Program-made: the position numbers and the translations under genes
Part shown: positions 1 through 57,570 of the stretch, piece by piece
How positions within the stretch are numbered: the first letter of the stretch is position 1
Layout of the letters: the number at the start of each line of letters is the position of its first letter
Notes under the pieces: generated by a model
Seen by the model: only the letters and a program-made list of their open reading frames with translations
What the model was told of the DNA's origin: nothing
Databases searched by the model: none
NCBI GenBank assembly: GCA_016208425.1
Contig: JACQYA010000064.1
Span: forward strand, 1 to 57,570
Length of the DNA stretch: 57,570 nucleotides
Reading direction: 5' to 3'
Origin: Betaproteobacteria bacterium
GTDB lineage: Bacteria; Pseudomonadota; Gammaproteobacteria; Burkholderiales; Rhodocyclaceae

Positions 1-1
1 C

Positions 2-1669
2 GGCGGCGAAATCAGTGAGGAATATGCCCGGCGCTGGAACTTCTTCACGCACAACCACCAGTTGATGCTCGACATCGAAACGCTGGAGCACAAGTCGCGT
101 CGTCCCGACGTGCTGGTCGACGACGAACTGATTTTCGCTTTCTACGACCAGATCCTGCCGGAAGGCATGTACAGCGGCGCCGAGTTCGACAAATGGCGGC
201 GCGACGCCGAGCGCGAGAATCCGAAGTTATTGCACCTGAAGCGCGAAGACCTGATGCGCCACGAAGCGGCCGGCATTACCACCGACGCTTTCCCGCACCA
301 GATCAAACTCGGCGGCGTCGAGTTTGCGCTTACTTACCATTTTGAGCCGGGTAGCCAAAGGGACGGCGTGACGATGACGGTGCCGCTGGCGCAGCTCAAC
401 CAGATTCCGGCCCACCGCTGCGAATGGCTGGTGCCAGGACTGCTCAAGGAAAAAGTCGTGCAGTTGGTGAAAACGCTGCCGCAGAAGATACGCTCGAAAC
501 TGGTGCCGGTGCCGGATTTTGCCGCCGAGTTTGTCGAGCAGGTGCAGCCTTCGGACAAGCCACTGGTAATGGCGCTGATCGGTTTCGTCCTGCAATCGCG
601 TGGCCTCAACGCGCGCGGTTGGGAGATCACGCCGGACGCTTTTCGCCCCGATGCGCTGCCGGCGCATTTTTCGTTCAACTACAAGTTGATCGACGAACAC
701 GAGCGCCAGTTGGCGATGAGCCGCAGCCTGACCGAATTGCGCGGGGAATGGGGGCGCGAGGCCAAGCAGGAGTTCGCCGAGTTGCACGAAACGCCCAGCG
801 AATACTCGGGGATGACCGATTGGACCTTTGGTGAACTGCCGGAGTTGATGGAGGTTGACGTCGGTAGCGGGCAAATGGTCGTCGGCTATCCCGGCCTGAG
901 CGACGACGGCGACACGGTTTCCTTATGCGTTTTCGATTCGCCCGAAGAAGCGCGCGAAGCGCACGCCGACGGCTTGTTGCGCCTCTATAAGCTGCAATTC
1001 CGCGATCAGGTGAAGTACCTCGAAAAGAATCTGCCGGGGCTGACGCAGATGGGCATCCAGTTCATGCCGCTGGGGTCTATGGATGAGTTGCGCCGGCAGT
1101 TGATCGATCTGGCCTTCGCCCGCGCCTGCCTGGTCGAGCCGTGGCCGACCGATGCAGCCAGTTTCAAGGCGCGTTGCGCCGACGCAAAGTCGCGGCTCGG
1201 CCTGCTGGCGCAGGAAATCTGCCGTCTGGTCGGGCAGATACTGACCGACTGGCAGGCATTGCAGAAAAAGCTGCTGGCCTTCAAGGCGCACGTTACGGCG
1301 CTGCAGGATGTCGAAAAGCAGTTGTCGCGTTTGGTCGGCAAGCGCTTTATTGCCGACACGCCGTTCGAGCGCTTGCAACATTTCCCGCGCTACCTGAAAG
1401 CGATCGCGCTGCGCCTCGACAAGCTGAAAGCGGGCGGTAGCGAAGGCGCGGCGCGCGACGCCCGTCTGCTGGCCGAATACGCCCCGCTGTGGACGAACTA
1501 CGAACGACGCGCCATCGTTCTCGCCAAGCAAGGCGTGGACGACCCGCAGGTCGAGCAATTTCGCTGGATGCTGGAGGAACTGCGCGTGCAGTTGTTCGCG
1601 CAGGAGTTTCGTACCCCGGCGCCGGTATCGAGCAAGCGTTTGCAGAAAATGTGGGAGTCCATCCGATGA
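2..1669 (+). CDS. hrpA: ATP-dependent RNA helicase HrpA, 3' part only
   Basis: This is the C-terminal part of the DEAH-box RNA helicase HrpA; the helicase motifs lie before the window. The frame is open from base 2, so the TTG at 62 is internal. The visible part, about 555 residues, matches the HrpA C-terminal region (DUF3418), with the recognisable stretch EHKSRRPDVLVDDE followed by FAFYDQ near its start. HrpA works on mRNA and stalled ribosomes in enterobacteria. The stop codon overlaps the start of the next gene, suggesting translational coupling. Function comes from family knowledge; the truncation is only the window edge. Confidence 0.93.
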   Translation, partial: GGEISEEYARRWNFFTHNHQLMLDIETLEHKSRRPDVLVDDELIFAFYDQILPEGMYSGAEFDKWRRDAERENPKLLHLKREDLMRHEAAGITTDAFPHQIKLGGVEFALTYHFEPGSQRDGVTMTVPLAQLNQIPAHRCEWLVPGLLKEKVVQLVKTLPQKIRSKLVPVPDFAAEFVEQVQPSDKPLVMALIGFVLQSRGLNARGWEITPDAFRPDALPAHFSFNYKLIDEHERQLAMSRSLTELRGEWGREAKQEFAELHETPSEYSGMTDWTFGELPELMEVDVGSGQMVVGYPGLSDDGDTVSLCVFDSPEEAREAHADGLLRLYKLQFRDQVKYLEKNLPGLTQMGIQFMPLGSMDELRRQLIDLAFARACLVEPWPTDAASFKARCADAKSRLGLLAQEICRLVGQILTDWQALQKKLLAFKAHVTALQDVEKQLSRLVGKRFIADTPFERLQHFPRYLKAIALRLDKLKAGGSEGAARDARLLAEYAPLWTNYERRAIVLAKQGVDDPQVEQFRWMLEELRVQLFAQEFRTPAPVSSKRLQKMWESIR

Positions 1670-2409
1670 GCGGAGTCGTACAAGCCTTGTTTCGTTCGTT
1701 CGCCACGCTGGGCCGGGGGCGCGTGTGGTTGCTGCTGTTGGGGCCGGCGGTGCTGGCGCTGGTCGCCTGGTCGGCTCTGGCGATATTCGTGCTGGACGGA
1801 TTGATAGCGACCTTCCTCGATCTGCCGCCGATGACGTGGCTGACGACCTGGGGCGCCGTGTGGCTGGCTCACCTCTTCGCGGTGCTCGGCGGTTGGTTGC
1901 TGATTCTCGCTGCGGCTTACCTGACAGCGATCTTGCTCGCCGCGATCCTCGTTCTGCCGCTACTGCTCAAGCACGTGGCGGCGACCGATTACCCCGAGCT
2001 GGCGCGCATGGGCAAGGACAGCCTGACGGCGGCCACCTGGAACAGCGTTTCGGCCGCCCTGCTCTTTATCGCCGGCTGGCTGCTGACCCTGCCGCTCTGG
2101 CTGGTGCCCGGTCTTGGACTGCTGCTGCCGCTGTTCTGGATGGCCTGGCTGAATCGCCGCACCTTCGCCTACGATGCGCTCGCCGTGCACGCGACCGATG
2201 AGGAATGGCGGGGTTTGAGACGGCAACATGCCGCACCGTTGCTCATGCTTGGCGTCACGCTGGCGCTGCTCGCGCATCTCCCCCTGATCGGCCTGCTGGC
2301 GCCAACGCTGGCGGCGCTGGCCTATATTCACTACACGCTGGAGGCGCTGCGCCAACTGCGCCAAGGCGCTATCGTCACCATCGTCGGCGAGAAGGAAGCC
2401 GGATTGTGA
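1666..2409 (+). CDS. EI24 / CysZ-like integral membrane protein
   Basis: A 247-residue polytopic membrane protein with about six hydrophobic segments, including LLLLGPAVLALVAW near residue 20 and long Leu/Ala-rich helices around residues 75-110, 130-165 and 195-225. Length and pattern fit the EI24 domain family (PF07264), which includes the sulfate transporter CysZ, but nothing here proves a sulfate role. The ATG at 1666 overlaps the hrpA stop (ATGA), and the gene's own stop overlaps the next GTG start, so hrpA, this gene and the cinA-like gene look like one coupled operon. The transported substrate is unknown. Confidence 0.75.
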   Translation: MSGVVQALFRSFATLGRGRVWLLLLGPAVLALVAWSALAIFVLDGLIATFLDLPPMTWLTTWGAVWLAHLFAVLGGWLLILAAAYLTAILLAAILVLPLLLKHVAATDYPELARMGKDSLTAATWNSVSAALLFIAGWLLTLPLWLVPGLGLLLPLFWMAWLNRRTFAYDALAVHATDEEWRGLRRQHAAPLLMLGVTLALLAHLPLIGLLAPTLAALAYIHYTLEALRQLRQGAIVTIVGEKEAGL

Positions 2410-3161
2410 ATATCGGAGCAATCATCATCGGCGACGAAATACTTTCGGGAAAGCGCCAGGACAAGCACTTCGCCAGGCTCGCCGAACTGCTCGCCGCACG
2501 CGGTTTGCGCCTCGCCTGGGTCGAGTATCTCGGCGACGAACAGGCACGCATTGCAGCAACCCTGAAACGCAGCCTGGCGGCGGGCGACCTCGTCTTCAGT
2601 TTCGGTGGCATCGGCAACACGCCGGACGACCATACGCGGCAAGCCGCCGCCCAAGCGCTGGGCGTCGATTTGGTGCTGCACCCCGACGCCGAACGCGAGA
2701 TTCAGGCCCGTTTCGACGGTCAGGCCGACGCCGTGCGCTTGCAGATGGGCGTTTTTCCGCGCGGCGTCGACATCGTCCCCAACCCGTTCAACCGCATCCC
2801 CGGTTTTCGCGTGCGCGACCACCACTTTCTGCCCGGCTTCCCGCAAATGGCACACCCGATGGCCGAATGGGCGCTCGATACCTTCTACGCGCACCTGTTC
2901 CACCCACATCCGACGGTCGACAAAGCGTTCCTGCTGACCGGGCCGAACTGCTACGAGAGCGCGTTGATGGATCTGATGGAGCGCATCGTCACCAGTTACC
3001 CGACGTTGCGCCTGTTCAGCCTGCCGTCGATCGGCGAGGGCAGGCAGCGGCGGCACCTGGAGCTGGGTGTCGAGGGAGATCCGGCGCTGGTCGGCCGGGC
3101 GATGGAGGACATCAGGCTTGACGTCGAGCGGCGCGGGATCGCGTGGCGGTGGAGAGAATAG
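2406..3161 (+). CDS. CinA N-terminal / MoaB-like molybdopterin-binding domain protein
   Basis: A 251-residue protein starting at GTG 2406, overlapping the previous stop. The start VNIGAIIIGDEILSGK and the later FSFGGIGNTPDDHT are the hallmark motifs of the competence/damage-inducible CinA N-terminal domain, related to MogA/MoaB. The C-terminal nicotinamide-nucleotide amidase domain of full CinA is absent, so this is the short single-domain form common in proteobacteria. Its cellular role is unresolved; some full-length CinA proteins act in pyridine-nucleotide salvage. A bidirectional terminator follows. Confidence 0.85.
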   Translation: MNIGAIIIGDEILSGKRQDKHFARLAELLAARGLRLAWVEYLGDEQARIAATLKRSLAAGDLVFSFGGIGNTPDDHTRQAAAQALGVDLVLHPDAEREIQARFDGQADAVRLQMGVFPRGVDIVPNPFNRIPGFRVRDHHFLPGFPQMAHPMAEWALDTFYAHLFHPHPTVDKAFLLTGPNCYESALMDLMERIVTSYPTLRLFSLPSIGEGRQRRHLELGVEGDPALVGRAMEDIRLDVERRGIAWRWRE

Positions 3162-3188
3162 GTGGGGGAGCCGCGTAAAGAGCGGTGT

Positions 3189-3217
3189 AAAAAAACCCGG
3201 CAGTGCCGGGTTTTTTT
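3189..3217. terminator. Bidirectional intrinsic terminator
   Basis: A short GC hairpin (CCCGG stem, CAGTG loop, CCGGG) is flanked by seven A on the left and seven T on the right, so it can end transcription from either side. It lies about 30 bases after the cinA-like stop. Confidence 0.85.
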
Positions 3218-3242
3218 GTGGCCGCCCGTTCGAGCAGGGAAT

Positions 3243-3342
3243 TATTTCAATTCGCGATAGAAATGTGAAAACCCCCGGAACTCGCGGGGGCGGGCTTGCC
3301 CGCCCCCTACAAAACTACGGTTTTTTTCGCGAATTGGAATTA
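3243..3342. repeat. Palindromic intergenic element with REP-like core
   Basis: The outer ends are imperfect inverted repeats: ATTTCAATTCGCG on the left and CGCGAATTGGAAT on the right. The core contains a strong hairpin, GGGGGCGGG / CCCGCCCCC around a CTTG loop near 3286-3307. The right end begins exactly at the phasin stop codon, so read from the phasin strand it is TAATTCCAATTCGC. The same sequence follows the pstA stop at 52830. It may be a REP/MITE-like element and could also act as a 3' stem-loop for the phasin mRNA. Confidence 0.6.
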
Positions 3343-3927
3343 CTTTTTCTTGGCGGCGGCAGGCGCAGCGGTTTTGCTGGCCGGGTCGGCCTTCGGTGTA
3401 GCGGCCGGTTTTGCTGACGCAGAGGGCGCAGCCTTGAGGTTGGCGTCGGCGATCTCGGCCATTTGGCGGGCCATCAGCGACATGTTGTCGTAGGCCTGGG
3501 TCGAAGCTTGCAGCATCTGCTGCATCGCGGCACCAAACACGTCGCCGCCGGCCGGAGCGGAGCTGGCGCCCTTTTCGATCGCGATGGAAGCGTTCTTCGC
3601 GAAGCTGGCGTACTGCGCTTCCATCGCCGAAGTGATTTCCTTTTGCATGCTGGCAGCCACGTCGTACAGGCCGCGCGAGTACTCCAGCATCTTGTCGACG
3701 CCAGGCCGGGCGAGCGAGCTATTGATCGCGACGAGTTCCTGCGGATCCTTGACGCCCATCAACTGCCGCGTGTTGGCGGCGCCGGAATTAAAAAATCCGC
3801 GGCTCGCCGCGAGATTGAGCGCTGCCAGTTTTTCCACCCCGCCGAACGCTGTGCGCACCAGCGCCACCATCACTTCCGCGTTGGCTTTTTGCGTGTTGGC
3901 GAGTTGTTCGAGGTCGATATTGCCCAT
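3340..3927 (-). CDS. Phasin family protein (PHA granule-associated), copy 1
   Basis: A 195-residue, Ala-rich, helical protein of the phasin family, which coats polyhydroxyalkanoate granules. Residues 1-150 form the amphipathic helical phasin domain (NIDLEQLANTQKANAEVM at the start, then repeated small and charged residues). Residues 160-195 are a low-complexity Ala/Lys/Pro tail ending in KKK, as in many betaproteobacterial phasins. A clear AGGGAG ribosome site precedes the ATG. It lies downstream of a second phasin in the same orientation with about 150 bases between them, so each may have its own translation control. Similarity to copy 2 suggests an old duplication. Confidence 0.88.
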   Translation of the reverse strand: MGNIDLEQLANTQKANAEVMVALVRTAFGGVEKLAALNLAASRGFFNSGAANTRQLMGVKDPQELVAINSSLARPGVDKMLEYSRGLYDVAASMQKEITSAMEAQYASFAKNASIAIEKGASSAPAGGDVFGAAMQQMLQASTQAYDNMSLMARQMAEIADANLKAAPSASAKPAATPKADPASKTAAPAAAKKK

Positions 3928-4078
3928 GATGACTCCCTATTTGGCGGTTGAAAGACGCTTGGCGTCCGACAGAGAACTGCCAGCGCAATTTTCGCCGGCA
4001 GGCTTCTGGCGAGACAGCCAAGGCAAAAAAACCCCGAGCGAAACAGGTTTGCGCCGGGGGTCTCTGATAGCCGACCGA

Positions 4079-4624
4079 TTACTTCTTTTTGCCGGTCGCG
4101 CCAACCGCCTTGACCGTTGCGTTGGTCGCTGCGGTCACATTGGCTTCGGCGATGTCGGCGACTTGCTTGGCGGCCTTGTTCATGTTGTCGAAAGCGGAGG
4201 TCGCTGCGGCAATCGCGGACTTGACGGCTGCGACGGCGACGTCGGAGCCGGCCGGGGCGCTCTTGGCCGCCTGGTCGAGCAGGCCGGCAACTTGTTTCTG
4301 GAAGTCGCCGAACTGGCCTTCGAGCAGCTTGGAAACTTCTTCCTTCGACTGTGCCGAGATTTCGTAGACGCTACGGGTGTAGGCAACCGCCTTCTCGACG
4401 GCCGGTTGTGTTTGCGCGGCCTGAACGGAGATGGCTTCCTGCACGTCCTTGGCGCCGAGGATGGCTTTGGTGTTGGCGACGCCGTCTTCGAGCAGCGAGC
4501 GGGCGGTGTTCAGGTTCAGCGCGGCGATGCGCTCGGCGCTGGCCAGCGCGGTGTTGGCGAGACTCAACATGGCATCGACGGAAGCCTTGTTGGCGGAAGC
4601 GAATTGTTCGGGGGTCGTAAACAT
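4079..4624 (-). CDS. Phasin family protein (PHA granule-associated), copy 2
   Basis: A 181-residue phasin starting with MFTTPEQFASANKA. An AGGAGA ribosome site lies just upstream of the ATG at 4624; a TTG two codons earlier is less likely. It shares the pattern AALNLN-AR with copy 1 and has the Ala/Lys C-terminus ending in GKKK. Phasins control granule number and size and recruit PHA enzymes. The 200-base upstream region holds a 37-bp perfect palindrome and several TGC/GCA motifs, a plausible place for a PHA-responsive repressor such as PhaR. That regulatory link is inferred. Confidence 0.9.
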   Translation of the reverse strand: MFTTPEQFASANKASVDAMLSLANTALASAERIAALNLNTARSLLEDGVANTKAILGAKDVQEAISVQAAQTQPAVEKAVAYTRSVYEISAQSKEEVSKLLEGQFGDFQKQVAGLLDQAAKSAPAGSDVAVAAVKSAIAAATSAFDNMNKAAKQVADIAEANVTAATNATVKAVGATGKKK

Positions 4625-4752
4625 GGTCAATCTCCTAAGTTAGGTGGCAGGATGCGCGCGATGCCCGGCCCAGCGATTGAACGACACCTTCGTCAAAACT
4701 GTTTTGGTGCACCGCAGCATTGAGCGAATTATAAGCACCAAAACATGCTTGT

Positions 4753-4789
4753 CAAGCACTTTTTTGTGCGTTGCACAAAAAAGTGCTTG
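4753..4789. promoter_or_regulatory. 37-bp perfect palindrome upstream of phasin gene
   Basis: A 17-bp perfect inverted repeat with a 3-base spacer (left arm begins CAAGCACTTTTTTGTGC, spacer GTT). It lies about 130 bases upstream of phasin copy 2 and 37 bases beyond the end of the convergently read lipoprotein gene. It could be a terminator hairpin with internal T-runs or an operator. The centre TTGTGC-GT-TGCACAA resembles the TGC/GCA character reported for PhaR sites. Structure is certain, function is not. Confidence 0.6.
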
Positions 4790-4825
4790 CCCCGCTCCAC
4801 GCGCCCCCTAAAGCGGTTTGACGGA

Positions 4826-5311
4826 TTACTTCGTTGCCCCCTTGGCTTTGATTTCCGCCTTGACTTCCTTGAATACGCCGCCCCACATGGGGTGCCCCGC
4901 TTCCGCCTTGCCCAACTCGAATTTGGGATCGAAAGCTAGCGCCTTGCGAAAATGCCCCTTGCAAACGTCGCGCTGTTTGTTCGCGCAGGCCATAAAAGCG
5001 AGGTACTTGTTCGCCGACACCTTGTCCGCCCTGTTGCTCAAACCGAGGGACAAGGCTTTTTGCAACTGCTGCTGGGATCTTTTGTACTGGCCGTTCTCGT
5101 AGGCCGTGACACCTTGCCGGAACTCCTGTTCGGCGACGACTTCCGGAGGCGTTTCGACGGGAGCCGGCGCGGGCTTCTCGATTTTTTCGCCAGAGCCCGG
5201 CGTCGCGGCGACCGGCGTCGGTTCCGGCGCTGCCGCCGGAGTCTGGGTGGTGGTGCCGGCGCAACCATAGATGCCGAGCAAAACGACGAATGCGGGTAAC
5301 CAACGGTGCAT
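4826..5311 (-). CDS. Small lipoprotein with TPR-like repeat region
   Basis: A 161-residue exported lipoprotein. The N-terminus has a hydrophobic segment ending in lipobox-like GIYGC (Cys17), then a Pro/Ala/Thr-rich linker (residues 20-58). A helical region follows (EQEFRQGVTAYENGQYKRSQ and onward) that looks like two TPR-type helices with a conserved-looking Cys pair near residues 109 and 117. It starts 11 bases after the stop of the upstream Ser/Thr kinase gene, so the two probably form an operon. It may be an envelope partner or target of the kinase; no enzymatic motif is visible. Confidence 0.7.
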   Translation of the reverse strand: MHRWLPAFVVLLGIYGCAGTTTQTPAAAPEPTPVAATPGSGEKIEKPAPAPVETPPEVVAEQEFRQGVTAYENGQYKRSQQQLQKALSLGLSNRADKVSANKYLAFMACANKQRDVCKGHFRKALAFDPKFELGKAEAGHPMWGGVFKEVKAEIKAKGATK

Positions 5312-5322
5312 ATTTTTCTCCC

Positions 5323-6732
5323 TTAAAATTTGTATTTCAGTCGTTTGACTTCGCCATCTTTCAGCTCGACATCGGTCGAATAGTTGCTGGCTCCGTCGTT
5401 TCTGATTTCGATATTGTGCTTTCCGGCAGGTACTTCCAAGGACAACATGGGCGGCGAGACCCCTTTGCTCTCGCCATCCACGAAAACCTCTCCCCACGGC
5501 GAAACGGCCAGGGAAAGCGTCGCCGTTCCCGCTACCGGCACGGGTTCCGGCGCCGCTTTGGGAACCGTCGTGCCGGCAGCGGCCCGGGCGCTGGCCGCGC
5601 TCTTGTCGTCCGGCGACTTTTCCCGGACGGCGAGGAAAACGCTGGCGCCGATCAGCAGAAGAATTCCCAGCGACGCAAATATCAGGCGGAACACGCCGCT
5701 GCGCGCACGCACGGGTTCTCGCCCGGAGGCGCTTTCTCCTTGGGGCACGGCACCGGGAAACGCTTCGGCCGGCGTCACCCTGACCGCGATCGGCGCGGCG
5801 GGTGCCGGCGTCGCCATGCGTACGGTCTCCGCAGAAAAAACCGGGTCTTCGGCGGCGGGGTTCGGCGTCGGATCGCCGATACCGCCGACCAGCCAAGGTA
5901 GCCTGGGCGTTGTCGCCAGCGCTTCGTAACCGCGCAGATCGCCGGCGAACTCCGCCGCTGTCTGGTAGCGGTTCTCGGGTTTCTTGGCCAGCGCTTTCGA
6001 CAGGATGTACTCAAATCCGGCCGGAATATCGCCGGCGACGAGCGACGGGGCTGCCGCAGCTTCGTGGATGACGCGGTACATGATCGTCGTCACCGTCTCG
6101 CCCTCAAATGGCGTGACGCCGGTCAATAGCTGGTAGAGCACGACGCCGAGCGAAAAAATATCCGTTCGCCCGTCGACCGGCAAGCCCATGATGTGTTCCG
6201 GCGACATGTATTTCGACGTGCCGACGATCATGTCGCCCATCGTTCTCGTGCCGGTCTGGATCTGCGCGATGCCGAAATCGGCGATTTTCACGCCGCCCTT
6301 GTCGAGCACCATGATGTTGGCCGGTTTGATGTCGCGGTGCACAACGCCGTGTTCATGCGCGTAGGCCAGGCCGTCCGCCACCGAGGCGACAATCTCGACG
6401 ATGCGCGCGACCGGCAGGTGTTCCTTCTTGTTCATCAGCTGCCTGAGGTCACGCCCTTCAAGAAACTCCATCGCGATATAGGCGACGTCCTCGAACTTGC
6501 CGGCGTCGAAAACCGTGACGATGTTCGGGTGGCTCAGGCGCGCGGCCGACTTCGCCTCGCGAAAAAAGCGACGCTCGAACTCGTCTTCTTCCGACGGCGA
6601 GAAGTCGAGCTTGATGGTCTTGACCGCAACGACTCTTTCCAGCAAGGGATCGAAAGCGCGGTACACGACGCCCATCGCCCCTTCCCCGATTTTGCCGGAG
6701 ATCCGATACCGGCTTAACTCTTCCAGTGCCAT
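5323..6732 (-). CDS. Hanks-type serine/threonine protein kinase with TM and PEGA domain
   Basis: A 469-residue transmembrane protein kinase. Residues 1-280 are the kinase domain: glycine loop GKIGEGAMGVVY, VAVKTIK lysine, catalytic HRDIKPANI, DFG and the SPE activation-segment end. A Pro/Ala linker is followed by one membrane helix (FRLIFASLGILLLIGASVFL), then a periplasmic C-terminal PEGA-type domain (GEVFVDGESKGVSPP, AGKHNIEIRN). The ATG at 6732 begins the kinase fold and is preferred over upstream in-frame starts. The kinase is cytoplasmic and could sense the envelope through PEGA. It is read divergently from the lipoprotein gene at 7026. Confidence 0.92.
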   Translation of the reverse strand: MALEELSRYRISGKIGEGAMGVVYRAFDPLLERVVAVKTIKLDFSPSEEDEFERRFFREAKSAARLSHPNIVTVFDAGKFEDVAYIAMEFLEGRDLRQLMNKKEHLPVARIVEIVASVADGLAYAHEHGVVHRDIKPANIMVLDKGGVKIADFGIAQIQTGTRTMGDMIVGTSKYMSPEHIMGLPVDGRTDIFSLGVVLYQLLTGVTPFEGETVTTIMYRVIHEAAAAPSLVAGDIPAGFEYILSKALAKKPENRYQTAAEFAGDLRGYEALATTPRLPWLVGGIGDPTPNPAAEDPVFSAETVRMATPAPAAPIAVRVTPAEAFPGAVPQGESASGREPVRARSGVFRLIFASLGILLLIGASVFLAVREKSPDDKSAASARAAAGTTVPKAAPEPVPVAGTATLSLAVSPWGEVFVDGESKGVSPPMLSLEVPAGKHNIEIRNDGASNYSTDVELKDGEVKRLKYKF

Positions 6733-6908
6733 TCGACGCCCCAGAAAACGTTGACGCAATCCTTGAGTTGATGGAAGCGGGGACTGTTTGCGCGCAAACC
6801 TCCTTCCGCCCGGCAAGTGTAACCGAAATGAAAGGGCTGCTATTTGACCGCACGCGAAAGCGGCACAAAATCCCGGCGCGCGGAACTCAAAAAAAAGTCG
6901 CGGCGTGT

Positions 6909-6937
6909 TTGATGCTCCAATGTGGTGTGGTTATACT
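6909..6937 (+). promoter_or_regulatory. Predicted sigma-70 promoter for the 7026 gene
   Basis: TTGATG (6909-6914) and TATACT (6932-6937) with a 17-base spacer closely match the -35/-10 consensus. A start site near 6944 would leave a leader of about 80 bases before the AGAGGGGG ribosome site of the gene at 7026. Confidence 0.55.
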
Positions 6938-7025
6938 AACCGTATGGTCTTGCGGAGGAAGCTGAAAGGCCAGTTATTCCGAACGCTGTATCGGCGTTTC
7001 GATCAATCAAAGAGGGGGATTTCAA

Positions 7026-7865
7026 ATGCTGAAGGCTTTGCGGGTCATTACTTGTGCCGCCGTAGCGCTCGGTTTTGCGACGGGCTGCACGTCGGTGGAA
7101 GAAAAACGCGGCGGCTCCGGCGGCGCGCTGTATTTTACGGACTTCTCGGACGCGGCCAGAACGGGCGCGTTTTCGCCCCGGGGTGACGGGCTGTGGACGG
7201 TGGGGCAGGTTTCGTTCAGCGGCTACTACCCCGCCCAACTGGCCAAGAAATACGGCTACCGGGGACGGGACGAACGCGACGCGCCGACCGCCGTCGGACA
7301 GTTGAGCAAGGTGTCGAACATTTCGGTGCCCGGATATGTCCAGAGCCGCGAAAAAGTCAGTCCGGGGCAGAACCCCAATCTGCTGAACGTCCTCAGCCCC
7401 TACACGCTCGGCGATTTTACCGCCGAAACCGCCGTCGTGTTTTACTCGGGGCGCGCGAGCAATTACGACGACGCCGCCGACCGCGAGCGTTCCATCGAGT
7501 TGCGCCGCCGCGCCGGCGCCGGCATGATCTTCAGGTACCAGGATCCCAACAATTTCTACATCGCGCGCACCGGCGGCGAGAACGGGATCGAAATCGGCAA
7601 GATGGTGAACAACCAGTACACTTCGCTCAAGTTCGTCGAAACCGAGCGCCTGGAGAACTTCCTGGCGCCCGAGCGTTCCGCCGTGCTGCGGGTCGTCGCG
7701 CGCGGCAGCCAGATCGATGTCTATGTCGACAACAACCTCGTGGCGCGCGTACAGGACGGCACCTTCCCCATCGGCCAGGTCGGTCTGACCACCTTCCGTA
7801 TCAAGGCGGCGTATCTATACTTCGCCCTGTGGGAAGATTTTGGACCCAACCTCCCGTATTTCTGA
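7026..7865 (+). CDS. Exported lipoprotein with lectin/glucanase-like fold
   Basis: A 279-residue lipoprotein. The signal peptide ends in lipobox GFATGC (Cys about residue 21). The rest resembles concanavalin-A-like jelly-roll proteins of the DUF1080/laminarinase-fold type: FTDFSDA near the start, GAGMIFRYQDPNNFYIAR and VDNNLVARVQDGTFPIGQVGL near the end. These may bind or cleave sugars, but no catalytic Glu pair can be assigned by eye. A strong AGAGGGGGA ribosome site precedes ATG 7026. It opens a plus-strand gene series, although a terminator follows it directly. Confidence 0.65.
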   Translation: MLKALRVITCAAVALGFATGCTSVEEKRGGSGGALYFTDFSDAARTGAFSPRGDGLWTVGQVSFSGYYPAQLAKKYGYRGRDERDAPTAVGQLSKVSNISVPGYVQSREKVSPGQNPNLLNVLSPYTLGDFTAETAVVFYSGRASNYDDAADRERSIELRRRAGAGMIFRYQDPNNFYIARTGGENGIEIGKMVNNQYTSLKFVETERLENFLAPERSAVLRVVARGSQIDVYVDNNLVARVQDGTFPIGQVGLTTFRIKAAYLYFALWEDFGPNLPYF

Positions 7866-7881
7866 TGCTCTGATCGGATAT

Positions 7882-7914
7882 CTGCCCCGGGCCGGGTTCC
7901 GGGGCAGTTTTTTT
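7882..7914 (+). terminator. Intrinsic terminator
   Basis: A 9-bp stem CTGCCCCGG / CCGGGGCAG with an 8-base loop is followed by seven T. It lies 17 bases after the lipoprotein stop and directly before the next coding region, so it probably partly insulates the downstream genes. Confidence 0.85.
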
Positions 7915-7926
7915 GTGAGGGTTCGC

Positions 7927-9597
7927 TTGATTATTCGTTTGTGTATCGCGTGTTTCCTGCTTCTCGTACAAGGGGCGGGAGAGACGTACGCCGCCGCCCC
8001 GCAAGCGGCCGCCAAGCAGGTTCGCGCTGTCTGGTTGTGGGGCGATAACGCCCACGCTACGGCGACCGATCTGCAGAAGAAGCGCTATCTCCTCGACCTG
8101 CTGACCAACGTCCCGCTCCAGAGAGAGTTCTGGCACCGTTTGCTGCGCTACGGCATCAACCGGGTCTACCTGAACGTGAATCTGACGACCGAAGGCGACT
8201 TTCTCTTTGTCGATCACGGCCTCGAACTGAGCCGTTTCATCGATCGGGCGCACGGTGCTGGAATCGAGATCTACGCGCTGTTCGGACACAGCAGTTACGC
8301 GGATCCCGGCAACCACCGAAAAATCGTCGGCGAGCGCGGTTTGATCGAAGCCTTATTGGCTTTTGGCATCATGAACCCGCCCGGGTTCGACGGCATTCAG
8401 TCGGATGTCGAGCCGTACTACGACCCCGCCACCGGCGCGGCGACCGATCTGTTGGTGACCGGCCCACCGTACCTGGAGCTGACGTCCGCGATTTCCCGCC
8501 GGTTGAATGGTCACGGCAAAGCGACCGGGGCGCCGGTGCGCTTTGAGGCGGCCATTCCATTCTGGTATTCGATGCCGGGCGACGACGGCGCGCCGGCAAA
8601 ACAGGTAACGTTCCAGGGGCGGCAAGCGACGATGGACCGGCACATCATGGGGCTGGTCGATAGCGTCGCCGTGATGGCCTACCGCGATACGGCCGTCGGC
8701 CAGAACGGGGTGATCGCGCTGTCGACGCCGACCGTGAAGCTGGCCGAATCGATGGGCAAGGAAGTTCTGGTCGCACTCGAAACGCAACGCCCCAACCCGA
8801 AATTTGGCGTCAGCTCCCACATCACGCTGTTCAATGAAGGGCTGGCCGGCGTCATCCGGGTGAGCTCGCAGGTGTCCGGCCATTTCGCCGGTAGCCCCGC
8901 TTTCAAGGGCATAGCCTGGCACCATTACGAATCGCTGATCAACCTGGGACAAGGGCGAAATCTGCGCGCCGACCTGCTCGAAGAGGGCGTGCTGTGGACG
9001 CCGGACGCGGCGACCGGCGTGCGCTTGTGGGACGTTAGCGGCAATTACGGCGGATACGGAAACCCGAACCGGGATAACGAAATATCCTCGGGCGACGATG
9101 AGGGGCGCCTGGTGATCGACGTTCAGGCCAAAGGCGGATGGGGCGCGGGGGTCAGTTTCAATTTCTCCCGGCCGGACCAGCGCCTGTTTCTCGACGGAAT
9201 GAAGCACACGGCGGTTTCGGTGCGTTATTGCGCCGACGTCGAGTCCGTGCTGCAAGTTGCCGACGCCCGCTGGCACGATCTGGACGATTCGATTCCCTTG
9301 GGGACGTTGCCGGCGACGGCGGGTTTCGTCCGCGACGCCACCCTTCCGCTGGGGCGCAAGCATCCGGTTTGGGGGGTGATCGTCGGCGAAGATCCGCGTT
9401 ATGTCTATTCGGGCAGCGACGAATACGGGTGGATCGACCGTTCGCGCCTGGCCAGCCTGTTTCTCAGGATTCCTCCGGCGCAAGCCGGGCGTTTCGAGCT
9501 GATCGACCTCCGGCTTGTCGACGCCACGGCCGGCAAAGCCCCGGCCGGCAGCCCACTCAAGATGCAGTGCAATATCCGGGGAGCAAACGGATCGTGA
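7927..9597 (+). CDS. Exported TIM-barrel glycosidase-like protein
   Basis: About 556 residues if it starts at TTG 7927, which has GAGGG five bases upstream; GTG 7915 is an alternative. A signal peptide (IIRLCIACFLLLVQ..., cleavage near AAAP) is followed by a region resembling TIM-barrel glycoside hydrolases: VRAVWLWGD, a strand-like INRVYLNV, FDGIQSDVEPYYD with acidic residues at a plausible active-site strand, and VDSVAVMAYRDTA. The C-terminal third looks beta-rich and may be carbohydrate-binding. It overlaps the GT2 synthase gene by 4 bases, suggesting an exported polysaccharide hydrolase or modifier. The exact family is not recognised. Confidence 0.55.
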   Translation: MIIRLCIACFLLLVQGAGETYAAAPQAAAKQVRAVWLWGDNAHATATDLQKKRYLLDLLTNVPLQREFWHRLLRYGINRVYLNVNLTTEGDFLFVDHGLELSRFIDRAHGAGIEIYALFGHSSYADPGNHRKIVGERGLIEALLAFGIMNPPGFDGIQSDVEPYYDPATGAATDLLVTGPPYLELTSAISRRLNGHGKATGAPVRFEAAIPFWYSMPGDDGAPAKQVTFQGRQATMDRHIMGLVDSVAVMAYRDTAVGQNGVIALSTPTVKLAESMGKEVLVALETQRPNPKFGVSSHITLFNEGLAGVIRVSSQVSGHFAGSPAFKGIAWHHYESLINLGQGRNLRADLLEEGVLWTPDAATGVRLWDVSGNYGGYGNPNRDNEISSGDDEGRLVIDVQAKGGWGAGVSFNFSRPDQRLFLDGMKHTAVSVRYCADVESVLQVADARWHDLDDSIPLGTLPATAGFVRDATLPLGRKHPVWGVIVGEDPRYVYSGSDEYGWIDRSRLASLFLRIPPAQAGRFELIDLRLVDATAGKAPAGSPLKMQCNIRGANGS

Positions 9598-10943
9598 TAA
9601 CCGCCCTAGCCTGGTTTTTCATCGTCTACACGGCGCTCAACCTGCTGTTTTCGTTGGCGGTGTACGTGCTGTCCGTCGTTGCGCTATCCAGGGAGAAGCG
9701 CTGGATGAAGGGCTTCGAGGAGCGCCTGCGCGAACGGTGGCCATCCTTGCCCCCGATCTCGGTCGTCATTCCCGCCTTCAACGAAGAAGCTTCGATTCTC
9801 CAGTCCGTGAAGTCGGCGATGAAGTCGCGCTACAACTCGCTGGAAGTCGTCGTCGTCAACGACGGCTCATCCGACAACACGCTGGGGGTGCTGCGCGCCG
9901 CGTTTGCGCTGCAAGCGATCGAAGGCACCGCCGGCGCGGGTTTGAGCACCGAGCCGATCCGGGGGCTATGGGCGAACGGCGAACGCTCGCTGATCGTCAT
10001 CGACAAGCACAACGGCGGCAAGGCCGACGCGATCAACGCCGGGATCAACATGGCGCGCTCGCCGCTGCTCTGCGTCGTCGACGCGGACACCCTGTTGGAG
10101 CGGGATACGCTGTTGTTTCTGGCCGAGCCGTTTTTCGACAACCCGCACATGCTGGTGGCCGGCGGTTTCATCCGTCTCAAGGAAGCGCCCCACAGCTTGC
10201 TGGCGCGCAGCCTGTACTGGTTGCAGCAACTGGAGTATGCGCGCAGCTACGGGTGTTTTCGCGCCGGCCTCAACATCATCCACGCCAACGTAATCATTTC
10301 CGGCGCGCTCGGGCTGTTTCGCCGGGCCGCCATTCTGGAGGTGGGCGGCTACGATCCGCTGGCGGTCGGCGAAGACATGGAACTGGTCTTGCGCCTGCAC
10401 GATCACCACCTGCACAAGCAACGGCCTTACGCTATTTCGCAGATCGGCTACGCCTGCTGCCGGACGGCGTCGTGCGACAACCTGGACTTGCTCGGGCGCC
10501 AGCGCGTGCGCTGGCAGCGCGGCCTCCTGTCCTCGCTGCGCGCCTACCAGCACATGATTTTCGCACCCGGGGCACGCGCGGTGGGAATGATCGCTCTACC
10601 CTACCTGCTGGCTTTCGAAGTCCTCGGCCCGTTTGTCGAGATACTCGGTCTCGCGTACCTGGTCGGCGGAACGCTCGGTGGCCTGCTGCCCGGATCGCTG
10701 CTCGGCGCCTTTGCGCTGGTCTTGCTGATCGGCAGCCTGAACAACTTGCTGTGCCTGGCCGTCGATGCCGCCTACCTCGGACAACAACTGACCTGGCACG
10801 CCCGGCTGCGCATGTTGGTGACCGGCCTGCTGGAACCCTTCGGCTACCATTGGCTCAATCTATGGTGGCGCATCAAGGGGTCTTTTGTGTACTTATCGAC
10901 GGTGCAAACACGCACCGCGTGGAGCATGCGAAAGCAACCGTGA
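9594..10943 (+). CDS. Processive family 2 glycosyltransferase (PgaC/BcsA-like)
   Basis: A 449-residue inner-membrane synthase starting at GTG 9594, overlapping the upstream stop. There is one N-terminal membrane helix, then a GT-A catalytic domain with ISVVIPAFNEE, VVNDGSSD, VVDADT (DxD metal/UDP-sugar site), GED and the processivity motif QRVRWQRG. Several C-terminal membrane helices follow (about residues 315-440). This is the layout of poly-N-acetylglucosamine and related exopolysaccharide synthases. The coupled TIM-barrel protein may trim or modify the polymer. The sugar made cannot be told from sequence. Confidence 0.85.
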   Translation: MITALAWFFIVYTALNLLFSLAVYVLSVVALSREKRWMKGFEERLRERWPSLPPISVVIPAFNEEASILQSVKSAMKSRYNSLEVVVVNDGSSDNTLGVLRAAFALQAIEGTAGAGLSTEPIRGLWANGERSLIVIDKHNGGKADAINAGINMARSPLLCVVDADTLLERDTLLFLAEPFFDNPHMLVAGGFIRLKEAPHSLLARSLYWLQQLEYARSYGCFRAGLNIIHANVIISGALGLFRRAAILEVGGYDPLAVGEDMELVLRLHDHHLHKQRPYAISQIGYACCRTASCDNLDLLGRQRVRWQRGLLSSLRAYQHMIFAPGARAVGMIALPYLLAFEVLGPFVEILGLAYLVGGTLGGLLPGSLLGAFALVLLIGSLNNLLCLAVDAAYLGQQLTWHARLRMLVTGLLEPFGYHWLNLWWRIKGSFVYLSTVQTRTAWSMRKQP

Positions 10944-10971
10944 CCAGACTTTCTGCCATCGCGGTCGCCGG

Positions 10972-11865
10972 ATGATAAAAATTTCCGCCGACCTGGCGTC
11001 GGGCACGCAGGTTGCCCGCCTCCCCGAACTCATCGTCACTATCGGCCGGAGCCGGGACAACCTCGTCGTGCTGAACGACCCCGCCGTGTCGGCGGTGCAT
11101 GCCCGCGTATCGTGGACGGGATCGGCCTACCGGATTGAAGATCTCGGCAGCGCCAACGGGCTATGGGTCGGCGGGAAGGCAGTTTCGGAGGCGTGGATAG
11201 CCAGTTCTCCGACCCCGATGACCTGCTTTCTGGGTCGGGTGCGTTGCGTGATCGAGGTTTGCGACCCGTGTTTCGCGTGCAACGACGAATCGCGTTTTTT
11301 GATGGCGGCGCCGGCGATCACGGTCGGGCGCGCGCGCGACAACAACTGGGTGCTGGCCTACCCTTCGATCTCGTCGCATCATCTGCGCCTGACCCGAGAT
11401 GGCGAACAGATGTTTGTGCACAACCTCAGCGAGCAGGGGACGAGAGTCGGCGGCCTGTTGGTCGACCAAGCGCCGATCGCCGTCGGCGACGTGATCCAGC
11501 TCGGGGATGCGACTATTCTCTACGCCAGCCCGCCCCTTCTGGACGACGGGTTTACGTTTGAAGCCGAGCGCGGCCAGGTCGCCGGCGCCGGGCAACGGTT
11601 CCGCGTCGCGGGCTCGCTCGGACGCGAGCAGGCGGACGAGCTTGCCGGGCTTCTGGAAGCCGCGGGCAGGCGGGGCATCAAAGCGATCGATCTCGATATG
11701 TCGGCGTGCCGCAAGCTGCACCCGCTGTGCCTCGACGTTTTGCTCGAAGCGGCGCGGTCGCTGGCTGCCGCCAACGGAAGATTGCGGCTGGTCGCGCCGT
11801 CGCAGGCCGTGGCGCGGGCGGTGGCGCTGGCCAACGCCGGTCAGCGGCTGATTCTGGCGGACTGA
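10972..11865 (+). CDS. Protein with two FHA domains and a C-terminal STAS domain
   Basis: A 297-residue soluble protein. Residues 1-95 are the first FHA domain (VTIGRSRDNLVVL, then SAVHARV and LGSANGLWVGG). Residues 105-185 are the second (ITVGRARDNNWVL, SSHHLRL, GTRVGG). FHA domains bind phosphothreonine. Residues 205-297 resemble a STAS domain (IKAIDLDMSACRKLHPLCLDVL), as in anti-sigma-factor antagonists. The gene lies 4 bases before a Ser/Thr kinase gene, so it probably reads or relays that kinase's phosphorylation. The STAS assignment is moderate. Confidence 0.8.
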   Translation: MIKISADLASGTQVARLPELIVTIGRSRDNLVVLNDPAVSAVHARVSWTGSAYRIEDLGSANGLWVGGKAVSEAWIASSPTPMTCFLGRVRCVIEVCDPCFACNDESRFLMAAPAITVGRARDNNWVLAYPSISSHHLRLTRDGEQMFVHNLSEQGTRVGGLLVDQAPIAVGDVIQLGDATILYASPPLLDDGFTFEAERGQVAGAGQRFRVAGSLGREQADELAGLLEAAGRRGIKAIDLDMSACRKLHPLCLDVLLEAARSLAAANGRLRLVAPSQAVARAVALANAGQRLILAD

Positions 11866-11869
11866 AATC

Positions 11870-13258
11870 ATGGGCGAACTGGTAGAAGGCAGCGTCTTCG
11901 GCGACTTCCGCATCGACCATCTGATCTCCGACAAGGGAGGGATGGGCGATGTCTATGAAGCCTACCAGTTGTCCGTGCGGCGGCGCGTGGCGGCCAAGTC
12001 CCTGAAGCTGTCGCACCAGAACGATGCCGAAATTCGCCGCCGCTTCGAGGAGGAGGCGCTTTTTCTGGCGCAGCTCAATCACCCGAACATCGTCAACGTG
12101 CTCGCGTTCGACCCGGAAAACCTGATAATTTTCATGGAGTTCCTGGAAGGCATGCCGCTCGACGAGCACGTTCGCCGGGAGCGCGACGAACCCGTCGCCC
12201 TATCGCTGCACGAATCCCTGAACATCATGGATCAGGTGCTCGCCGCGCTGGGGCACGCCCACGCGCACGGACTGGTGCATAGGGACGTGAAACCCGGCAA
12301 TATCTTCGTCGCGCCGGACGGCCGGGTAAAGCTGACCGACTTCGGCATCGCCAAGATCATCGGGCGAGAGAACCTCGAAGTGACCCGCATGGGGCTGGGA
12401 TCGCCGTCGTACATGGCGCCGGAACAGATCCTCGGCGACGAGATCGACGGCAGAACCGACGTCTACGCGGCCGGTATCGTGCTTTACCAGCTGCTGACCG
12501 GCAAGATGCCCTTTTCCGGCCGCACTTACGAAGAGATCATCGTCCGCCACGTCCAGGATGCGTGCCCTAGCCCGAAAGAACTGGTCACCGATTTGCCGCA
12601 CCTGTTGTGCGACGTGGTGCTAACGGCGACCGCCAAGAAGCCGGCAGACCGTTTTCAGTCGGCCGAAGCCTTTCGCCGGCTGCTCGCCCAGGTGCCGACG
12701 CAGGTTGCCGCGATGGCGTCGGGCGGCGCTCCGGCGACGGGTTTCCGCTGGTGGCCGGCAGCCGCCGGCACCGCGCTTGTTTTCGCCGCACTTGCCGCGC
12801 TGCTGCCGCGTCACACTGCCGTGCCGGCAAACGGGTCGGCAAACGGGCCGGCAAAGACTCCCGTCGCGCTCAAGGGCAGCCTGCGCATTACCACGAACGA
12901 AGCGGCCGAGATCTGGATCGGCGATGAGAACAAGGGCGTTTCTCCGGCAACGCTCGCCGACTTGCCGGCCGGCCGCTACCGGATACGCTTGGTGCAGCCC
13001 GAGTTCATGGCGCTGGAGCGCGAAGCAACGGTCGAAGCGGGCGCGACCGCCAGCGTGGATGCCGTTTTTCCGGCGGCGGGCACGCTGACCGTAGCTTCCG
13101 GTGCGCCGGGGCAAGAAGTGCTGATCGACGACAGCCCCCGGGGTTCCACCCCGCTGTCGATCAAGTTGCCGGTCGGCAAGCATCGCTTGAAAGTCCGGGG
13201 TCAGTCGCGGGAAATCATGGTTCTGGAAGGGCGCCGACAAACCGAGGCATTTCCGTGA
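11870..13258 (+). CDS. Hanks-type serine/threonine kinase with two PEGA-type repeats
   Basis: A 462-residue membrane kinase. The kinase domain (residues 8-275) has an unusual glycine loop (ISDKGGMGDVY), AAK in place of VAIK, catalytic HRDVKPGN, DFG and APE. A single membrane helix lies near residues 290-312. The exterior part has two PEGA-like units (EIWIGDENKGVSPATL...AGRYRIRL and EVLIDDSPRGSTPLSI...GKHRLKV). It sits between the FHA-STAS gene and a TPR-like exported protein whose GTG overlaps its stop. It is the second kinase of this locus and resembles the one at 5323 in layout. Confidence 0.92.
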   Translation: MGELVEGSVFGDFRIDHLISDKGGMGDVYEAYQLSVRRRVAAKSLKLSHQNDAEIRRRFEEEALFLAQLNHPNIVNVLAFDPENLIIFMEFLEGMPLDEHVRRERDEPVALSLHESLNIMDQVLAALGHAHAHGLVHRDVKPGNIFVAPDGRVKLTDFGIAKIIGRENLEVTRMGLGSPSYMAPEQILGDEIDGRTDVYAAGIVLYQLLTGKMPFSGRTYEEIIVRHVQDACPSPKELVTDLPHLLCDVVLTATAKKPADRFQSAEAFRRLLAQVPTQVAAMASGGAPATGFRWWPAAAGTALVFAALAALLPRHTAVPANGSANGPAKTPVALKGSLRITTNEAAEIWIGDENKGVSPATLADLPAGRYRIRLVQPEFMALEREATVEAGATASVDAVFPAAGTLTVASGAPGQEVLIDDSPRGSTPLSIKLPVGKHRLKVRGQSREIMVLEGRRQTEAFP

Positions 13259-14376
13259 TCCCACTTCGCCGATTGCCGGCGGTGCTGCTCGCCTGGCTGC
13301 TCTTCGCCTGCCCGGGGGTTGGCGCGCGAGCAGCCGACGGCGACAACGAGGAAAGCCTGATCGACCAGTACAACGCGCTGATTCGCGAATATCGGTTCGG
13401 CGAAGCGCAGGATCTGTTGCAAAAAGGCATACAAAGCTATCCGCGCAACCCCCTTTTCCCGCTTCAGCTTGTTTCGCTGCAAGCCAATATCCGCGCCTAT
13501 GTCGACTTGCAGCAAAGAATCGTCGACGCCGAGCGGCACAACAACCCCGGCCGCGCGTTGCGGGCGGCGCGCCGCATTCTCGACATCAAGCCCGACCAGA
13601 AGGGCGCCCGGGAGGTAGTGGAAGAACTCGGGGGAAAAGTGTCGTCCGATCTGCGAGAGCGTTTGAAAACGGCGCGCGCAGCGCTGGATCGGGGCGACAT
13701 CGAGAAGGCCAGAGACGGCCTGGATTCGCTGCTATCCATCGACCCGACCGATCCCGGGGTGCGCGCGCTGCTGCGCGACATCGAGGAAAAGAGCGCAACA
13801 TCGGCGCGCGCCAGCCAGGAGGAGGTGGCCGCCCATCTGGCGCGTCTGGAAACCTGGTCTGCCGACCGCAAACGGAGCGCCCCGCCCGCCAAAGAAGATG
13901 TGCGCAAGTTCAATGCGGCGGTCGCCAAAGGTCTGGAGCAGAACCCGGGAGATCCGCAACTGCTCGCCCAGGCCAGGCGCGGACAGGACATCCTGCGTAC
14001 CGCGCAGGCAGCGTCGGCCGACAAGACGGCTCAAAAGATCCTCCAGGAAACCGTCAGCGCGAACACCGAAAGCGCGGATCAGTTGCTCGAACGCGGCCGC
14101 ACGCTATTGGGGCAAGGGCAGTTCGGCGAGGCGGATGGGGTGTTCTCCCGCCTCGTCCGTACCGGCAACCTGAGGCAGGTCGCTCTCGCCTACCTCTACC
14201 AGGGTATCGCCCGCCTGGCGACCATTTCTGCGGCCGACGTGCAGGGCGGGCGCCAGCAACGCCTGCGCGCCCTATCCAGTTTCCAGAATGCGCTACGTTT
14301 CGACGCCGCGATCCAGTTGCCGGCCGGTTACGAGAAATACGCCCGCGATCTGGCCGAGGCACGGCAGACGCTGTAG
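13255..14376 (+). CDS. Exported TPR-like repeat protein
   Basis: A 373-residue protein starting at GTG 13255, coupled to the kinase stop. A signal peptide (LPAVLLAWLLFACPGVGARA) is followed by a helical repeat region: FGEAQDLLQKGIQSYPRNP, ALRAARRILDIKPDQKG, RGDIEKARDGLDSLLSIDPTDPG and FGEADGVFSRLV are typical TPR-like units. The C-terminus carries a longer helical unit. It is probably a periplasmic scaffold working with the PEGA domains of the neighbouring kinases. It converges with the FHA/zinc-ribbon gene, with only 4 bases between the two stops. Confidence 0.7.
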   Translation: MIPLRRLPAVLLAWLLFACPGVGARAADGDNEESLIDQYNALIREYRFGEAQDLLQKGIQSYPRNPLFPLQLVSLQANIRAYVDLQQRIVDAERHNNPGRALRAARRILDIKPDQKGAREVVEELGGKVSSDLRERLKTARAALDRGDIEKARDGLDSLLSIDPTDPGVRALLRDIEEKSATSARASQEEVAAHLARLETWSADRKRSAPPAKEDVRKFNAAVAKGLEQNPGDPQLLAQARRGQDILRTAQAASADKTAQKILQETVSANTESADQLLERGRTLLGQGQFGEADGVFSRLVRTGNLRQVALAYLYQGIARLATISAADVQGGRQQRLRALSSFQNALRFDAAIQLPAGYEKYARDLAEARQTL

Positions 14377-14380
14377 ACGG

Positions 14381-15058
14381 TCAACCCATCTGTTTCGGGT
14401 GAAAGCGCACCCACTGCAAGGTCGTGATCTCGCCGCAGCGGATCAGCGCATCGTCGGGAATCTCGGTCGGCTGAAAAACTTGCCGTCCGTCGACGAAGGT
14501 GCCGTTCGACGAATCCCGGTCGACCAGCGTCGCGCTGTCGTTTTCTCCCAGCCACAGAACGGCGTGGCTGCTGGAGATCGAATCTTCATGGAGCAGGATA
14601 TCGGCACCCTGCGTTCGTCCGATGCTGTTTTTTCCGTGGCGGATAGTCCAGCTTTCTCCCCGCTCCGGGCCGCCGATCGCCACCAGCCATCCCTTGAGCA
14701 TGGGAAGACCCTGGTGCTTGCGGACGATGCGCGTGCGCTCGGCGTTGTTTTCTACATCCAGCGGCGAGCGGGTGCGTTCGTCGAGGGGGATACGGTTGGC
14801 GGGCTGCGACATATCGGCGGGCGGCACCTGGTTAACGAAGGCGCCAACCGTTACCGGCGCGCCGGTCGCCGCCGCCCGGCCGGGGCTAGTCGCAAACTGC
14901 GCGCCCACTCTCGCCCACGGGCTGCTCGCGTCCGGGCTGGGGCGGCGAATTATCAGGGTGGGATCCGGCCCGCTGAGACCGGTGAGCGTGCCGCAGTTTC
15001 GACAGAAGGTTTCGCTATCCTGAAGCGTTGCGCGGCAATTGGTGCACGTCTGGCTCAT
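14381..15058 (-). CDS. Zinc-ribbon and FHA domain protein
   Basis: A 225-residue protein. Residues 4-22 form a zinc ribbon (CTNC and CRNC, four Cys). A long Pro/Ala/Arg-rich linker (about residues 30-120) carries threonines that could be phosphorylated. The C-terminal FHA domain (about 125-215) shows SIGRTQGADILL, SSSHAVL and SSNGTFVDGRQV. The layout recalls mycobacterial GarA and other FHA targets whose N-terminal Thr is phosphorylated. It lies 12 bases downstream of the VWA lipoprotein gene in one operon. It is probably a cytoplasmic adaptor for the two Ser/Thr kinases. Confidence 0.82.
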   Translation of the reverse strand: MSQTCTNCRATLQDSETFCRNCGTLTGLSGPDPTLIIRRPSPDASSPWARVGAQFATSPGRAAATGAPVTVGAFVNQVPPADMSQPANRIPLDERTRSPLDVENNAERTRIVRKHQGLPMLKGWLVAIGGPERGESWTIRHGKNSIGRTQGADILLHEDSISSSHAVLWLGENDSATLVDRDSSNGTFVDGRQVFQPTEIPDDALIRCGEITTLQWVRFHPKQMG

Positions 15059-15070
15059 GGTGATCGGCTC

Positions 15071-16114
15071 TTATTTTTCCGCGACGACGATCACGTCCGG
15101 GGTCGCGTCTTCTTCTCCGGACAGCGCCAGGTAGATGCGGGCAGCGCGCGCCGCCGGCAGCGTTACCGGCTTGCTGAAACCGCGCGCCTTCAAGCCGCGA
15201 AACGTATATTCTCCCGCCGGAAGGGTAATCTGCTGGCCGAGGTTGGCGGTGGCCGCAACGGCTCCCTTGCTGCTGACCAACTCGTAGCGGAACTTGGCGA
15301 TTTCGATGCGCAGCAGCGCGTTGACCAGCTCGTCGTAGGAACCGGCCTCGAAGAACTGCCCGGTGGCCAAGGTGCTGAGGTTCCGCGTATTCTCCTTCGA
15401 GCGTTCGCTGACCACACCTTTGGAATCCAGACCGCCACCCGAAAACACGATATCCACCGCGATGTCCGCATCCTTGAGTTTCTGCACGGCGTCCCTCGGG
15501 CTGACACTGCCGGCGATCTGCGGATGGCATTCTTCGGCACCGTCGGTCAGCACGACGACCCGTTTTTCGCCGGGCGCATTGGCCAGCAACTCGGCCGCCT
15601 TCATCATCGAATTGCCCAGCGGCGTATCCCCACGGTAAGCGCCGACCTTGGACAAGTGGTTCAGGCGACCCTTGATCTCGGCGCGATCCTTGGCGGGCTG
15701 CAACGGTTGCACGACACGGATATCGTCGTTGCACGACGCCTTTGCCTTGGCCGCATTCAAGACTTTGCCGTCCATGATCCCGGACGGGAGCTGGCTGCCG
15801 TAAACGATGATTGCCAGCTTGTCGTGCCGCGCGGTGCGGTCGACGAACTGGAGCAAGGCGCGATAGGCCGGGCCGAAGCGCGGCTCGCCCCCCGCGCTGA
15901 TCGGCCACGCCATGCTGCCCGAGGCGTCGTAGATGAGAACGATGGATTCCGGCTCGCGGACAGACTGGACGAAGCGGAACGCATCTTCGGTGCTGCCCGG
16001 CTCCATTTTTCCGGCCTGCGTGGCATGCGCCTCGACATTGACGGGTTTGACGGCGCAGCCGGAAAGCAGCGCCAACGCGGCGAGCACGGGGACGAAAAAC
16101 GCGGGAGCAGCCAT
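15071..16114 (-). CDS. VWA-domain lipoprotein
   Basis: A 347-residue lipoprotein with lipobox ALLSGC (Cys about residue 20). Residues 55-260 are a von Willebrand factor A domain with a complete-looking MIDAS: DASGS, a Thr in the RGDTPLG loop and LTDGAEE. The C-terminal beta-rich region (QITLPAGEYTFRGLKARGFSKPVTL) resembles PEGA or carboxypeptidase-regulatory folds. ATG 16114 is chosen because a signal peptide follows at once and AGAGG lies upstream. It is probably a cell-envelope adhesion or assembly factor, first gene of an operon with the FHA/zinc-ribbon gene. Confidence 0.82.
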   Translation of the reverse strand: MAAPAFFVPVLAALALLSGCAVKPVNVEAHATQAGKMEPGSTEDAFRFVQSVREPESIVLIYDASGSMAWPISAGGEPRFGPAYRALLQFVDRTARHDKLAIIVYGSQLPSGIMDGKVLNAAKAKASCNDDIRVVQPLQPAKDRAEIKGRLNHLSKVGAYRGDTPLGNSMMKAAELLANAPGEKRVVVLTDGAEECHPQIAGSVSPRDAVQKLKDADIAVDIVFSGGGLDSKGVVSERSKENTRNLSTLATGQFFEAGSYDELVNALLRIEIAKFRYELVSSKGAVAATANLGQQITLPAGEYTFRGLKARGFSKPVTLPAARAARIYLALSGEEDATPDVIVVAEK

Positions 16115-16455
16115 GATGGATAGCCTCTGGAATCGTTGAAATAGGGACGACAGCATTTTACAGAGTTTCGGCAGGTTGCTTCAAATGCACCCGCGCAGGC
16201 TGGATCGCCGGGCGCGACCTGCAACGGCTCGCCCGCAACCGAGCCGGTGAATACGCACAGATTCCGCAAATAGCGACTTCCGCGCCACACTCTCGCCAAA
16301 CACTTGCGCCGACCGATCCATTAGTTGCGTCTTCCGGCCGGCGATCTGGTTGGGCAAGGCTAGCACTTATCTCCGTGTCCGATTTCCGGGAGCCGGCTCC
16401 CTGCCAAGACCGCCCCGAGCATTTGCTGGTATTTGCTGTTTGCCGGCTTTTTTTA
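16115..16455. other. Intergenic stretch without a recognised gene
   Basis: About 340 bases between the VWA gene and the end of the IclR gene. It contains a perfect 14-bp palindrome GGGAGCCGGCTCCC near 16389 and a T-run near 16449 next to the IclR stop. The VWA operon promoter must lie here, but no confident -35/-10 pair was seen. No coding frame is supported. Confidence 0.5.
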
Positions 16456-17235
16456 CTATTTCGCGCGCGGTTTGCGATAGCCTAGCGCCTGCGAGATTTC
16501 GTCGGCCGTTGCCTTGATCTGCCCGATCCAGTCGGGATTGTGGCGGTCGGTCGGCGCGGAAACCGAGAGCCCGGCGAGGGTTTGCCCCTCGTCGTTGCGG
16601 ATCGGCGCGGCGATGCAGCGCAGGCCGATTTCGGCTTCTTCGTTGTCGTAGGCGAGATCGTGGCGGCGAATCTTGTCCAGTTCTTTTTCCAGCGCGTCGA
16701 GGCGGGTCAGCGAGTGCGGCGTTTTTCCCGGCAGGCCGGTGCGTTTGGCGTATGCCCGTACCTCGGCGTTGTTTCCGGCGGCGAGAAACAGCTTGCCGAG
16801 CGACGTCAGGTGCAGCGGCGCCCGACCGCCGACCAGATACACCACGCGCAGCAGCGCGCGGCCGCTCGACGTGCGTTCGGCGTAGATGATTTCGTCTTCG
16901 TGGCGGATGCCGAGGTTGACCGCTTCGCCGATCGCCTCATGGAGCCTTTGCATCGCCGGCAAGGCGACCTGGCGGATATTGATGCGCGACTTGACGAGGT
17001 TGCCGAGCTCCAGCCAGCGAATACCGAGCGCGTAGGTTCCGGGCTCCTGCCGTTCGACGAGGCTGGCACTCGTCATCGCAGCCAAGATGCGGTGCGCCGT
17101 CGACGGGTGCAACCCGGTGCTGCCCGACAACAGCTTGAGGCTGGCCGGCTCCGGGTTGTCGGCCAAAACTTCGAGCAGGCTCATCATGCGTTCGATGACC
17201 TGGATGGAACCTTTTTCTGCTGGTAGCGCTGCCAT
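16456..17235 (-). CDS. IclR-family transcriptional regulator
   Basis: A 259-residue regulator. Residues 12-75 are the winged helix-turn-helix (VIERMMSLLEVLADNPEPASL, STGLHPSTAHRILAAM). Residues 90-250 are the IclR effector-binding domain, with GRALLRVVYLVGGRAPLHLTSLGK and GLRCIAAPIRNDEG. IclR proteins usually control catabolic or central-carbon genes nearby. The adjacent divergent gene is a truncated aldehyde dehydrogenase, which may once have been its target. ATG 17235 is preferred over a TTG five codons upstream. The ligand cannot be told. Confidence 0.92.
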   Translation of the reverse strand: MAALPAEKGSIQVIERMMSLLEVLADNPEPASLKLLSGSTGLHPSTAHRILAAMTSASLVERQEPGTYALGIRWLELGNLVKSRINIRQVALPAMQRLHEAIGEAVNLGIRHEDEIIYAERTSSGRALLRVVYLVGGRAPLHLTSLGKLFLAAGNNAEVRAYAKRTGLPGKTPHSLTRLDALEKELDKIRRHDLAYDNEEAEIGLRCIAAPIRNDEGQTLAGLSVSAPTDRHNPDWIGQIKATADEISQALGYRKPRAK

Positions 17236-17471
17236 TGCCGTCCCGTTCAACCTTCAAATTTGTTCGCTCGCAGAATACCATCAGGCGCTCCGGCTCCCGC
17301 CTGCCGCACCTTGTACACGCTTCTTCCACCGTTCGCCCGCTGATAGCTTACCATCGCGCGTGTCGTCTGCACGGTAAAATTCCCGTCCCCGGGCGGCGTA
17401 GGGTCTCGTGCGACAAGCAGATGGATTGGGGCTTGCGCCCCCCCGACAACTACCCTTTCAAAAGGAAGACG

Positions 17472-18188
17472 ATGCAAGCAAGCGACGACCCGATGGCGAT
17501 TCCCTTGTGGATCGATGGTCACGCCTATCTGACGATGGCCGAGACCTTTTTCGATGTGCGCAACCCGAAAACGGGCGAAGTCCTGCGCCGCGTTCCCCTG
17601 TGCGGGGCAGGCGAGGCGGCGAGAGCCGTGACCGCTGCAGAGGCCGCGTCACGCGCTTGGGCGGCGCAGGCGGCAACCGCCCGTGCCGGTTTACTCGCGG
17701 CGGTCGGCGATGCTCTGGACGGCTACACGGCACATTTTGCCAAGCTGATCATCGAGGAAACCGGCTGCGACGCCGATGCCGCAACAGCTGAAGTCGCTGC
17801 GGCAGCCGTTTTGTTGCGCGGTGGTGCGCCGGGGATCGCATCCGGCTTGCCGGCCACGGCGCCGGCCTCTGTACTGGCGATTGTCGCCGACGATACGGCG
17901 CCTTTGCTCGGGTCTTTGTCGCGCGCCGTACCCGCTTTGTTGGGCGGTGCGACGGTTGTCGTCAAACCTAGCCCGAAAGCGCCATCGCCGGTTTTTGCAC
18001 TGGCCGAGCTCACCGCGCGCAGCGGCTTTCCCGGCGGCGTTTTTAACGTGCTGCAAGGCGACGATGCGGCCATTTTGGGTTTGTGTGCTGCAGGCGCGGT
18101 CGTAGCGCTCCACTTTTCCGGCGATCCGGCGCTGGGCGCCAGAGTGGGAGCGCTTGCCGCGCGTCACGGCAAACTTTTTGTCGCCTGA
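17472..18188 (+). pseudogene. Aldehyde dehydrogenase, N-terminal half only
   Basis: A 238-residue frame matching the N-terminal NAD-binding part of aldehyde dehydrogenases (FFDVRNPKTGEVLRRVPLC near the start, then VVVKPSPKAP and SGFPGGVFNVLQGD). It stops just where the ELGGK motif should begin, so the catalytic Cys and Glu domain is missing. Only 89 bases separate its stop from the next gene, with no room for the lost half. The AAAGGAAG ribosome site is intact, so the fragment may still be translated. Normal family length is near 480-500 residues. It is probably a decayed gene and unlikely to be an active dehydrogenase. Confidence 0.75.
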
Positions 18189-18277
18189 TCGCTGGCCGGC
18201 AGGCGACTTCTCCGGAGTCCGCACGGATACACGGCCGCAAGCCCGCTCGTGCGGGGCGTCCGTTTTGGGGGGCGAGC

Positions 18278-18745
18278 ATGGATAGGGATTTTCTTCAGCG
18301 CGCCATCGACCTGGCGAGCGCCGGCGTCGCCCGTGGCGAAGGCGGGCCGTTTGGCGCGCTCATCGTTTGCGGCGGGCAGGTGATAGCCGAAGGCTGGAAC
18401 CGCGTGGTGGCGTGTACGGATCCGACGGCGCACGCCGAGATCGTTGCCATCCGCGCCGCCTGCGCCCGGCTGGAGCGCTTCAAGCTCGACGGTTGCATCT
18501 TGTACACCTCCAGCGAGCCGTGCCCGATGTGCCTGTCGGCGGCCTACTGGGCAGGCGTGCAGCGCATCGTCTTCGCCAGCCCGCGCGCCGCTGCGGCGGC
18601 CATCGGTTTTTGTGACGACGATCTGTATTGCGAGCTCGCGTTGCCGCAAGAAGCGCGCAGCATCCCGACGCAACATCTGCCGCTTCCCGGTTCCGACGCG
18701 CCGTTGCGCGCCTGGTCGGACAACCCCGACAGGGTGAAATACTGA
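18278..18745 (+). CDS. Nucleoside/guanine deaminase-like zinc enzyme
   Basis: A 155-residue member of the cytidine/deoxycytidylate deaminase superfamily. Zinc-binding motifs are clear: HAEIVAI (His ligand and catalytic Glu) and PCPMC (two Cys ligands). GGPFGALIV at the start and FCDDDLY near the end resemble bacterial guanine deaminases (GuaD type) more than tRNA adenosine deaminase TadA. It would convert guanine to xanthine in purine salvage. A G-rich ribosome site precedes the ATG. Confidence in the superfamily is high, in the substrate moderate. Confidence 0.85.
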   Translation: MDRDFLQRAIDLASAGVARGEGGPFGALIVCGGQVIAEGWNRVVACTDPTAHAEIVAIRAACARLERFKLDGCILYTSSEPCPMCLSAAYWAGVQRIVFASPRAAAAAIGFCDDDLYCELALPQEARSIPTQHLPLPGSDAPLRAWSDNPDRVKY

Positions 18746-18987
18746 GCGCATAAGCCACGGCTACGCCCCTTCGACCCGTTGCGCCGGGGCTATCTGGGGT
18801 CGTGGCGTCCGGATGCATTGCCGCTCCTTTGGGCTCTGGCCAGTGATGTAGGTTATTGCAGCAGCCGATCACCACGGATTCCGCGCATTCTGGCACGGAG
18901 GTTTAGCGTGAAAGGCAGCACCCACCAGACGTAACAAGGCCAGGCCTGTTGCAAGCCCGGGCAAAGAGGGGCGAGGGAGGCAAAGGG

Positions 18988-20213
18988 TTAAGCGTTGGCG
19001 GGGATGAAGCCGTGCTTGACCGGCATCTTGATCCGGCGGGGCGCATTGCGCTGAACGCTCAATGCCTCGTAGTCAATGACCTTATCCCGGTAAGGCGTGT
19101 TGTTCTTCAGCATGGCGAAGAGGGTGCGCAGCATCTTGTGCGCCGGCGCCACGATGGGCTTTTTGTGCCCCTTGCGAAGGCTCGGCGCGGCGAACTTGTC
19201 CTTCGGTGCGCGGCGGCTGCGGGCGGCCGCTTGGGCGAACCCGCAGAGCGACCGCCTGGCCCGGGCATTGCCTTTGCGGGTCTTTCCGCTCTTGCGTTTG
19301 CCCGCGCTCCGCTCTCGTGGTTGCCCGGACAAATGCCGACCTACGACGCCAGCTTTTCCGCACGGCCAAAGCGGTTCATGTCGGCGCCGATTTCCACCAG
19401 CGGCATCGCCGCACCCATCAGGTCGATGCCGGGGAGGGTTTGCAGCAGGATCAGTTGAGGCTGCCAATCCTTGAGACCTCCGATCAACGCCCGATCAAAC
19501 CGCCTCATGCGACCCCCCAGTTCCTCGATGTGGGCCAGGGCTTCTTTCAACACAAACAGGTGGGGGCCGCCGAGTTTTTCCGGTTGCAAGGCGTCGAACA
19601 GTCGCTCGCGGCTCGCCCGCAAGCGCCCGGCAAGATTGAGCACCTCCGGGATGGACTGGCCCTCGGTCGGGGCTTTGACCATCGCGCGCGCCGCCTGACC
19701 GTGAATGTCGGAGACCCGCGCGTTAAGCCGGACGCCGGCATCGGCCAGCAGTTTGTGCGGCCGGTTCTTCTCCGAGGCCAGCATACCGCCGAGCTTCTGG
19801 CGCTGGCGTGCCATCAGGCGCAGGTGCCTGATGCCGGCCGGCGGGATGGATGACGCGCGCAGCAGACCGGCACGCGCCAACGTGGCCGGCCAGTGGGCAT
19901 CGGCGACATCGGTCTTGCGCCCCGGCACGTTTTTGGCGTGGCGCGCATTGACTGCACGGGCGGCAATGCCAACGGCCTCCAGCGCGGCATACGGACTCTT
20001 CCGGTAAATGCCCGTGCTCTCCATGACCACTACGTCGGGGGCGACTTCGCGCGCCCACGGCGCCAAGGCGCGACGATCCCGCTTGAAGGCGCCAAACTCG
20101 CGGTGCGCTACCGTGAGCGTGCCGTCGGCTTGCTCGGCCACCGCGCAGGCGCCGATCTTGGCCTGATGAACGTCCAGCCCGATGACCCGCTTGTAAGTCG
20201 GGGTTGTTTCCAT
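18988..20213 (-). pseudogene. IS110-family transposase, inactivated
   Basis: The frame from ATG 20213 encodes an IS110-type DEDD transposase: VIGLDVHQAKIG, VVMESTGIYRKSP and GRKTDVADA carry the acidic catalytic residues. It is broken by an amber stop at 19341-19343, where a Trp is expected after EKLAS. Just beyond, the pentamer CGCTC is tandemly duplicated at 19305-19314 and shifts the frame. The rest of the serine-containing C-terminal domain (KGHKKPIVAPAHKMLRTLF, ending at 18988) continues in another frame. Both lesions must be bypassed for full-length protein, so this copy is probably dead. Confidence 0.88.
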
Positions 20214-20500
20214 GAAGCTTCTCCTTGAACGAAACACACTATGATTACGGGTGTGCGTGTCGCCCGAGGGCTCCGCCATTCAACGGCCTGTCGGCATCCG
20301 ACGGCTCTTTTTAGCGTGCGCTGTCCGCCGTCTCTCGCAAGACGGGACCAGGCAATCCGGGGTACGAGTGAATGGCGGCGGGCTGAGTTAGGTTTCGCGG
20401 TCGATCCCTTCGAAAGGTTTTGCGACCTCGGCTCTTGCGCGACATCGCACTCCCGGAGTGTCTTTCATCATCGGGGGCGCTGCGCTTCTGATGCATGAAA
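20214..20500 (-). mobile_element. Non-coding upstream end of the IS110 element, candidate bridge RNA region
   Basis: About 290 bases upstream of the IS110 transposase start contain no gene but several self-complementary stretches. In IS110-group elements this end is known to encode a structured bridge RNA that pairs target and donor DNA. The exact element ends were not located because IS110 elements lack terminal inverted repeats. The bridge-RNA role is inferred from family knowledge and position only. Bases 20500-20660, before the next gene, hold no recognised feature. Confidence 0.4.
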
Positions 20501-20660
20501 GTTAGGTGAAAGACGAAGCGCAGAAGAAACGCAGCTCTTGCAAAATGAAAAATTCAAACCGGCATGTTCGTACCGTGTTGCAATGTTGTTCGCGCAACTG
20601 CCCCACATTGCCCCACACGTCTCCCGGCATTATACTTACCAGATTTTTCGCGAGGCTAGC

Positions 20661-22019
20661 GTGGCAAGTGTGAGTAGTGTGAATTGCGTGAACCCGCAAG
20701 TCGTCACCATTTCTTCAGGAACGCCTGTCGCGCTGGCGCGCGCTTGGCTGTGGCTGGGCGTTATGGCGCTGATCGGCTCGGGCTTGCTTGCCATGCTGCT
20801 GGTTTTCTCCAGAACGCCGGGCATCCAGGATGTTTTTCCCCTCAAGGATCTTTTCCGTGCCGCTCTGGTCGTGCATGTGGATCTGTCGGTGGCCATCTGG
20901 TTCATGGCCTTCGCCGCCGTGATCTGGAGCGCGGTCGGCGGGGCAGGTCTGGCGCGGATGGGTTGGACCGGTTTCGGTCTGGCGGCGCTGGGGACTGCGG
21001 TGATGACCGTTTCCCCTTTCTTTCCCGGCGCCGAGCCGGTGCTCAATAACTACATCCCGGTGTTGCAGCAGCCGGTATTTTTCGCGTCGCTGTGGATTTG
21101 CGGCGCCGGTTTCAGCCTCGCAGTCCTGCGCGCGCTGATTACCATCTGGCCGCAACACTTCGCACGTTCGCCTTTTCAAGTTGGGACTTTCCTGAGTGCC
21201 GTTGCGGCTTTCTTCGCCTTGGCCGCTTTTTTCTGGTCTTGGTGGATGGTGCCGCGCATCGAGGAAAAAATTTATTACGAGGTGTTGTTTTGGGGCGGCG
21301 GGCATACCCTGCAGTTCCAGCACGCGCTGCTGATGGTTATCGCCTGGCTGTGGGTCGCCGGGGCGTTGGGACGCCCGCCGCCGGTGTCGCCGCGCGCCCT
21401 GTCGGCGCTATTTTGCGTTGCTGCGCTGCCGCTGCTCGTGGTGCCGGCGATTTACCTGATGGTGCCCGCCGGCTCGCTGCCGCACATGGAACTTTTCGCC
21501 AGCCTGATGAAGTGGGGGCACCCTTATATGGGGCCGCTCCTCCTGCTTGGCGCCCTGTCGCTCTGGGGGGTGCGCAAGGTCGACGCGCATCCGGCCAAAT
21601 CTGCCTTTGTCGCTTCATTTGCCCTGTTTGCGCTGGGCGGCGTCCTGGGGTATATGATCCAAGGCGTCAATGTCGTGATTCCCGCCCACTACCACGGTTC
21701 GACGGTTGGCGTGACGCTAGCGTTTATGGGCTTGGCTTACGTGCTTCTGCCCCGGTTGGGGTTCCGGGTGGCGGAAGGACGGATGGCCGTTTGGCAACCC
21801 TATGTCTATGGCGCCGGCCAGTTGGTGCACGTGCTCGGCCTAGCCTGGTCGGGTGGCTATGGCGTACAGCGCAAGGTTGCCGGCGCAGAGCAGTTGCTCA
21901 CGACTCTGCCGCAGAAGATCGGCATGGGCATGATGGGTTTGGGGGGGATGGTCGCCGTGATCGGCGGCCTGATGTTCGTGGTGGTCTGCCTCAAGGCCAT
22001 GTCGTTTAGGAAAACCTGA
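20661..22019 (+). CDS. Divergent heme-copper oxidase subunit I homologue
   Basis: A 452-residue membrane protein with about 12 helices, starting at GTG 20661 after GAGG. It aligns by eye with heme-copper oxygen/NO reductase subunit I. A helix-II His lies in VVHVDLSV (about H72), the helix-VI motif is WGGGHTLQF (H215), and the helix-X pair is HYHGSTVGVTLAFMGLAY (H343/H345). The usual helix-VII HH pair appears as PHM (H275, M276), and the residue four after H215 is Phe, not Tyr. The copper site therefore looks altered. No subunit II gene adjoins; the partner gene is a TlpA-like thioredoxin whose start overlaps the stop by one base. Confidence 0.75.
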   Translation: MASVSSVNCVNPQVVTISSGTPVALARAWLWLGVMALIGSGLLAMLLVFSRTPGIQDVFPLKDLFRAALVVHVDLSVAIWFMAFAAVIWSAVGGAGLARMGWTGFGLAALGTAVMTVSPFFPGAEPVLNNYIPVLQQPVFFASLWICGAGFSLAVLRALITIWPQHFARSPFQVGTFLSAVAAFFALAAFFWSWWMVPRIEEKIYYEVLFWGGGHTLQFQHALLMVIAWLWVAGALGRPPPVSPRALSALFCVAALPLLVVPAIYLMVPAGSLPHMELFASLMKWGHPYMGPLLLLGALSLWGVRKVDAHPAKSAFVASFALFALGGVLGYMIQGVNVVIPAHYHGSTVGVTLAFMGLAYVLLPRLGFRVAEGRMAVWQPYVYGAGQLVHVLGLAWSGGYGVQRKVAGAEQLLTTLPQKIGMGMMGLGGMVAVIGGLMFVVVCLKAMSFRKT

Positions 22020-22597
22020 TGAAAATACAAACTGCACTATGGGCGGGAGGGATGGCCAGTGCCGCAACTTTGGCGACGGTGGCTTGGTTGGGCTATCGCG
22101 CCTTGACGTACAGCGCTCCGCCGGCCGACATCCCATCGGCCCAACATGCGTCCGAGCCGCTGGCGCCCGACGCGGCCAAAGCATTGGTGGACGATATATT
22201 CGCTTTGACCCTGATGGATCTCGATGGAAATTCCCAGCCTTTGTCCCAGTGGCGTGGCAAGGTGCTGGTGGTCAACTACTGGGCTACCTGGTGTGCTCCC
22301 TGCTTGGAGGAAATGCCGGCGTTTTCGCGTCTGCAAGACCATTATTCTTCGTGGGGCGTGCAGTTCGTCGGTATCGGGTTGGACGATCCCGGCAAGATGA
22401 AGAACTTCGCCAGCGCTACTCCGGTTTCCTATCCCTTGCTGGTCGGCGGCTCTTTTGGGCGGACGCCGGGTTTGCAAGTCAAAGGTTTGCCTTATACGGT
22501 CGTTATCGACCGCGACGGAAATGTCGGGACGACCCGGCTCGGACGTCTCGATGAATCGGGGCTTGAGCCTTTGTTGCGCCGTCTGATCGGACAGTAA
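22019..22597 (+). CDS. TlpA/ResA-like thioredoxin, membrane-anchored
   Basis: A 192-residue protein with an N-terminal membrane anchor or signal (ALWAGGMASAATLATVAWLGY) and a periplasmic thioredoxin fold. The redox motif is WATWCAPC, with the cis-Pro loop at GLPYTVVID. Proteins of this type reduce disulfides in cytochrome and copper-centre assembly. Its start overlaps the stop of the upstream heme-copper homologue by one base, so it may service that protein's metal site. A strong bidirectional terminator follows. Confidence 0.88.
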   Translation: MKIQTALWAGGMASAATLATVAWLGYRALTYSAPPADIPSAQHASEPLAPDAAKALVDDIFALTLMDLDGNSQPLSQWRGKVLVVNYWATWCAPCLEEMPAFSRLQDHYSSWGVQFVGIGLDDPGKMKNFASATPVSYPLLVGGSFGRTPGLQVKGLPYTVVIDRDGNVGTTRLGRLDESGLEPLLRRLIGQ

Positions 22598-22606
22598 GGC
22601 AACGAC

Positions 22607-22650
22607 AAAAAAAAGCCGCCTCGCGGGTTATTCCGCGAGGCGGCTTTTTT
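22607..22650. terminator. Bidirectional intrinsic terminator
   Basis: A 12-bp perfect stem (GCCGCCTCGCGG / CCGCGAGGCGGC, loop GTTATT) is flanked by an A-tract and a T-tract. It separates the tlpA-like gene from the convergent cytochrome b fusion operon. Confidence 0.93.
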
Positions 22651-22679
22651 GCGCCCCCGAAGAGCGCACCCGAGCGAAG

Positions 22680-24596
22680 CTACTTTTGCTCGGGCTGGAA
22701 GGCCATCGAACGGGCCGATATTGTGAAGGCATCCGAGAAACACATACCGTCTTCCGCGCCATGGTTCTTGAGGAAGGGGAATATTGCTTCTACCATGCGC
22801 ACCGAACCGCAGGCGTAGATTTCGTAGCCCTTGAGTTCGGGAAAATCCTGCAGGATCGCTTCGTGCACCAGTCCGCTACGACCGCTCCAGGCATCTTCTG
22901 GCGCCGGCTCGGAGAGTACCGGGATGAAGTGGAAGTTGGCGTGCTCGCGCGCCCAATTCTGCGGTAGTTCGGGCAAATAGAGGTCTTTCAGTTGCTTCAC
23001 GCCCCAGTAAAGATGTATTTGCCGCTTGATGCCGCGCTTGAAGGCATCCTCGACCATGCTCTTGACCGGCGCGAAGCCGGTGGCGCCGGCCACAAAGACG
23101 ATGGGACGGTCGGATTCGCGCAACGAAAAATCACCGATCGGACCTTCGAAGCGGATCTCGTCGCCTTCCCTCATCTTCTCGAAGACGTGCGTCGTGAAAC
23201 GACCGCCGGGCATCAGCCGGATCTGGAGTTCGACAAGCTCGGCTTCATGCGGCGGGTTGGCGAATGAGAACGCCCGTCTCTGGCCGTCTTCGAGAATGAT
23301 GTTGACATACTGGCCGGCCTTGAAGGGAATTTGCTGTCCTTCAGGCAGCTTGAGCAGCACGCGCATGACGTCGTAGGAAAGCGCCTCCATTTTGACGACG
23401 CGCGCGCCGTATTCCTGGATGGCTTCGGTCGCCGCGCCGGCTTCGTACTCGATCTCGACATCGTCGAGCGGGGTGGCGCAGCACATCAGCACTTTCCCTT
23501 CGGCAAGCTCTTGTGCAGACAGCGCGTTCGGCTGGTACATGCCGGGATCAACCTTGCCCTGTAACACCGAACACTTGCACACCCCACAGCCGCCGTTGCG
23601 GCATTCGTAGGGCAGGTTAACGTCCTGGCGCAGTCCGGCATCGAGCAGCGTTTCGCCAAAGCGCGCCGTTACGGCCTTGTGGCCGGGGTGGAAGGTAACT
23701 TTGGTTTCTTCCCTGGCCGTGCCCCGCCGCTTTGGCGGCAGCCAAGGCATGAGAAAAAGCAGGCCGGTGAGCGCGAGAACACCGAACCACAGATGCAGCG
23801 GATCGGTGACATAAACGAGCGCCAGAACCGGCAATTCGAACCAGTCGAAAGCAATGTTGGTCGGCACGACTAACATGTCGGCTTCGCCCCCCTGGCTGAG
23901 AACGGGTTTGACCAGGGAAAGTGCCAAGAACATCAGCGAAACCGCAATCGCGATCGGGCGCGGCGGGTTGATATGGGCGCGCGGCACACGCTGTACGTGA
24001 ACCCACATGATGATCGCAACAATCAGCGGCGCGCCGAGGTGCACGAAGGCCAACAGCGTGAACAGGCGGCTGTTGACGCTTTCCTCGTATAGGAAATTGC
24101 GGATCAGCGTGCCGTTGAACATCGGCAGTATGTCGAACCACTCGGCGGTGGCGATGACGACGAACTGCGCCAGCTTGTCCCATACCAGCATGAAGCCATT
24201 GACGCCGGCAATATAGACCAGCCACAGCAGCGCGACGCCAGTCAGCCATGAAAAAGCGCGGAAGCCGCGATAGCGGTCATAGGCGAAGTGCCGCAGCATG
24301 TGCAGCATCATGGTGAGGATCATGCCGTCGGTCGCGTAGCGGTGGACGCTGCGCATGATGCCGCCGGCCCACCACTGGTCGTGGGTGATGCTTTCGACCG
24401 ACTCGAAGGCATCATGGACCCCCGTATCGGCAAAAATGTAGAGATAAAAACCGGTGCCGACCAGCAGCCAGAACTGCCAAAAACTGATGGTGCCAAGATG
24501 ATAGAAAGGGTTCAGTTTGTCGCCAAAGGCGACGTTGAAAATGTTTTCGAGGCGCATAAAAAACCAGCGCACGAGCTGTTGAAGAAGTTTGACCAT
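22680..24596 (-). CDS. Cytochrome b / [2Fe-2S] ferredoxin / FAD-NAD(P) reductase fusion
   Basis: A 638-residue triple fusion. Residues 1-290 are a bc1/b6f-type cytochrome b with both heme pairs (H85/H99, H186/H200, each 14 apart) and a FDWF motif at 250-253 where the Qo-site PEWY would fall. Residues 300-390 are a plant-type [2Fe-2S] ferredoxin (C332, C337, C340 and a fourth Cys at 372/373). Residues 395-630 are a ferredoxin-NADP reductase fold: RAFS for FAD, AGATGFAP and YACGSVRMV for NAD(P). It should pass electrons between the quinone pool and NAD(P) across the membrane. It is the last gene of a three-gene operon. The start is uncertain because no strong ribosome site precedes the ATG. Confidence 0.9.
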   Translation of the reverse strand: MVKLLQQLVRWFFMRLENIFNVAFGDKLNPFYHLGTISFWQFWLLVGTGFYLYIFADTGVHDAFESVESITHDQWWAGGIMRSVHRYATDGMILTMMLHMLRHFAYDRYRGFRAFSWLTGVALLWLVYIAGVNGFMLVWDKLAQFVVIATAEWFDILPMFNGTLIRNFLYEESVNSRLFTLLAFVHLGAPLIVAIIMWVHVQRVPRAHINPPRPIAIAVSLMFLALSLVKPVLSQGGEADMLVVPTNIAFDWFELPVLALVYVTDPLHLWFGVLALTGLLFLMPWLPPKRRGTAREETKVTFHPGHKAVTARFGETLLDAGLRQDVNLPYECRNGGCGVCKCSVLQGKVDPGMYQPNALSAQELAEGKVLMCCATPLDDVEIEYEAGAATEAIQEYGARVVKMEALSYDVMRVLLKLPEGQQIPFKAGQYVNIILEDGQRRAFSFANPPHEAELVELQIRLMPGGRFTTHVFEKMREGDEIRFEGPIGDFSLRESDRPIVFVAGATGFAPVKSMVEDAFKRGIKRQIHLYWGVKQLKDLYLPELPQNWAREHANFHFIPVLSEPAPEDAWSGRSGLVHEAILQDFPELKGYEIYACGSVRMVEAIFPFLKNHGAEDGMCFSDAFTISARSMAFQPEQK

Positions 24597-24659
24597 TGGT
24601 GTTGTCCGCTCAGGAGAATGGGGTGCCGAGGCAGGAAGCTTGTCTTCCAGCGCTGGTCG

Positions 24660-25157
24660 TTACTGGAAAAAGAGTCCGCCCTTGTCCGGGTTGAAGTCGA
24701 TCACCAGCACCTGCGCCGGCTTGAGTGTCACCTCGGCTTCCTTGACAAAATTAAAGCCCGGTTTGACCAGGTTGTCATTCATTCTCACCGATAGCTGGTG
24801 CGTGCCGGCCTTCGCTTCAAAACGCTTGTAGACGACCGAGACACCGTCCTTGTAAAGGCCGGTAGGGTGCATCACCGTGCGGAAGGCCGGTTGGCCGTCG
24901 ATATCCACTTCAAGTTTGATGTCGGAGCGCTCGCGCGGGCACTCCAGCGGAGCGCGCATGTTGCGGGGAAGCTTATCGAGCTCCTCCGCGCTACGCTTGC
25001 GGCATTCGCGGTCGCCGAGGTGCGCGATCGAGAGTTTGATCAGCGCGACATCGTCGGGGATCTGATGGTATTTGGGCGATGTGGCGAAATAGCCGATGAA
25101 GGTGGCAAATGCACCGTAAAGGATCACCTGGCCGACGATGGCGGCGGGTTTAAGCAT
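24660..25157 (-). CDS. Small membrane-anchored protein between the cytochrome b fusions
   Basis: A 165-residue protein with one N-terminal membrane helix (AAIVGQVILYGAFATFIGYFA) and a periplasmic domain. The domain has two Cys (RECRKRS, PLECPRE) that could form a disulfide, and an immunoglobulin-like C-terminal part (AGTHQLSVRMNDN, EVTLKPAQVLVIDF). GGAGAA precedes ATG 25157, and the first 8 bases overlap the end of the upstream fusion gene, so translation is probably coupled. I do not recognise the family. Position argues for an accessory subunit of a complex built from the two flanking cytochrome b fusions. Confidence 0.75.
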   Translation of the reverse strand: MLKPAAIVGQVILYGAFATFIGYFATSPKYHQIPDDVALIKLSIAHLGDRECRKRSAEELDKLPRNMRAPLECPRERSDIKLEVDIDGQPAFRTVMHPTGLYKDGVSVVYKRFEAKAGTHQLSVRMNDNLVKPGFNFVKEAEVTLKPAQVLVIDFNPDKGGLFFQ

Positions 25158-26754
25158 GATGGGAAGTTCTCCGGGAGTAAGGGGGTAGTCGGTCGATCGA
25201 GCTTGCCTGGGTGGCGATACGGGCTCTGAATTCCAGTAAGGCCTGAGCCAGCGATAGATCGTCGTGCGTGGAGGCTGATACCAGCAACAGCCGTTCATCT
25301 GGAACGCGAGCACGCAGTTGCGGCGCACGCTGGCGCGTCAGACGCTCGGCAGTCCACCGCTCGCCAAGGCGGAAATGGCAGCCTCCTGGCCGGCAACCGG
25401 TAACTACCACGCCATCGGCTCCGCCGCGCAACGCGTATTCGACGAATGACGGCGGCAAAAGACCGGAGCAGATCAAGCTGATCACCGCCGTATCGGGGGC
25501 GGAAAGCTTCTTTACGTCTGCGCCGCAGTCGCAGCCAAATACGATGATGCGGGTGGTGCCGCTCAACCGGGAAAGCGCGCTTTCAAGTTGCCGGCGCAGC
25601 ATGTCCACCGTTAGCTGTGGCATATCGATACCGGTAAGCAGATTTTCCTGGCTGCGGAAAGGCGTAGAAGAGGGGCACGAACCCGCGCAAATCCCGCAAC
25701 TGGCACACAGTTTGGCGTCGACCACGGCGATGTTGTGGCCGGGTCTGTCGGGATGTGGTGCTATCGTTATTGCCGCGTAAGGGCAGTCCACGTGGCAACG
25801 GCTGCAACCGTTACAGTTGGCGGCATTCACTACCGCAACGGGGGCGGCTTTGGGTTGCGGCAGAAGCGGGAGAACGAATAGCAGCAAAGTTCCCGCAAGC
25901 AACAGCAGCCAGATAAACCCGGGGGAGGTGAAGTCGGTCAAGGGATGGATGAACAGGACAAACCAGTCGATGCGGAGTTCGGGCGGAACCAGCGCCAGAT
26001 TGGCCGGGGCGTTGCTTACTGCCGGCTTGACAAGGGCTAGCAGCAGAAGTGCGCCTATCGTCCCCAGCATCAAGCGCCTTGAGGGAAGGTAATCGACTTT
26101 TGTGATGCGGTTCAGGTGTGCCCACACGGCAAGGATAAGCAACAGCGGGACGCCGATGTGGATGAAGATCAGGACGGTGAAAAAACGATCGTTGATCGAG
26201 TCCGGAGCCAGGAAATTGCGCGCCGTCGGCGTGCTGAAGAAGGGGAGCCAGTCGAGCAGCTCGGTGGTTGCGGTGGCAGAAAACTGGGCGAGCTGATCCC
26301 AGACGATCCAGTAGCCGCCGATGCCGGCGCCGTAAGCGAGCCAGATCAGCGGCACACCCGTCATCCAGGAATACAGGCGAAAGCCAGCGTAATGGCGGTT
26401 CGCCCACTCGCGAACAAGGTGCAGCATCATGACCAGCATGAAACCATCGGTCGAATAGCGATGCAGGCTGCGCAGGATGCCCCCCAGGTACCACTGCTCC
26501 ACGGAAAGGTAGCCTATCGAGCTGTGCACCCCCTCTATGCTGGTGTCGAGTACCGTGTACAGATAGAGTCCGGTGCCGACGACGATCCAGAGAAAATATA
26601 GCGCCATTGCACCCAAGTGGCGGAGGGGATTGTTGTCTCCCCCGAACGGAACATCGAATATTTCTTCGATGCGTTGGAACAGCGTTTGCGCGTTGCTGCG
26701 CAGGGTGTGGTGCAAATTCACGTAGGAGAATCCAGGAAGGGTTGCGGCGACCAA
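25150..26754 (-). CDS. Cytochrome b / 2x[4Fe-4S] ferredoxin / MvhD-like fusion
   Basis: A 534-residue fusion. Residues 1-300 are a cytochrome b with H98/H112 and H199/H213 as heme ligands and an IDWF motif (262-265) at the PEWY position. Residues 310-362 hold two [4Fe-4S] motifs (C314/317/320/324 and C350/353/356/360). Residues 400-500 resemble MvhD, the iron-sulfur delta subunit of methyl-viologen hydrogenase-heterodisulfide reductase complexes (FGCDCGAD, C429, VTGCRPGGCHFRLG). It is first in the operon, directly behind an FNR-type promoter. TTG 26754 follows stop codons directly, so translation starts there or slightly downstream (GTG 26721). Confidence 0.88.
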   Translation of the reverse strand: MVAATLPGFSYVNLHHTLRSNAQTLFQRIEEIFDVPFGGDNNPLRHLGAMALYFLWIVVGTGLYLYTVLDTSIEGVHSSIGYLSVEQWYLGGILRSLHRYSTDGFMLVMMLHLVREWANRHYAGFRLYSWMTGVPLIWLAYGAGIGGYWIVWDQLAQFSATATTELLDWLPFFSTPTARNFLAPDSINDRFFTVLIFIHIGVPLLLILAVWAHLNRITKVDYLPSRRLMLGTIGALLLLALVKPAVSNAPANLALVPPELRIDWFVLFIHPLTDFTSPGFIWLLLLAGTLLLFVLPLLPQPKAAPVAVVNAANCNGCSRCHVDCPYAAITIAPHPDRPGHNIAVVDAKLCASCGICAGSCPSSTPFRSQENLLTGIDMPQLTVDMLRRQLESALSRLSGTTRIIVFGCDCGADVKKLSAPDTAVISLICSGLLPPSFVEYALRGGADGVVVTGCRPGGCHFRLGERWTAERLTRQRAPQLRARVPDERLLLVSASTHDDLSLAQALLEFRARIATQASSIDRLPPYSRRTSHHA

Positions 26755-26767
26755 CTATTAGTTCTTG

Positions 26768-26809
26768 ATGATATGCAGGTCGAAAAACCGGTAACTTGAC
26801 AAGTATCAA
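26768..26809 (-). promoter_or_regulatory. Predicted class II FNR/ANR-dependent promoter
   Basis: On the minus strand, TTGATACTTGTCAA (26809-26796) matches the FNR box TTGAT-N4-ATCAA at 9 of 10 positions. A -10 hexamer TATCAT (26773-26768) follows after 22 bases, the spacing expected when FNR sits at -41.5. The predicted start near 26761 lies only about 7 bases before the TTG start, so the mRNA may be nearly leaderless. It should be induced at low oxygen. Confidence 0.7.
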
Positions 26810-26974
26810 ATCCGGGTCAAATTCCAGAAATCGATGTTTCTGCATCCGTCGCAGAACCCGGATACCGCTCAGGCGCCACTGATGCGCTCCACCAAGAGCG
26901 TTCCGCAGTCCCGAAAATCGCGCGGCATTTCGGCGGCCGGGCTTTGACCCCGGTACAAGCGCAAACCCGTGCGA

Positions 26975-27856
26975 CTAGGCGCTAGGCGTCTTCGTCCGAC
27001 GCTGGCTCCTCCAGACGTTGATGGAGAGGTAGATCATGAACGTCACGAAAGTCAGGAAACCGGCGATCATGAAGTAAACGGAGTAGTTGGTGCGGTATCT
27101 GCCGGTGACCGGGTCATACACCGAACAGAGAATTCTGACCCGTTCCATGATCTCGGTCAGGGTGCCGGTCTCCGGGGGAATGTCCGATCCGGTAATCATC
27201 GCTTTAAGGGGTTCGGCCAGGTCGGCGGGAGTAAATTTTTCACCATAGACTTGCCGAAAGATCTTCCCTTCCGCGTCGACCATGGTGACCTGGTTCAGAT
27301 GGTCGAACCCGGCTACCGTCGCAACATAGCTGAAACCGAAATTTCGGGTAAGGTCGTTGAGGACGGCCGGAGACGGGCTGAGAAACTCCCAATTGGGCAA
27401 ATGGATGCCATACTGCGCGGAAAAATTCTTCAGTGCCTGCGGGGTGTCGAACGGCTGGTTGAAACCGATACTTATTACATTGAACCTGCTGGCACCCAAT
27501 ACGCCGACGGTGCCTTCCACCGCTTTTTGCAGGTTGCGCGTGGTGGTCGGGCAGACTTGGAAGCAGGCGGTATACATAAAATTGACCAACAGCGGCTTGC
27601 CGCGATAGCGCGACAGCTCGACCGGTCGCCCTTGTCGATCAAGCAGGACAAAATCGCCAACGGGCTTGCCGATCACGTCCTGAGATAGCTGGTAAGCCAC
27701 TTTCTCGTCGAGGGTGGTCAGGGCGATACCGGTTTGCGCCCCTTGGGGGCGTGCGGTCAGCTTGGGCTTTTCGGCAAGCTGGTCGGCGGGGAGTGCCGCA
27801 TTTGACAGGAATACCAGCGCGGCCGCTACAGCGGCACGAATGAGTGGGTGAATCAA
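26975..27856 (-). CDS. SCO1/SenC-family copper chaperone with C-terminal membrane anchor
   Basis: A 293-residue SCO protein. A signal peptide is followed by a thioredoxin fold with the copper motif CFQVCP and a later His in a VAGFDHLNQVTMV context. A C-terminal membrane helix (YFMIAGFLTFVTFMIYLSINVW) is unusual, as most SCO proteins are anchored at the N-terminus. SCO proteins deliver copper to the CuA site of oxidases. It lies 12 bases after cyoE and closes the operon of the heme-copper enzyme upstream. The TTG start is provisional because no strong ribosome site is visible. Confidence 0.85.
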   Translation of the reverse strand: MIHPLIRAAVAAALVFLSNAALPADQLAEKPKLTARPQGAQTGIALTTLDEKVAYQLSQDVIGKPVGDFVLLDRQGRPVELSRYRGKPLLVNFMYTACFQVCPTTTRNLQKAVEGTVGVLGASRFNVISIGFNQPFDTPQALKNFSAQYGIHLPNWEFLSPSPAVLNDLTRNFGFSYVATVAGFDHLNQVTMVDAEGKIFRQVYGEKFTPADLAEPLKAMITGSDIPPETGTLTEIMERVRILCSVYDPVTGRYRTNYSVYFMIAGFLTFVTFMIYLSINVWRSQRRTKTPSA

Positions 27857-27868
27857 GGTTCTATCGGC

Positions 27869-28759
27869 TCAGAGTTGAGCGTCGATCATCGCCGCTACCA
27901 GTACCAGCGTCAACTGGATCAATGAGGCGTGGAAACATGCCATCGCCGTCTGGCGGCTGGTTTCGCGCGTCAGGAGCCATGCCTTTTGAATGAACAGAAA
28001 CCCGCCGGCCAACGCGCCGGCAAAATAGACGACGCCAAGCCCGAAGATCAGGGGCAAGAACGATGCGGCAACCAGAGCCAGTGTGCTATAGAAGATCGCT
28101 TGCGCCGCGCGCCGGTCACCGACGACGACGGGCAGCATGGGGACGCCAGCGGCGGCGTAATCGTCGCGGAAGGCGATAGCCAGACTCCAGAAGTGCGGGG
28201 GAGTCCACAGGAAGAGCACGAACGCCAAGGATAGTGGAACTGCCCCAAGCTGCGGGTCGGCGGCAGTGGCGCCAGCCAGTACCGCCCAACTGCCGGCGAG
28301 TCCACCAAAAACGATGTTGAGCCAGGTGCGCCGCTTAAGCCAGACGGTGTAGACGATGGCGTAGAAGAATGCGCCCAGAAATACAAACAAAGCGGCCCAA
28401 GCGTTGAGCGCTACCCACGCTGCGCCGACGGAAAGAACCATCAGCGTGCCGATGACAACCAGCCAGATCGGGCCGTGTTTGATTTCTCCGGTGGCGAAGG
28501 GGCGCTTTTTGGTGCGTCCCATGAGCGGGTCGATATCGTGCTCGTAGTACTGGTTGAAAGCACCGGCGCTGGCCGATGAAACCAGAACCGAGAGCGTCAG
28601 CACGACCAACTGCATCAGGCTCAGGCTGGGTCCCGAACTGACGGCCAGTCCCGCCAGCGCGGTGAAGGTGATGACGACACCGATACGCAGTTTGAACACC
28701 CCCATGATGCTGCGGATGGACAAGCCGGAAGAACTGTTGGATGGCAGAGTCGGTTGCAT
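27869..28759 (-). CDS. cyoE: Protoheme IX farnesyltransferase (heme O synthase)
   Basis: A 296-residue UbiA-type prenyltransferase with about nine helices and both Asp-rich motifs: NQYYEHDIDPLMGRT and FRDDYAAAGVPMLP. It farnesylates heme B to heme O in the membrane, the step before heme A synthase. It lies downstream of the oxidase subunit I gene but 119 bases away, past a GC hairpin and an FNR-like box, so it may have its own promoter. Two heme A synthase genes lie on the other side of the oxidase genes, which completes the pathway. Confidence 0.95.
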   Translation of the reverse strand: MQPTLPSNSSSGLSIRSIMGVFKLRIGVVITFTALAGLAVSSGPSLSLMQLVVLTLSVLVSSASAGAFNQYYEHDIDPLMGRTKKRPFATGEIKHGPIWLVVIGTLMVLSVGAAWVALNAWAALFVFLGAFFYAIVYTVWLKRRTWLNIVFGGLAGSWAVLAGATAADPQLGAVPLSLAFVLFLWTPPHFWSLAIAFRDDYAAAGVPMLPVVVGDRRAAQAIFYSTLALVAASFLPLIFGLGVVYFAGALAGGFLFIQKAWLLTRETSRQTAMACFHASLIQLTLVLVAAMIDAQL

Positions 28760-28787
28760 AGGCGTGGGAATCTTGCGCTCAAGTGAG

Positions 28788-28802
28788 TTAGATCAAGGTC
28801 AA
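28788..28802 (-). promoter_or_regulatory. FNR/DNR-like box upstream of cyoE
   Basis: TTAGATCAAGGTCAA on the plus strand reads as TAGAT-N4-GTCAA, 8 of 10 matches to the FNR consensus. It lies about 30 bases upstream of cyoE. No good -10 was identified, so the call is tentative. Confidence 0.35.
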
Positions 28803-28846
28803 TCCTGCTTGAATCGAGCCTGCATGGCAAGCCCGATTGAGGCAGA

Positions 28847-28867
28847 CCCCGCGCCGGAGGCGCGGGG
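28847..28867. repeat. GC hairpin after oxidase subunit I gene
   Basis: A perfect 9-bp stem (CCCCGCGCC / GGCGCGGGG, loop GGA) lies 11 bases after the subunit I stop. There is no T-tract on the gene strand, so it is more likely an mRNA-stabilising or processing hairpin than a terminator. Confidence 0.55.
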
Positions 28868-28878
28868 AGCTTGCCGGC

Positions 28879-30579
28879 TTAACTAAGCAGCCAGACTTCG
28901 GAGAGGTATTTCCAGTTCACGAAGTAGTAGAGAATGAAGGAAACCAGCAGGAGCGAGGCCAGAACCACCGTGCCCGGAACTGCCACGTGTTCCTCGCTGC
29001 CCGTGTGCGAAGCGGATGCGGCTACCGGTTGAGCGGCCGGGATCGGCGTCGGGTTGTCGGAAACCGCACCGCCTTCCAGCTTCTTGCCGAACAGCAGCGA
29101 ACCGACCACCAGCACGATCCACAGTGCGCCGCCCAGAACAGCGAGCACGCCGAAGATACCGGTCAGACCCATCATCAGATACGCGGCGCCAGGCCACTCG
29201 TACTGGAACGGTGCGCCCGAGAAGGCCATGTCCCAGTGACGGCGGGAAACGCCCAGCGTACCGGCACCCATCATCACCAAACCGAGGACGGACATGCTGA
29301 TGCCGTACAGGTAGGGCTGGATCTGGCACAGTTTCGGCAGGATCATTTCACGGCGGAAGAGCAACGGAACCAGCAGGTAGGTAATCGACATGAAAGCCAG
29401 CGTCGTACCGACGACGACCGTCGCGTGGAAGTGCCCCGGAACGTAGAAGGTGTTGTGCATCAGCATGTTGATCTGTTCGGTGCCCAGCACGACGCCGGAG
29501 ATGCCGCCGAGGAAGCCGAAGCCGACCAGCGAGATGAACATACCCGAAAACACCGGGTTGCCCCAAGGAGCCTTGCGCAGCCATTCGAACAGGCCGTTGG
29601 TGAAGCCCTTCTTGCGCTGGGCCGCTTCGATTGCGCCCGGAACGGTGAAGCCGTGGATCATCGAGGCCAACACCGCGAAGTACATGAAGTAGGAGGTATT
29701 CAACACTTTCCATTCGGCGCTCATGCCCGGGTCGGACAGCAGGTGGTGCGCGCTGGCCAGTTGCAGGAAGAGGATGTAGAGCAGGAAAGCGAAGCGCGAA
29801 ACCTTTTCCGACAGCGGCTTGGCGCCGAACACGACGGCCGCAATCAAGTACCAGATCGAGACGTGCGCGGCAACGTTAACCTGCTGCGAGGAGTGCCCGA
29901 GCGCCCACCACACCATCCGGTACAACTCGGCGTCGATTTCCTTGATCAGACCGACCGACCAGAAGAAGGTCGGCAGCAAGATGCTGGCGCCTGCGGCGAT
30001 GGTGAAAACGGCGATGATGGCTGCCGTCATCGCACCGAAGGTAACCAGCGGGATCGAGCCGGTATAGGTCTGCTCCTTCTTGGCAACGACCAGCGTACCG
30101 AAGAAGATGCCGCAACCGATCAGCGCGCCGACAGCTACCAGAATGATGCCGAGGTAGAAGTGCGGGGCAGCCTGCATCGGCACGTAGGAGGTGAACATCA
30201 CGCTGGACTCGCCCTGGAAGATAGCGACGTTACACATGATGCCGCCAACGACCATCAGCACGAAGGCAACCCAAGCCAGTTTCGGCGTGGCCAGCCGACA
30301 CCTTAGCAGCGTCGAAGACGCAAAGTAGAGCACCGCCATTTCAAAATGGAGAATCCACATGATAATCATGTCGATGCCGTGGGCGGTAAGGATCATGTAG
30401 AACTGGTCGGCCGGAAGCAGCTTGATTGCCGGCCAGCGGGTCAGGATCACCAGCAGCGCGGTAATCCCGCCGACCAACAGCCAGAGGACGCCGACGACGG
30501 CGTTCCAGCGCATCAGCTTTTCAGCCTGATTTTCGAATTGCAGCCCGGAAGCCGGACAGGTGCGGTAAGTCGTAGACAT
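28879..30579 (-). CDS. Heme-copper enzyme catalytic subunit I, B-type-like, active-site Tyr missing
   Basis: A 566-residue, multi-helix catalytic subunit. Heme and copper ligands are present: H67 (AHGID), H229 (GHSSQQVN), the H278-H279 pair (ASAHHLLSDPG) and H383/H385 (PGHFHATVVVGTT). The residue four after H229 is Gln233, where oxygen reductases of the A and B types have the cross-linked Tyr (GHPxVY). This change is reported for several NO-reductase families derived from oxidases (eNOR, sNOR and others), so NO reduction is possible. Genes for a CuA subunit II and a small subunit lie upstream, and cyoE and SCO downstream. Annotation tools would probably call it cbb3- or b(o/a)3-type oxidase subunit I. 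Confidence 0.85.
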   Translation of the reverse strand: MSTTYRTCPASGLQFENQAEKLMRWNAVVGVLWLLVGGITALLVILTRWPAIKLLPADQFYMILTAHGIDMIIMWILHFEMAVLYFASSTLLRCRLATPKLAWVAFVLMVVGGIMCNVAIFQGESSVMFTSYVPMQAAPHFYLGIILVAVGALIGCGIFFGTLVVAKKEQTYTGSIPLVTFGAMTAAIIAVFTIAAGASILLPTFFWSVGLIKEIDAELYRMVWWALGHSSQQVNVAAHVSIWYLIAAVVFGAKPLSEKVSRFAFLLYILFLQLASAHHLLSDPGMSAEWKVLNTSYFMYFAVLASMIHGFTVPGAIEAAQRKKGFTNGLFEWLRKAPWGNPVFSGMFISLVGFGFLGGISGVVLGTEQINMLMHNTFYVPGHFHATVVVGTTLAFMSITYLLVPLLFRREMILPKLCQIQPYLYGISMSVLGLVMMGAGTLGVSRRHWDMAFSGAPFQYEWPGAAYLMMGLTGIFGVLAVLGGALWIVLVVGSLLFGKKLEGGAVSDNPTPIPAAQPVAASASHTGSEEHVAVPGTVVLASLLLVSFILYYFVNWKYLSEVWLLS

Positions 30580-30592
30580 CTATGTTCTCCCC

Positions 30593-31132
30593 TTATTTCA
30601 CGTAAATACGGCCAAGCATGGTGTGGTGACCGATGCCGCAGTACTCGTTACAGACGATGGAATAGGTGCCCGACTTGGTTGGCGTCATCTTGACCACATG
30701 CTCGTAGCCGGGAAGAACTTGAATATTGATGTTCACCGGTTGCAGCGAGAAACCATGCTGATAATCCATGGAGGACAAATGGATCTTGTATTGCTTGCCG
30801 GCTTCCAGTTCGAGGATCGGGTACCAGTTCCACAAGCGGGCGATCAGGTAGCCATCGCCACCGGCTGGCACCTTGACGACCGGGATATTCTGGTCTGTTT
30901 CGGTGCGCACGGTATTTTCGGCGATGAACTTTTCGGCCTTGGCGGCAAACATCTCCGGCGTGGTCTTGTAAGCCTCGTTCGAGAGGTTCTGCTTGCCGTA
31001 AATGTGCCAGTAAATCATCATTCCGAACATGGTCATGGCCCATATAAAGGCGATGCCGATCCAGGCCCACTCGGTTTTGTCGATGGGCTGCTTCCACCAG
31101 AGCCGTTCCGACGGCGGTAAAATTGCACTCAT
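30593..31132 (-). CDS. CuA-containing subunit II of heme-copper enzyme
   Basis: A 179-residue subunit with one N-terminal membrane helix (WAWIGIAFIWAMTMFGMMIYW) and a periplasmic cupredoxin domain. All CuA ligands are visible: His in MDYQHGFSL, then CNEYCGIGHHTM with Cys, Cys, His and Met correctly spaced. It should accept electrons from cytochrome c or a cupredoxin and pass them to subunit I, whose gene starts 13 bases downstream. The short form with a single helix is typical of B-type (ba3-like) enzymes. A CuA centre also occurs in some oxidase-derived NO reductases, so it does not settle the substrate. Confidence 0.92.
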   Translation of the reverse strand: MSAILPPSERLWWKQPIDKTEWAWIGIAFIWAMTMFGMMIYWHIYGKQNLSNEAYKTTPEMFAAKAEKFIAENTVRTETDQNIPVVKVPAGGDGYLIARLWNWYPILELEAGKQYKIHLSSMDYQHGFSLQPVNINIQVLPGYEHVVKMTPTKSGTYSIVCNEYCGIGHHTMLGRIYVK

Positions 31133-31160
31133 TTGATACTCCCTGTTTTGGCTGAATTGC

Positions 31161-31307
31161 TTACTTGGCGAGCGGGACGCTCATGATGTCGATGACGCCC
31201 CACAGTATGTAGATCACCCCTGGGGAGGCTACGCCGAGGAACAGTAGCAGGAAATGGTTATCCAGCAGCTTTTGCATGAACGGGATGTCTTCGTTGTTGT
31301 CGGCCAT
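31161..31307 (-). CDS. Small single-helix subunit of heme-copper enzyme
   Basis: A 48-residue protein, MADNNEDIPFMQKLLDN at the start, then one hydrophobic helix (HFLLLFLGVASPGVIYILWGVIDIM, residues 19-43). The ATG at 31307 has a strong GGAGG site 7 bases upstream, so the in-frame upstream extension is not used. It is the first gene of the operon with subunit II and subunit I. It is probably the equivalent of the single-helix subunit IIa found with ba3-type enzymes. Confidence 0.8.
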   Translation of the reverse strand: MADNNEDIPFMQKLLDNHFLLLFLGVASPGVIYILWGVIDIMSVPLAK

Positions 31308-31424
31308 GTTTCTATCCTCCATCGTTGGTGCGCATGGCGCACGGTTAAAATTGTCTGAAAACAAAAACTGTAAAACACTTTCATACAATGCACCGAAGGC
31401 TACCGGCGTCAGGCGATTGGTGAT

Positions 31425-31438
31425 TTGATTTGTGTCAA
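31425..31438. promoter_or_regulatory. FNR/ANR-like box between heme-copper operon and heme A synthase
   Basis: TTGAT-TTGT-GTCAA matches the FNR consensus at 9 of 10 positions. It lies between the divergent small-subunit gene (start 31307) and the heme A synthase gene (start 31589). For the minus strand, TAGCCT sits where a class II -10 would fall, a weak match. It could serve either direction. Confidence 0.55.
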
Positions 31439-31451
31439 GATATGCGACAAT

Positions 31452-31478
31452 CTGTCACACGCCGTCACACAGCGTCAC
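31452..31478. promoter_or_regulatory. Three direct GTCAC repeats, unknown operator
   Basis: CTGTCAC, CCGTCAC and GCGTCAC follow each other at 10-base intervals. The heptamers are Pho-box-like, but PhoB sites repeat every 11 bases, so phosphate control is doubtful. An overlapping imperfect palindrome TGCGACA-N3-TGTCACA (31443-31459) resembles RegA/ActR-type redox sites. Confidence 0.45.
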
Positions 31479-31588
31479 AGGGGTGCGACAGAGTGACCAC
31501 GATGAAGCCTATTGTCGCATATAATCGGCGGCGCACAAATTCGCCAGAACCCCCGATAATCCGCTCGAACCTTCTCCGGAATCCTTCT

Positions 31589-32626
31589 ATGGACACGCGC
31601 GTCCGCCGACAAATCGCCCTTTGGCTATTCATTTGCAGCGCCATGGTATTCGCCATTCTTGTCGTGGGGGGCGTCACGCGCCTCACCCATTCCGGGTTGT
31701 CGATCGTCGAATGGAAACCGGTTGTCGGCATCGTTCCGCCGCTCAACCAGGCGGAATGGGACGAGACTTTCGACAAATACAAAAGCACGCCCGAATACCA
31801 GAAGGTGAATCACCAGATGTCGCTCGACGAATTCAAGGGGATTTTTTTCTGGGAGTACTGGCACCGGGTCTTGGGGCGTCTGATCGGTGTCGTATTCTTT
31901 CTGCCCTTCGTTTATTTCCTGCTCCGGCGGAAAATGCCCCCCCCGCTGATCCCAAAACTTCTCGGCATTTTTGCGCTCGGCGGGATGCAGGGAGCGATGG
32001 GTTGGTTCATGGTCAAGAGCGGGTTGGTCGATGATCCCAGGGTCAGCCAATACCGTCTGACAGCGCATCTGTCTCTGGCATTCCTGATCTTTATTTCAAT
32101 GATGTGGGTGGCGTTCGGACTTTGGGCGGAGCGGGCGGGCAAAACGGCCGACGCGACATCGAAGAGATTGCAGCGCGCCGGGTTCTGGCTCGCCATACTC
32201 GCTTTCTATATGGTTGTTACCGGCGGTTTTGTCGCGGGCATCCGTGCCGGCAAGGCTTACAACACCTTTCCGTTGATGAACGGCCACCTGCTTCCGCCGG
32301 AAAGCTTCATGATCGACCCGTGGTACCTCAATTTTTTCGACAACATGGCGATGGTGCAGTTCGATCATCGCCTGGGCGCTTGGTTGCTGGCATTTTTGGT
32401 GCCCTGGTTCTGGATCAAGATACGGTCGGCCGATGTGCCGGACAACGCCCGCTTGGCGGCCAACGTATTGTTGGCCGCGCTCGCCGCGCAGATCACGCTC
32501 GGTATTTCGACGCTTCTTCTGGCGGTACCCATCGCGCTCGGCGCCGCACACCAGGGGGGGGCGATGGTCGTTTTCGGCATTTTGCTCTGGCTTAACCACG
32601 AATTGCGCGTTAGGCGCCAGCAGTAG
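31589..32626 (+). CDS. ctaA: COX15/CtaA-family heme A synthase, alphaproteobacterial/mitochondrial-like type
   Basis: A 345-residue, eight-helix membrane protein. The GGVTRLTHSGLSIVEWKPV motif after helix 1 is that of the COX15 type without the extracytoplasmic Cys pair. Heme-ligand His residues are visible in EYWHRVLGR, LTAHLSLAF, QFDHRLGAW and GAAHQGGAM. It oxidises heme O to heme A. ATG 31589 is chosen because the protein family begins here; longer in-frame extensions reach into the regulatory region. A second, Cys-containing family member follows 3 bases later. Confidence 0.92.
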   Translation: MDTRVRRQIALWLFICSAMVFAILVVGGVTRLTHSGLSIVEWKPVVGIVPPLNQAEWDETFDKYKSTPEYQKVNHQMSLDEFKGIFFWEYWHRVLGRLIGVVFFLPFVYFLLRRKMPPPLIPKLLGIFALGGMQGAMGWFMVKSGLVDDPRVSQYRLTAHLSLAFLIFISMMWVAFGLWAERAGKTADATSKRLQRAGFWLAILAFYMVVTGGFVAGIRAGKAYNTFPLMNGHLLPPESFMIDPWYLNFFDNMAMVQFDHRLGAWLLAFLVPWFWIKIRSADVPDNARLAANVLLAALAAQITLGISTLLLAVPIALGAAHQGGAMVVFGILLWLNHELRVRRQQ

Positions 32627-32629
32627 CGC

Positions 32630-33559
32630 ATGATGGTCAATCACGGTGCCCGGCCGAAGAAAATCAGGCGCGCGGCTCTGCTCCTTGCCGCGCTCTCGTT
32701 GCTGGTCGTTGCGGTGAGCGCATACATGCGCCTCGACGGCGCCGGTCTGGGCTGTGCCGATTGGCCGGCGTGTTACGGGCAGTTGCTGGCCCGCGAACCC
32801 GGGGCGCCGCAGTTTTCGATAGTTCGCTTGATGCACCGCATCACGGCTTCCTCGGCTCTCGTGCTGGCTTGTTTCCTGGTCTGGATCTGTCTGCGGCCGC
32901 AACCTGTCCGGCCGGCAGCCGGCTACGCCACGCTGCTCCTGTTGCTGATGCTGGCGCTCTCGGCACTCGGCATCTGGAGCTCCGATCCGCGGCTGCCGCT
33001 GGTCGGCTTCATGAACATCGTCGGAGGTTTCGCGCTGCTTGGCTTGTCGTGGCGGGTGGTATTGGCTACCGGCGTTGCGCCGTCCCGGGAAACCTGGAAG
33101 CCACGGGGGTTTCTGCTGCTTCTAGGCGTGGCGGCCCTGGTGGCGACCGTGTTGCTGGGAGCGTGGATTGGCGCCAGCTACGCGGCCGTTGCTTGCCCTT
33201 CGGTACCGCATTGCGGCGGCATCTGGTTGCCGCCGGACGAGGGGTGGGCAGCTCTGGATACTCCGTTCGTCCGGTTGGTGAAAGCCGCCCTGCCGGGCGA
33301 CGCGGGCGGCGTAACGCTCAATCTTTTGCACCGCTATAGCGCCGCCGGCGCCGTGCTGTTGCTCGGCGCCGGCGGGGTACGGGCGCTGGCTCGCGATACG
33401 ACACGCGGCGCGGCGCGCGTCGTGCTGCTCCTGCTGGTCGTCGAACTGGGTCTCGGCGGACTGACGGTCGCCAGCGGTTTCGGCTTGGGGTTGGCGGTCG
33501 CTCACTGCGTGGGCGCGGCAGCCTTGCTGGCGTCCGTCGTGACGCTGCTGCGCAGATAG
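32630..33559 (+). CDS. COX15/CtaA-family heme A synthase, betaproteobacterial Cys-pair type
   Basis: A 309-residue, eight-helix protein. It has the Cys pairs of Bacillus/betaproteobacterial CtaA on the outer loops (GCADWPACYG and CPSVPHCGG) and heme His residues in LMHRITAS, NLLHRYSAAG and AVAHCVGAA. It belongs to the same superfamily as the preceding gene but is a different subtype, so this is not a simple recent duplication. Either both make heme A in different conditions or one has another heme-related role. The two genes form a tight operon. Confidence 0.88.
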   Translation: MMVNHGARPKKIRRAALLLAALSLLVVAVSAYMRLDGAGLGCADWPACYGQLLAREPGAPQFSIVRLMHRITASSALVLACFLVWICLRPQPVRPAAGYATLLLLLMLALSALGIWSSDPRLPLVGFMNIVGGFALLGLSWRVVLATGVAPSRETWKPRGFLLLLGVAALVATVLLGAWIGASYAAVACPSVPHCGGIWLPPDEGWAALDTPFVRLVKAALPGDAGGVTLNLLHRYSAAGAVLLLGAGGVRALARDTTRGAARVVLLLLVVELGLGGLTVASGFGLGLAVAHCVGAAALLASVVTLLRR

Positions 33560-33599
33560 CTCCCGCCGTAAGCGCTTGCCCGCCGAGCGGCTGAACCGG

Positions 33600-34079
33600 T
33601 CAGTGTTTGTGTTCGGGCATCGTCGGCGCGGTGCTCGTCAAGTCGCGCACTTCGGCCTTGACCGTTATCGTTTCGACGGTCTTGTCCCGGTGTTCGACCT
33701 TGAGGGTCAGCGGTACGGAACCGCCTTTCCCGAGCTGCTGTTTCAGACCCATCAGCATCACATGGTAGCCGCTCGGCCCGAGCTTCACCGGCTTGCCGGC
33801 GGGCAGGTCGAGTCTCGCGATGGCGCGCATTTTCATCACGCCGTTTTCCATCTTCATCTCGTGGATTTCGGTAATCCCGGCGACCGGACACGCCACGCCG
33901 ACCAGGGAAGCGCCGTTTTTGCTGGTGATTTCCATAAATGCGCCAGTCGCTTGCTGGCCGGAGACGGTGCCCCGTATCCACGGTGTGCCAATGTCGACAT
34001 CGGCGGCCAGCGCAACGCCCGCATACCAGGCAGAAACAGATAACAGCGAAAATAACGCCCGCGTCGAACCGGTTCGCAT
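33600..34079 (-). CDS. PCu(A)C copper chaperone
   Basis: A 159-residue periplasmic protein with a signal peptide (LFSLLSVSAWYAGVALAADV). The copper motif is visible as EIHEMKMENGVMKM and, about 20 residues on, GYHVMLM, fitting the H/M-x10-M-x21-H-x-M pattern of PCuAC. It delivers Cu(I), with SCO proteins, to oxidase CuA or CuB. ATG 34079 has AAGG upstream and begins the signal peptide. It is third in an operon after an SCO gene and a DUF1318 gene. Confidence 0.92.
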   Translation of the reverse strand: MRTGSTRALFSLLSVSAWYAGVALAADVDIGTPWIRGTVSGQQATGAFMEITSKNGASLVGVACPVAGITEIHEMKMENGVMKMRAIARLDLPAGKPVKLGPSGYHVMLMGLKQQLGKGGSVPLTLKVEHRDKTVETITVKAEVRDLTSTAPTMPEHKH

Positions 34080-34123
34080 CGCCTTCAAGCCGGGCTCCTT
34101 TTCGATTCGAAAATAAGACGAAA

Positions 34124-34549
34124 TCAAGGCTTCTGGCGCCAGACGCCTTGCGCGTCCTGTATCCACCAACCGGATTTGAACCGTTCCTTCCAGCGTTTGA
34201 CCTGGGCTTCCCGTACCGCCGGTTGAGCGACTTTGCCGCCGTGGGCTTCGGCGATGGCGAAAATCAAAGAATTACGGTCAGGATTCTCTTGATCGATGAG
34301 CTTTTCGGCAATTTGCCGTTGCACCAGCGTCAGCCTGCTGTCGTCGCGCATCCTGACCATGCCGTCGTCGCCCAGCCCGATCACGCCGGCCTCATAAAAA
34401 CGTACAAGCCTTGAAGAGCGCTGCGTCAGGGCGTGCTTGGCGACCATGATAGGGGGGGTTCCAAAGTCGAGGTTGATTTCGGAAGGGCTTGGCGGTGCAG
34501 CCAGTACAGGCAGAGCCGCAAAGGCCAGGAGCAGGACAAACAGTTTCAT
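34124..34549 (-). CDS. DUF1318 (YdbL-like) periplasmic protein
   Basis: A 141-residue exported protein with a signal peptide (KLFVLLLAFAALPVLA). The DUF1318/YdbL family pattern is seen in RFYEAGVIGLGDDGMVRMRD and the DQENPDRNSLIFAIA stretch, the usual EN-x-DR signature. Its biochemical role is unknown. It sits between an SCO and a PCuAC gene, so a copper or envelope role is possible. AGGAAAC precedes the ATG. Confidence 0.75.
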   Translation of the reverse strand: MKLFVLLLAFAALPVLAAPPSPSEINLDFGTPPIMVAKHALTQRSSRLVRFYEAGVIGLGDDGMVRMRDDSRLTLVQRQIAEKLIDQENPDRNSLIFAIAEAHGGKVAQPAVREAQVKRWKERFKSGWWIQDAQGVWRQKP

Positions 34550-34566
34550 GAAAGTTTCCTGGGGAA

Positions 34567-35148
34567 TTATCTGCCGTCGAGCAGCAGTTTGAGATCGGCG
34601 ACCACATTTTCCGGCAATTCGCCGTGACGCACCATAAGACGAAGCCGTCCCAGCGGATCGAAGACGTAGCTACCGGTGGAGTGATCGATGCTGTAGCTGC
34701 CCGGCGTGTTTCCCGGCTGCTTTGTATAGAATACCTTGAAGTCCTTCGCCAGCGCTGCGGTAGACGCTTCGTCGCCGCGCAGGCCGATGAAACTCGGGTG
34801 AAACAAGGGCACGTATTCGGCCAGCAACCGAGGGGTATCGTGGTCGGGATCCAGGGTGGCAAACAGCACCTGGACGCGGCCTGCGTCCGCACCGAGGCGG
34901 TTCATGGCTTCGCGCATCAGCGCCAGCGTCGTCGGGCAGACATCGGGGCATTGCGTGTAGCCGAAGAACAGCACGACTACCTTGCCCCGGAAATCGGCCA
35001 GTTGGCGCGGTTGGCCGTGGTGGTCGGCGAGATTGAACCCCTTGCCCCAATCAACGCCGCTGATGTCGGTGGACTGAAAACGGGGCGGCTCGGAACATCC
35101 GGCGGCCAGCACAACAAGGCATGTGGCGAGGATCGAAAGTAGCTTCAT
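34567..35148 (-). CDS. SCO1/SenC-family copper chaperone, lipoprotein
   Basis: A 193-residue lipoprotein (lipobox LAAGC, Cys18) with the SCO thioredoxin fold: copper motif CPDVCP, FFGYTQ before it and the third ligand His in YSIDHSTGSYV. It inserts copper into oxidase CuA centres and can act as a thiol reductase. It is first in the SCO / DUF1318 / PCuAC operon, behind an FNR-like sequence. This is the second SCO of the region and differs from the C-terminally anchored one at 26975. Confidence 0.93.
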   Translation of the reverse strand: MKLLSILATCLVVLAAGCSEPPRFQSTDISGVDWGKGFNLADHHGQPRQLADFRGKVVVLFFGYTQCPDVCPTTLALMREAMNRLGADAGRVQVLFATLDPDHDTPRLLAEYVPLFHPSFIGLRGDEASTAALAKDFKVFYTKQPGNTPGSYSIDHSTGSYVFDPLGRLRLMVRHGELPENVVADLKLLLDGR

Positions 35149-35214
35149 GGACGGGGGGCTTTACAGAAGTGACGCGAGTATACCCGCATTATCGGCAGCC
35201 TTCCGTCAGGGGCA

Positions 35215-35228
35215 TTGATGTAGGTTAA
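35215..35228 (-). promoter_or_regulatory. Weak FNR-like sequence upstream of SCO operon
   Basis: TTGAT-GTAG-GTTAA matches the FNR consensus at 8 of 10 positions, about 67 bases upstream of the SCO start. No clear -10 was found. It is listed because four FNR-like sites occur in this respiratory block. Confidence 0.3.
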
Positions 35229-35368
35229 TAATCCAGAACCGGTATCCGATCCCGCCGACACGATCCGACAGATGAATTTGATCGAAATTTCCGGTTGCCC
35301 CGCCGCGTGCCGGGAGTGACTTGTTTGCTCAGGCGTTATACTTCACTCTAACTATAGTGGAGAATTTC

Positions 35369-36505
35369 ATGGCCTTGGCACCCGAAAATGTCAGCATGGC
35401 GATGTTCTGCGATTTCGAGAACGTCGCGCTCGGCGTACGCGACGCGAAATACGAGAAATTTGACATCAAGCCTGTGCTGGAGCGCCTGCTGCTCAAGGGC
35501 AGCATCGTGGTCAAGAAAGCCTATTGCGACTGGGAGCGCTACAAGGGCTTCAAGGCGACGATGCACGAGGCCAATTTCGAGCTGATCGAAATCCCGCATG
35601 TGCGCCAGTCCGGCAAGAATTCGGCCGACATCCGCCTGGTCGTCGACGCGCTCGATCTGTGCTACACAAAGTCGCACGTAAACACTTTCGTTATCGTCAG
35701 CGGCGATTCGGATTTCTCGCCGCTTGTCTCCAAGCTGCGCGAGAACGCCAAATACGTGATCGGCGTCGGCGTCAAACAATCCACTTCCGATCTGCTGATC
35801 GCCAACTGCGACGAGTTCATTTTCTACGACGACCTGGTGCGCGAAAGCCAACGCACGGCAGCCAAACGGGACAAGCGCGACGGGCAACCCGCGGCGCGGC
35901 GCTCGCCGGAGGAGGAAACGCGGCGCAAGGAAGAACTGGAAGCGCGCAAGATGCAGGCCATCGAACTCGCGGTGGAAACTTTCGACGCGCTGGTGGCGGA
36001 ACGCGGCGACAGCGGCAAGATCTGGGCGTCGGTGCTGAAAGAAGCGATCAAACGGCGCAAACCGGATTTCAACGAGTCCTATTACGGTTTTCGCGCCTTC
36101 GGCAACCTGCTCGAAGAAGCGCAGGCGCGCGGTCTACTCGAATTCGGCAGGGACGAGAAATCCGGGGCTTATGTCTATCGCAGCAGTGCCGGCGCAATGC
36201 GTCGCGAACCGGTGGTCGAGGCGCCGGTTGCCGTCGGGTCTGCCGCGCCGCCCGAGGCTGTGCCGGAAGCCGGAATCGCCGCCGACATCACCGCAGAAAA
36301 GCCGGCGCCACGGCGCAAGGAACGCGGGCGCAAGCCGAAGGAAACACGTCCCGAAGAAGGCGCGCCGGGCGAAATCCAGCCGGCGGCTCCGCTTGCCGTT
36401 AGCCCAGCCGTTGCTCCGGTCGGAAGCGACGCAAAAACGGAGGACAAACCGGCCGCGCGCAGCCGCCGCCCGCGCAAGCCGAAGGCGGCGCCTGCAGCGG
36501 CATGA
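35369..36505 (+). CDS. NYN-domain nuclease-like protein with LOTUS/OST-HTH domain
   Basis: A 378-residue protein. Residues 10-150 are an NYN (LabA/DUF88, PIN-like) domain with acidic metal residues in FCDFENVA, SADIRLVVDALD and VSGDSDFSPL. Residues 200-275 fit an OST-HTH/LOTUS module (DSGKIWASVLKEAIKRRKPDF, then FGNLLEEAQARGLLEF). The C-terminal 100 residues are Ala/Pro/Lys/Arg-rich and probably disordered. The pairing suggests RNA binding and cleavage. GGAGAA precedes ATG 35369. It is common in proteobacteria but functionally unassigned. Confidence 0.85.
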   Translation: MALAPENVSMAMFCDFENVALGVRDAKYEKFDIKPVLERLLLKGSIVVKKAYCDWERYKGFKATMHEANFELIEIPHVRQSGKNSADIRLVVDALDLCYTKSHVNTFVIVSGDSDFSPLVSKLRENAKYVIGVGVKQSTSDLLIANCDEFIFYDDLVRESQRTAAKRDKRDGQPAARRSPEEETRRKEELEARKMQAIELAVETFDALVAERGDSGKIWASVLKEAIKRRKPDFNESYYGFRAFGNLLEEAQARGLLEFGRDEKSGAYVYRSSAGAMRREPVVEAPVAVGSAAPPEAVPEAGIAADITAEKPAPRRKERGRKPKETRPEEGAPGEIQPAAPLAVSPAVAPVGSDAKTEDKPAARSRRPRKPKAAPAAA

Positions 36506-36573
36506 TGCGCGGGCAAGAGCACCTTGTCGTGCTTGGGTGATGCGACCATGAGACCGCCTGGAGGGGACTGCTG

Positions 36574-37563
36574 GTGAAGCCGATTTCCGAACAAACCATT
36601 TTTGTCAGCATCGCGTCCTACTGCGATCCTTTGCTCACCTTTACGCTGAACAACGCCTATCACACTGCCGCCTTCCCGGAAAATCTCCATTTCGGCGTAG
36701 TCGATCAAAGCGCGTTCGAAGAACGCTTGTCGCATGACGCAGAGATTCCGTCGGCGCAGTTTAGCTACGTGCACATCGACCCGCGCGACGCGCGCGGCCC
36801 CTGTTGGGCGCGGTCGGTGGCGATGACGTTCTATGGCGGGCAGGACTGGTTTTTCCAGATCGATTCGCACATGTTGTTCGACCGGGGCTGGGATGAGCGC
36901 CTGGTCGCCGCAGCCATGCAATGCGCGGCGATAAACCCGAAATGTATTTTATCGAACTATCCGAATGCCTTCGAGATGATCGATAACCTGCCGAAGCCGA
37001 AACCGGTCACGCAACAGGTGCTGGCGCATGTGCTGGCGCGCGACGCGCAATTCGAGGAGGGGCATCCGGTGCTGAAATTCCAGGCGATCCCCGTTGCCAG
37101 AGACGCGCCCCTCGTCGGTTTCCATCTGGGCGCCGGCTGTCTGTTTGCGCGCGGGACGTTTGCCGAGGAAATCCCCTACGACCCGCACATCTATTTTCAC
37201 GGCGAGGAACAAAGCGTTGCGGCAAGAGCGTTTACCCATGGCTGGGACATCTTCCACGTTGGTGCGATGCCGGTCTACCATCTCTACGACACCGGCGGCA
37301 GCGACGCGCCCAGGGCGCGCCACTGGACGGAAGCGCACGACAAGCTGCGGCCCGTGCGCTGGTGGGATCTGGAGGCGGAGTCAAAGGCGCGCGTTCAGGC
37401 ACTGCTCTGCGACGGCAAGGATCTCGGTATTTACGGACTGGGGTCGCAGCGCTCGCTGGCGGACTACGCGCGATTCTGCGGCATTGACTACGCGGCAAAA
37501 AGCCTGGACGACAAGGCGCGCCAAGGACCGTGGGCCGTTGGGAGCAAACCGGCCGCAGCCTGA
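36574..37563 (+). CDS. GlcNAc-type glycosyltransferase (PF11397-like)
   Basis: A 329-residue protein with a GT-A-like fold. It begins IFVSIASYCDPLL, has RGPCWARSVAMTFYGGQDWFFQIDSHM (aromatic-rich stretch with a DSH metal motif in place of DxD) and IYFHGEEQSVAARAFTHGWDIFH near the C-terminus. This pattern matches the GlcNAc-transferase family related to the eukaryotic Skp1 enzyme (GT60). The acceptor in bacteria is unknown. GTG 36574 has a strong GGAGGGG site. It stands alone between the NYN gene and the convergent panD. Confidence 0.72.
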   Translation: MKPISEQTIFVSIASYCDPLLTFTLNNAYHTAAFPENLHFGVVDQSAFEERLSHDAEIPSAQFSYVHIDPRDARGPCWARSVAMTFYGGQDWFFQIDSHMLFDRGWDERLVAAAMQCAAINPKCILSNYPNAFEMIDNLPKPKPVTQQVLAHVLARDAQFEEGHPVLKFQAIPVARDAPLVGFHLGAGCLFARGTFAEEIPYDPHIYFHGEEQSVAARAFTHGWDIFHVGAMPVYHLYDTGGSDAPRARHWTEAHDKLRPVRWWDLEAESKARVQALLCDGKDLGIYGLGSQRSLADYARFCGIDYAAKSLDDKARQGPWAVGSKPAAA

Positions 37564-37587
37564 ACCGCAACCATATTGCGGGGCCGA

Positions 37588-37971
37588 TCAGGCGGCGACT
37601 TGCTTCGGGATGGCGTTGCCGCGACGGGTGATGCGGTTTTGCGAGTCGACGTAAATCAGCTCCGGAGCGTACCTGGACAGCTCGATTTCGTTGTACACGG
37701 CAAAGGTGGCGATGATGAGGATGTCGCCCGGCGCAGCGCGGCGGGCGGCCGAGCCGTTGACCGAGATGATGCCAGACCCGCGCTCGGCGCGCAGCGCGTA
37801 GGTCGTAAAACGCTCGCCGTTGTTCACGTTCCAGATGTCGATCTGCTCGTACTCGCGGATGTTGGCGGCGTCGAGCAGGTCTTCATCGATGGCGCACGAA
37901 CCTTCGTAATGAAGCTCGGCGTGCGTCGTCGTCACGCGGTGCAACTTCGACTTCAGCATCGTTCTCTGCAT
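37588..37971 (-). CDS. panD: Aspartate 1-decarboxylase
   Basis: A 127-residue pyruvoyl enzyme that makes beta-alanine for pantothenate. The self-cleavage site Gly-Ser is in HYEGSCAID, and the early Lys/His motif [16 protein letters not shown] matches the E. coli protein closely. It is the last gene of the panB-panC-panD series on the minus strand, separated from panC by about 90 bases. Confidence 0.97.
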
Positions 37972-38060
37972 GGATTCACCCGTGCAAGTAGAGTGGCGGG
38001 CAAGGCATCCGTGGGAAAGGCCTTGGTGGGATGGGCATTGTAACGGCTAATCGCCGCCTG

Positions 38061-38906
38061 TCAACGTTCATGTTGCACTGCCTGAATTTCAATGTTATCA
38101 AGGAGTCTCGGCTTCCCTAGGCGACTTGCTGCAAGCACTACCAGGACTGTGTTTCCCGGCTGTGGAACGCGCAGATCAACCTGTTGCCGCACTGCAACAT
38201 AATCGGTCTTCCAGCCATTCCTGCCGAGTTCGGCAACGGCTTCGCTTTCGAGTTTCGCGAAGTCGCGCCGACCATTGCGCACGGCATCCGAAATCCCGCG
38301 CAAAACGCGATGGAGGCGCGGTGCTTCCGCGCGTTCGGCGGGCGTCAGATAGCCGTTGCGCGACGATAGCGCGAGACCGTCGTCGGCCCGCACCGTTTCG
38401 CCGCCGACGATCTCGATCGGCAGCGCCAGTTGCCGCGTCATGTTGCGCAGAACCATCAGCTGCTGGTAATCCTTCTTGCCGAACAGCGCGACCTCCGGCC
38501 GCACGATGTTGAACAGTTTGAGGACGACGGTCGCCACGCCGCGAAAATGGCCGGGGCGGAACGCTCCTTCGAGCTGGCTTTGAATCTCTGGCGGGTCGAC
38601 GTAATACTGTTGCGTTTCCGGGTAAAGGTCGTTTTCCGCAGGCGCGAAGAGCAGGTCGACGCCGGCGGCGGACAGTTTCTCGCAATCTTCCGCAAATGTG
38701 CGCGGGTATTTGTCGAAATCCTCGCCCAGACCAAATTGCAGGCGGTTGACGAAAATGCTGGCGACCACCGTATCGCCCCGCGCGCGCGCTTGCGCCATCA
38801 GCGCGATATGACCCGCGTGCAGGTTGCCCATCGTCGGCACAAATACAATACCGCGCCTGTTGTTCAAGGCTGCGCGCAGGTCGGGAATAGCTGAATGAAT
38901 TTGCAT
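38061..38906 (-). CDS. panC: Pantoate-beta-alanine ligase
   Basis: A 281-residue cytoplasmic ligase joining pantoate and beta-alanine with ATP. Signature motifs are VPTMGNLHAGHIAL (HIGH-like), LFGKKDYQQL and LALSSRNGYL (KMSKS-like). ATG 38906 matches the usual N-terminus (MQIHSAIPDLR); an in-frame ATG seven codons upstream would overlap panB and is less likely. It lies 10 bases after panB. Confidence 0.96.
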   Translation of the reverse strand: MQIHSAIPDLRAALNNRRGIVFVPTMGNLHAGHIALMAQARARGDTVVASIFVNRLQFGLGEDFDKYPRTFAEDCEKLSAAGVDLLFAPAENDLYPETQQYYVDPPEIQSQLEGAFRPGHFRGVATVVLKLFNIVRPEVALFGKKDYQQLMVLRNMTRQLALPIEIVGGETVRADDGLALSSRNGYLTPAERAEAPRLHRVLRGISDAVRNGRRDFAKLESEAVAELGRNGWKTDYVAVRQQVDLRVPQPGNTVLVVLAASRLGKPRLLDNIEIQAVQHER

Positions 38907-38916
38907 GGGCTCGCGC

Positions 38917-39738
38917 TCAATAGCCATGTTCCGGAGCCGGGAAGCTGCCGTCCTTCACCGCCGCCACATAAGCGGCAACGGCTGCCGCGATAGACGGTTG
39001 GCCGGCCATGAAGTTCCGCACGAACCGGGCTTTCTTGCCCGGCGTCACGTCCAGCATGTCGTGCAGTACCAGCACCTGTCCCGAGCAGTCCTTGCCGGCG
39101 CCGATACCTATCGTCGGCAGGCCGGTTTCGCGGGTGACCCCGGCGGCCAGGTCGGCGGGAATCGCTTCGAGCAGCAGCATTGCCGCCCCGGCTGCGGCAT
39201 GCGCTTTGGCGTCGGCGAGCACGCGCGCGCCCGCATCGCCGCGCCCCTGCACGCGGTAGCCGCCCAGCGTGTGCACATATTGCGGCGTCAACCCGACGTG
39301 CGCCCAGACCGGGATGCCGCGCAGCGCCAGGAATGCCGTGGTTTCCGCCATCTCGGCGCCGCCCTCCAGCTTGACCATCTGCGCGCCGGCCGCCATCAGG
39401 CGCGCCGCGTTGCGGTAAGCCGCGGCCGGCGATTCCTGGTACGACGCCCAAGGCATGTCGGCCGCGATCAAGGCGCGGCGCGCGCCGCGCGCGACGGCGA
39501 CAGTGTGGTAAACGATATCGTCGACGGTGACCGGCAGCGTCGAGTCGTGCCCTTGCAGCACCATCCCCAGCGAGTCACCGATCAACAGCACGTCTACCGC
39601 AGCCGCATCGCACAGGCTGGCGAAGCTGGCGTCGTAACACGTCAATACCGAGATTTTTTCGCCGGCAGAGCGCATTCTGGCGAGGTCGAGTTGCGTCAGA
39701 CGGCGCGTGCTTGCGCTGGCGGAAGGATGTGAAGACAT
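38917..39738 (-). CDS. panB: 3-methyl-2-oxobutanoate hydroxymethyltransferase
   Basis: A 273-residue enzyme making ketopantoate from 2-oxoisovalerate and methylene-tetrahydrofolate. Typical motifs are [40 protein letters not shown] and the metal/substrate site VKLEGG. It starts the pan operon. The chemoreceptor gene upstream ends only 75 bases away but is functionally unrelated. Confidence 0.97.
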
Positions 39739-39813
39739 GGCGCTCTCCCCGGTTGAAATACTTGCGGTATGCGTGCGTGGATCACTGTTGCCGGACGGGC
39801 GGCCGGATCGGGG

Positions 39814-40920
39814 TCAGATCGCTTCGGGCGAGTTCTCGCCATGCTGCGCCATCAGTTCCAGGTTCTGCAGAACGCCCATGCTGGCCTGCTCCATGAGCTC
39901 GATGGCGTCTACGCCGGCCGAGAAGTCGCCGGCATAAAATGTCTCGACGGCGGCGCGGCCCTGGCGGTGCACCTCGATGTGGGGCGCTTCCATCGCCCGG
40001 TAGCCTTCGAGCTTCGAGAAGCTCGCCTTGTCCTCGTCCTCGTAATACCACTTGCCCAGGCGGCAGCCGGTATGCGCGGCAAACTCGTCGGCGCCTTTTT
40101 GCGACAGGCCCATGAACGCTTGGTAGACCTCGAACTTGAACACCAGGTGGTCGATCTTCGCCAGTTCGACGAAGCTGCGCAGCGCCGCAACGGAAATCGC
40201 CTGTTCCATCGTCTTTGTCAGATCGCTGATCGCGCTGATCGTCGACGAAGCGTTTTGGCCCTGCGCGCTGAACGCCTCGGACTGTTCGGCGAGGTGGCCG
40301 ATATTCGTCTGGGCCGACGCGGTTTCGCCCTGGATGGCCGTCACCAGCTGCGAAATGTCGGCCGTCGCGTGCGTCGTGCGGTCGGCCAGCTTGCGCACCT
40401 CGTCGGCGACGACGGCAAACCCGCGCCCGGCTTCGCCGGCGCGGGCCGCTTCGATGGCCGCGTTGAGCGCCAAAAGGTTGGTCTGGTCGGCGATTTCCTT
40501 GATGAGGTTGACGATGCCGCCGATCCTTTGCGCGCTGGTTTGCAGGCCGGTGACCTTGTCCATGGCGTTGCGCGAGTCGGCCGCCAGACGGGTCAGTTCG
40601 TCGCTGATGCACTGCACGGTTTCCCTGCTGCCCGACGCCATCGCCGCCGTATGAACCGTGGCTTTCTTTTCGTCGCGCAGCCGGGCGGTGAGCTTGGCCA
40701 GCGTGCTTTGCGACTCGCCGAGCGATACCCGGTACGAGCGGAGAGACGCGAAGAGCTTCTGAAACTCCACGTTGTGGCTGTTTGCCGACCGCGCGTCGCG
40801 CCAGGCTTGTGTTGTCCCCGCTTCGGCGGCGCCCAGCCCGTCGCGCAACGCCGCGTTTTCCCGCTCAAGCTCGCCGATGCGCCGTTCCAGACCACGAATT
40901 TTTTCACCATTGCCGAACAT
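39814..40920 (-). CDS. Soluble methyl-accepting chemoreceptor with CZB domain
   Basis: A 368-residue chemoreceptor without membrane helices. Residues 1-75 are coiled coil; residues 80-245 form the signalling hairpin with the conserved tip [23 protein letters not shown] and [13 protein letters not shown]. The C-terminal 110 residues are a chemoreceptor zinc-binding (CZB) domain: a His in [19 protein letters not shown], and two His in PHIEVH. CZB domains bind zinc and can sense hypochlorous acid or zinc. AAGGG precedes the ATG. It may be cytoplasmic and respond to metal or redox state. Confidence 0.9.
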
Positions 40921-40956
40921 CCCTTGTTTCTCCCGATAGACGGTGAATGAAGAAAA

Positions 40957-41319
40957 CTAGCTTCGGAAAACGAAGTAAACAGCGCCTAGGATACACAGGG
41001 ACGCCCACAGGTAGTCAAGTTTGAACGGTTGTTGCATGTAGAAAACGATAAAAGGAACAAAGACCGTCAGGGTAATCGCTTCCTGGAGAATCTTCAGTTG
41101 GGCGAGCGATAACCCGGTGCTTCCGATACGGTTGGCCGGAACCTGCAACAGATACTCGAAGAGCGCGATGCCCCAGGAAACCAGAGCCGCGATCCACCAC
41201 GGCCGGCCGTTCAGGTGCTTGAGGTGCGCGTACCAGGCGAAAGTCATGAAAACGTTGGAGGCGGAGAGCAGCAGCACCGTTTGCCAGAGAACCGGAAAGT
41301 CTGAAAGGGGGAAGCGCAT
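40957..41319 (-). CDS. DUF486 / DMT-like small membrane protein
   Basis: A 120-residue protein with four hydrophobic helices. Motifs TFAWYAHLKHL and WGIALFEYLLQVPANRIG are those of the DUF486 family, distantly related to small drug/metabolite transporters. Its start ATG overlaps the folK stop by one base (TGATG), so it is translationally coupled to folK. Substrate unknown. Confidence 0.82.
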   Translation of the reverse strand: MRFPLSDFPVLWQTVLLLSASNVFMTFAWYAHLKHLNGRPWWIAALVSWGIALFEYLLQVPANRIGSTGLSLAQLKILQEAITLTVFVPFIVFYMQQPFKLDYLWASLCILGAVYFVFRS

Positions 41320-41813
41320 CAAACGAGCCGCTCGATGCGCTGCATGGCGACGGCCGGCGCCCAGGCGCTGGCGCGGCCGCGGCCGGGAATGCGGCAGCCC
41401 GGTGCGATTTCCAGCAGGGGGATGATGACGAAAGCGCGCAGATGCATGCGCGGGTGCGGCACGACGAGCGATTCGCCGTCTATCGTCTGTTCGTCGAAGA
41501 GCAGCAAATCGAGATCCAGCGTGCGCGGCGCCTGGTGAAAGTCACGGCGGCGGCCAAAGCGGGCTTCGACCGCGAACAGCGCGGCGAGCAGCTCGCGGGC
41601 CGCGAGCGCGGTTTCCAGCCCGGCGACGGCGTTGATGAAATCCGGTTGGCCGCAAATGCCGACCGGCGCCGTGCGGTACAGGGACGAAACGCGCACCACC
41701 TCGGTTTGCGGCAGGCCGGCGAGCGCGCTCGCGGCAGCGCGCACCTGCGCCACCGGATCGGCCAGGTTGGCGCCCAGCGCGACAAAGGCGCGATGCCGGG
41801 CAGCGGGCGTCAT
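41319..41813 (-). CDS. folK: 2-amino-4-hydroxy-6-hydroxymethyldihydropteridine pyrophosphokinase
   Basis: A 164-residue HPPK of folate biosynthesis. Family motifs are FVALGANLADP, SSLYRTAPVG, DFINAVAGLET, ARFGRRRD and the signature RTLDLDLLLFD, followed by VPHPRMHLRAFVIIPL. It lies 8 bases after pcnB, a frequent arrangement in proteobacteria, and is coupled to the DUF486 gene downstream. Confidence 0.96.
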   Translation of the reverse strand: MTPAARHRAFVALGANLADPVAQVRAAASALAGLPQTEVVRVSSLYRTAPVGICGQPDFINAVAGLETALAARELLAALFAVEARFGRRRDFHQAPRTLDLDLLLFDEQTIDGESLVVPHPRMHLRAFVIIPLLEIAPGCRIPGRGRASAWAPAVAMQRIERLV

Positions 41814-41821
41814 GCCGAAAT

Positions 41822-43171
41822 CTAATCTGGCCGGCCGCCGGACGGCTTTCTGCGGCGCCTGCGTTTCTTCGCCTCGCCCGGCGCCTGCGGCAGCAGCAGC
41901 GCGGCGCGCGCGTCGTTGTCGCCGTTCAGGAAGCGCGTCCACCATTCGCCGATTTCGCCGGGAACCTCGCCCGATTCGGCGCGCAGCAGCAAAAAATCGT
42001 AGCCGGCCTTGAAGCGCTCCTGTTCGAGCACGGCGTAGGGACGCTTCCCCGAGCGCTGTTCGAAGCGCGGCTGCAAGGCCCAGATGTCTTTGATGTCGGC
42101 GGCGATGCGGCGCGTGATGGCGAGTTTCTCGCCCTGCACGTCAAGCACTTCGTCCATCGCCAGGAAGAGGGCGGGAATGGCGCGTTCGCCGGCCGCCTTG
42201 ATCGCTTCCCACTTGGTCAGCACTTCGTGCCAGAGCAGGGTGGCAAACAAAAATCCGGGCGAAATCGGTTTGCCGTCGTGCGCGCGGCGGTCGGTCTTCT
42301 CCAGCGCCAGCATCACGAAGCGCTCGCCGAGCGGCTGTTCGAGGATCACGTCGAGCAGCGGCAGCAGGCCGTGGTGCAGCCCTTCGCCCCGCAACTGCCG
42401 CACACACTTCACGGCATAGCCGGAGGTCAGCAGCTTGAGCATTTCGTCGAACAGGCGCGAGGGCGGGACGTTGCCGATGAGGTCGGCCATCTCGCGGATC
42501 GGCCGTCCGGTGGCCGGGGCTATCGCCAGACCGAGCTTGGCGGCCAGGCGCACGGCGCGCAGCATGCGCACCGGGTCTTCGCGGTAACGGGTGGCCGGCT
42601 CGCCGATCATGCGCAGGGTTTTTTGCTTCAGGTCTGCCACGCCGTTGTGATAGTCGATGATCGTCTCGGAGACCGGGTCGTAGTACAGCGCGTTGACCGT
42701 GAAATCGCGCCGCGCCGCATCGTCCTTCTGGCTGCCGAAAACGTTGTCGCGCAGCACGCGGCCCTGGTCGTCGGTGTGCGCCTTGTTGCCGCCGTGGTGC
42801 CCCGGCTCGCCGTGGTGGCCGCGAAAGGTCGCGACCTCCACGGTTTCCGAACCCATCATCACATGCACGATCTGGAAGCGGCGGCCGATGATGCGCGAGC
42901 GGCGGAAGCAATGGCGCACCTGCTCGGGCGTCGCGTTGGTCGCCACGTCGTAATCCTTGGGCGTGAAGCCGGCCAGCAGATCGCGCACCGCGCCGCCGAC
43001 CACATAGGCCTGGTAGCCGTGTTCCTGCAGCGTTTCGACCGTGCGCCGGCTGCCGCCGCTGATGTCGTCGCGGCGCACGCCGTGTTTGCTCACGGCAATC
43101 ACGGCAGCTTCGCCGTGGTTGCCGTTGACTTTGCGCCCGAGGACGCGGGATATGAATTTGCGGATCATCAT
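41822..43171 (-). CDS. pcnB: Poly(A) polymerase I
   Basis: A 449-residue class II nucleotidyltransferase that adds poly(A) tails to RNA for decay. The catalytic region has VVGGAVRDLLAGFTPKDYDVATNATPEQV and RRDFTVNALYYDP with the acidic metal ligands; RYREDPVRMLRAVRLAAKL is the RNA/nucleotide helix. The C-terminus is strongly basic (KKRRRRRKPSGG), as in E. coli PcnB and unlike CCA-adding enzymes. ATG 43171 (or the adjacent 43168) matches the family start; a longer frame upstream is not supported. Confidence 0.95.
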   Translation of the reverse strand: MMIRKFISRVLGRKVNGNHGEAAVIAVSKHGVRRDDISGGSRRTVETLQEHGYQAYVVGGAVRDLLAGFTPKDYDVATNATPEQVRHCFRRSRIIGRRFQIVHVMMGSETVEVATFRGHHGEPGHHGGNKAHTDDQGRVLRDNVFGSQKDDAARRDFTVNALYYDPVSETIIDYHNGVADLKQKTLRMIGEPATRYREDPVRMLRAVRLAAKLGLAIAPATGRPIREMADLIGNVPPSRLFDEMLKLLTSGYAVKCVRQLRGEGLHHGLLPLLDVILEQPLGERFVMLALEKTDRRAHDGKPISPGFLFATLLWHEVLTKWEAIKAAGERAIPALFLAMDEVLDVQGEKLAITRRIAADIKDIWALQPRFEQRSGKRPYAVLEQERFKAGYDFLLLRAESGEVPGEIGEWWTRFLNGDNDARAALLLPQAPGEAKKRRRRRKPSGGRPD

Positions 43172-43325
43172 TTCTTTTAAAGTGTCTTCAACCCACTGTC
43201 TTGAAACCCGTCGTTCCCGGGCCGGGGCGACAAAATTCGAGACGGCTTTCCGATCATGCTCATGTTGCGGTACAGCAAGGAAATGCCATGATAGCCGATC
43301 GCTTTTTGAAGCGGCACCCAATCAT

Positions 43326-43991
43326 TCAATCGCGCAGGCTCGTCACCGGCCAGCCCGCCTGTTGCGCGTGCGCGCGCAACGTGTCGTCGGGGTCGACCGC
43401 CACCGGGTCGCTGACCTTCGACATAAGCGGCAGATCGTTCAGCGAGTCGCTGTAAAACCAGCTTCGCTCGAAACAGTTCCACCATAGCCCCAAGCTTTCC
43501 AGCCAGCTTTCGACGCGGGTGATTTTGCCCCCGCGAAAGGAAGGCGTACCGCGCGGCCGGCCGGTAAAGCGCCCATTTTCCTGGGCGGGAATCGTGGCGA
43601 TCAGATGATGGATACCGAGTTCGCGGGCGATCGGCCCGGTGACGAAGCTGTTGGTCGCCGTTACCAGCGCGCACAGCGCGCCGCTGCCGGCGTGCCGGTC
43701 AACTAGCGCGCGCGCCTTGCCGCCGATGATCGGCAGGATGTGGGCGGACATGAACTCCTTGTGCCAGGCGTCGAGCTGGCCGCGCGGATAGCGCGTCAGC
43801 GGCTGCAACTGGAAGTCGAGAAATTTGTCGATGTCGAGAGTCCCCGCTTTGTACTGCTCGAAAAATTCGCGGTTTTTAGCATCGTGCAGTTCGCGGTCGA
43901 GAACGCCTTTGGCGATCAGAAACTGCGCCCACTCGAAATCGCTGTCGCCGGCGAGCAGCGTGTTGTCCAAGTCAAACAAGGCGAGTTGCAT
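43326..43991 (-). CDS. HAD-family phosphatase (HAD-IB, SerB/HPP-like)
   Basis: A 221-residue HAD hydrolase. Motif I is FDLDNTLLAGDSD, motif II is a Thr in LVTATNSF, motif III/IV is FYSDSLNDLPLM. It belongs to subfamily IB with phosphoserine-phosphatase-like caps; betaproteobacterial relatives sit in the same hda-pcnB neighbourhood and some act on histidinol phosphate. The substrate cannot be fixed by sequence alone. It lies 26 bases after hda. Confidence 0.88.
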   Translation of the reverse strand: MQLALFDLDNTLLAGDSDFEWAQFLIAKGVLDRELHDAKNREFFEQYKAGTLDIDKFLDFQLQPLTRYPRGQLDAWHKEFMSAHILPIIGGKARALVDRHAGSGALCALVTATNSFVTGPIARELGIHHLIATIPAQENGRFTGRPRGTPSFRGGKITRVESWLESLGLWWNCFERSWFYSDSLNDLPLMSKVSDPVAVDPDDTLRAHAQQAGWPVTSLRD

Positions 43992-44017
43992 AGTTTTATT
44001 CTTTCGTGTGGACGGGT

Positions 44018-44674
44018 TTATGTTTTTGGTGGCGCTTGTAACACCTCGCGCAATAGCGGCAGGGTGAACGCCCGTTTGTGTTCCAGCGAGAAACGGTCGA
44101 GCGCGACGAGCAGCGCGGCGAGGCTGCGCATGTCGCGCGGCGCGCGCGCGAGCAGGTAGTCGAGCGCGCCGGGGGGCAAGCGCAGGCCGCGCGCCTCGGC
44201 TTGCGCGGCGAGCGCCGTGATTTGCTCGACCCCGGTCAACGGCTGCACGCGGTAGATCAATCCCGAACCGAGGCGCGTGCGCAGATCCTCGCGCAGTTCG
44301 AGCTGCAAGGGCGGCAGGCGAGCCGCGACGAGCAGGCGCCCGCCTTTGCCGCGCAGGCGGTTGAACCGGTTGAACAGCGCGATCTGGCCGCTTTCGCTCA
44401 ACGCCTCGACCTCGTCGACCGCCTGCACACCCGTTTCTTCGCCCAGGCCTGCCAGATCCGGGTCGGCCGCGCCGTCGATATACGCGCCCGGGCTAGCGCG
44501 CAGCAAATGCGTTTTGCCGGCGCCCGGCTCGCCCCACAGAAAGAGCGCGGGTTCGCGGTTGTCCGGCGCCAGCCAGGCAGCCAGCCCGGTCAGAGCCTCG
44601 CTGTTGCCGCCAACGACGAAATTGTCGAAGCTGGGCGCGTCTTCCGGCATCAGGTCGAGGATTAGTTGGCGCAT
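44018..44674 (-). CDS. hda: DnaA regulatory inactivator Hda
   Basis: A 218-residue AAA+ protein related to the DnaA ATPase domain. It begins QLILDLMPEDAPSFDNFVVGGN with the clamp-binding QLxLDL motif, has Walker A LWGEPGAGKTHLL and the C-terminal RAPRDMRSLAALL sensor region. With the sliding clamp it stimulates hydrolysis of DnaA-bound ATP after initiation. It is divergent from purM across about 190 bases, a common betaproteobacterial arrangement. ATG 44674 gives the normal N-terminus; a much longer frame upstream is antisense to purM and artefactual. Confidence 0.93.
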   Translation of the reverse strand: MRQLILDLMPEDAPSFDNFVVGGNSEALTGLAAWLAPDNREPALFLWGEPGAGKTHLLRASPGAYIDGAADPDLAGLGEETGVQAVDEVEALSESGQIALFNRFNRLRGKGGRLLVAARLPPLQLELREDLRTRLGSGLIYRVQPLTGVEQITALAAQAEARGLRLPPGALDYLLARAPRDMRSLAALLVALDRFSLEHKRAFTLPLLREVLQAPPKT

Positions 44675-44866
44675 CGGGGCGGTGAAGGGGCGAGGGGGTA
44701 AACCGGTGAAACTGGCACGTATCTGACACGGGCCCGCGAGCAAACCCGCGAGACGGGCATTTCGGATAAAATCCGGGTTTCGCCGAAACCGGCGAAACCA
44801 ATCGATCAGGCGACGCATTTTACCACTACGCATCGTTCGCCGGATGTGCTCGGGACGACCACCAAG

Positions 44867-45925
44867 ATGACCCAGGAATCTCTCTCCTACCGTGACGCCG
44901 GCGTCGATATCGACGCCGGAGATGCGCTCGTCGAGCGCATCAAACCGCTGGCCAAAAAGACCTTGCGCGAAGGCGTGCTGGGCGGTATCGGCGGTTTCGG
45001 GGCGCTCTTCGAGGTGCCGAAAAGATACCGCGAGCCGGTGCTCGTTTCCGGCACCGACGGCGTCGGCACCAAGCTCAAGCTGGCGTTCGAGCTGGGCCGC
45101 CACGACACGGTCGGCATCGATCTTGTCGCGATGAGCGTGAACGATATTTTGGTGCAGGGCGCCGAGCCGCTCTTTTTCCTCGACTATTTCGCTTGCGGCA
45201 AACTCGATGTCGACATCGCAGCCAGCGTCGTCAAGGGCATCGCCCAAGGCTGCGAATACGCTGGCTGCGCGCTGATCGGCGGCGAGACGGCCGAGATGCC
45301 CGGCATGTACCCGGACGGCGAATACGATCTGGCCGGCTTCGCCGTCGGCGTCGTCGAGAAGTCGGCGATCATCGACGGCGCCGCCATCGCCCCCGGCGAC
45401 GTTGTGCTCGGGCTGCCGTCTTCCGGCGCACACTCCAACGGCTACTCGCTGGTGCGCAAGATCATCGCCCGCTCCCGGCCCGATCTGGCCGCCCCCTTCG
45501 ACCCTATCGTTGCTGAGGGCGCCAATCAGCGCACGCTGGCCGACGCGATCATGGCGCCGACGCGCATCTACGTAAAACCGCTGCTCGCGCTGATGCAGGC
45601 GATGCCGGTCAAAGGCATGGCGCACATCACCGGCGGCGGGCTGACCGAAAACGTGCCGCGCGTGCTGCCGGATGCGGTCAAGGCCGTTATCGACCCGTCC
45701 AAATGGCAGCGCCCCAAACTTTTCGACTGGTTGCAGGCCGAAGGCAACGTGGCCGGCGGCGAGATGCACCGCGTCTTCAACTGCGGCATCGGCATGGTCG
45801 TTGTCGTCGCCCGCGAGCATGCCTACCAGGCGTTGCAACTCTTGCGCGCGGCCGGCGAATCAGCGGTCGAGATCGGCCGCATAGAAACGCGCGGCGACGG
45901 CGAGGCGCAGACGATCATCGTCTGA
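44867..45925 (+). CDS. purM: Phosphoribosylformylglycinamidine cyclo-ligase (AIR synthetase)
   Basis: A 352-residue purine enzyme closing the imidazole ring. Motifs are [70 protein letters not shown] and [19 protein letters not shown] 44867 matches the family start; an upstream in-frame TTG or ATG would add only seven residues. Confidence 0.97.
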
Positions 45926-45950
45926 TTTGTTGTCTGGTCGCCGCCCACCG

Positions 45951-47132
45951 ATGCCGGATACGCCAGTAGCTTTCGGCTGGAGCGAGGGGGGCGAGGCGCG
46001 TTCGACCCGCTGGCGTTCGGAGGGCGGGGTTGCGCCGCCGAAGAATGTCCTCGTTGCCGACGACCGCATCACCGCCGACGCAGCCTACCGTCTGGCCTGC
46101 GAGGGGACGGCGCTGCTTTGGCGCGGCGATTTCCAGAACGCGCGGCAGTTGCTGCAAGCGATGGCGCGGCGCATCGGGCGCAAACCGCGCCAACCGCACA
46201 AGGCGGCGCCGGCTTTTCCTTTTCCACCCGGCGCCGCTTTTCACCTGCACCGTCAGGCGCAAGCGCAGCGCGCCAGAACACTCGGCATGTTGCTGCTGCA
46301 ATTCGGCGACGATTACCGCCTCGATTTGCGGCGCGCGCCGGAGGTTGGGCCAGCTTGCGCCGAAGCCTACGGGCCGGCGGACGGCCCTTTCGTCACCTCG
46401 TTGCGCGAGCTGCTCGGTGTGATCGGCGCGCACGAGTGGCGCAAGAAGGGCGTAGCGCTTCCGGTGCCCGGAGGCGATATTTTCCGCATCCACCCGCATT
46501 ACGGCGTCTTTTCGCCGGTGCGCGGCGAGTACGTAGGCCTGGTCGCCGACGCGCCGTTCGCGAATGCCGAGAATTCTGCAACTTCCGCGATCCCGGCGCT
46601 GGCCTTCGACATCGGTACCGGCACCGGCGTGCTGGCCGCCGTGCTGGCGCGCCGGGGCGTCGAGCGTGTCGTCGCCACCGACCAGGACGCGCGCGCGCTG
46701 GCTTGCGCCCGGGAAAACATCGCCCGGCTCGGTTTCGGCGCCCGGGTGGAGATCGTATACGCCGACCTCTTTCCGCACGGGCGGGCGCCACTGATCGTCT
46801 GCAACCCGCCGTGGGTGCCGGCGCGGCCCAGTTCGCCGCTCGAAACCGCGGTCTACGACCCCGGCAGCCGCATGCTGCGCGGCTTCCTCGGCGGCCTGGC
46901 GGCACACCTGGAGCCGGGCGGCGAGGGCTGGTTGCTGCTCTCGGATCTCGCCGAGCACCTCGGTTTGCGCGCGCGCACCGAACTGCTCGCGCTCGTCGAT
47001 GCGGCGGGGCTGAAGGTCGCCGGAAAAATCGACATCAGGCCGCAACATCCGCGCGCTACCGATGTTGATGATCCGCTGCATCTGGCGCGTGCCGCCGAGG
47101 TGACGTCGTTGTGGAGGCTGGCGGTCAGGTAG
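45951..47132 (+). CDS. Class I SAM-dependent methyltransferase with NPPW motif
   Basis: A 393-residue protein. The C-terminal domain is a Rossmann methyltransferase: FDIGTGTGVLAAVLARRG binds SAM, VVATDQDARALACA is motif II, and ICNPPWVPARPSS is the NPPY-type catalytic motif of enzymes acting on amide or exocyclic nitrogens (HemK/RsmC-like). The N-terminal 180 residues are an unassigned domain common to betaproteobacterial homologues. It begins 25 bases after purM and ends at a bidirectional terminator. The substrate is unknown. Confidence 0.82.
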   Translation: MPDTPVAFGWSEGGEARSTRWRSEGGVAPPKNVLVADDRITADAAYRLACEGTALLWRGDFQNARQLLQAMARRIGRKPRQPHKAAPAFPFPPGAAFHLHRQAQAQRARTLGMLLLQFGDDYRLDLRRAPEVGPACAEAYGPADGPFVTSLRELLGVIGAHEWRKKGVALPVPGGDIFRIHPHYGVFSPVRGEYVGLVADAPFANAENSATSAIPALAFDIGTGTGVLAAVLARRGVERVVATDQDARALACARENIARLGFGARVEIVYADLFPHGRAPLIVCNPPWVPARPSSPLETAVYDPGSRMLRGFLGGLAAHLEPGGEGWLLLSDLAEHLGLRARTELLALVDAAGLKVAGKIDIRPQHPRATDVDDPLHLARAAEVTSLWRLAVR

Positions 47133-47154
47133 GGCGCAATGTGATGTTCGGGCG

Positions 47155-47181
47155 AAAAAAAGCCTGCCGAAGCAGGCTTTT
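47155..47181. terminator. Bidirectional intrinsic terminator
   Basis: A 7-bp stem AGCCTGC / GCAGGCT with a CGAA tetraloop is flanked by seven A and four T. It lies between the convergent methyltransferase and pseudopilin genes. Confidence 0.85.
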
Positions 47182-47201
47182 CGGCGCCGGGGTATCCGCC
47201 G

Positions 47202-47840
47202 TCAAATGCTCCTGCACAGGACGTAGAGATTAACGGGGAGATCGACATAGTCGACGGTGGGCGCTGTGGCGGTAACGGCCATCGGCACAGCCGTTTGAAG
47301 CAGTGACCGCACCGTACCGGTCATCGCGTTGCCGTCGTCCAGCTTGGCGTCGATGGCTTGGGCGATTTTTGCGGGGAGGCTTCCGGCGCATACCGACATC
47401 AGACCCAGTCCCAACGGAGCCGGATTTTGCTGGACACCGATGATGCCGCCGGATGCGCTGACCGGCTGAACAACAGCGTTGGGAAGCGTATCCACGGCGC
47501 CGTGGATGAAACCGGCGAGCCGCAGCTCGGCCCAGAACAGGCGTGACTCGTCGGTATTCGTGGTGGATTCGTAAGCGCCGCCCACCGAATTATTACCGTC
47601 GCCGGCAGCGGTGATCAACGGCCAGCGCGTTGCGGCCCTATCGTCCCCCGGCAAAGCCCTGTAGCGATCCTGATAGGAGTAGATGGCCGAGATATAGCTG
47701 TTGATGTCGTTGGTGATGTTCGATATTTTCGCCTGCGTAATCAGTTCCTGCCCCTTCAGCACGCCGCCGAGCAGCAGGCCGATGATGACGAGTACAATGG
47801 CAATTTCTACCAGTGTGAAACCCGATTGTTGCTTCTTCAT
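47202..47840 (-). CDS. Type IV pilin-like / pseudopilin protein
   Basis: A 212-residue protein with a class III prepilin N-terminus: short basic leader KKQQSG, then cleavage before FTLVEIAIVLVIIGLLLGG with the +5 Glu. The globular part resembles prepilins with GDDRAATRWP and GDGNNSV patterns seen in PulG/PilE-like proteins, with two Cys near residues 151 and 209. No pilus assembly genes adjoin, so it is an orphan relying on machinery elsewhere. It may be a minor pilin or adhesin. Confidence 0.8.
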   Translation of the reverse strand: MKKQQSGFTLVEIAIVLVIIGLLLGGVLKGQELITQAKISNITNDINSYISAIYSYQDRYRALPGDDRAATRWPLITAAGDGNNSVGGAYESTTNTDESRLFWAELRLAGFIHGAVDTLPNAVVQPVSASGGIIGVQQNPAPLGLGLMSVCAGSLPAKIAQAIDAKLDDGNAMTGTVRSLLQTAVPMAVTATAPTVDYVDLPVNLYVLCRSI

Positions 47841-47998
47841 TTCGATCTCCCCTCAAGGACAATAGTGACGGATCGTAAGACGCAAGTTTCGTGCCGATGG
47901 TTTTTGGGCGATTTTGCCTGTTCTGGGCGGCAAAGTGTCCGGCTTTCGACAGTTCTGTCGGGAATTGCCTGTTTTCGCGCGTTGCGGGGCGCCCGCGC

Positions 47999-49738
47999 AT
48001 GAGCGGGTTCCGCCAAATGGGGAGCGCGCTGCGCGGGCAGCATCGCTGGCTGCTGGTCGCGCTGCTGGCGATTTTCCACCTGGTATTGCTGGCCGGCGCG
48101 CATAACCCGCTCGGACTGATCCTGTGGGTGGCGCATGTCGGGCTATTTTTTCTCTGGCAGCCCTTCGTCGACGCCGAGGCGAAGCTCGATGTCCGCGCAC
48201 TGGCGTTGATCGGGCTGATCCTCGCCGGGGGCGCGTGGCTGTTTGGCTGGTGGTTGCTCATTATTTGGTCGGCGGCGCTGGCGTCGCTGGTCGGCGGGCG
48301 GGTGATGTTCGTCGAGCATCGGCCGACACGGGTTTTCTATCTCCTCGCCTTTGCCTACCTGCTCGCCACCCTGCTCGTCTGGCTGGTGCCCAAGGTGGTG
48401 CCGGATGCGGCGCTGGTCGGGCCGTCGCTCGACAAGGAGTTTGCCTGGGGCATGCCGCTACTGTTCGCGCTGATGGTGTTGCTGCCCGGCGAGACGCCGG
48501 GCGCGCGGCCGCCAAACGCCGGCGAGGCGGCGAATCCTGGGGTGGTCGATTTCTTCTACAGCCTGTTTCTCTTCCTGCTGATCGCCGTGCTCGTGCTCGG
48601 CGCGCTGGCCTTCATGCTGCTGCGCCAGACGGCGTATATCGAGGCCGTGTTCAAGACGCTGATCTCGCTGGCCTTCATGTTGTTTCTGATCGCCTGGGCG
48701 TGGAATCCGCAGCCCGGTTTCAGCGGCATGGGGGTGTTTTTCTCGCGCTATTTGCTGACGCTGGGTTTGCCTTTCGAGCAGTGGTTGCATCGCCTGGCCG
48801 TCCATTCCGGTGGCGAGGCCGCCCCTGAGCTTTTTCTGGCCAGGGCGCTGGAGGATTTGCGGCAACTGCCGTGGGTCGAGGGCGGGAGCTGGATTGCCGA
48901 GACCCGGAGCGGAGGTTTTGGCGAGCCGGCGCGTTATGCACAGGAATTTCCTGCGCAACCTCTTTGCCTGACCCTATTTACGCGACACCCCTTGAGTCCG
49001 GCGCTGGCCTGGCATTTCCAGTTGCTGGTCGGCCTGGTGAACGAATATTACCTGGCCAAGCAGCGCGAGCGGGAGTTGCAGCAGGTGAGCTATCTGCGGG
49101 CGGTGTATGAAACCGGCGCGCGGCTAACGCACGATGTCAAAAACCTGCTGCAGTCGTTGAACAATCTGTGCTATCTGGCGCAGACGACGAGCGCGGAAGA
49201 TGCCGGGCGAGTCGATCGCTTGTTCCAGCGGCAGTTGCTGCAAATTACCCAGCGTTTGCAGCAGACGATGGGCAAGCTGCAGAAGCCGCAGGGCGAGAAC
49301 GGCGAGGTGGAATCGGTGGAGGTGTGGTGGGCAGTCCTGCAACAGCGCTACGCGAACGATGCGGTCGAATTCTATGAACTCCATGAATTCGGGAATCCGT
49401 CGTTCGAAACGTCGGCCACTTTGCCGACAGCGCTGTTCGACAGCGTGGTCGATAACCTCTTGCAGAATGCGTTGGCCAAACGACAAGGCGAGTCCGCTCT
49501 GAAAATCAGCGTGGCCTTGTCGTCCGATGCTTCGATGCTTCGCGTGTGCGACGACGGGAGTCCGCTGGCCGACGAGTTGCTCGCCGACCTGCTGCGCGCG
49601 CCGGTAGCGTCGGAAAACGGCTTGGGCATCGGGCTGTATCAGGCCGCGCGGCAGGCCGTGGGGGCGGGCTACCGCCTCCAGCTGGCGAGCAATCTTGCCG
49701 GGGAGATTTGTTTCGAGCTGAGGCGAAACGACGCTTGA
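47999..49738 (+). CDS. Membrane sensor histidine kinase
   Basis: A 579-residue kinase with a large membrane region of about eight helices (residues 10-260), a cytoplasmic linker resembling a degenerate GAF (residues 285-370), and a kinase core. The H-box is ARLTHDVKNLLQSLNNL, the N-box NLLQNALAK, and the G-boxes are VCDDGSPL and NGLGIGLY. No response regulator lies next to it. Its position just upstream of the pst operon could hint at a phosphate or envelope signal, but it is not PhoR-like in layout. Partner unknown. Confidence 0.85.
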   Translation: MSGFRQMGSALRGQHRWLLVALLAIFHLVLLAGAHNPLGLILWVAHVGLFFLWQPFVDAEAKLDVRALALIGLILAGGAWLFGWWLLIIWSAALASLVGGRVMFVEHRPTRVFYLLAFAYLLATLLVWLVPKVVPDAALVGPSLDKEFAWGMPLLFALMVLLPGETPGARPPNAGEAANPGVVDFFYSLFLFLLIAVLVLGALAFMLLRQTAYIEAVFKTLISLAFMLFLIAWAWNPQPGFSGMGVFFSRYLLTLGLPFEQWLHRLAVHSGGEAAPELFLARALEDLRQLPWVEGGSWIAETRSGGFGEPARYAQEFPAQPLCLTLFTRHPLSPALAWHFQLLVGLVNEYYLAKQRERELQQVSYLRAVYETGARLTHDVKNLLQSLNNLCYLAQTTSAEDAGRVDRLFQRQLLQITQRLQQTMGKLQKPQGENGEVESVEVWWAVLQQRYANDAVEFYELHEFGNPSFETSATLPTALFDSVVDNLLQNALAKRQGESALKISVALSSDASMLRVCDDGSPLADELLADLLRAPVASENGLGIGLYQAARQAVGAGYRLQLASNLAGEICFELRRNDA

Positions 49739-49769
49739 GCCTGGTAGTGCTCCGTCGCTCCTCCGGCGG

Positions 49770-49791
49770 CCGTCATCGAAGCGTCACAAAA
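49770..49791 (+). promoter_or_regulatory. Pho box upstream of pstS
   Basis: Two 11-base direct repeats, CCGTCATCGAA and GCGTCACAAAA, match the PhoB unit CTGTCATAAAA; a weaker third (CGTTGCGACAA) follows to 49802. It lies about 53-74 bases upstream of the pstS ATG, the normal place for PhoB to replace the -35 element. Phosphate-starvation induction is predicted. Confidence 0.78.
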
Positions 49792-49843
49792 CGTTGCGAC
49801 AATCCGGCCGTTGTTTGCCACTTCATCCTTAAAGGAGCAAGTC

Positions 49844-50851
49844 ATGAGTCGTTCGCTTTTCGCATTTTCCGGCATTTCCGCCGCCATCGTCGCCACGCTT
49901 GCTTGCAGCCCGCTGGCCGCCAACGCGGCGACTGCGCTAATCAAGATCGACGGTTCGAGCACGGTTTATCCCATCACCGAGGCGGTCGCCGAGGAGTTCC
50001 AGAAGGCCAAAAAAGGCGCGGTCAATGTGACGGTCGGTATTTCCGGAACCGGTGGTGGTTTCAAGAAGTTCTGTCGCGGCGAGATCGATATTTCCGACGC
50101 CTCGCGGCCGATCACCAAGAAGGAAATGGAAGCTTGCGCACTGGCCGGCATCACCTACTATGAAATGCCAGTGGCTTACGACGCGCTGACCGTGATGGTG
50201 CATTCGCAAAACGCCTTCATCAAGAACCTGACCGTTGCCGAGCTGAAGAAGATTTGGGAACCGGCCGCGCAGGGCAAGCTTACCAACTGGAAGGAAGTCA
50301 ATCCGGCGTATCCTGATCTGCCGCTCAAGCTCTACGGGCCGGGCGCGGATTCCGGCACCTTCGACTATTTCACCGAAGCCATCGTCGGCAAGTCCAAGTC
50401 CAGCCGTGGCGACTTCACCGCCTCGGAAGACGACAACGTTCTGGTCCAGGGCATTTCCAGCGACAAGGGATCGCTCGGTTACTTCGGTTTTGCCTACTAC
50501 ATCGAAAACCAGAAGAAGCTGAAAGCGGTCGGTATCGACGGCGGCAAGGGGCCGGTGATGCCGACGCCGGAGAACGTCGATAACGGCACCTATTCGCCGC
50601 TGTCGCGCCCGATCTTCATTTACGTCAACCAGAAATCGATGGAGAAGCCTGAAGTCAAGGAGTTCGTCGAGTTCTACATGAAGGACGCCCCCAAGCTGGT
50701 CAAGGAAGTCAAGTACATCCCGCTGCCAGCCAAGGTTTACACGGGCAATCTGGAGCATGTTGCGAAGAAGAAAATCGGCACCGTGTTCGGTGGCGAAAAC
50801 GAAGTCGGCCTGAAGATCGAGGATCTGATGAAGCGCGAAGCCAAGCTCTGA
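49844..50851 (+). CDS. pstS: Phosphate ABC transporter, periplasmic binding protein
   Basis: A 335-residue high-affinity phosphate receptor. A signal peptide ends near NAATA, and the mature protein begins [22 protein letters not shown]. Phosphate-binding loops are visible: [30 protein letters not shown] and [14 protein letters not shown]. An AAAGGAG site precedes ATG 49844 and a Pho box lies upstream. The subtype (with VKYIPLP near the C-terminus) is the long one typical of betaproteobacteria. It starts the pstSCAB-sixA operon. Confidence 0.96.
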
Positions 50852-50872
50852 TCGAAGAAGCAGGCGGATGTG

Positions 50873-50919
50873 GGAGCGCGGCTCTGCCCGCGAAAGATGT
50901 TCGCGGGCAGAGCCGCTCC
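50873..50919. repeat. REP-like hairpin between pstS and pstC
   Basis: A 16-bp perfect stem (CGGCTCTGCCCGCGAA and its complement, loop AGATG) with an outer GGAG/CTCC extension. It resembles Pseudomonas-type REP sequences. Placed between the receptor and permease genes, it could protect the pstS mRNA and give more PstS than membrane subunits. Confidence 0.7.
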
Positions 50920-50961
50920 AGCAAAACCTTCTGAATCAAGTTGTCATTTATTAGCCCAGCC

Positions 50962-51882
50962 ATGAACCCTGTCGCAAAAAACCGTTTGGCGAAGTCGATG
51001 AACCTACGCCGCCGCCTTATCGAGCGTGGCATCGAGGGGCTGTTGCTGTTCGCCGCCCTGGTCTCGGTGTTTACGACGCTGGCCATCGTTGCGATTCTGC
51101 TCTGGGAGTCGGTCGTCTTTTTCGAGCATGTCCCGATCTGGGATTTTCTGACCGATACGCAATGGACGCCGCTGTTCGACGACGCGCATTTCGGCATCAT
51201 GTCCTTGCTGGCGGGGACGCTGACCACGACGCTGGTCGCGCTGCTGGTAGCGATTCCGCTCGGCACCGTGCTCGCTATCTATCTTTCCGAATTCGCCCCG
51301 TTCCGGCTGCGCGAGATCGCCAAGCCTTTTCTCGAATTGCTCGGCGGCATCCCGACGATCATCTACGGCTACTTCGCGCTGCTTTTCGTGACGCCGTTGT
51401 TGCAGCAGATTTTCCCTGAGCTGCCCGGTTTCAACATGCTGTCGGCCGGCCTGGTGATGGGCATTATGATCGTTCCCTACATCAGCTCGCTGTCCGAAGA
51501 CGCGATGCGCGCGGTGCCGATGCATATGCGCGAAGGCTCCTATGCGATGGGCGCGACGCGCCTGCAAACGGCGCTTTTCGTCGTCACGCCGGCCGCCATG
51601 TCGGGGCTGGCCTCGTCGTACATCCTCGGCATTTCGCGCGCGGTCGGCGAAACGATGGTCGTCGCCATCGCCGCCGGCATGCAGCCGAACCTGACCTTCA
51701 ACCCGGCCGAGCCGGCGGCGACGATCACCGCCTACATCGTCCAGGTTGCGCTCGGCGACCTGCCGCACGGCTCCGTCGGCTACCAGACGATTTTTGCCGC
51801 CGGCCTGACCCTGATGCTGATGACGCTGCTCTTCAACATCCTCGGCCATGTCCTGCGCAAGCGCTTCCGCGAGGCTTACTGA
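50962..51882 (+). CDS. pstC: Phosphate ABC transporter, permease PstC
   Basis: A 306-residue inner-membrane permease with six helices. The ABC permease EAA region is EDAMRAVPMHMREGSYAMGATRLQ; LLGGIPTIIYGYFALLFVTP and LGISRAVGETMVVAIAAG are typical PstC stretches. ATG 50962 is preferred to an upstream TTG. It forms the channel with PstA, whose gene starts 2 bases after its stop. Confidence 0.95.
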   Translation: MNPVAKNRLAKSMNLRRRLIERGIEGLLLFAALVSVFTTLAIVAILLWESVVFFEHVPIWDFLTDTQWTPLFDDAHFGIMSLLAGTLTTTLVALLVAIPLGTVLAIYLSEFAPFRLREIAKPFLELLGGIPTIIYGYFALLFVTPLLQQIFPELPGFNMLSAGLVMGIMIVPYISSLSEDAMRAVPMHMREGSYAMGATRLQTALFVVTPAAMSGLASSYILGISRAVGETMVVAIAAGMQPNLTFNPAEPAATITAYIVQVALGDLPHGSVGYQTIFAAGLTLMLMTLLFNILGHVLRKRFREAY

Positions 51883-51884
51883 AC

Positions 51885-52832
51885 ATGTCCGCCAAAACCA
51901 GAGATTTGCCCGCCGTTCTGCAATTGGAAGAAACGCGCCGCATCATCGCCCGCCACAAGGCTTGGGATCGCGCGTTCGGCGTGCTCGGCCTGGTCGCGCT
52001 GATCGGCGCGCTGCTGGTGTTTGCGACGCTGCTCGGCGAGATGCTGAAAAACGGCGCCGCGCATCTGTCCTACGATTTCTTCACCAGTTTTCCGTCGCGG
52101 CGGGCGGCCAACGCCGGCATTCTTTCGGCCTGGGTCGGCACCACGCTGGTCATGCTGGTCACGGCGCTGGTTGCCGTCCCGCTCGGCGTCGGCGCCGGCA
52201 TCTATCTCGAAGAATACGCGGCGAAGAACCTGCTGACCGACATCATCGAGATCAACGTCACCAATCTTGCCGGCGTGCCGTCGATCATCTACGGCCTGCT
52301 CGCGCTCGGCCTCTTCGTTTACCAGTTCGGTCTCGGCCAGAGCATCGCGGCGGCCGGGCTGACGCTGGCCTTGCTCATCCTGCCGGTGGTCATCGTCGCC
52401 ACGCGCGAAGCGATCCGCACCATCCCGCAGATCATCCGCGAGGCGGCTTACGCCTGCGGGGCGACCAAGTGGCAGATGGTGTCGCACCACATCCTGCCCT
52501 ACTCGCTGCCCGGCATCATGACCGGCGTGATTATCGGGCTGGCCCGCGCCATCGGCGAAACGGCGCCCATCATTACCATCGGCGCGCTGACCTTCATCGC
52601 CTTTTTGCCGCAGTCGCCGTTTCAGAGCGAAGCGCCATTCCTTAACGTTGAATGGCTGAGTGCGCCGTTTACCGTGATGCCGATCCAGATGTTCAACTGG
52701 GTGTCGCGGCCGGAAGCGGATTTCCAGGCCAACGCCGCCGCCGCCGGACTGGTGCTGCTGGTCATGACCCTGACCATGAACGCCGTCGCCATCTGGATAC
52801 GCTATCACTTCCGCAAGCGCATCAAGTGGTAA
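51885..52832 (+). CDS. pstA: Phosphate ABC transporter, permease PstA
   Basis: A 315-residue permease with six helices, the partner of PstC. Family motifs are NLAGVPSIIYGLLALGLFVY, REAIRTIPQIIREAAYACGATKWQ (EAA loop) and GLARAIGETAPIITIGAL. Its stop codon is the first TAA of a palindromic element that fills the gap to pstB. Confidence 0.95.
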   Translation: MSAKTRDLPAVLQLEETRRIIARHKAWDRAFGVLGLVALIGALLVFATLLGEMLKNGAAHLSYDFFTSFPSRRAANAGILSAWVGTTLVMLVTALVAVPLGVGAGIYLEEYAAKNLLTDIIEINVTNLAGVPSIIYGLLALGLFVYQFGLGQSIAAAGLTLALLILPVVIVATREAIRTIPQIIREAAYACGATKWQMVSHHILPYSLPGIMTGVIIGLARAIGETAPIITIGALTFIAFLPQSPFQSEAPFLNVEWLSAPFTVMPIQMFNWVSRPEADFQANAAAAGLVLLVMTLTMNAVAIWIRYHFRKRIKW

Positions 52833-52946
52833 TTCCAATTCGCCATGGAACCGGACGCTTTGTCGAGGTATTGACCTCGCCTTGCCGTGCTACAGCACTG
52901 ACTGCGGCTTGTCTTCGCGTCTCGGTTCCATAGCGAATCGGAATAT
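52830..52946. repeat. Palindromic cloverleaf-like element between pstA and pstB
   Basis: Terminal inverted repeats of 22 bases with two mismatches (52832-52853 begins ATTCCAATTCGCCATGG; 52923-52944 is its complement) enclose about 70 bases. The inside has two smaller hairpins: CGAGGT/ACCTCG and GTGCT/AGCAC. It starts at the pstA stop codon and ends 26 bases before pstB. The end TAATTCCAATTCGC also occurs after the phasin stop at 3340, so it belongs to a dispersed family, possibly MITE-like. Confidence 0.7.
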
Positions 52947-52969
52947 GACTTTCGACCAAGGAAACCATC

Positions 52970-53749
<780 letters not shown>

Positions 53750-53754
53750 ACGCG

Positions 53755-54240
53755 ATGACCGACCTCCTCCTGTGGCGCCACGCGGACGAGGCGGAGCAGG
53801 GCGACGACCGCCACGAATTGCGCCGCGCGCTGACCGTGCGCGGCGAAAAGCAGGCGAAGAGCATGGCGCGCTGGATCCGGGCAGAAGCGCCGAAACATCT
53901 GCGCGTGCTGTCCAGCCCCGCGCTGTACGCCCGACAAACCGCCAAAGCGCTAGATTTGCCCTGCGAGATCGAGGCGCGGCTCGGCCCGAAGGCGGCGGCG
54001 AGCGATTTGCTCGCCGCCGCCGGCTGGCCGGACGGCACGGGCAAGCGTCATGGCGCGGTGCTCCTCGTCGGCCATCAGCCGGCGCTGGGCCGGCTCGCCG
54101 CGCTCTTGCTGGCCGGCGGCGAAGACGCCTGGTCGATCAAGAAAGGCAGTCTCTGGTGGTTCACCAACCGGGTGCGCGAAGGCGAAACGCAGACCATCCT
54201 GCGCGCCGTGATGTCGGCCGATCTGGCGGGCGGCGGGTAA
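53755..54240 (+). CDS. sixA: SixA-like phosphohistidine phosphatase
   Basis: A 161-residue histidine phosphatase. The catalytic RHG-type motif is LWRHADEAE, with a second active-site His in VGHQPALGR and a typical SSPALYARQTAKAL stretch. SixA removes phosphate from phosphohistidine, e.g. in phosphorelays. It starts 5 bases after pstB, so it should be co-transcribed with the phosphate transporter. Homologues of this type are also fused or linked to CHAD/polyphosphate proteins in some bacteria, so a polyphosphate link is conceivable but unproven. Confidence 0.85.
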   Translation: MTDLLLWRHADEAEQGDDRHELRRALTVRGEKQAKSMARWIRAEAPKHLRVLSSPALYARQTAKALDLPCEIEARLGPKAAASDLLAAAGWPDGTGKRHGAVLLVGHQPALGRLAALLLAGGEDAWSIKKGSLWWFTNRVREGETQTILRAVMSADLAGGG

Positions 54241-54339
54241 ATAATCCAACCGCCCCTGGAGCGGCCTAGCAGGCCGCGATGCGGCGGTGGAGCATCCCTC
54301 GCTCTTACAGAGGGTGCTTGCCGATAGGTGGCGCAGCGA

Positions 54340-55113
54340 TCAAGCCTTGTTCCCGATAAAGTGCTTTACATACCTTGGATTCATGCGCGCCATCGGCAGC
54401 AGCACGAGCAGGTCGGCGGTATTGAAATCCGGATCCCACGCCGGTTCGCCGCATACCCAGGCGCCAACGCGCAGATAGCCCTTGACCAGCGGCGGCATCT
54501 CGGCCGGCAGATCCTGGCGTAGCGCGGCCAGCGGCAGCGGGTTGCGGGGGAACACCCGGTACTCCAGCGGGCACATGTGCTGCCCCAGGCCGCTGTAGAG
54601 CGACGCCGCCGAATGGCCGCCGTCGGCGATGCTGATCGACGCGCAGCCGATCAGCGTGTCGTAGTTTCCTTTCGTCATGTAATCCGCCAGCCCGGCCCAG
54701 AGCAGCGTGATTGTCGCGCCGGTGCGATAGTCGGGGTGCACACACGAGCGGCCGACTTCGACCAGACGCGGGCGCAGGTGGTGCAGCCGCCAGAGGTCGA
54801 ATTCCTGTTCCGAGTAGTAGCTGCCGATCTGCTTGGCGGCGTCGGGCGCCAGGATGCGGTAGGTGCCGACGACCTCCCCGCTCTCTTCGTCGCGGGCGAT
54901 CAGGTGATCGCAGTAGGGGTCGAAAATATCGTGATCGACGCCGGCGACGCGAGTTTCGATGCGCGCGCCAAGCTCGTCGGCAAATACCCGGTAGCGCAAT
55001 CTCTTGGCTTCCGTGATGTCGTTGTCGGTGCGGGCCAGTCCCACGGACAGGCGGTTGCGTGGGCGACGAGTGTTGCCGGCTTCGCTGCCGGCTTCGCGGC
55101 GGATGCTTTCCAT
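54340..55113 (-). CDS. olsB: Ornithine-acyl-ACP N-acyltransferase OlsB-like
   Basis: A 257-residue GNAT-fold acyltransferase of the OlsB family (PF13444): residues 25-55 RTDNDITEAKRLRYRVFADELGA and VEVGRSCVHPDYRTGATI carry the acyl-carrier binding pattern. OlsB makes lyso-ornithine lipid, a phosphorus-free membrane lipid precursor; the second acylation needs OlsA, not seen here. AAGGAGA precedes the ATG. A Pho-like repeat lies 77-98 bases upstream, and olsB is under PhoB control in Sinorhizobium. It is divergent from a plcP-like gene. Confidence 0.85.
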   Translation of the reverse strand: MESIRREAGSEAGNTRRPRNRLSVGLARTDNDITEAKRLRYRVFADELGARIETRVAGVDHDIFDPYCDHLIARDEESGEVVGTYRILAPDAAKQIGSYYSEQEFDLWRLHHLRPRLVEVGRSCVHPDYRTGATITLLWAGLADYMTKGNYDTLIGCASISIADGGHSAASLYSGLGQHMCPLEYRVFPRNPLPLAALRQDLPAEMPPLVKGYLRVGAWVCGEPAWDPDFNTADLLVLLPMARMNPRYVKHFIGNKA

Positions 55114-55189
55114 AACGCGCTCTCCTTTTTATCGTTACATTAAGTGAGGCCAGCTTATGGGCGGAAGATGACGGCTTTTTGAAGATTGC

Positions 55190-55211
55190 GTGACGCGCGC
55201 GTGACGCGCCG
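55190..55211 (-). promoter_or_regulatory. Pho-like direct repeat between olsB and plcP-like gene
   Basis: On the minus strand two 11-base units, CGGCGCGTCAC and GCGCGCGTCAC, place the GCGTCAC core at exactly 11-base spacing, the same core as in the pstS Pho box. Orientation favours olsB. On the plus strand one further core, CCGTCAC (55226-55232), lies before the plcP-like gene and may serve it. Confidence 0.6.
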
Positions 55212-55254
55212 TCGCCTTCATCGGCCCGTCACACAAGCGCGGCACGATGAGCCG

Positions 55255-56049
55255 ATGCCTGCGGTGCGCTCCATCTTCCTGTCCGACATTCATCTTGGCA
55301 CCCGCGCCTGTCAGGCCGCCCGCCTGAACGACTTCCTGCGCGAGTACGAAGCGGAAAACGTCTTCCTGATCGGCGACATCGTCGATTTCTGGGCGATGAG
55401 CCGGGGCATCCACTGGACGCCGGAACAGAACACCTTCGTGCAGAAGATGCTGCGCCGGGCGCGGCGCGGCGAACGGGTGGTGTTCGTTCCCGGCAACCAC
55501 GACGAGGCGTTGCGCGAATACGCCGGGATCGCCTTCGGCGACATCGAGGTGCTTGCCGAGCATGTGCACGAACTCGCCGACGGCCGCCGGTTTCTGCTCC
55601 TGCACGGCGACGAGTTCGACCAGATCACGCGCCATCACCGCTGGGTGGCGGTGCTCGGCGACGCGGCCTACGAGCTGCTCGTGCGGCTCAACGGTGTCCT
55701 GTCCTACGCGCGCCGCCGGCTCGGTATTTCCGGATACTGGTCGCTTGCCGGCTACGCCAAGCGCCGGGTCAAGAAAGCGCTGCAATTCGTCTTCGACTTC
55801 GAGGACTCGGCGCTGCACAGCGCCCGCCAGCGCGGCCTCGACGGCATCGTCTGCGGCCATATCCATTGCGCCGCGATCCGCGTTGCCGGTGGACTCACTT
55901 ACGTCAACTGCGGCGACTGGGTCGATAGCTGTACGGCGATTGTCGAGCACGCCGACGGGGCGCTGGAACTGATCGCCTGGGGGAGTGCCGGGAGCCTCCC
56001 GCTACCGCAGGAAATAGTTGAGAAGGGGGAGAACGAATGCGTGTGCTGA
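55255..56049 (+). CDS. Calcineurin-like phosphoesterase, PlcP-type phospholipase C candidate
   Basis: A 264-residue metallophosphoesterase with all motifs: SDIHLG, GDIVDFW, GNHDE, LLHGDEFD and CGHIHC. It resembles LpxH/UDP-2,3-diacylglucosamine hydrolases but is followed, with a 13-base overlap, by a glycosyltransferase. In alphaproteobacteria a PlcP phospholipase and a glycolipid synthase (Agt) form such a pair, used to turn phospholipid into diacylglycerol and then glycolipid under phosphate starvation. The divergent olsB and the Pho repeat support that reading. The LpxH-like alternative remains open. Confidence 0.8.
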   Translation: MPAVRSIFLSDIHLGTRACQAARLNDFLREYEAENVFLIGDIVDFWAMSRGIHWTPEQNTFVQKMLRRARRGERVVFVPGNHDEALREYAGIAFGDIEVLAEHVHELADGRRFLLLHGDEFDQITRHHRWVAVLGDAAYELLVRLNGVLSYARRRLGISGYWSLAGYAKRRVKKALQFVFDFEDSALHSARQRGLDGIVCGHIHCAAIRVAGGLTYVNCGDWVDSCTAIVEHADGALELIAWGSAGSLPLPQEIVEKGENECVC

Positions 56050-57212
56050 TGGTATCGGATGTCTATTTTCCGCGCGTCAACGGCGTGTCCACGGCGATCC
56101 AGACCTGTCGCCGGACACTGGCCGGCCATGGCGTCGAAGTCCGCCTGGTGGCGCCCGATTACGGCGGCGCGTGCGGCGAGCCGTGGATCAGCCGCGTGCC
56201 GTCGCGCCCCGTGCCGCGCGATCCCGAGGATCGGCTGATGCGCCGGAGCGCCTTGCGTGAGGCGGTAGCGGCCGAGGTGGCGCGCGGTTGCGACCTCGTC
56301 CACATACAGACGCCGTTCCTCGCGCACTATGCCGGCCACCGCGCGGCAAGCGGCGCCGGCATACCGGTGATCGCCACCTACCACACGCTGTTCGAGGAAT
56401 ATTTGCAGCATTACGCGCCGTTTGTTCCGGCCGGCTGGTTGCGCGGCATGGCGCGCCGTTTCTCGCGCGCGCAGTGCAACGCGCTCGACGCGGTGATCGT
56501 TCCGTCGCAAGCCGTGCGCCAGCGGCTGGCCGGCTACGGGGTCACCGCTCCGCTGCACGTCCGGCCGACCGGAGTTCCCGCGCACCGCCTCAACCCGCGC
56601 GCCAGCGCCGGGCGCGACGCCTTTCGCGCGCGCTACGGCATCGACCCGGCACGGCCAGTAGCACTTTTTGTCGGCCGCGTCGCGCACGAAAAAAACATCG
56701 GTTTTCTGCTCGACGTGGCTGATCTGGCGCGCGCGTCCTTGCCCGATCTGCTGCTGCTGGTTGCCGGCGAGGGGCCGGCGCTGGCCGCCTTGCGCGCGGC
56801 GGTGGCCGCTCGCGGCCTGGCGGCGAACGTTCGCTTTCTCGGCTATCTCGACCGTGGCCGCGAACTCCCCGAGTGTTATGCCGCCGCCGATGTCTTCGTC
56901 TTTGCGTCGCGCACGGAAACGCAGGGGCTGGTGCTGCTCGAAGCAATGGCGGCCGGGCTGCCGGTGGTGGCGCTGGCGGCGATGGGAACCCTCGACATTC
57001 TCGGCGCGCGGCGCGGCGCGCTGGTGCCGCCGGACGATCCGGCGGCTTTCGCCGCCGATCTGCTGGCGCTCCTGCGCGACGACGCCTTGCGCCGGCGGCT
57101 GGCGCGCGACGCGCGCGACACCGCGAACGAGTGGCTGGACGAAACTTTGGCCGGCCGGATGGCGGAACTCTACCGGCATATGGTAATCCCCCCGGGAATT
57201 AGCGGCAGTTAA
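56037..57212 (+). CDS. GT4-family glycosyltransferase, candidate diacylglycerol glycosyltransferase
   Basis: A 391-residue GT-B enzyme. The N-terminal MVSDVYFPRVNGVSTAIQTC and VHIQTPFLAHYAG and the C-terminal FVGRVAHEKNIGFLLDV and FASRTETQGLVLLEAMAAGLPVVA (E-x7-E motif) are typical of GT4 lipid glycosyltransferases such as SqdX and Agt. It overlaps the plcP-like gene by 13 bases, so the two are coupled. The likely role is adding sugar to diacylglycerol released by the phospholipase. GAAGGGGGAG precedes the ATG. An IS3-type element begins within about 40 bases of its stop. Confidence 0.82.
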   Translation: MRVLMVSDVYFPRVNGVSTAIQTCRRTLAGHGVEVRLVAPDYGGACGEPWISRVPSRPVPRDPEDRLMRRSALREAVAAEVARGCDLVHIQTPFLAHYAGHRAASGAGIPVIATYHTLFEEYLQHYAPFVPAGWLRGMARRFSRAQCNALDAVIVPSQAVRQRLAGYGVTAPLHVRPTGVPAHRLNPRASAGRDAFRARYGIDPARPVALFVGRVAHEKNIGFLLDVADLARASLPDLLLLVAGEGPALAALRAAVAARGLAANVRFLGYLDRGRELPECYAAADVFVFASRTETQGLVLLEAMAAGLPVVALAAMGTLDILGARRGALVPPDDPAAFAADLLALLRDDALRRRLARDARDTANEWLDETLAGRMAELYRHMVIPPGISGS

Positions 57213-57251
57213 AAGTAGAATTTTCTCCACAGTAGCCCGAGGAAATTTTAC

Positions 57252-57518
57252 ATGAAGACGTCACGCTTTTCAGACAGCCAGATCATTGCCGTACTCAAGC
57301 AAGCAGAAGGTGGCAGCCCGATCCCGGAACTGTGCCGGGAACACGGCATCAGTTCGGCCACGTTTTACAAATGGCGCAGCAAGTTCGGCGGCATGGACGC
57401 TTCGCTGATGGCGCGCCTCAAGGAACTCGAAGACGAGAACCGGCGGCTCAAGAAGATGTATGCCGAAGAACGCCTCAAGGCCGAGATCGTCCAGGAGGCC
57501 CCGCAAAAAAAGTGGTGA
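57252..57518 (+). CDS. IS3-family transposase OrfA
   Basis: An 88-residue OrfA with helix-turn-helix (SRFSDSQIIAVLKQAEGG, LCREHGISSATFYKWRSKFGG) and a leucine-zipper-like stretch (LKELEDENRRLKKMYAEERLK). Sequence and length fit the IS407 group of IS3 elements. At its end, seven A (57505-57511) form a slippery site for -1 frameshifting into OrfB. The left terminal repeat was not identified. Confidence 0.92.
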   Translation: MKTSRFSDSQIIAVLKQAEGGSPIPELCREHGISSATFYKWRSKFGGMDASLMARLKELEDENRRLKKMYAEERLKAEIVQEAPQKKW

Positions 57519-57570
57519 AGCCATCTTGCCGGCGCGAGATGGCGCAACGAACCGTAGAGAAAGGCGTCAG
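57512..57570 (+). CDS. IS3-family transposase OrfB, 5' fragment cut by window end
   Basis: In the -1 frame after the A7 run the sequence continues VVKPSCRREMAQRTVEKGV, the usual N-terminal pattern of IS407-group OrfB (DDE integrase). The rest lies beyond the window, so intactness cannot be judged. OrfB is normally made as an OrfAB fusion by frameshifting. Confidence 0.8.
   Translation, partial: MVKPSCRREMAQRTVEKGV

Follow-up and report, generated by a model that had tools for sequence, protein, structure and literature searches.

What is the function of two different cytochrome b fusions encoded side by side in a betaproteobacterial genome? The genes in question, here called A, B, and C, lie in a 57,570-nt stretch of DNA ("the window") from Betaproteobacteria bacterium GCA_016208425.1, contig JACQYA010000064.1, which GTDB assigns to Gammaproteobacteria; Burkholderiales; Rhodocyclaceae. 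An earlier note had described them as a three-gene operon in which a cytochrome b joined to two [4Fe-4S] clusters and an MvhD-like domain is followed by a small membrane protein and by a second cytochrome b joined to a [2Fe-2S]-FAD-NAD(P) reductase, with all four heme histidines retained in both cytochromes. Three minus-strand ORFs are indeed present at this place (Table 1), and each part of that description was confirmed by the searches reported below. The end coordinate given there, 26809, corresponds to the outer edge of an FNR-like box and not to coding sequence.

Table 1 Features of the A-B-C genes and their surroundings (positions within the window).
Feature	Coordinates	Strand	Basis
CoxN, divergent heme-copper subunit-I-like protein, Phe at Tyr position	20538..22019	+	Pfam COX1 1.7e-9
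Gene C, diheme cytochrome b (paralogue of that in A) fused to a BenC-like [2Fe-2S]-FAD-NAD(P)H reductase	22680..24596	-	Pfam, NCBIfam, alignment, tree
Gene B, protein of 165 aa with a single N-terminal TM helix (residues 4-26) and an all-beta domain, no known family	24660..25157	-	Sequence searches, model
Gene A, diheme cytochrome b of the bc type (about residues 14-300) followed by two [4Fe-4S] sites and an MvhD/FlpD [2Fe-2S] domain	25150..26754	-	Pfam, PDB profile, model, Foldseek, residue conservation
FNR/DNR-like box just before A	26796..26809	.	Outer edge 55 bases from TTG start
SCO1/SenC copper-delivery protein	26975..27856	-	Pfam; kept beside A
CtaB/CyoE protoheme IX farnesyltransferase (heme O synthase)	27869..28759	-	Similarity to L141 gene; conserved neighbour
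B-family heme-copper subunit I of the eNOR type (HSSQQ, Gln at Tyr position)	28879..30579	-	PDB, Gln conservation
eNOR subunit II with CuA ligand set	30593..31132	-	Pfam; ligand positions in 40/40 loci
48-aa ORF with one helix, probably a small subunit of eNOR	31161..31307	-	Similar ORFs in L119, L141
FNR/DNR-like box before eNOR operon, between operon and divergent CtaA	31425..31438	.	Motif search
CtaA heme A synthase, divergent	31589..32626	+	NCBIfam 1e-99, 334 bits, below model cut-off of 550

The cytochrome part of A matched Pfam Cytochrome_B (2.8e-16) and, in a PDB profile search, the b6 chain of 6rqf (4.8e-25), while its predicted structure has six long membrane helices and is matched by Foldseek to cytochrome b chains of bc1. 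Its heme ligands (H98, H112, H199, and H213) are invariant across 58 of 58 loci, from which two weak, partial matches (L065 and L066) had been excluded, and so are its twelve Fe-S cysteines. A Qo-like motif is retained as xDWF in place of PEWY, with D263 in 57 and W264 in all of the 58 loci. Beyond the membrane part, several Fer4-type matches precede an FlpD (MvhD) domain (1.4e-14), whose four cysteines, putative ligands of a [2Fe-2S] cluster, are likewise found at every locus. Solved MvhD chains matched this tail in a PDB profile search (9sw2_D, 6e-16; 5odc_D, 7.5e-14), which settles in favor of true MvhD homology a test that had been named beforehand. The best NCBIfam match of A was the tail of HdrA2 (positions 571-769 of 777), far below the model cut-off. 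The longest ORF starts at TTG 26754, but translation likely starts at a GTG at about 26721 because of the start positions in homologues; at its other end, A overlaps B by 8 bases. A chance or mis-framed fusion was rejected, with domains and cofactor residues kept in 58/58 loci and gene order in many.

Gene C shares the cytochrome (Cytochrome_B, 1.8e-18) and carries a different cytosolic module, composed of Fer2 (7.5e-15), FAD_binding_6 (9.2e-15), and NAD_binding_1 (2.9e-20) and best matched in NCBIfam by BenC. Its heme histidines (H85, H99, H186, and H200) are present in all 26 aligned sequences; the C genes of L034 and L050 are cut by contig ends, and L120 was not taken as a carrier of C. In the tree, the C cytochrome falls inside the A family, and the cytochrome has been duplicated at least twice, giving A/C and A/A' pairs, which fits a heterodimer. 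This tree has a very long outgroup branch and joins two long rows, and the C module requires two changes on it. Since C forms a single group in 20% of bootstrap trees, the fusion may have had one or two origins. A plasmid-borne C was also considered and rejected: none of 894 matching plasmid records spans 80% of C, and the eight such matches listed cover the reductase half only.

Gene B resisted assignment. No family was found in Pfam or NCBIfam at E ≤ 0.01, no match among PDB sequences, and no Foldseek match at E ≤ 0.001 for its structural model (pLDDT 93), so that its identification as a known redox protein was rejected. Its beta domain is probably periplasmic. Conserved residues include H46, C52, and C73, with the two cysteines largely kept (57/59 and 56/59 loci), and no cofactor site is evident.

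The genes upstream of A provide the functional context that the earlier note had missed. COX1 and its subunit II show a B-family heme-copper fold with a cupredoxin subunit II in Pfam and PDB matches and in their ligand positions. NO reductases of the eNOR type are defined by a Gln that replaces the active-site Tyr (PMC8756737), and the COX1 of this cluster has this substitution (Q233) in 40/40 loci, next to a CuA-bearing subunit II. By this sequence criterion, the neighboring COX1/COX2 pair is a predicted NO reductase of the eNOR kind. An identity floor was applied to the COX1 and CoxN residue counts, since the two cross-match (four COX1 and nineteen CoxN rows otherwise). CoxN is itself a frequent neighbor of A loci. 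The CtaB/CyoE gene is 52% identical to the annotated cyoE in the equivalent position of L141, and the 48-aa ORF, which has no Pfam family, resembles, as judged by eye, ORFs in the corresponding position of L119 and L141. The FNR/DNR-like box preceding A recurs in 26/59 loci at ≤1 mismatch, against 0.5% of shuffles (the loci are related); such a box precedes COX2 in 17/41 loci (L062 left out) and the internal gene B in 0/61.

We then asked how closely A, B, and C are tied to eNOR across the window's phylum, with 3 to 5 candidates scored per genome and eNOR called in the order and class surveys by similarity (E ≤ 1e-90) and not by the active-site Gln. Within the order (399 genomes), eNOR was detected in 35 genomes and A/C in 36, with 35 in common (Fisher p 1.6e-49, kinship ignored). 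Within the class (274 genomes), the corresponding numbers were 23, 24, and 22 (p 3.9e-29, kinship again ignored), the exceptions being two genomes with A and no eNOR (G999 and G1041) and one with eNOR and no A/C match (G1046). At the level of loci, eNOR subunit I lies inside the fetched stretch of 39/58 A loci. The other 19 have no eNOR in the stretch, some of them being contig ends; 20 genomes were then checked, and eNOR was found somewhere in 15 and was absent in five (G188, G646, G691, G1055, and G1059). The order COX2-COX1-CtaB-SCO-A-B is retained across many loci, and a Defluviimonas plasmid carries COX2-COX1-cyoE-SCO-A-B with overlaps of 1 base between SCO and A and 4 bases between A and B. 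Denitrification genes also lie near A in many loci, cd1/heme d1 genes being frequent neighbors, and cd1-type proteins (E < 1e-100) were encoded by 24/24 A-bearing genomes versus 11/26 A-lacking genomes chosen by hand. Taken together, these patterns make the link between A/B/C and eNOR a strong one, and the setting proposed earlier, anaerobic reoxidation of quinol, gives way to one in which an NO reductase is the constant partner.

Co-occurrence of the genes, a second test named beforehand, was borne out within the order. Among the 36 order genomes with a match, 27 encode A together with a second cytochrome, counted as C-like when it lacked the A tail (a feature checked only in fetched loci); in the class survey, the second cytochrome b match of G872 and G942 was judged C-like by length alone. 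Outside the class, the reductase module was found in 0/18 fetched A+B loci, some of them short contigs, and a profile search of the same genomes returned only A-type matches (three candidates scored per genome). Conversely, L067 carries C without A, and at L073 a C-like cytochrome is present and the module was not seen. The cytochrome and B form the core unit, also on an alphaproteobacterial plasmid, and the cytosolic module varies.

We propose that A, B, and C are a dedicated electron-input module of the eNOR-type NO reductase, a proposal to which we give about an even chance. The best reading of the complex is a cytochrome b assembly without a Rieske protein of its own, passing electrons from cytosolic donors and/or quinol to eNOR. 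A and C would pair as an unequal cytochrome b dimer, with A pairing with itself where C is absent. Electrons would enter heme bH from NAD(P)H through the FAD and [2Fe-2S] cluster of C, and from another donor through the MvhD domain and [4Fe-4S] clusters of A. Their route across the membrane would run via bH and bL, with exchange with quinone at the sites still present, and they would exit at the periplasmic face, the expected location of B, towards the CuA of eNOR, which would then reduce NO to N2O. In this scheme, B may replace the Rieske head, with a docking or structural function. The direction of electron flow is the least certain step, and the lack of an evident cofactor site in B leaves the bL-to-CuA step unexplained, which counts against an input module. 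So do the A loci with no eNOR in the stretch, the few genomes that have A or eNOR without the other, and the variation of the cytosolic module. A bc1-type Rieske protein is also encoded in 36/40 A-bearing genomes, so bc1 and a c-type cytochrome or cupredoxin could feed eNOR; by the same count, A-B as a substitute for a lost bc1 was rejected. In a more elaborate and doubtful form, a Rieske-less A-C heterodimer would join eNOR in a supercomplex whose b hemes couple NO reduction to NAD(P) and Fe-S reactions in the cytosol. It would save energy as an oxidoreductase taking electrons directly from NAD(P)H (or the MvhD donor)/quinol to NO or, in reverse, make NAD(P)H by an NO-driven quinol bifurcation.

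In a rival reading, reverse electron transfer as in the earlier note and as reportedly suggested for Accumulibacter, the proton motive force would drive electrons from quinol along the b hemes, to NAD(P)+ in the case of C and to an acceptor of low potential in that of A, allowing the TCA cycle to operate without oxygen. Such a route fits the makeup of C, where an NAD(P) reductase is attached to a cytochrome b of the quinone type, and A-B-C is present in Accumulibacter loci, some of which lack eNOR in the stretch. BenC itself is a reductase that carries electrons from NADH to [2Fe-2S], and this direction, the usual one in the closest reductase families, speaks against reverse transfer, although such modules are able in principle to run backwards. 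Since A/C and eNOR occur together almost one to one in the order and class draws, and loci outside the class have A and no NAD(P) module, we regard this route as unlikely. Use of quinol, reverse flow of electrons, and assembly of the two fusions into one complex are each conceivable. A bifurcation of quinol driven by NO, in which one electron would pass from the Qo-like site to CuA/eNOR and the other would travel up the b hemes and reduce Fe-S, MvhD, or NAD(P)+ in the cytosol, would account for the conserved DWF motif and for eNOR as a constant high-potential partner. Yet no Rieske-like one-electron acceptor was seen, and on textbook potentials the transfer from ubiquinol to NAD+ through CuA-range potentials looks unfavorable, making this version distinctly improbable.

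The neighboring CtaA, CtaB, and SCO assembly genes, together with the two largely conserved cysteines of B, would also suit a role without catalytic flux, either in the maturation of eNOR, where A-B-C would assist CtaB and SCO in inserting heme or copper, or in the sensing of NO or of the redox state. The conservation of heme, Fe-S, and Qo-like residues argues against this, and a chaperone would hardly need an NAD(P)H reductase module; we consider such a role very unlikely. Finally, the MvhD domain of A might bind an HdrA-type flavoprotein to form a membrane-linked flavin-bifurcating complex, given that its tail is homologous to MvhD and to the HdrA2 tail and that 24/40 A-bearing genomes encode a further FlpD protein, in most cases within a long frame resembling HdrA. 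In 15 of these 40 (12 with a completeness of 97% or more), no HdrA2-profile match beats the A tail itself, and across 33 stretches (L067-L081 and L116-L133) the MvhD-tail matches are A-type genes only. HdrA as an obligate partner is accordingly rejected, and such a docked complex seems highly improbable. Because Pfam and NCBIfam searches found no HdrA FAD domain in A or C, and given the same 15/40 result, the flavin bifurcation invoked earlier is unlikely to occur inside these proteins.

If the input-module reading is right, A-B-C would be one of the few bc-type cytochromes whose cytosolic input modules are exchangeable, and possibly an unequal dimer. Given the near one-to-one co-occurrence, it is a concrete candidate electron donor module for eNOR, an enzyme that occurs in wastewater and sediment bacteria and produces N2O, a greenhouse gas. 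It would also connect Accumulibacter's "unusual cytochrome b/b6" with denitrification, and not with the anaerobic TCA cycle alone.

Compared with known systems, A and C resemble the cytochrome b of bc1/b6f complexes in their detectable homology, diheme four-helix core with two further helices, and four heme histidines. Unlike it, they carry fused cytosolic Fe-S/MvhD or flavin/NAD modules and a B companion, and A has xDWF instead of PEWY. Whereas bc1/b6f complexes encode the Rieske protein with cytochrome b, the A-B-C cluster has no Rieske gene: a TIGR01416 search of this genome gave matches on contigs C190 and, weakly, C113, and none on the window's contig (C56). Contig C190 holds another cytochrome b. 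Bifurcating heterodisulfide reductases share with A a homologous [2Fe-2S] MvhD domain behind two [4Fe-4S] sites in the MvhD/HdrA2 tail, but in A the HdrA flavin domain is missing and a cytochrome b is fused instead. A cytochrome b/b6-NAD(P)/flavin fusion was reportedly noted in Accumulibacter by Garcia Martin and colleagues in 2006. C has this architecture and is carried by Accumulibacter loci but, as half of a pair with A, is tied to eNOR. The Accumulibacter fusion is also mentioned in an indirect passage of PMC9041414. A literature search covering titles and abstract openings found no paper on the A-C pairing or on its link to eNOR. In the parts consulted, PMC8756737 gives two proposed eNOR subunits with no cytochrome b partner and no settled electron donor, and PMC10734462 mentions eNOR with no partner named. 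A bare line in Table A3 of PMC8756737, accompanied in those parts by no discussion and no stated link to eNOR, lists the single ORF RME88945.1, which, like A, appears to combine cytochrome b6, DMSOR-beta-like, and FlpD domains and, unlike A, includes an additional C1 cytochrome c domain.

Domain searches bore out the earlier reading of the three open reading frames, which lie where it placed them: gene A joins cytochrome b to [4Fe-4S] clusters and an MvhD-type domain, and gene C joins cytochrome b to a [2Fe-2S]-FAD-NAD(P) reductase. A profile of 33 A sequences matched solved structures of cytochrome b6 (4.8e-25) and bc1 cytochrome b, as well as MvhD chains (9sw2_D, 6e-16; 5odc_D, 7.5e-14), while the closest NCBIfam matches of the tails, the end of HdrA2 for A and BenC, the electron transfer component of benzoate dioxygenase, for C, fell below the models' cut-offs. 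A Pfam search of gene B, the small membrane protein, returned no match. Among 65 context loci (L033-L064, L067-L081, L116-L133), the A match extended into the tail in 58, and all 58 kept the four heme His noted earlier, the eight [4Fe-4S] Cys and the four MvhD Cys (C408, C429, C454, C459), an invariance that, over loci related to one another, is far beyond chance.

Features of the A-B-C cluster and other parts of the window
Feature	Position	Strand	Details
Gene A	25150-26754	-	534 aa; Pfam Cytochrome_B, Fer4-type, FlpD
Gene B	24660-25157	-	165 aa
Gene C	22680-24596	-	638 aa; Pfam Cytochrome_B, Fer2, FAD_binding_6, NAD_binding_1
FNR/DNR-like box	26796-26809
FNR/DNR-like box	31425-31438
FNR/DNR-like box, elsewhere in window	3749-3762
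48-aa ORF	31161-31307	-	one helix
CoxN	20538-22019	+	heme-copper subunit-I-like
Candidate IS110-type transposase ORF	19341-20213	-	by eye
Candidate pstSCAB phosphate-uptake cluster	49844-53749	+	by eye
Candidate phasin-like ORFs	3340-4624		by eye

Upstream of A-B-C, the operon encodes SCO, CtaB, a B-family heme-copper subunit I (COX1), a CuA subunit II (COX2) and the 48-aa ORF, with CtaA adjoining in divergent orientation. The usual subunit I motif is HPEVY; here it is HSSQQ, and Gln occupied the Tyr position in 40 of 40 loci, the other tested His positions being conserved except for one R at H278 among 41. Because the relevant passages of PMC8756737 identify the NO reductase eNOR by this active-site Gln, name Proteobacteria among its holders and include a Rhodocyclaceae sequence, we classify the neighboring enzyme, by sequence, as an eNOR. 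The 48-aa ORF, located between an FNR-like box and COX2 and resembled by small ORFs at the same position in L119 and in the Defluviimonas plasmid locus L141, is probably a small eNOR subunit. CoxN, found in 26 of the 65 context loci, kept the four tested His in all 26 and carried Phe at the Tyr position in 25 (Tyr in one), with no His-His pair for CuB seen by eye; the candidate transposase lies near its end of the cluster.

Gene order was COX2-COX1-CtaB-SCO-A-B-C in Rhodocyclaceae, Accumulibacter, Sulfuritalea and Dechloromonas loci, with some Accumulibacter and contig-end loci showing A-B-C and no eNOR within the stretch, and COX2-COX1-CtaB-SCO-C-B-CoxN-A in two Nitrosomonadales and one Betaproteobacteria locus (L060, L062, L063). 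Eighteen loci from outside the class carried COX2-COX1-CtaB-SCO-A-B, or A-B with eNOR missing from the stretch, and the C reductase module was absent from all of them; loci of one family, f79, were arranged A-A'-B-CoxN. On a plasmid of the alphaproteobacterium Defluviimonas sp. SAOS-178_SWC, the order was COX2-COX1-cyoE-SCO-A-B with overlapping genes, B being annotated as hypothetical; directly 3' of A-B is a hemerythrin-family gene (L141 18089-18493), possibly encoding an NO or O2 binder. Since 57 of the 58 A loci also held B (all except L133, a contig of 3.7 kb), and B stood without A next to C in L067 and next to a C-like cytochrome with no visible module in L073, the cytochrome and B form the core, and the cytosolic module is variable.

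A strong link of this module to eNOR emerged from genome surveys, in which A/C was called with profile A2 (E ≤ 1e-35) and eNOR with a subunit I query by similarity alone (E ≤ 1e-90). Within the order, 36 of 399 genomes carried A and/or C (A-type plus C-like, 27; A-type alone, 3; partial A, 1; C-like cytochrome alone, 5), and all 35 eNOR genomes were among them, the remaining one (G188) being an assembly in 580 contigs. Across the class, A/C occurred in 24 and eNOR in 23 of 274 genomes, with 22 in common (A without eNOR in G999 and G1041, eNOR without A/C in G1046). Fisher p values, which ignore relatedness of genomes, were 1.6e-49 and 3.9e-29, respectively. The phylum draw gave A/C profile matches in 34 of 398 genomes, only A-type among those listed except in G000 and G356. 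When we checked 20 genomes in which eNOR was not near A or not found, 15 contained it and 5 did not.

Denitrification genes were frequent nearby: the cluster of cd1-type genes extended across 17 of the 65 context loci, and loci outside the class such as L120 and L124 had, next to A-B, heme d1 genes of the NirJ and Lrp/AhbA-like kinds as well as cd1-type proteins that combine Cytochrom_D1 with cytochrome c. Matches to cd1-type proteins (E < 1e-100) were present in 24/24 A-bearing versus 11/26 hand-picked A-lacking genomes (p 3.4e-6). At 3073-7914, L120 also holds NrfD-like and 4Fe-4S genes, along with genes that look by eye molybdopterin-type and NapC-like; together they may encode another respiratory reductase. 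The FNR/DNR consensus is TTGAT-N4-ATCAA; allowing ≤1 mismatch, a box preceded A in 26 of 59 loci versus 0.5% of shuffles (25 of them lying between -33 and -79), COX2 in 17 of 41 versus 1.8% (L062 left out), and the internal gene B in none of 61, and the window held three matches versus 0.68 expected by chance. FNR or DNR would presumably bind these boxes.

In the predicted structure of A (pLDDT 81.4), six long helices precede the Fe-S and MvhD region. Among the 50 Foldseek matches listed, the model aligned with bc1 cytochrome b chains over about 280-320 columns, covering the four-helix heme core and, from the second half, the first two helices. The ef loop reads xDWF where bc1/b6f have PEWY (D263 in 57/58 and W264 in 58/58 loci; D251-W252 of C in 26/26 aligned). 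Homology places the tails of both A and C in the cytoplasm. B is modeled (pLDDT 93) as one N-terminal helix and a beta domain, with no solved relative found by sequence search of the PDB or Foldseek; its conserved residues are H46 (58/59), C52 (57/59) and C73 (56/59), and the beta domain is likely periplasmic.

Building on the observed parts, linkage to eNOR and box pattern, we propose that the module most likely passes electrons from cytosolic donors and/or quinol toward CuA of eNOR. A and C would act as a pair, with NAD(P)H as donor at C and a partner of MvhD as donor at A; electrons from these donors and/or quinol would travel through bH and bL to CuA, with B on the outer side of the membrane. 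The earlier note had interpreted A and C as a quinone-linked bifurcating or reverse-electron membrane complex: its observations hold and its interpretation is supported in part, with reverse electron flow to NAD(P)+ and NO-driven quinol bifurcation standing as rivals to delivery toward eNOR, alongside an assembly or sensing role for the module. Docking of HdrA on A, a further rival, is weakened, since 15 of 40 A-bearing genomes lacked an HdrA2-profile match better than A's own tail and 16 of 40 had no FlpD outside A-type genes.

In a weakly rooted tree of 53 cytochrome b domains and one bc1 outgroup, 16 C sequences grouped with two A sequences (L060, L063; 96/99), and the tandem A-type pairs carried by four f79 genomes (L116, L117, L118, L133), three of them in the tree, formed a group of their own (100/98), reflecting a distinct duplication of the cytochrome. 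The simplest account is that the A family gave rise to C through duplication, the copy acquiring a different cytosolic module in one or two events, and that paralogous pairs formed on two or more occasions.

In the sections concerned, PMC9041414 restates an "unusual cytochrome b/b6" idea for Accumulibacter, PMC10734462 places eNOR in some Gallionellaceae, and one ORF entered without comment in Table A3 of PMC8756737, RME88945.1, combines domains of cytochrome b6, DMSOR-beta and FlpD with a C1 cytochrome. Titles and abstract openings yielded no report that pairs eNOR with a cytochrome b-MvhD protein, with mention possible in the original Accumulibacter paper (10.1038/nbt1247) or the eNOR survey (10.1073/pnas.2316422121); to the extent searched, the link is apparently undescribed. 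Bc1-type Rieske proteins occurred in 36 of 40 A-bearing genomes, and A-B thus mostly supplements bc1 rather than replacing it. Since bc-type cytochromes b are dimers, an unequal A-C dimer would, by analogy, be an attractive arrangement.
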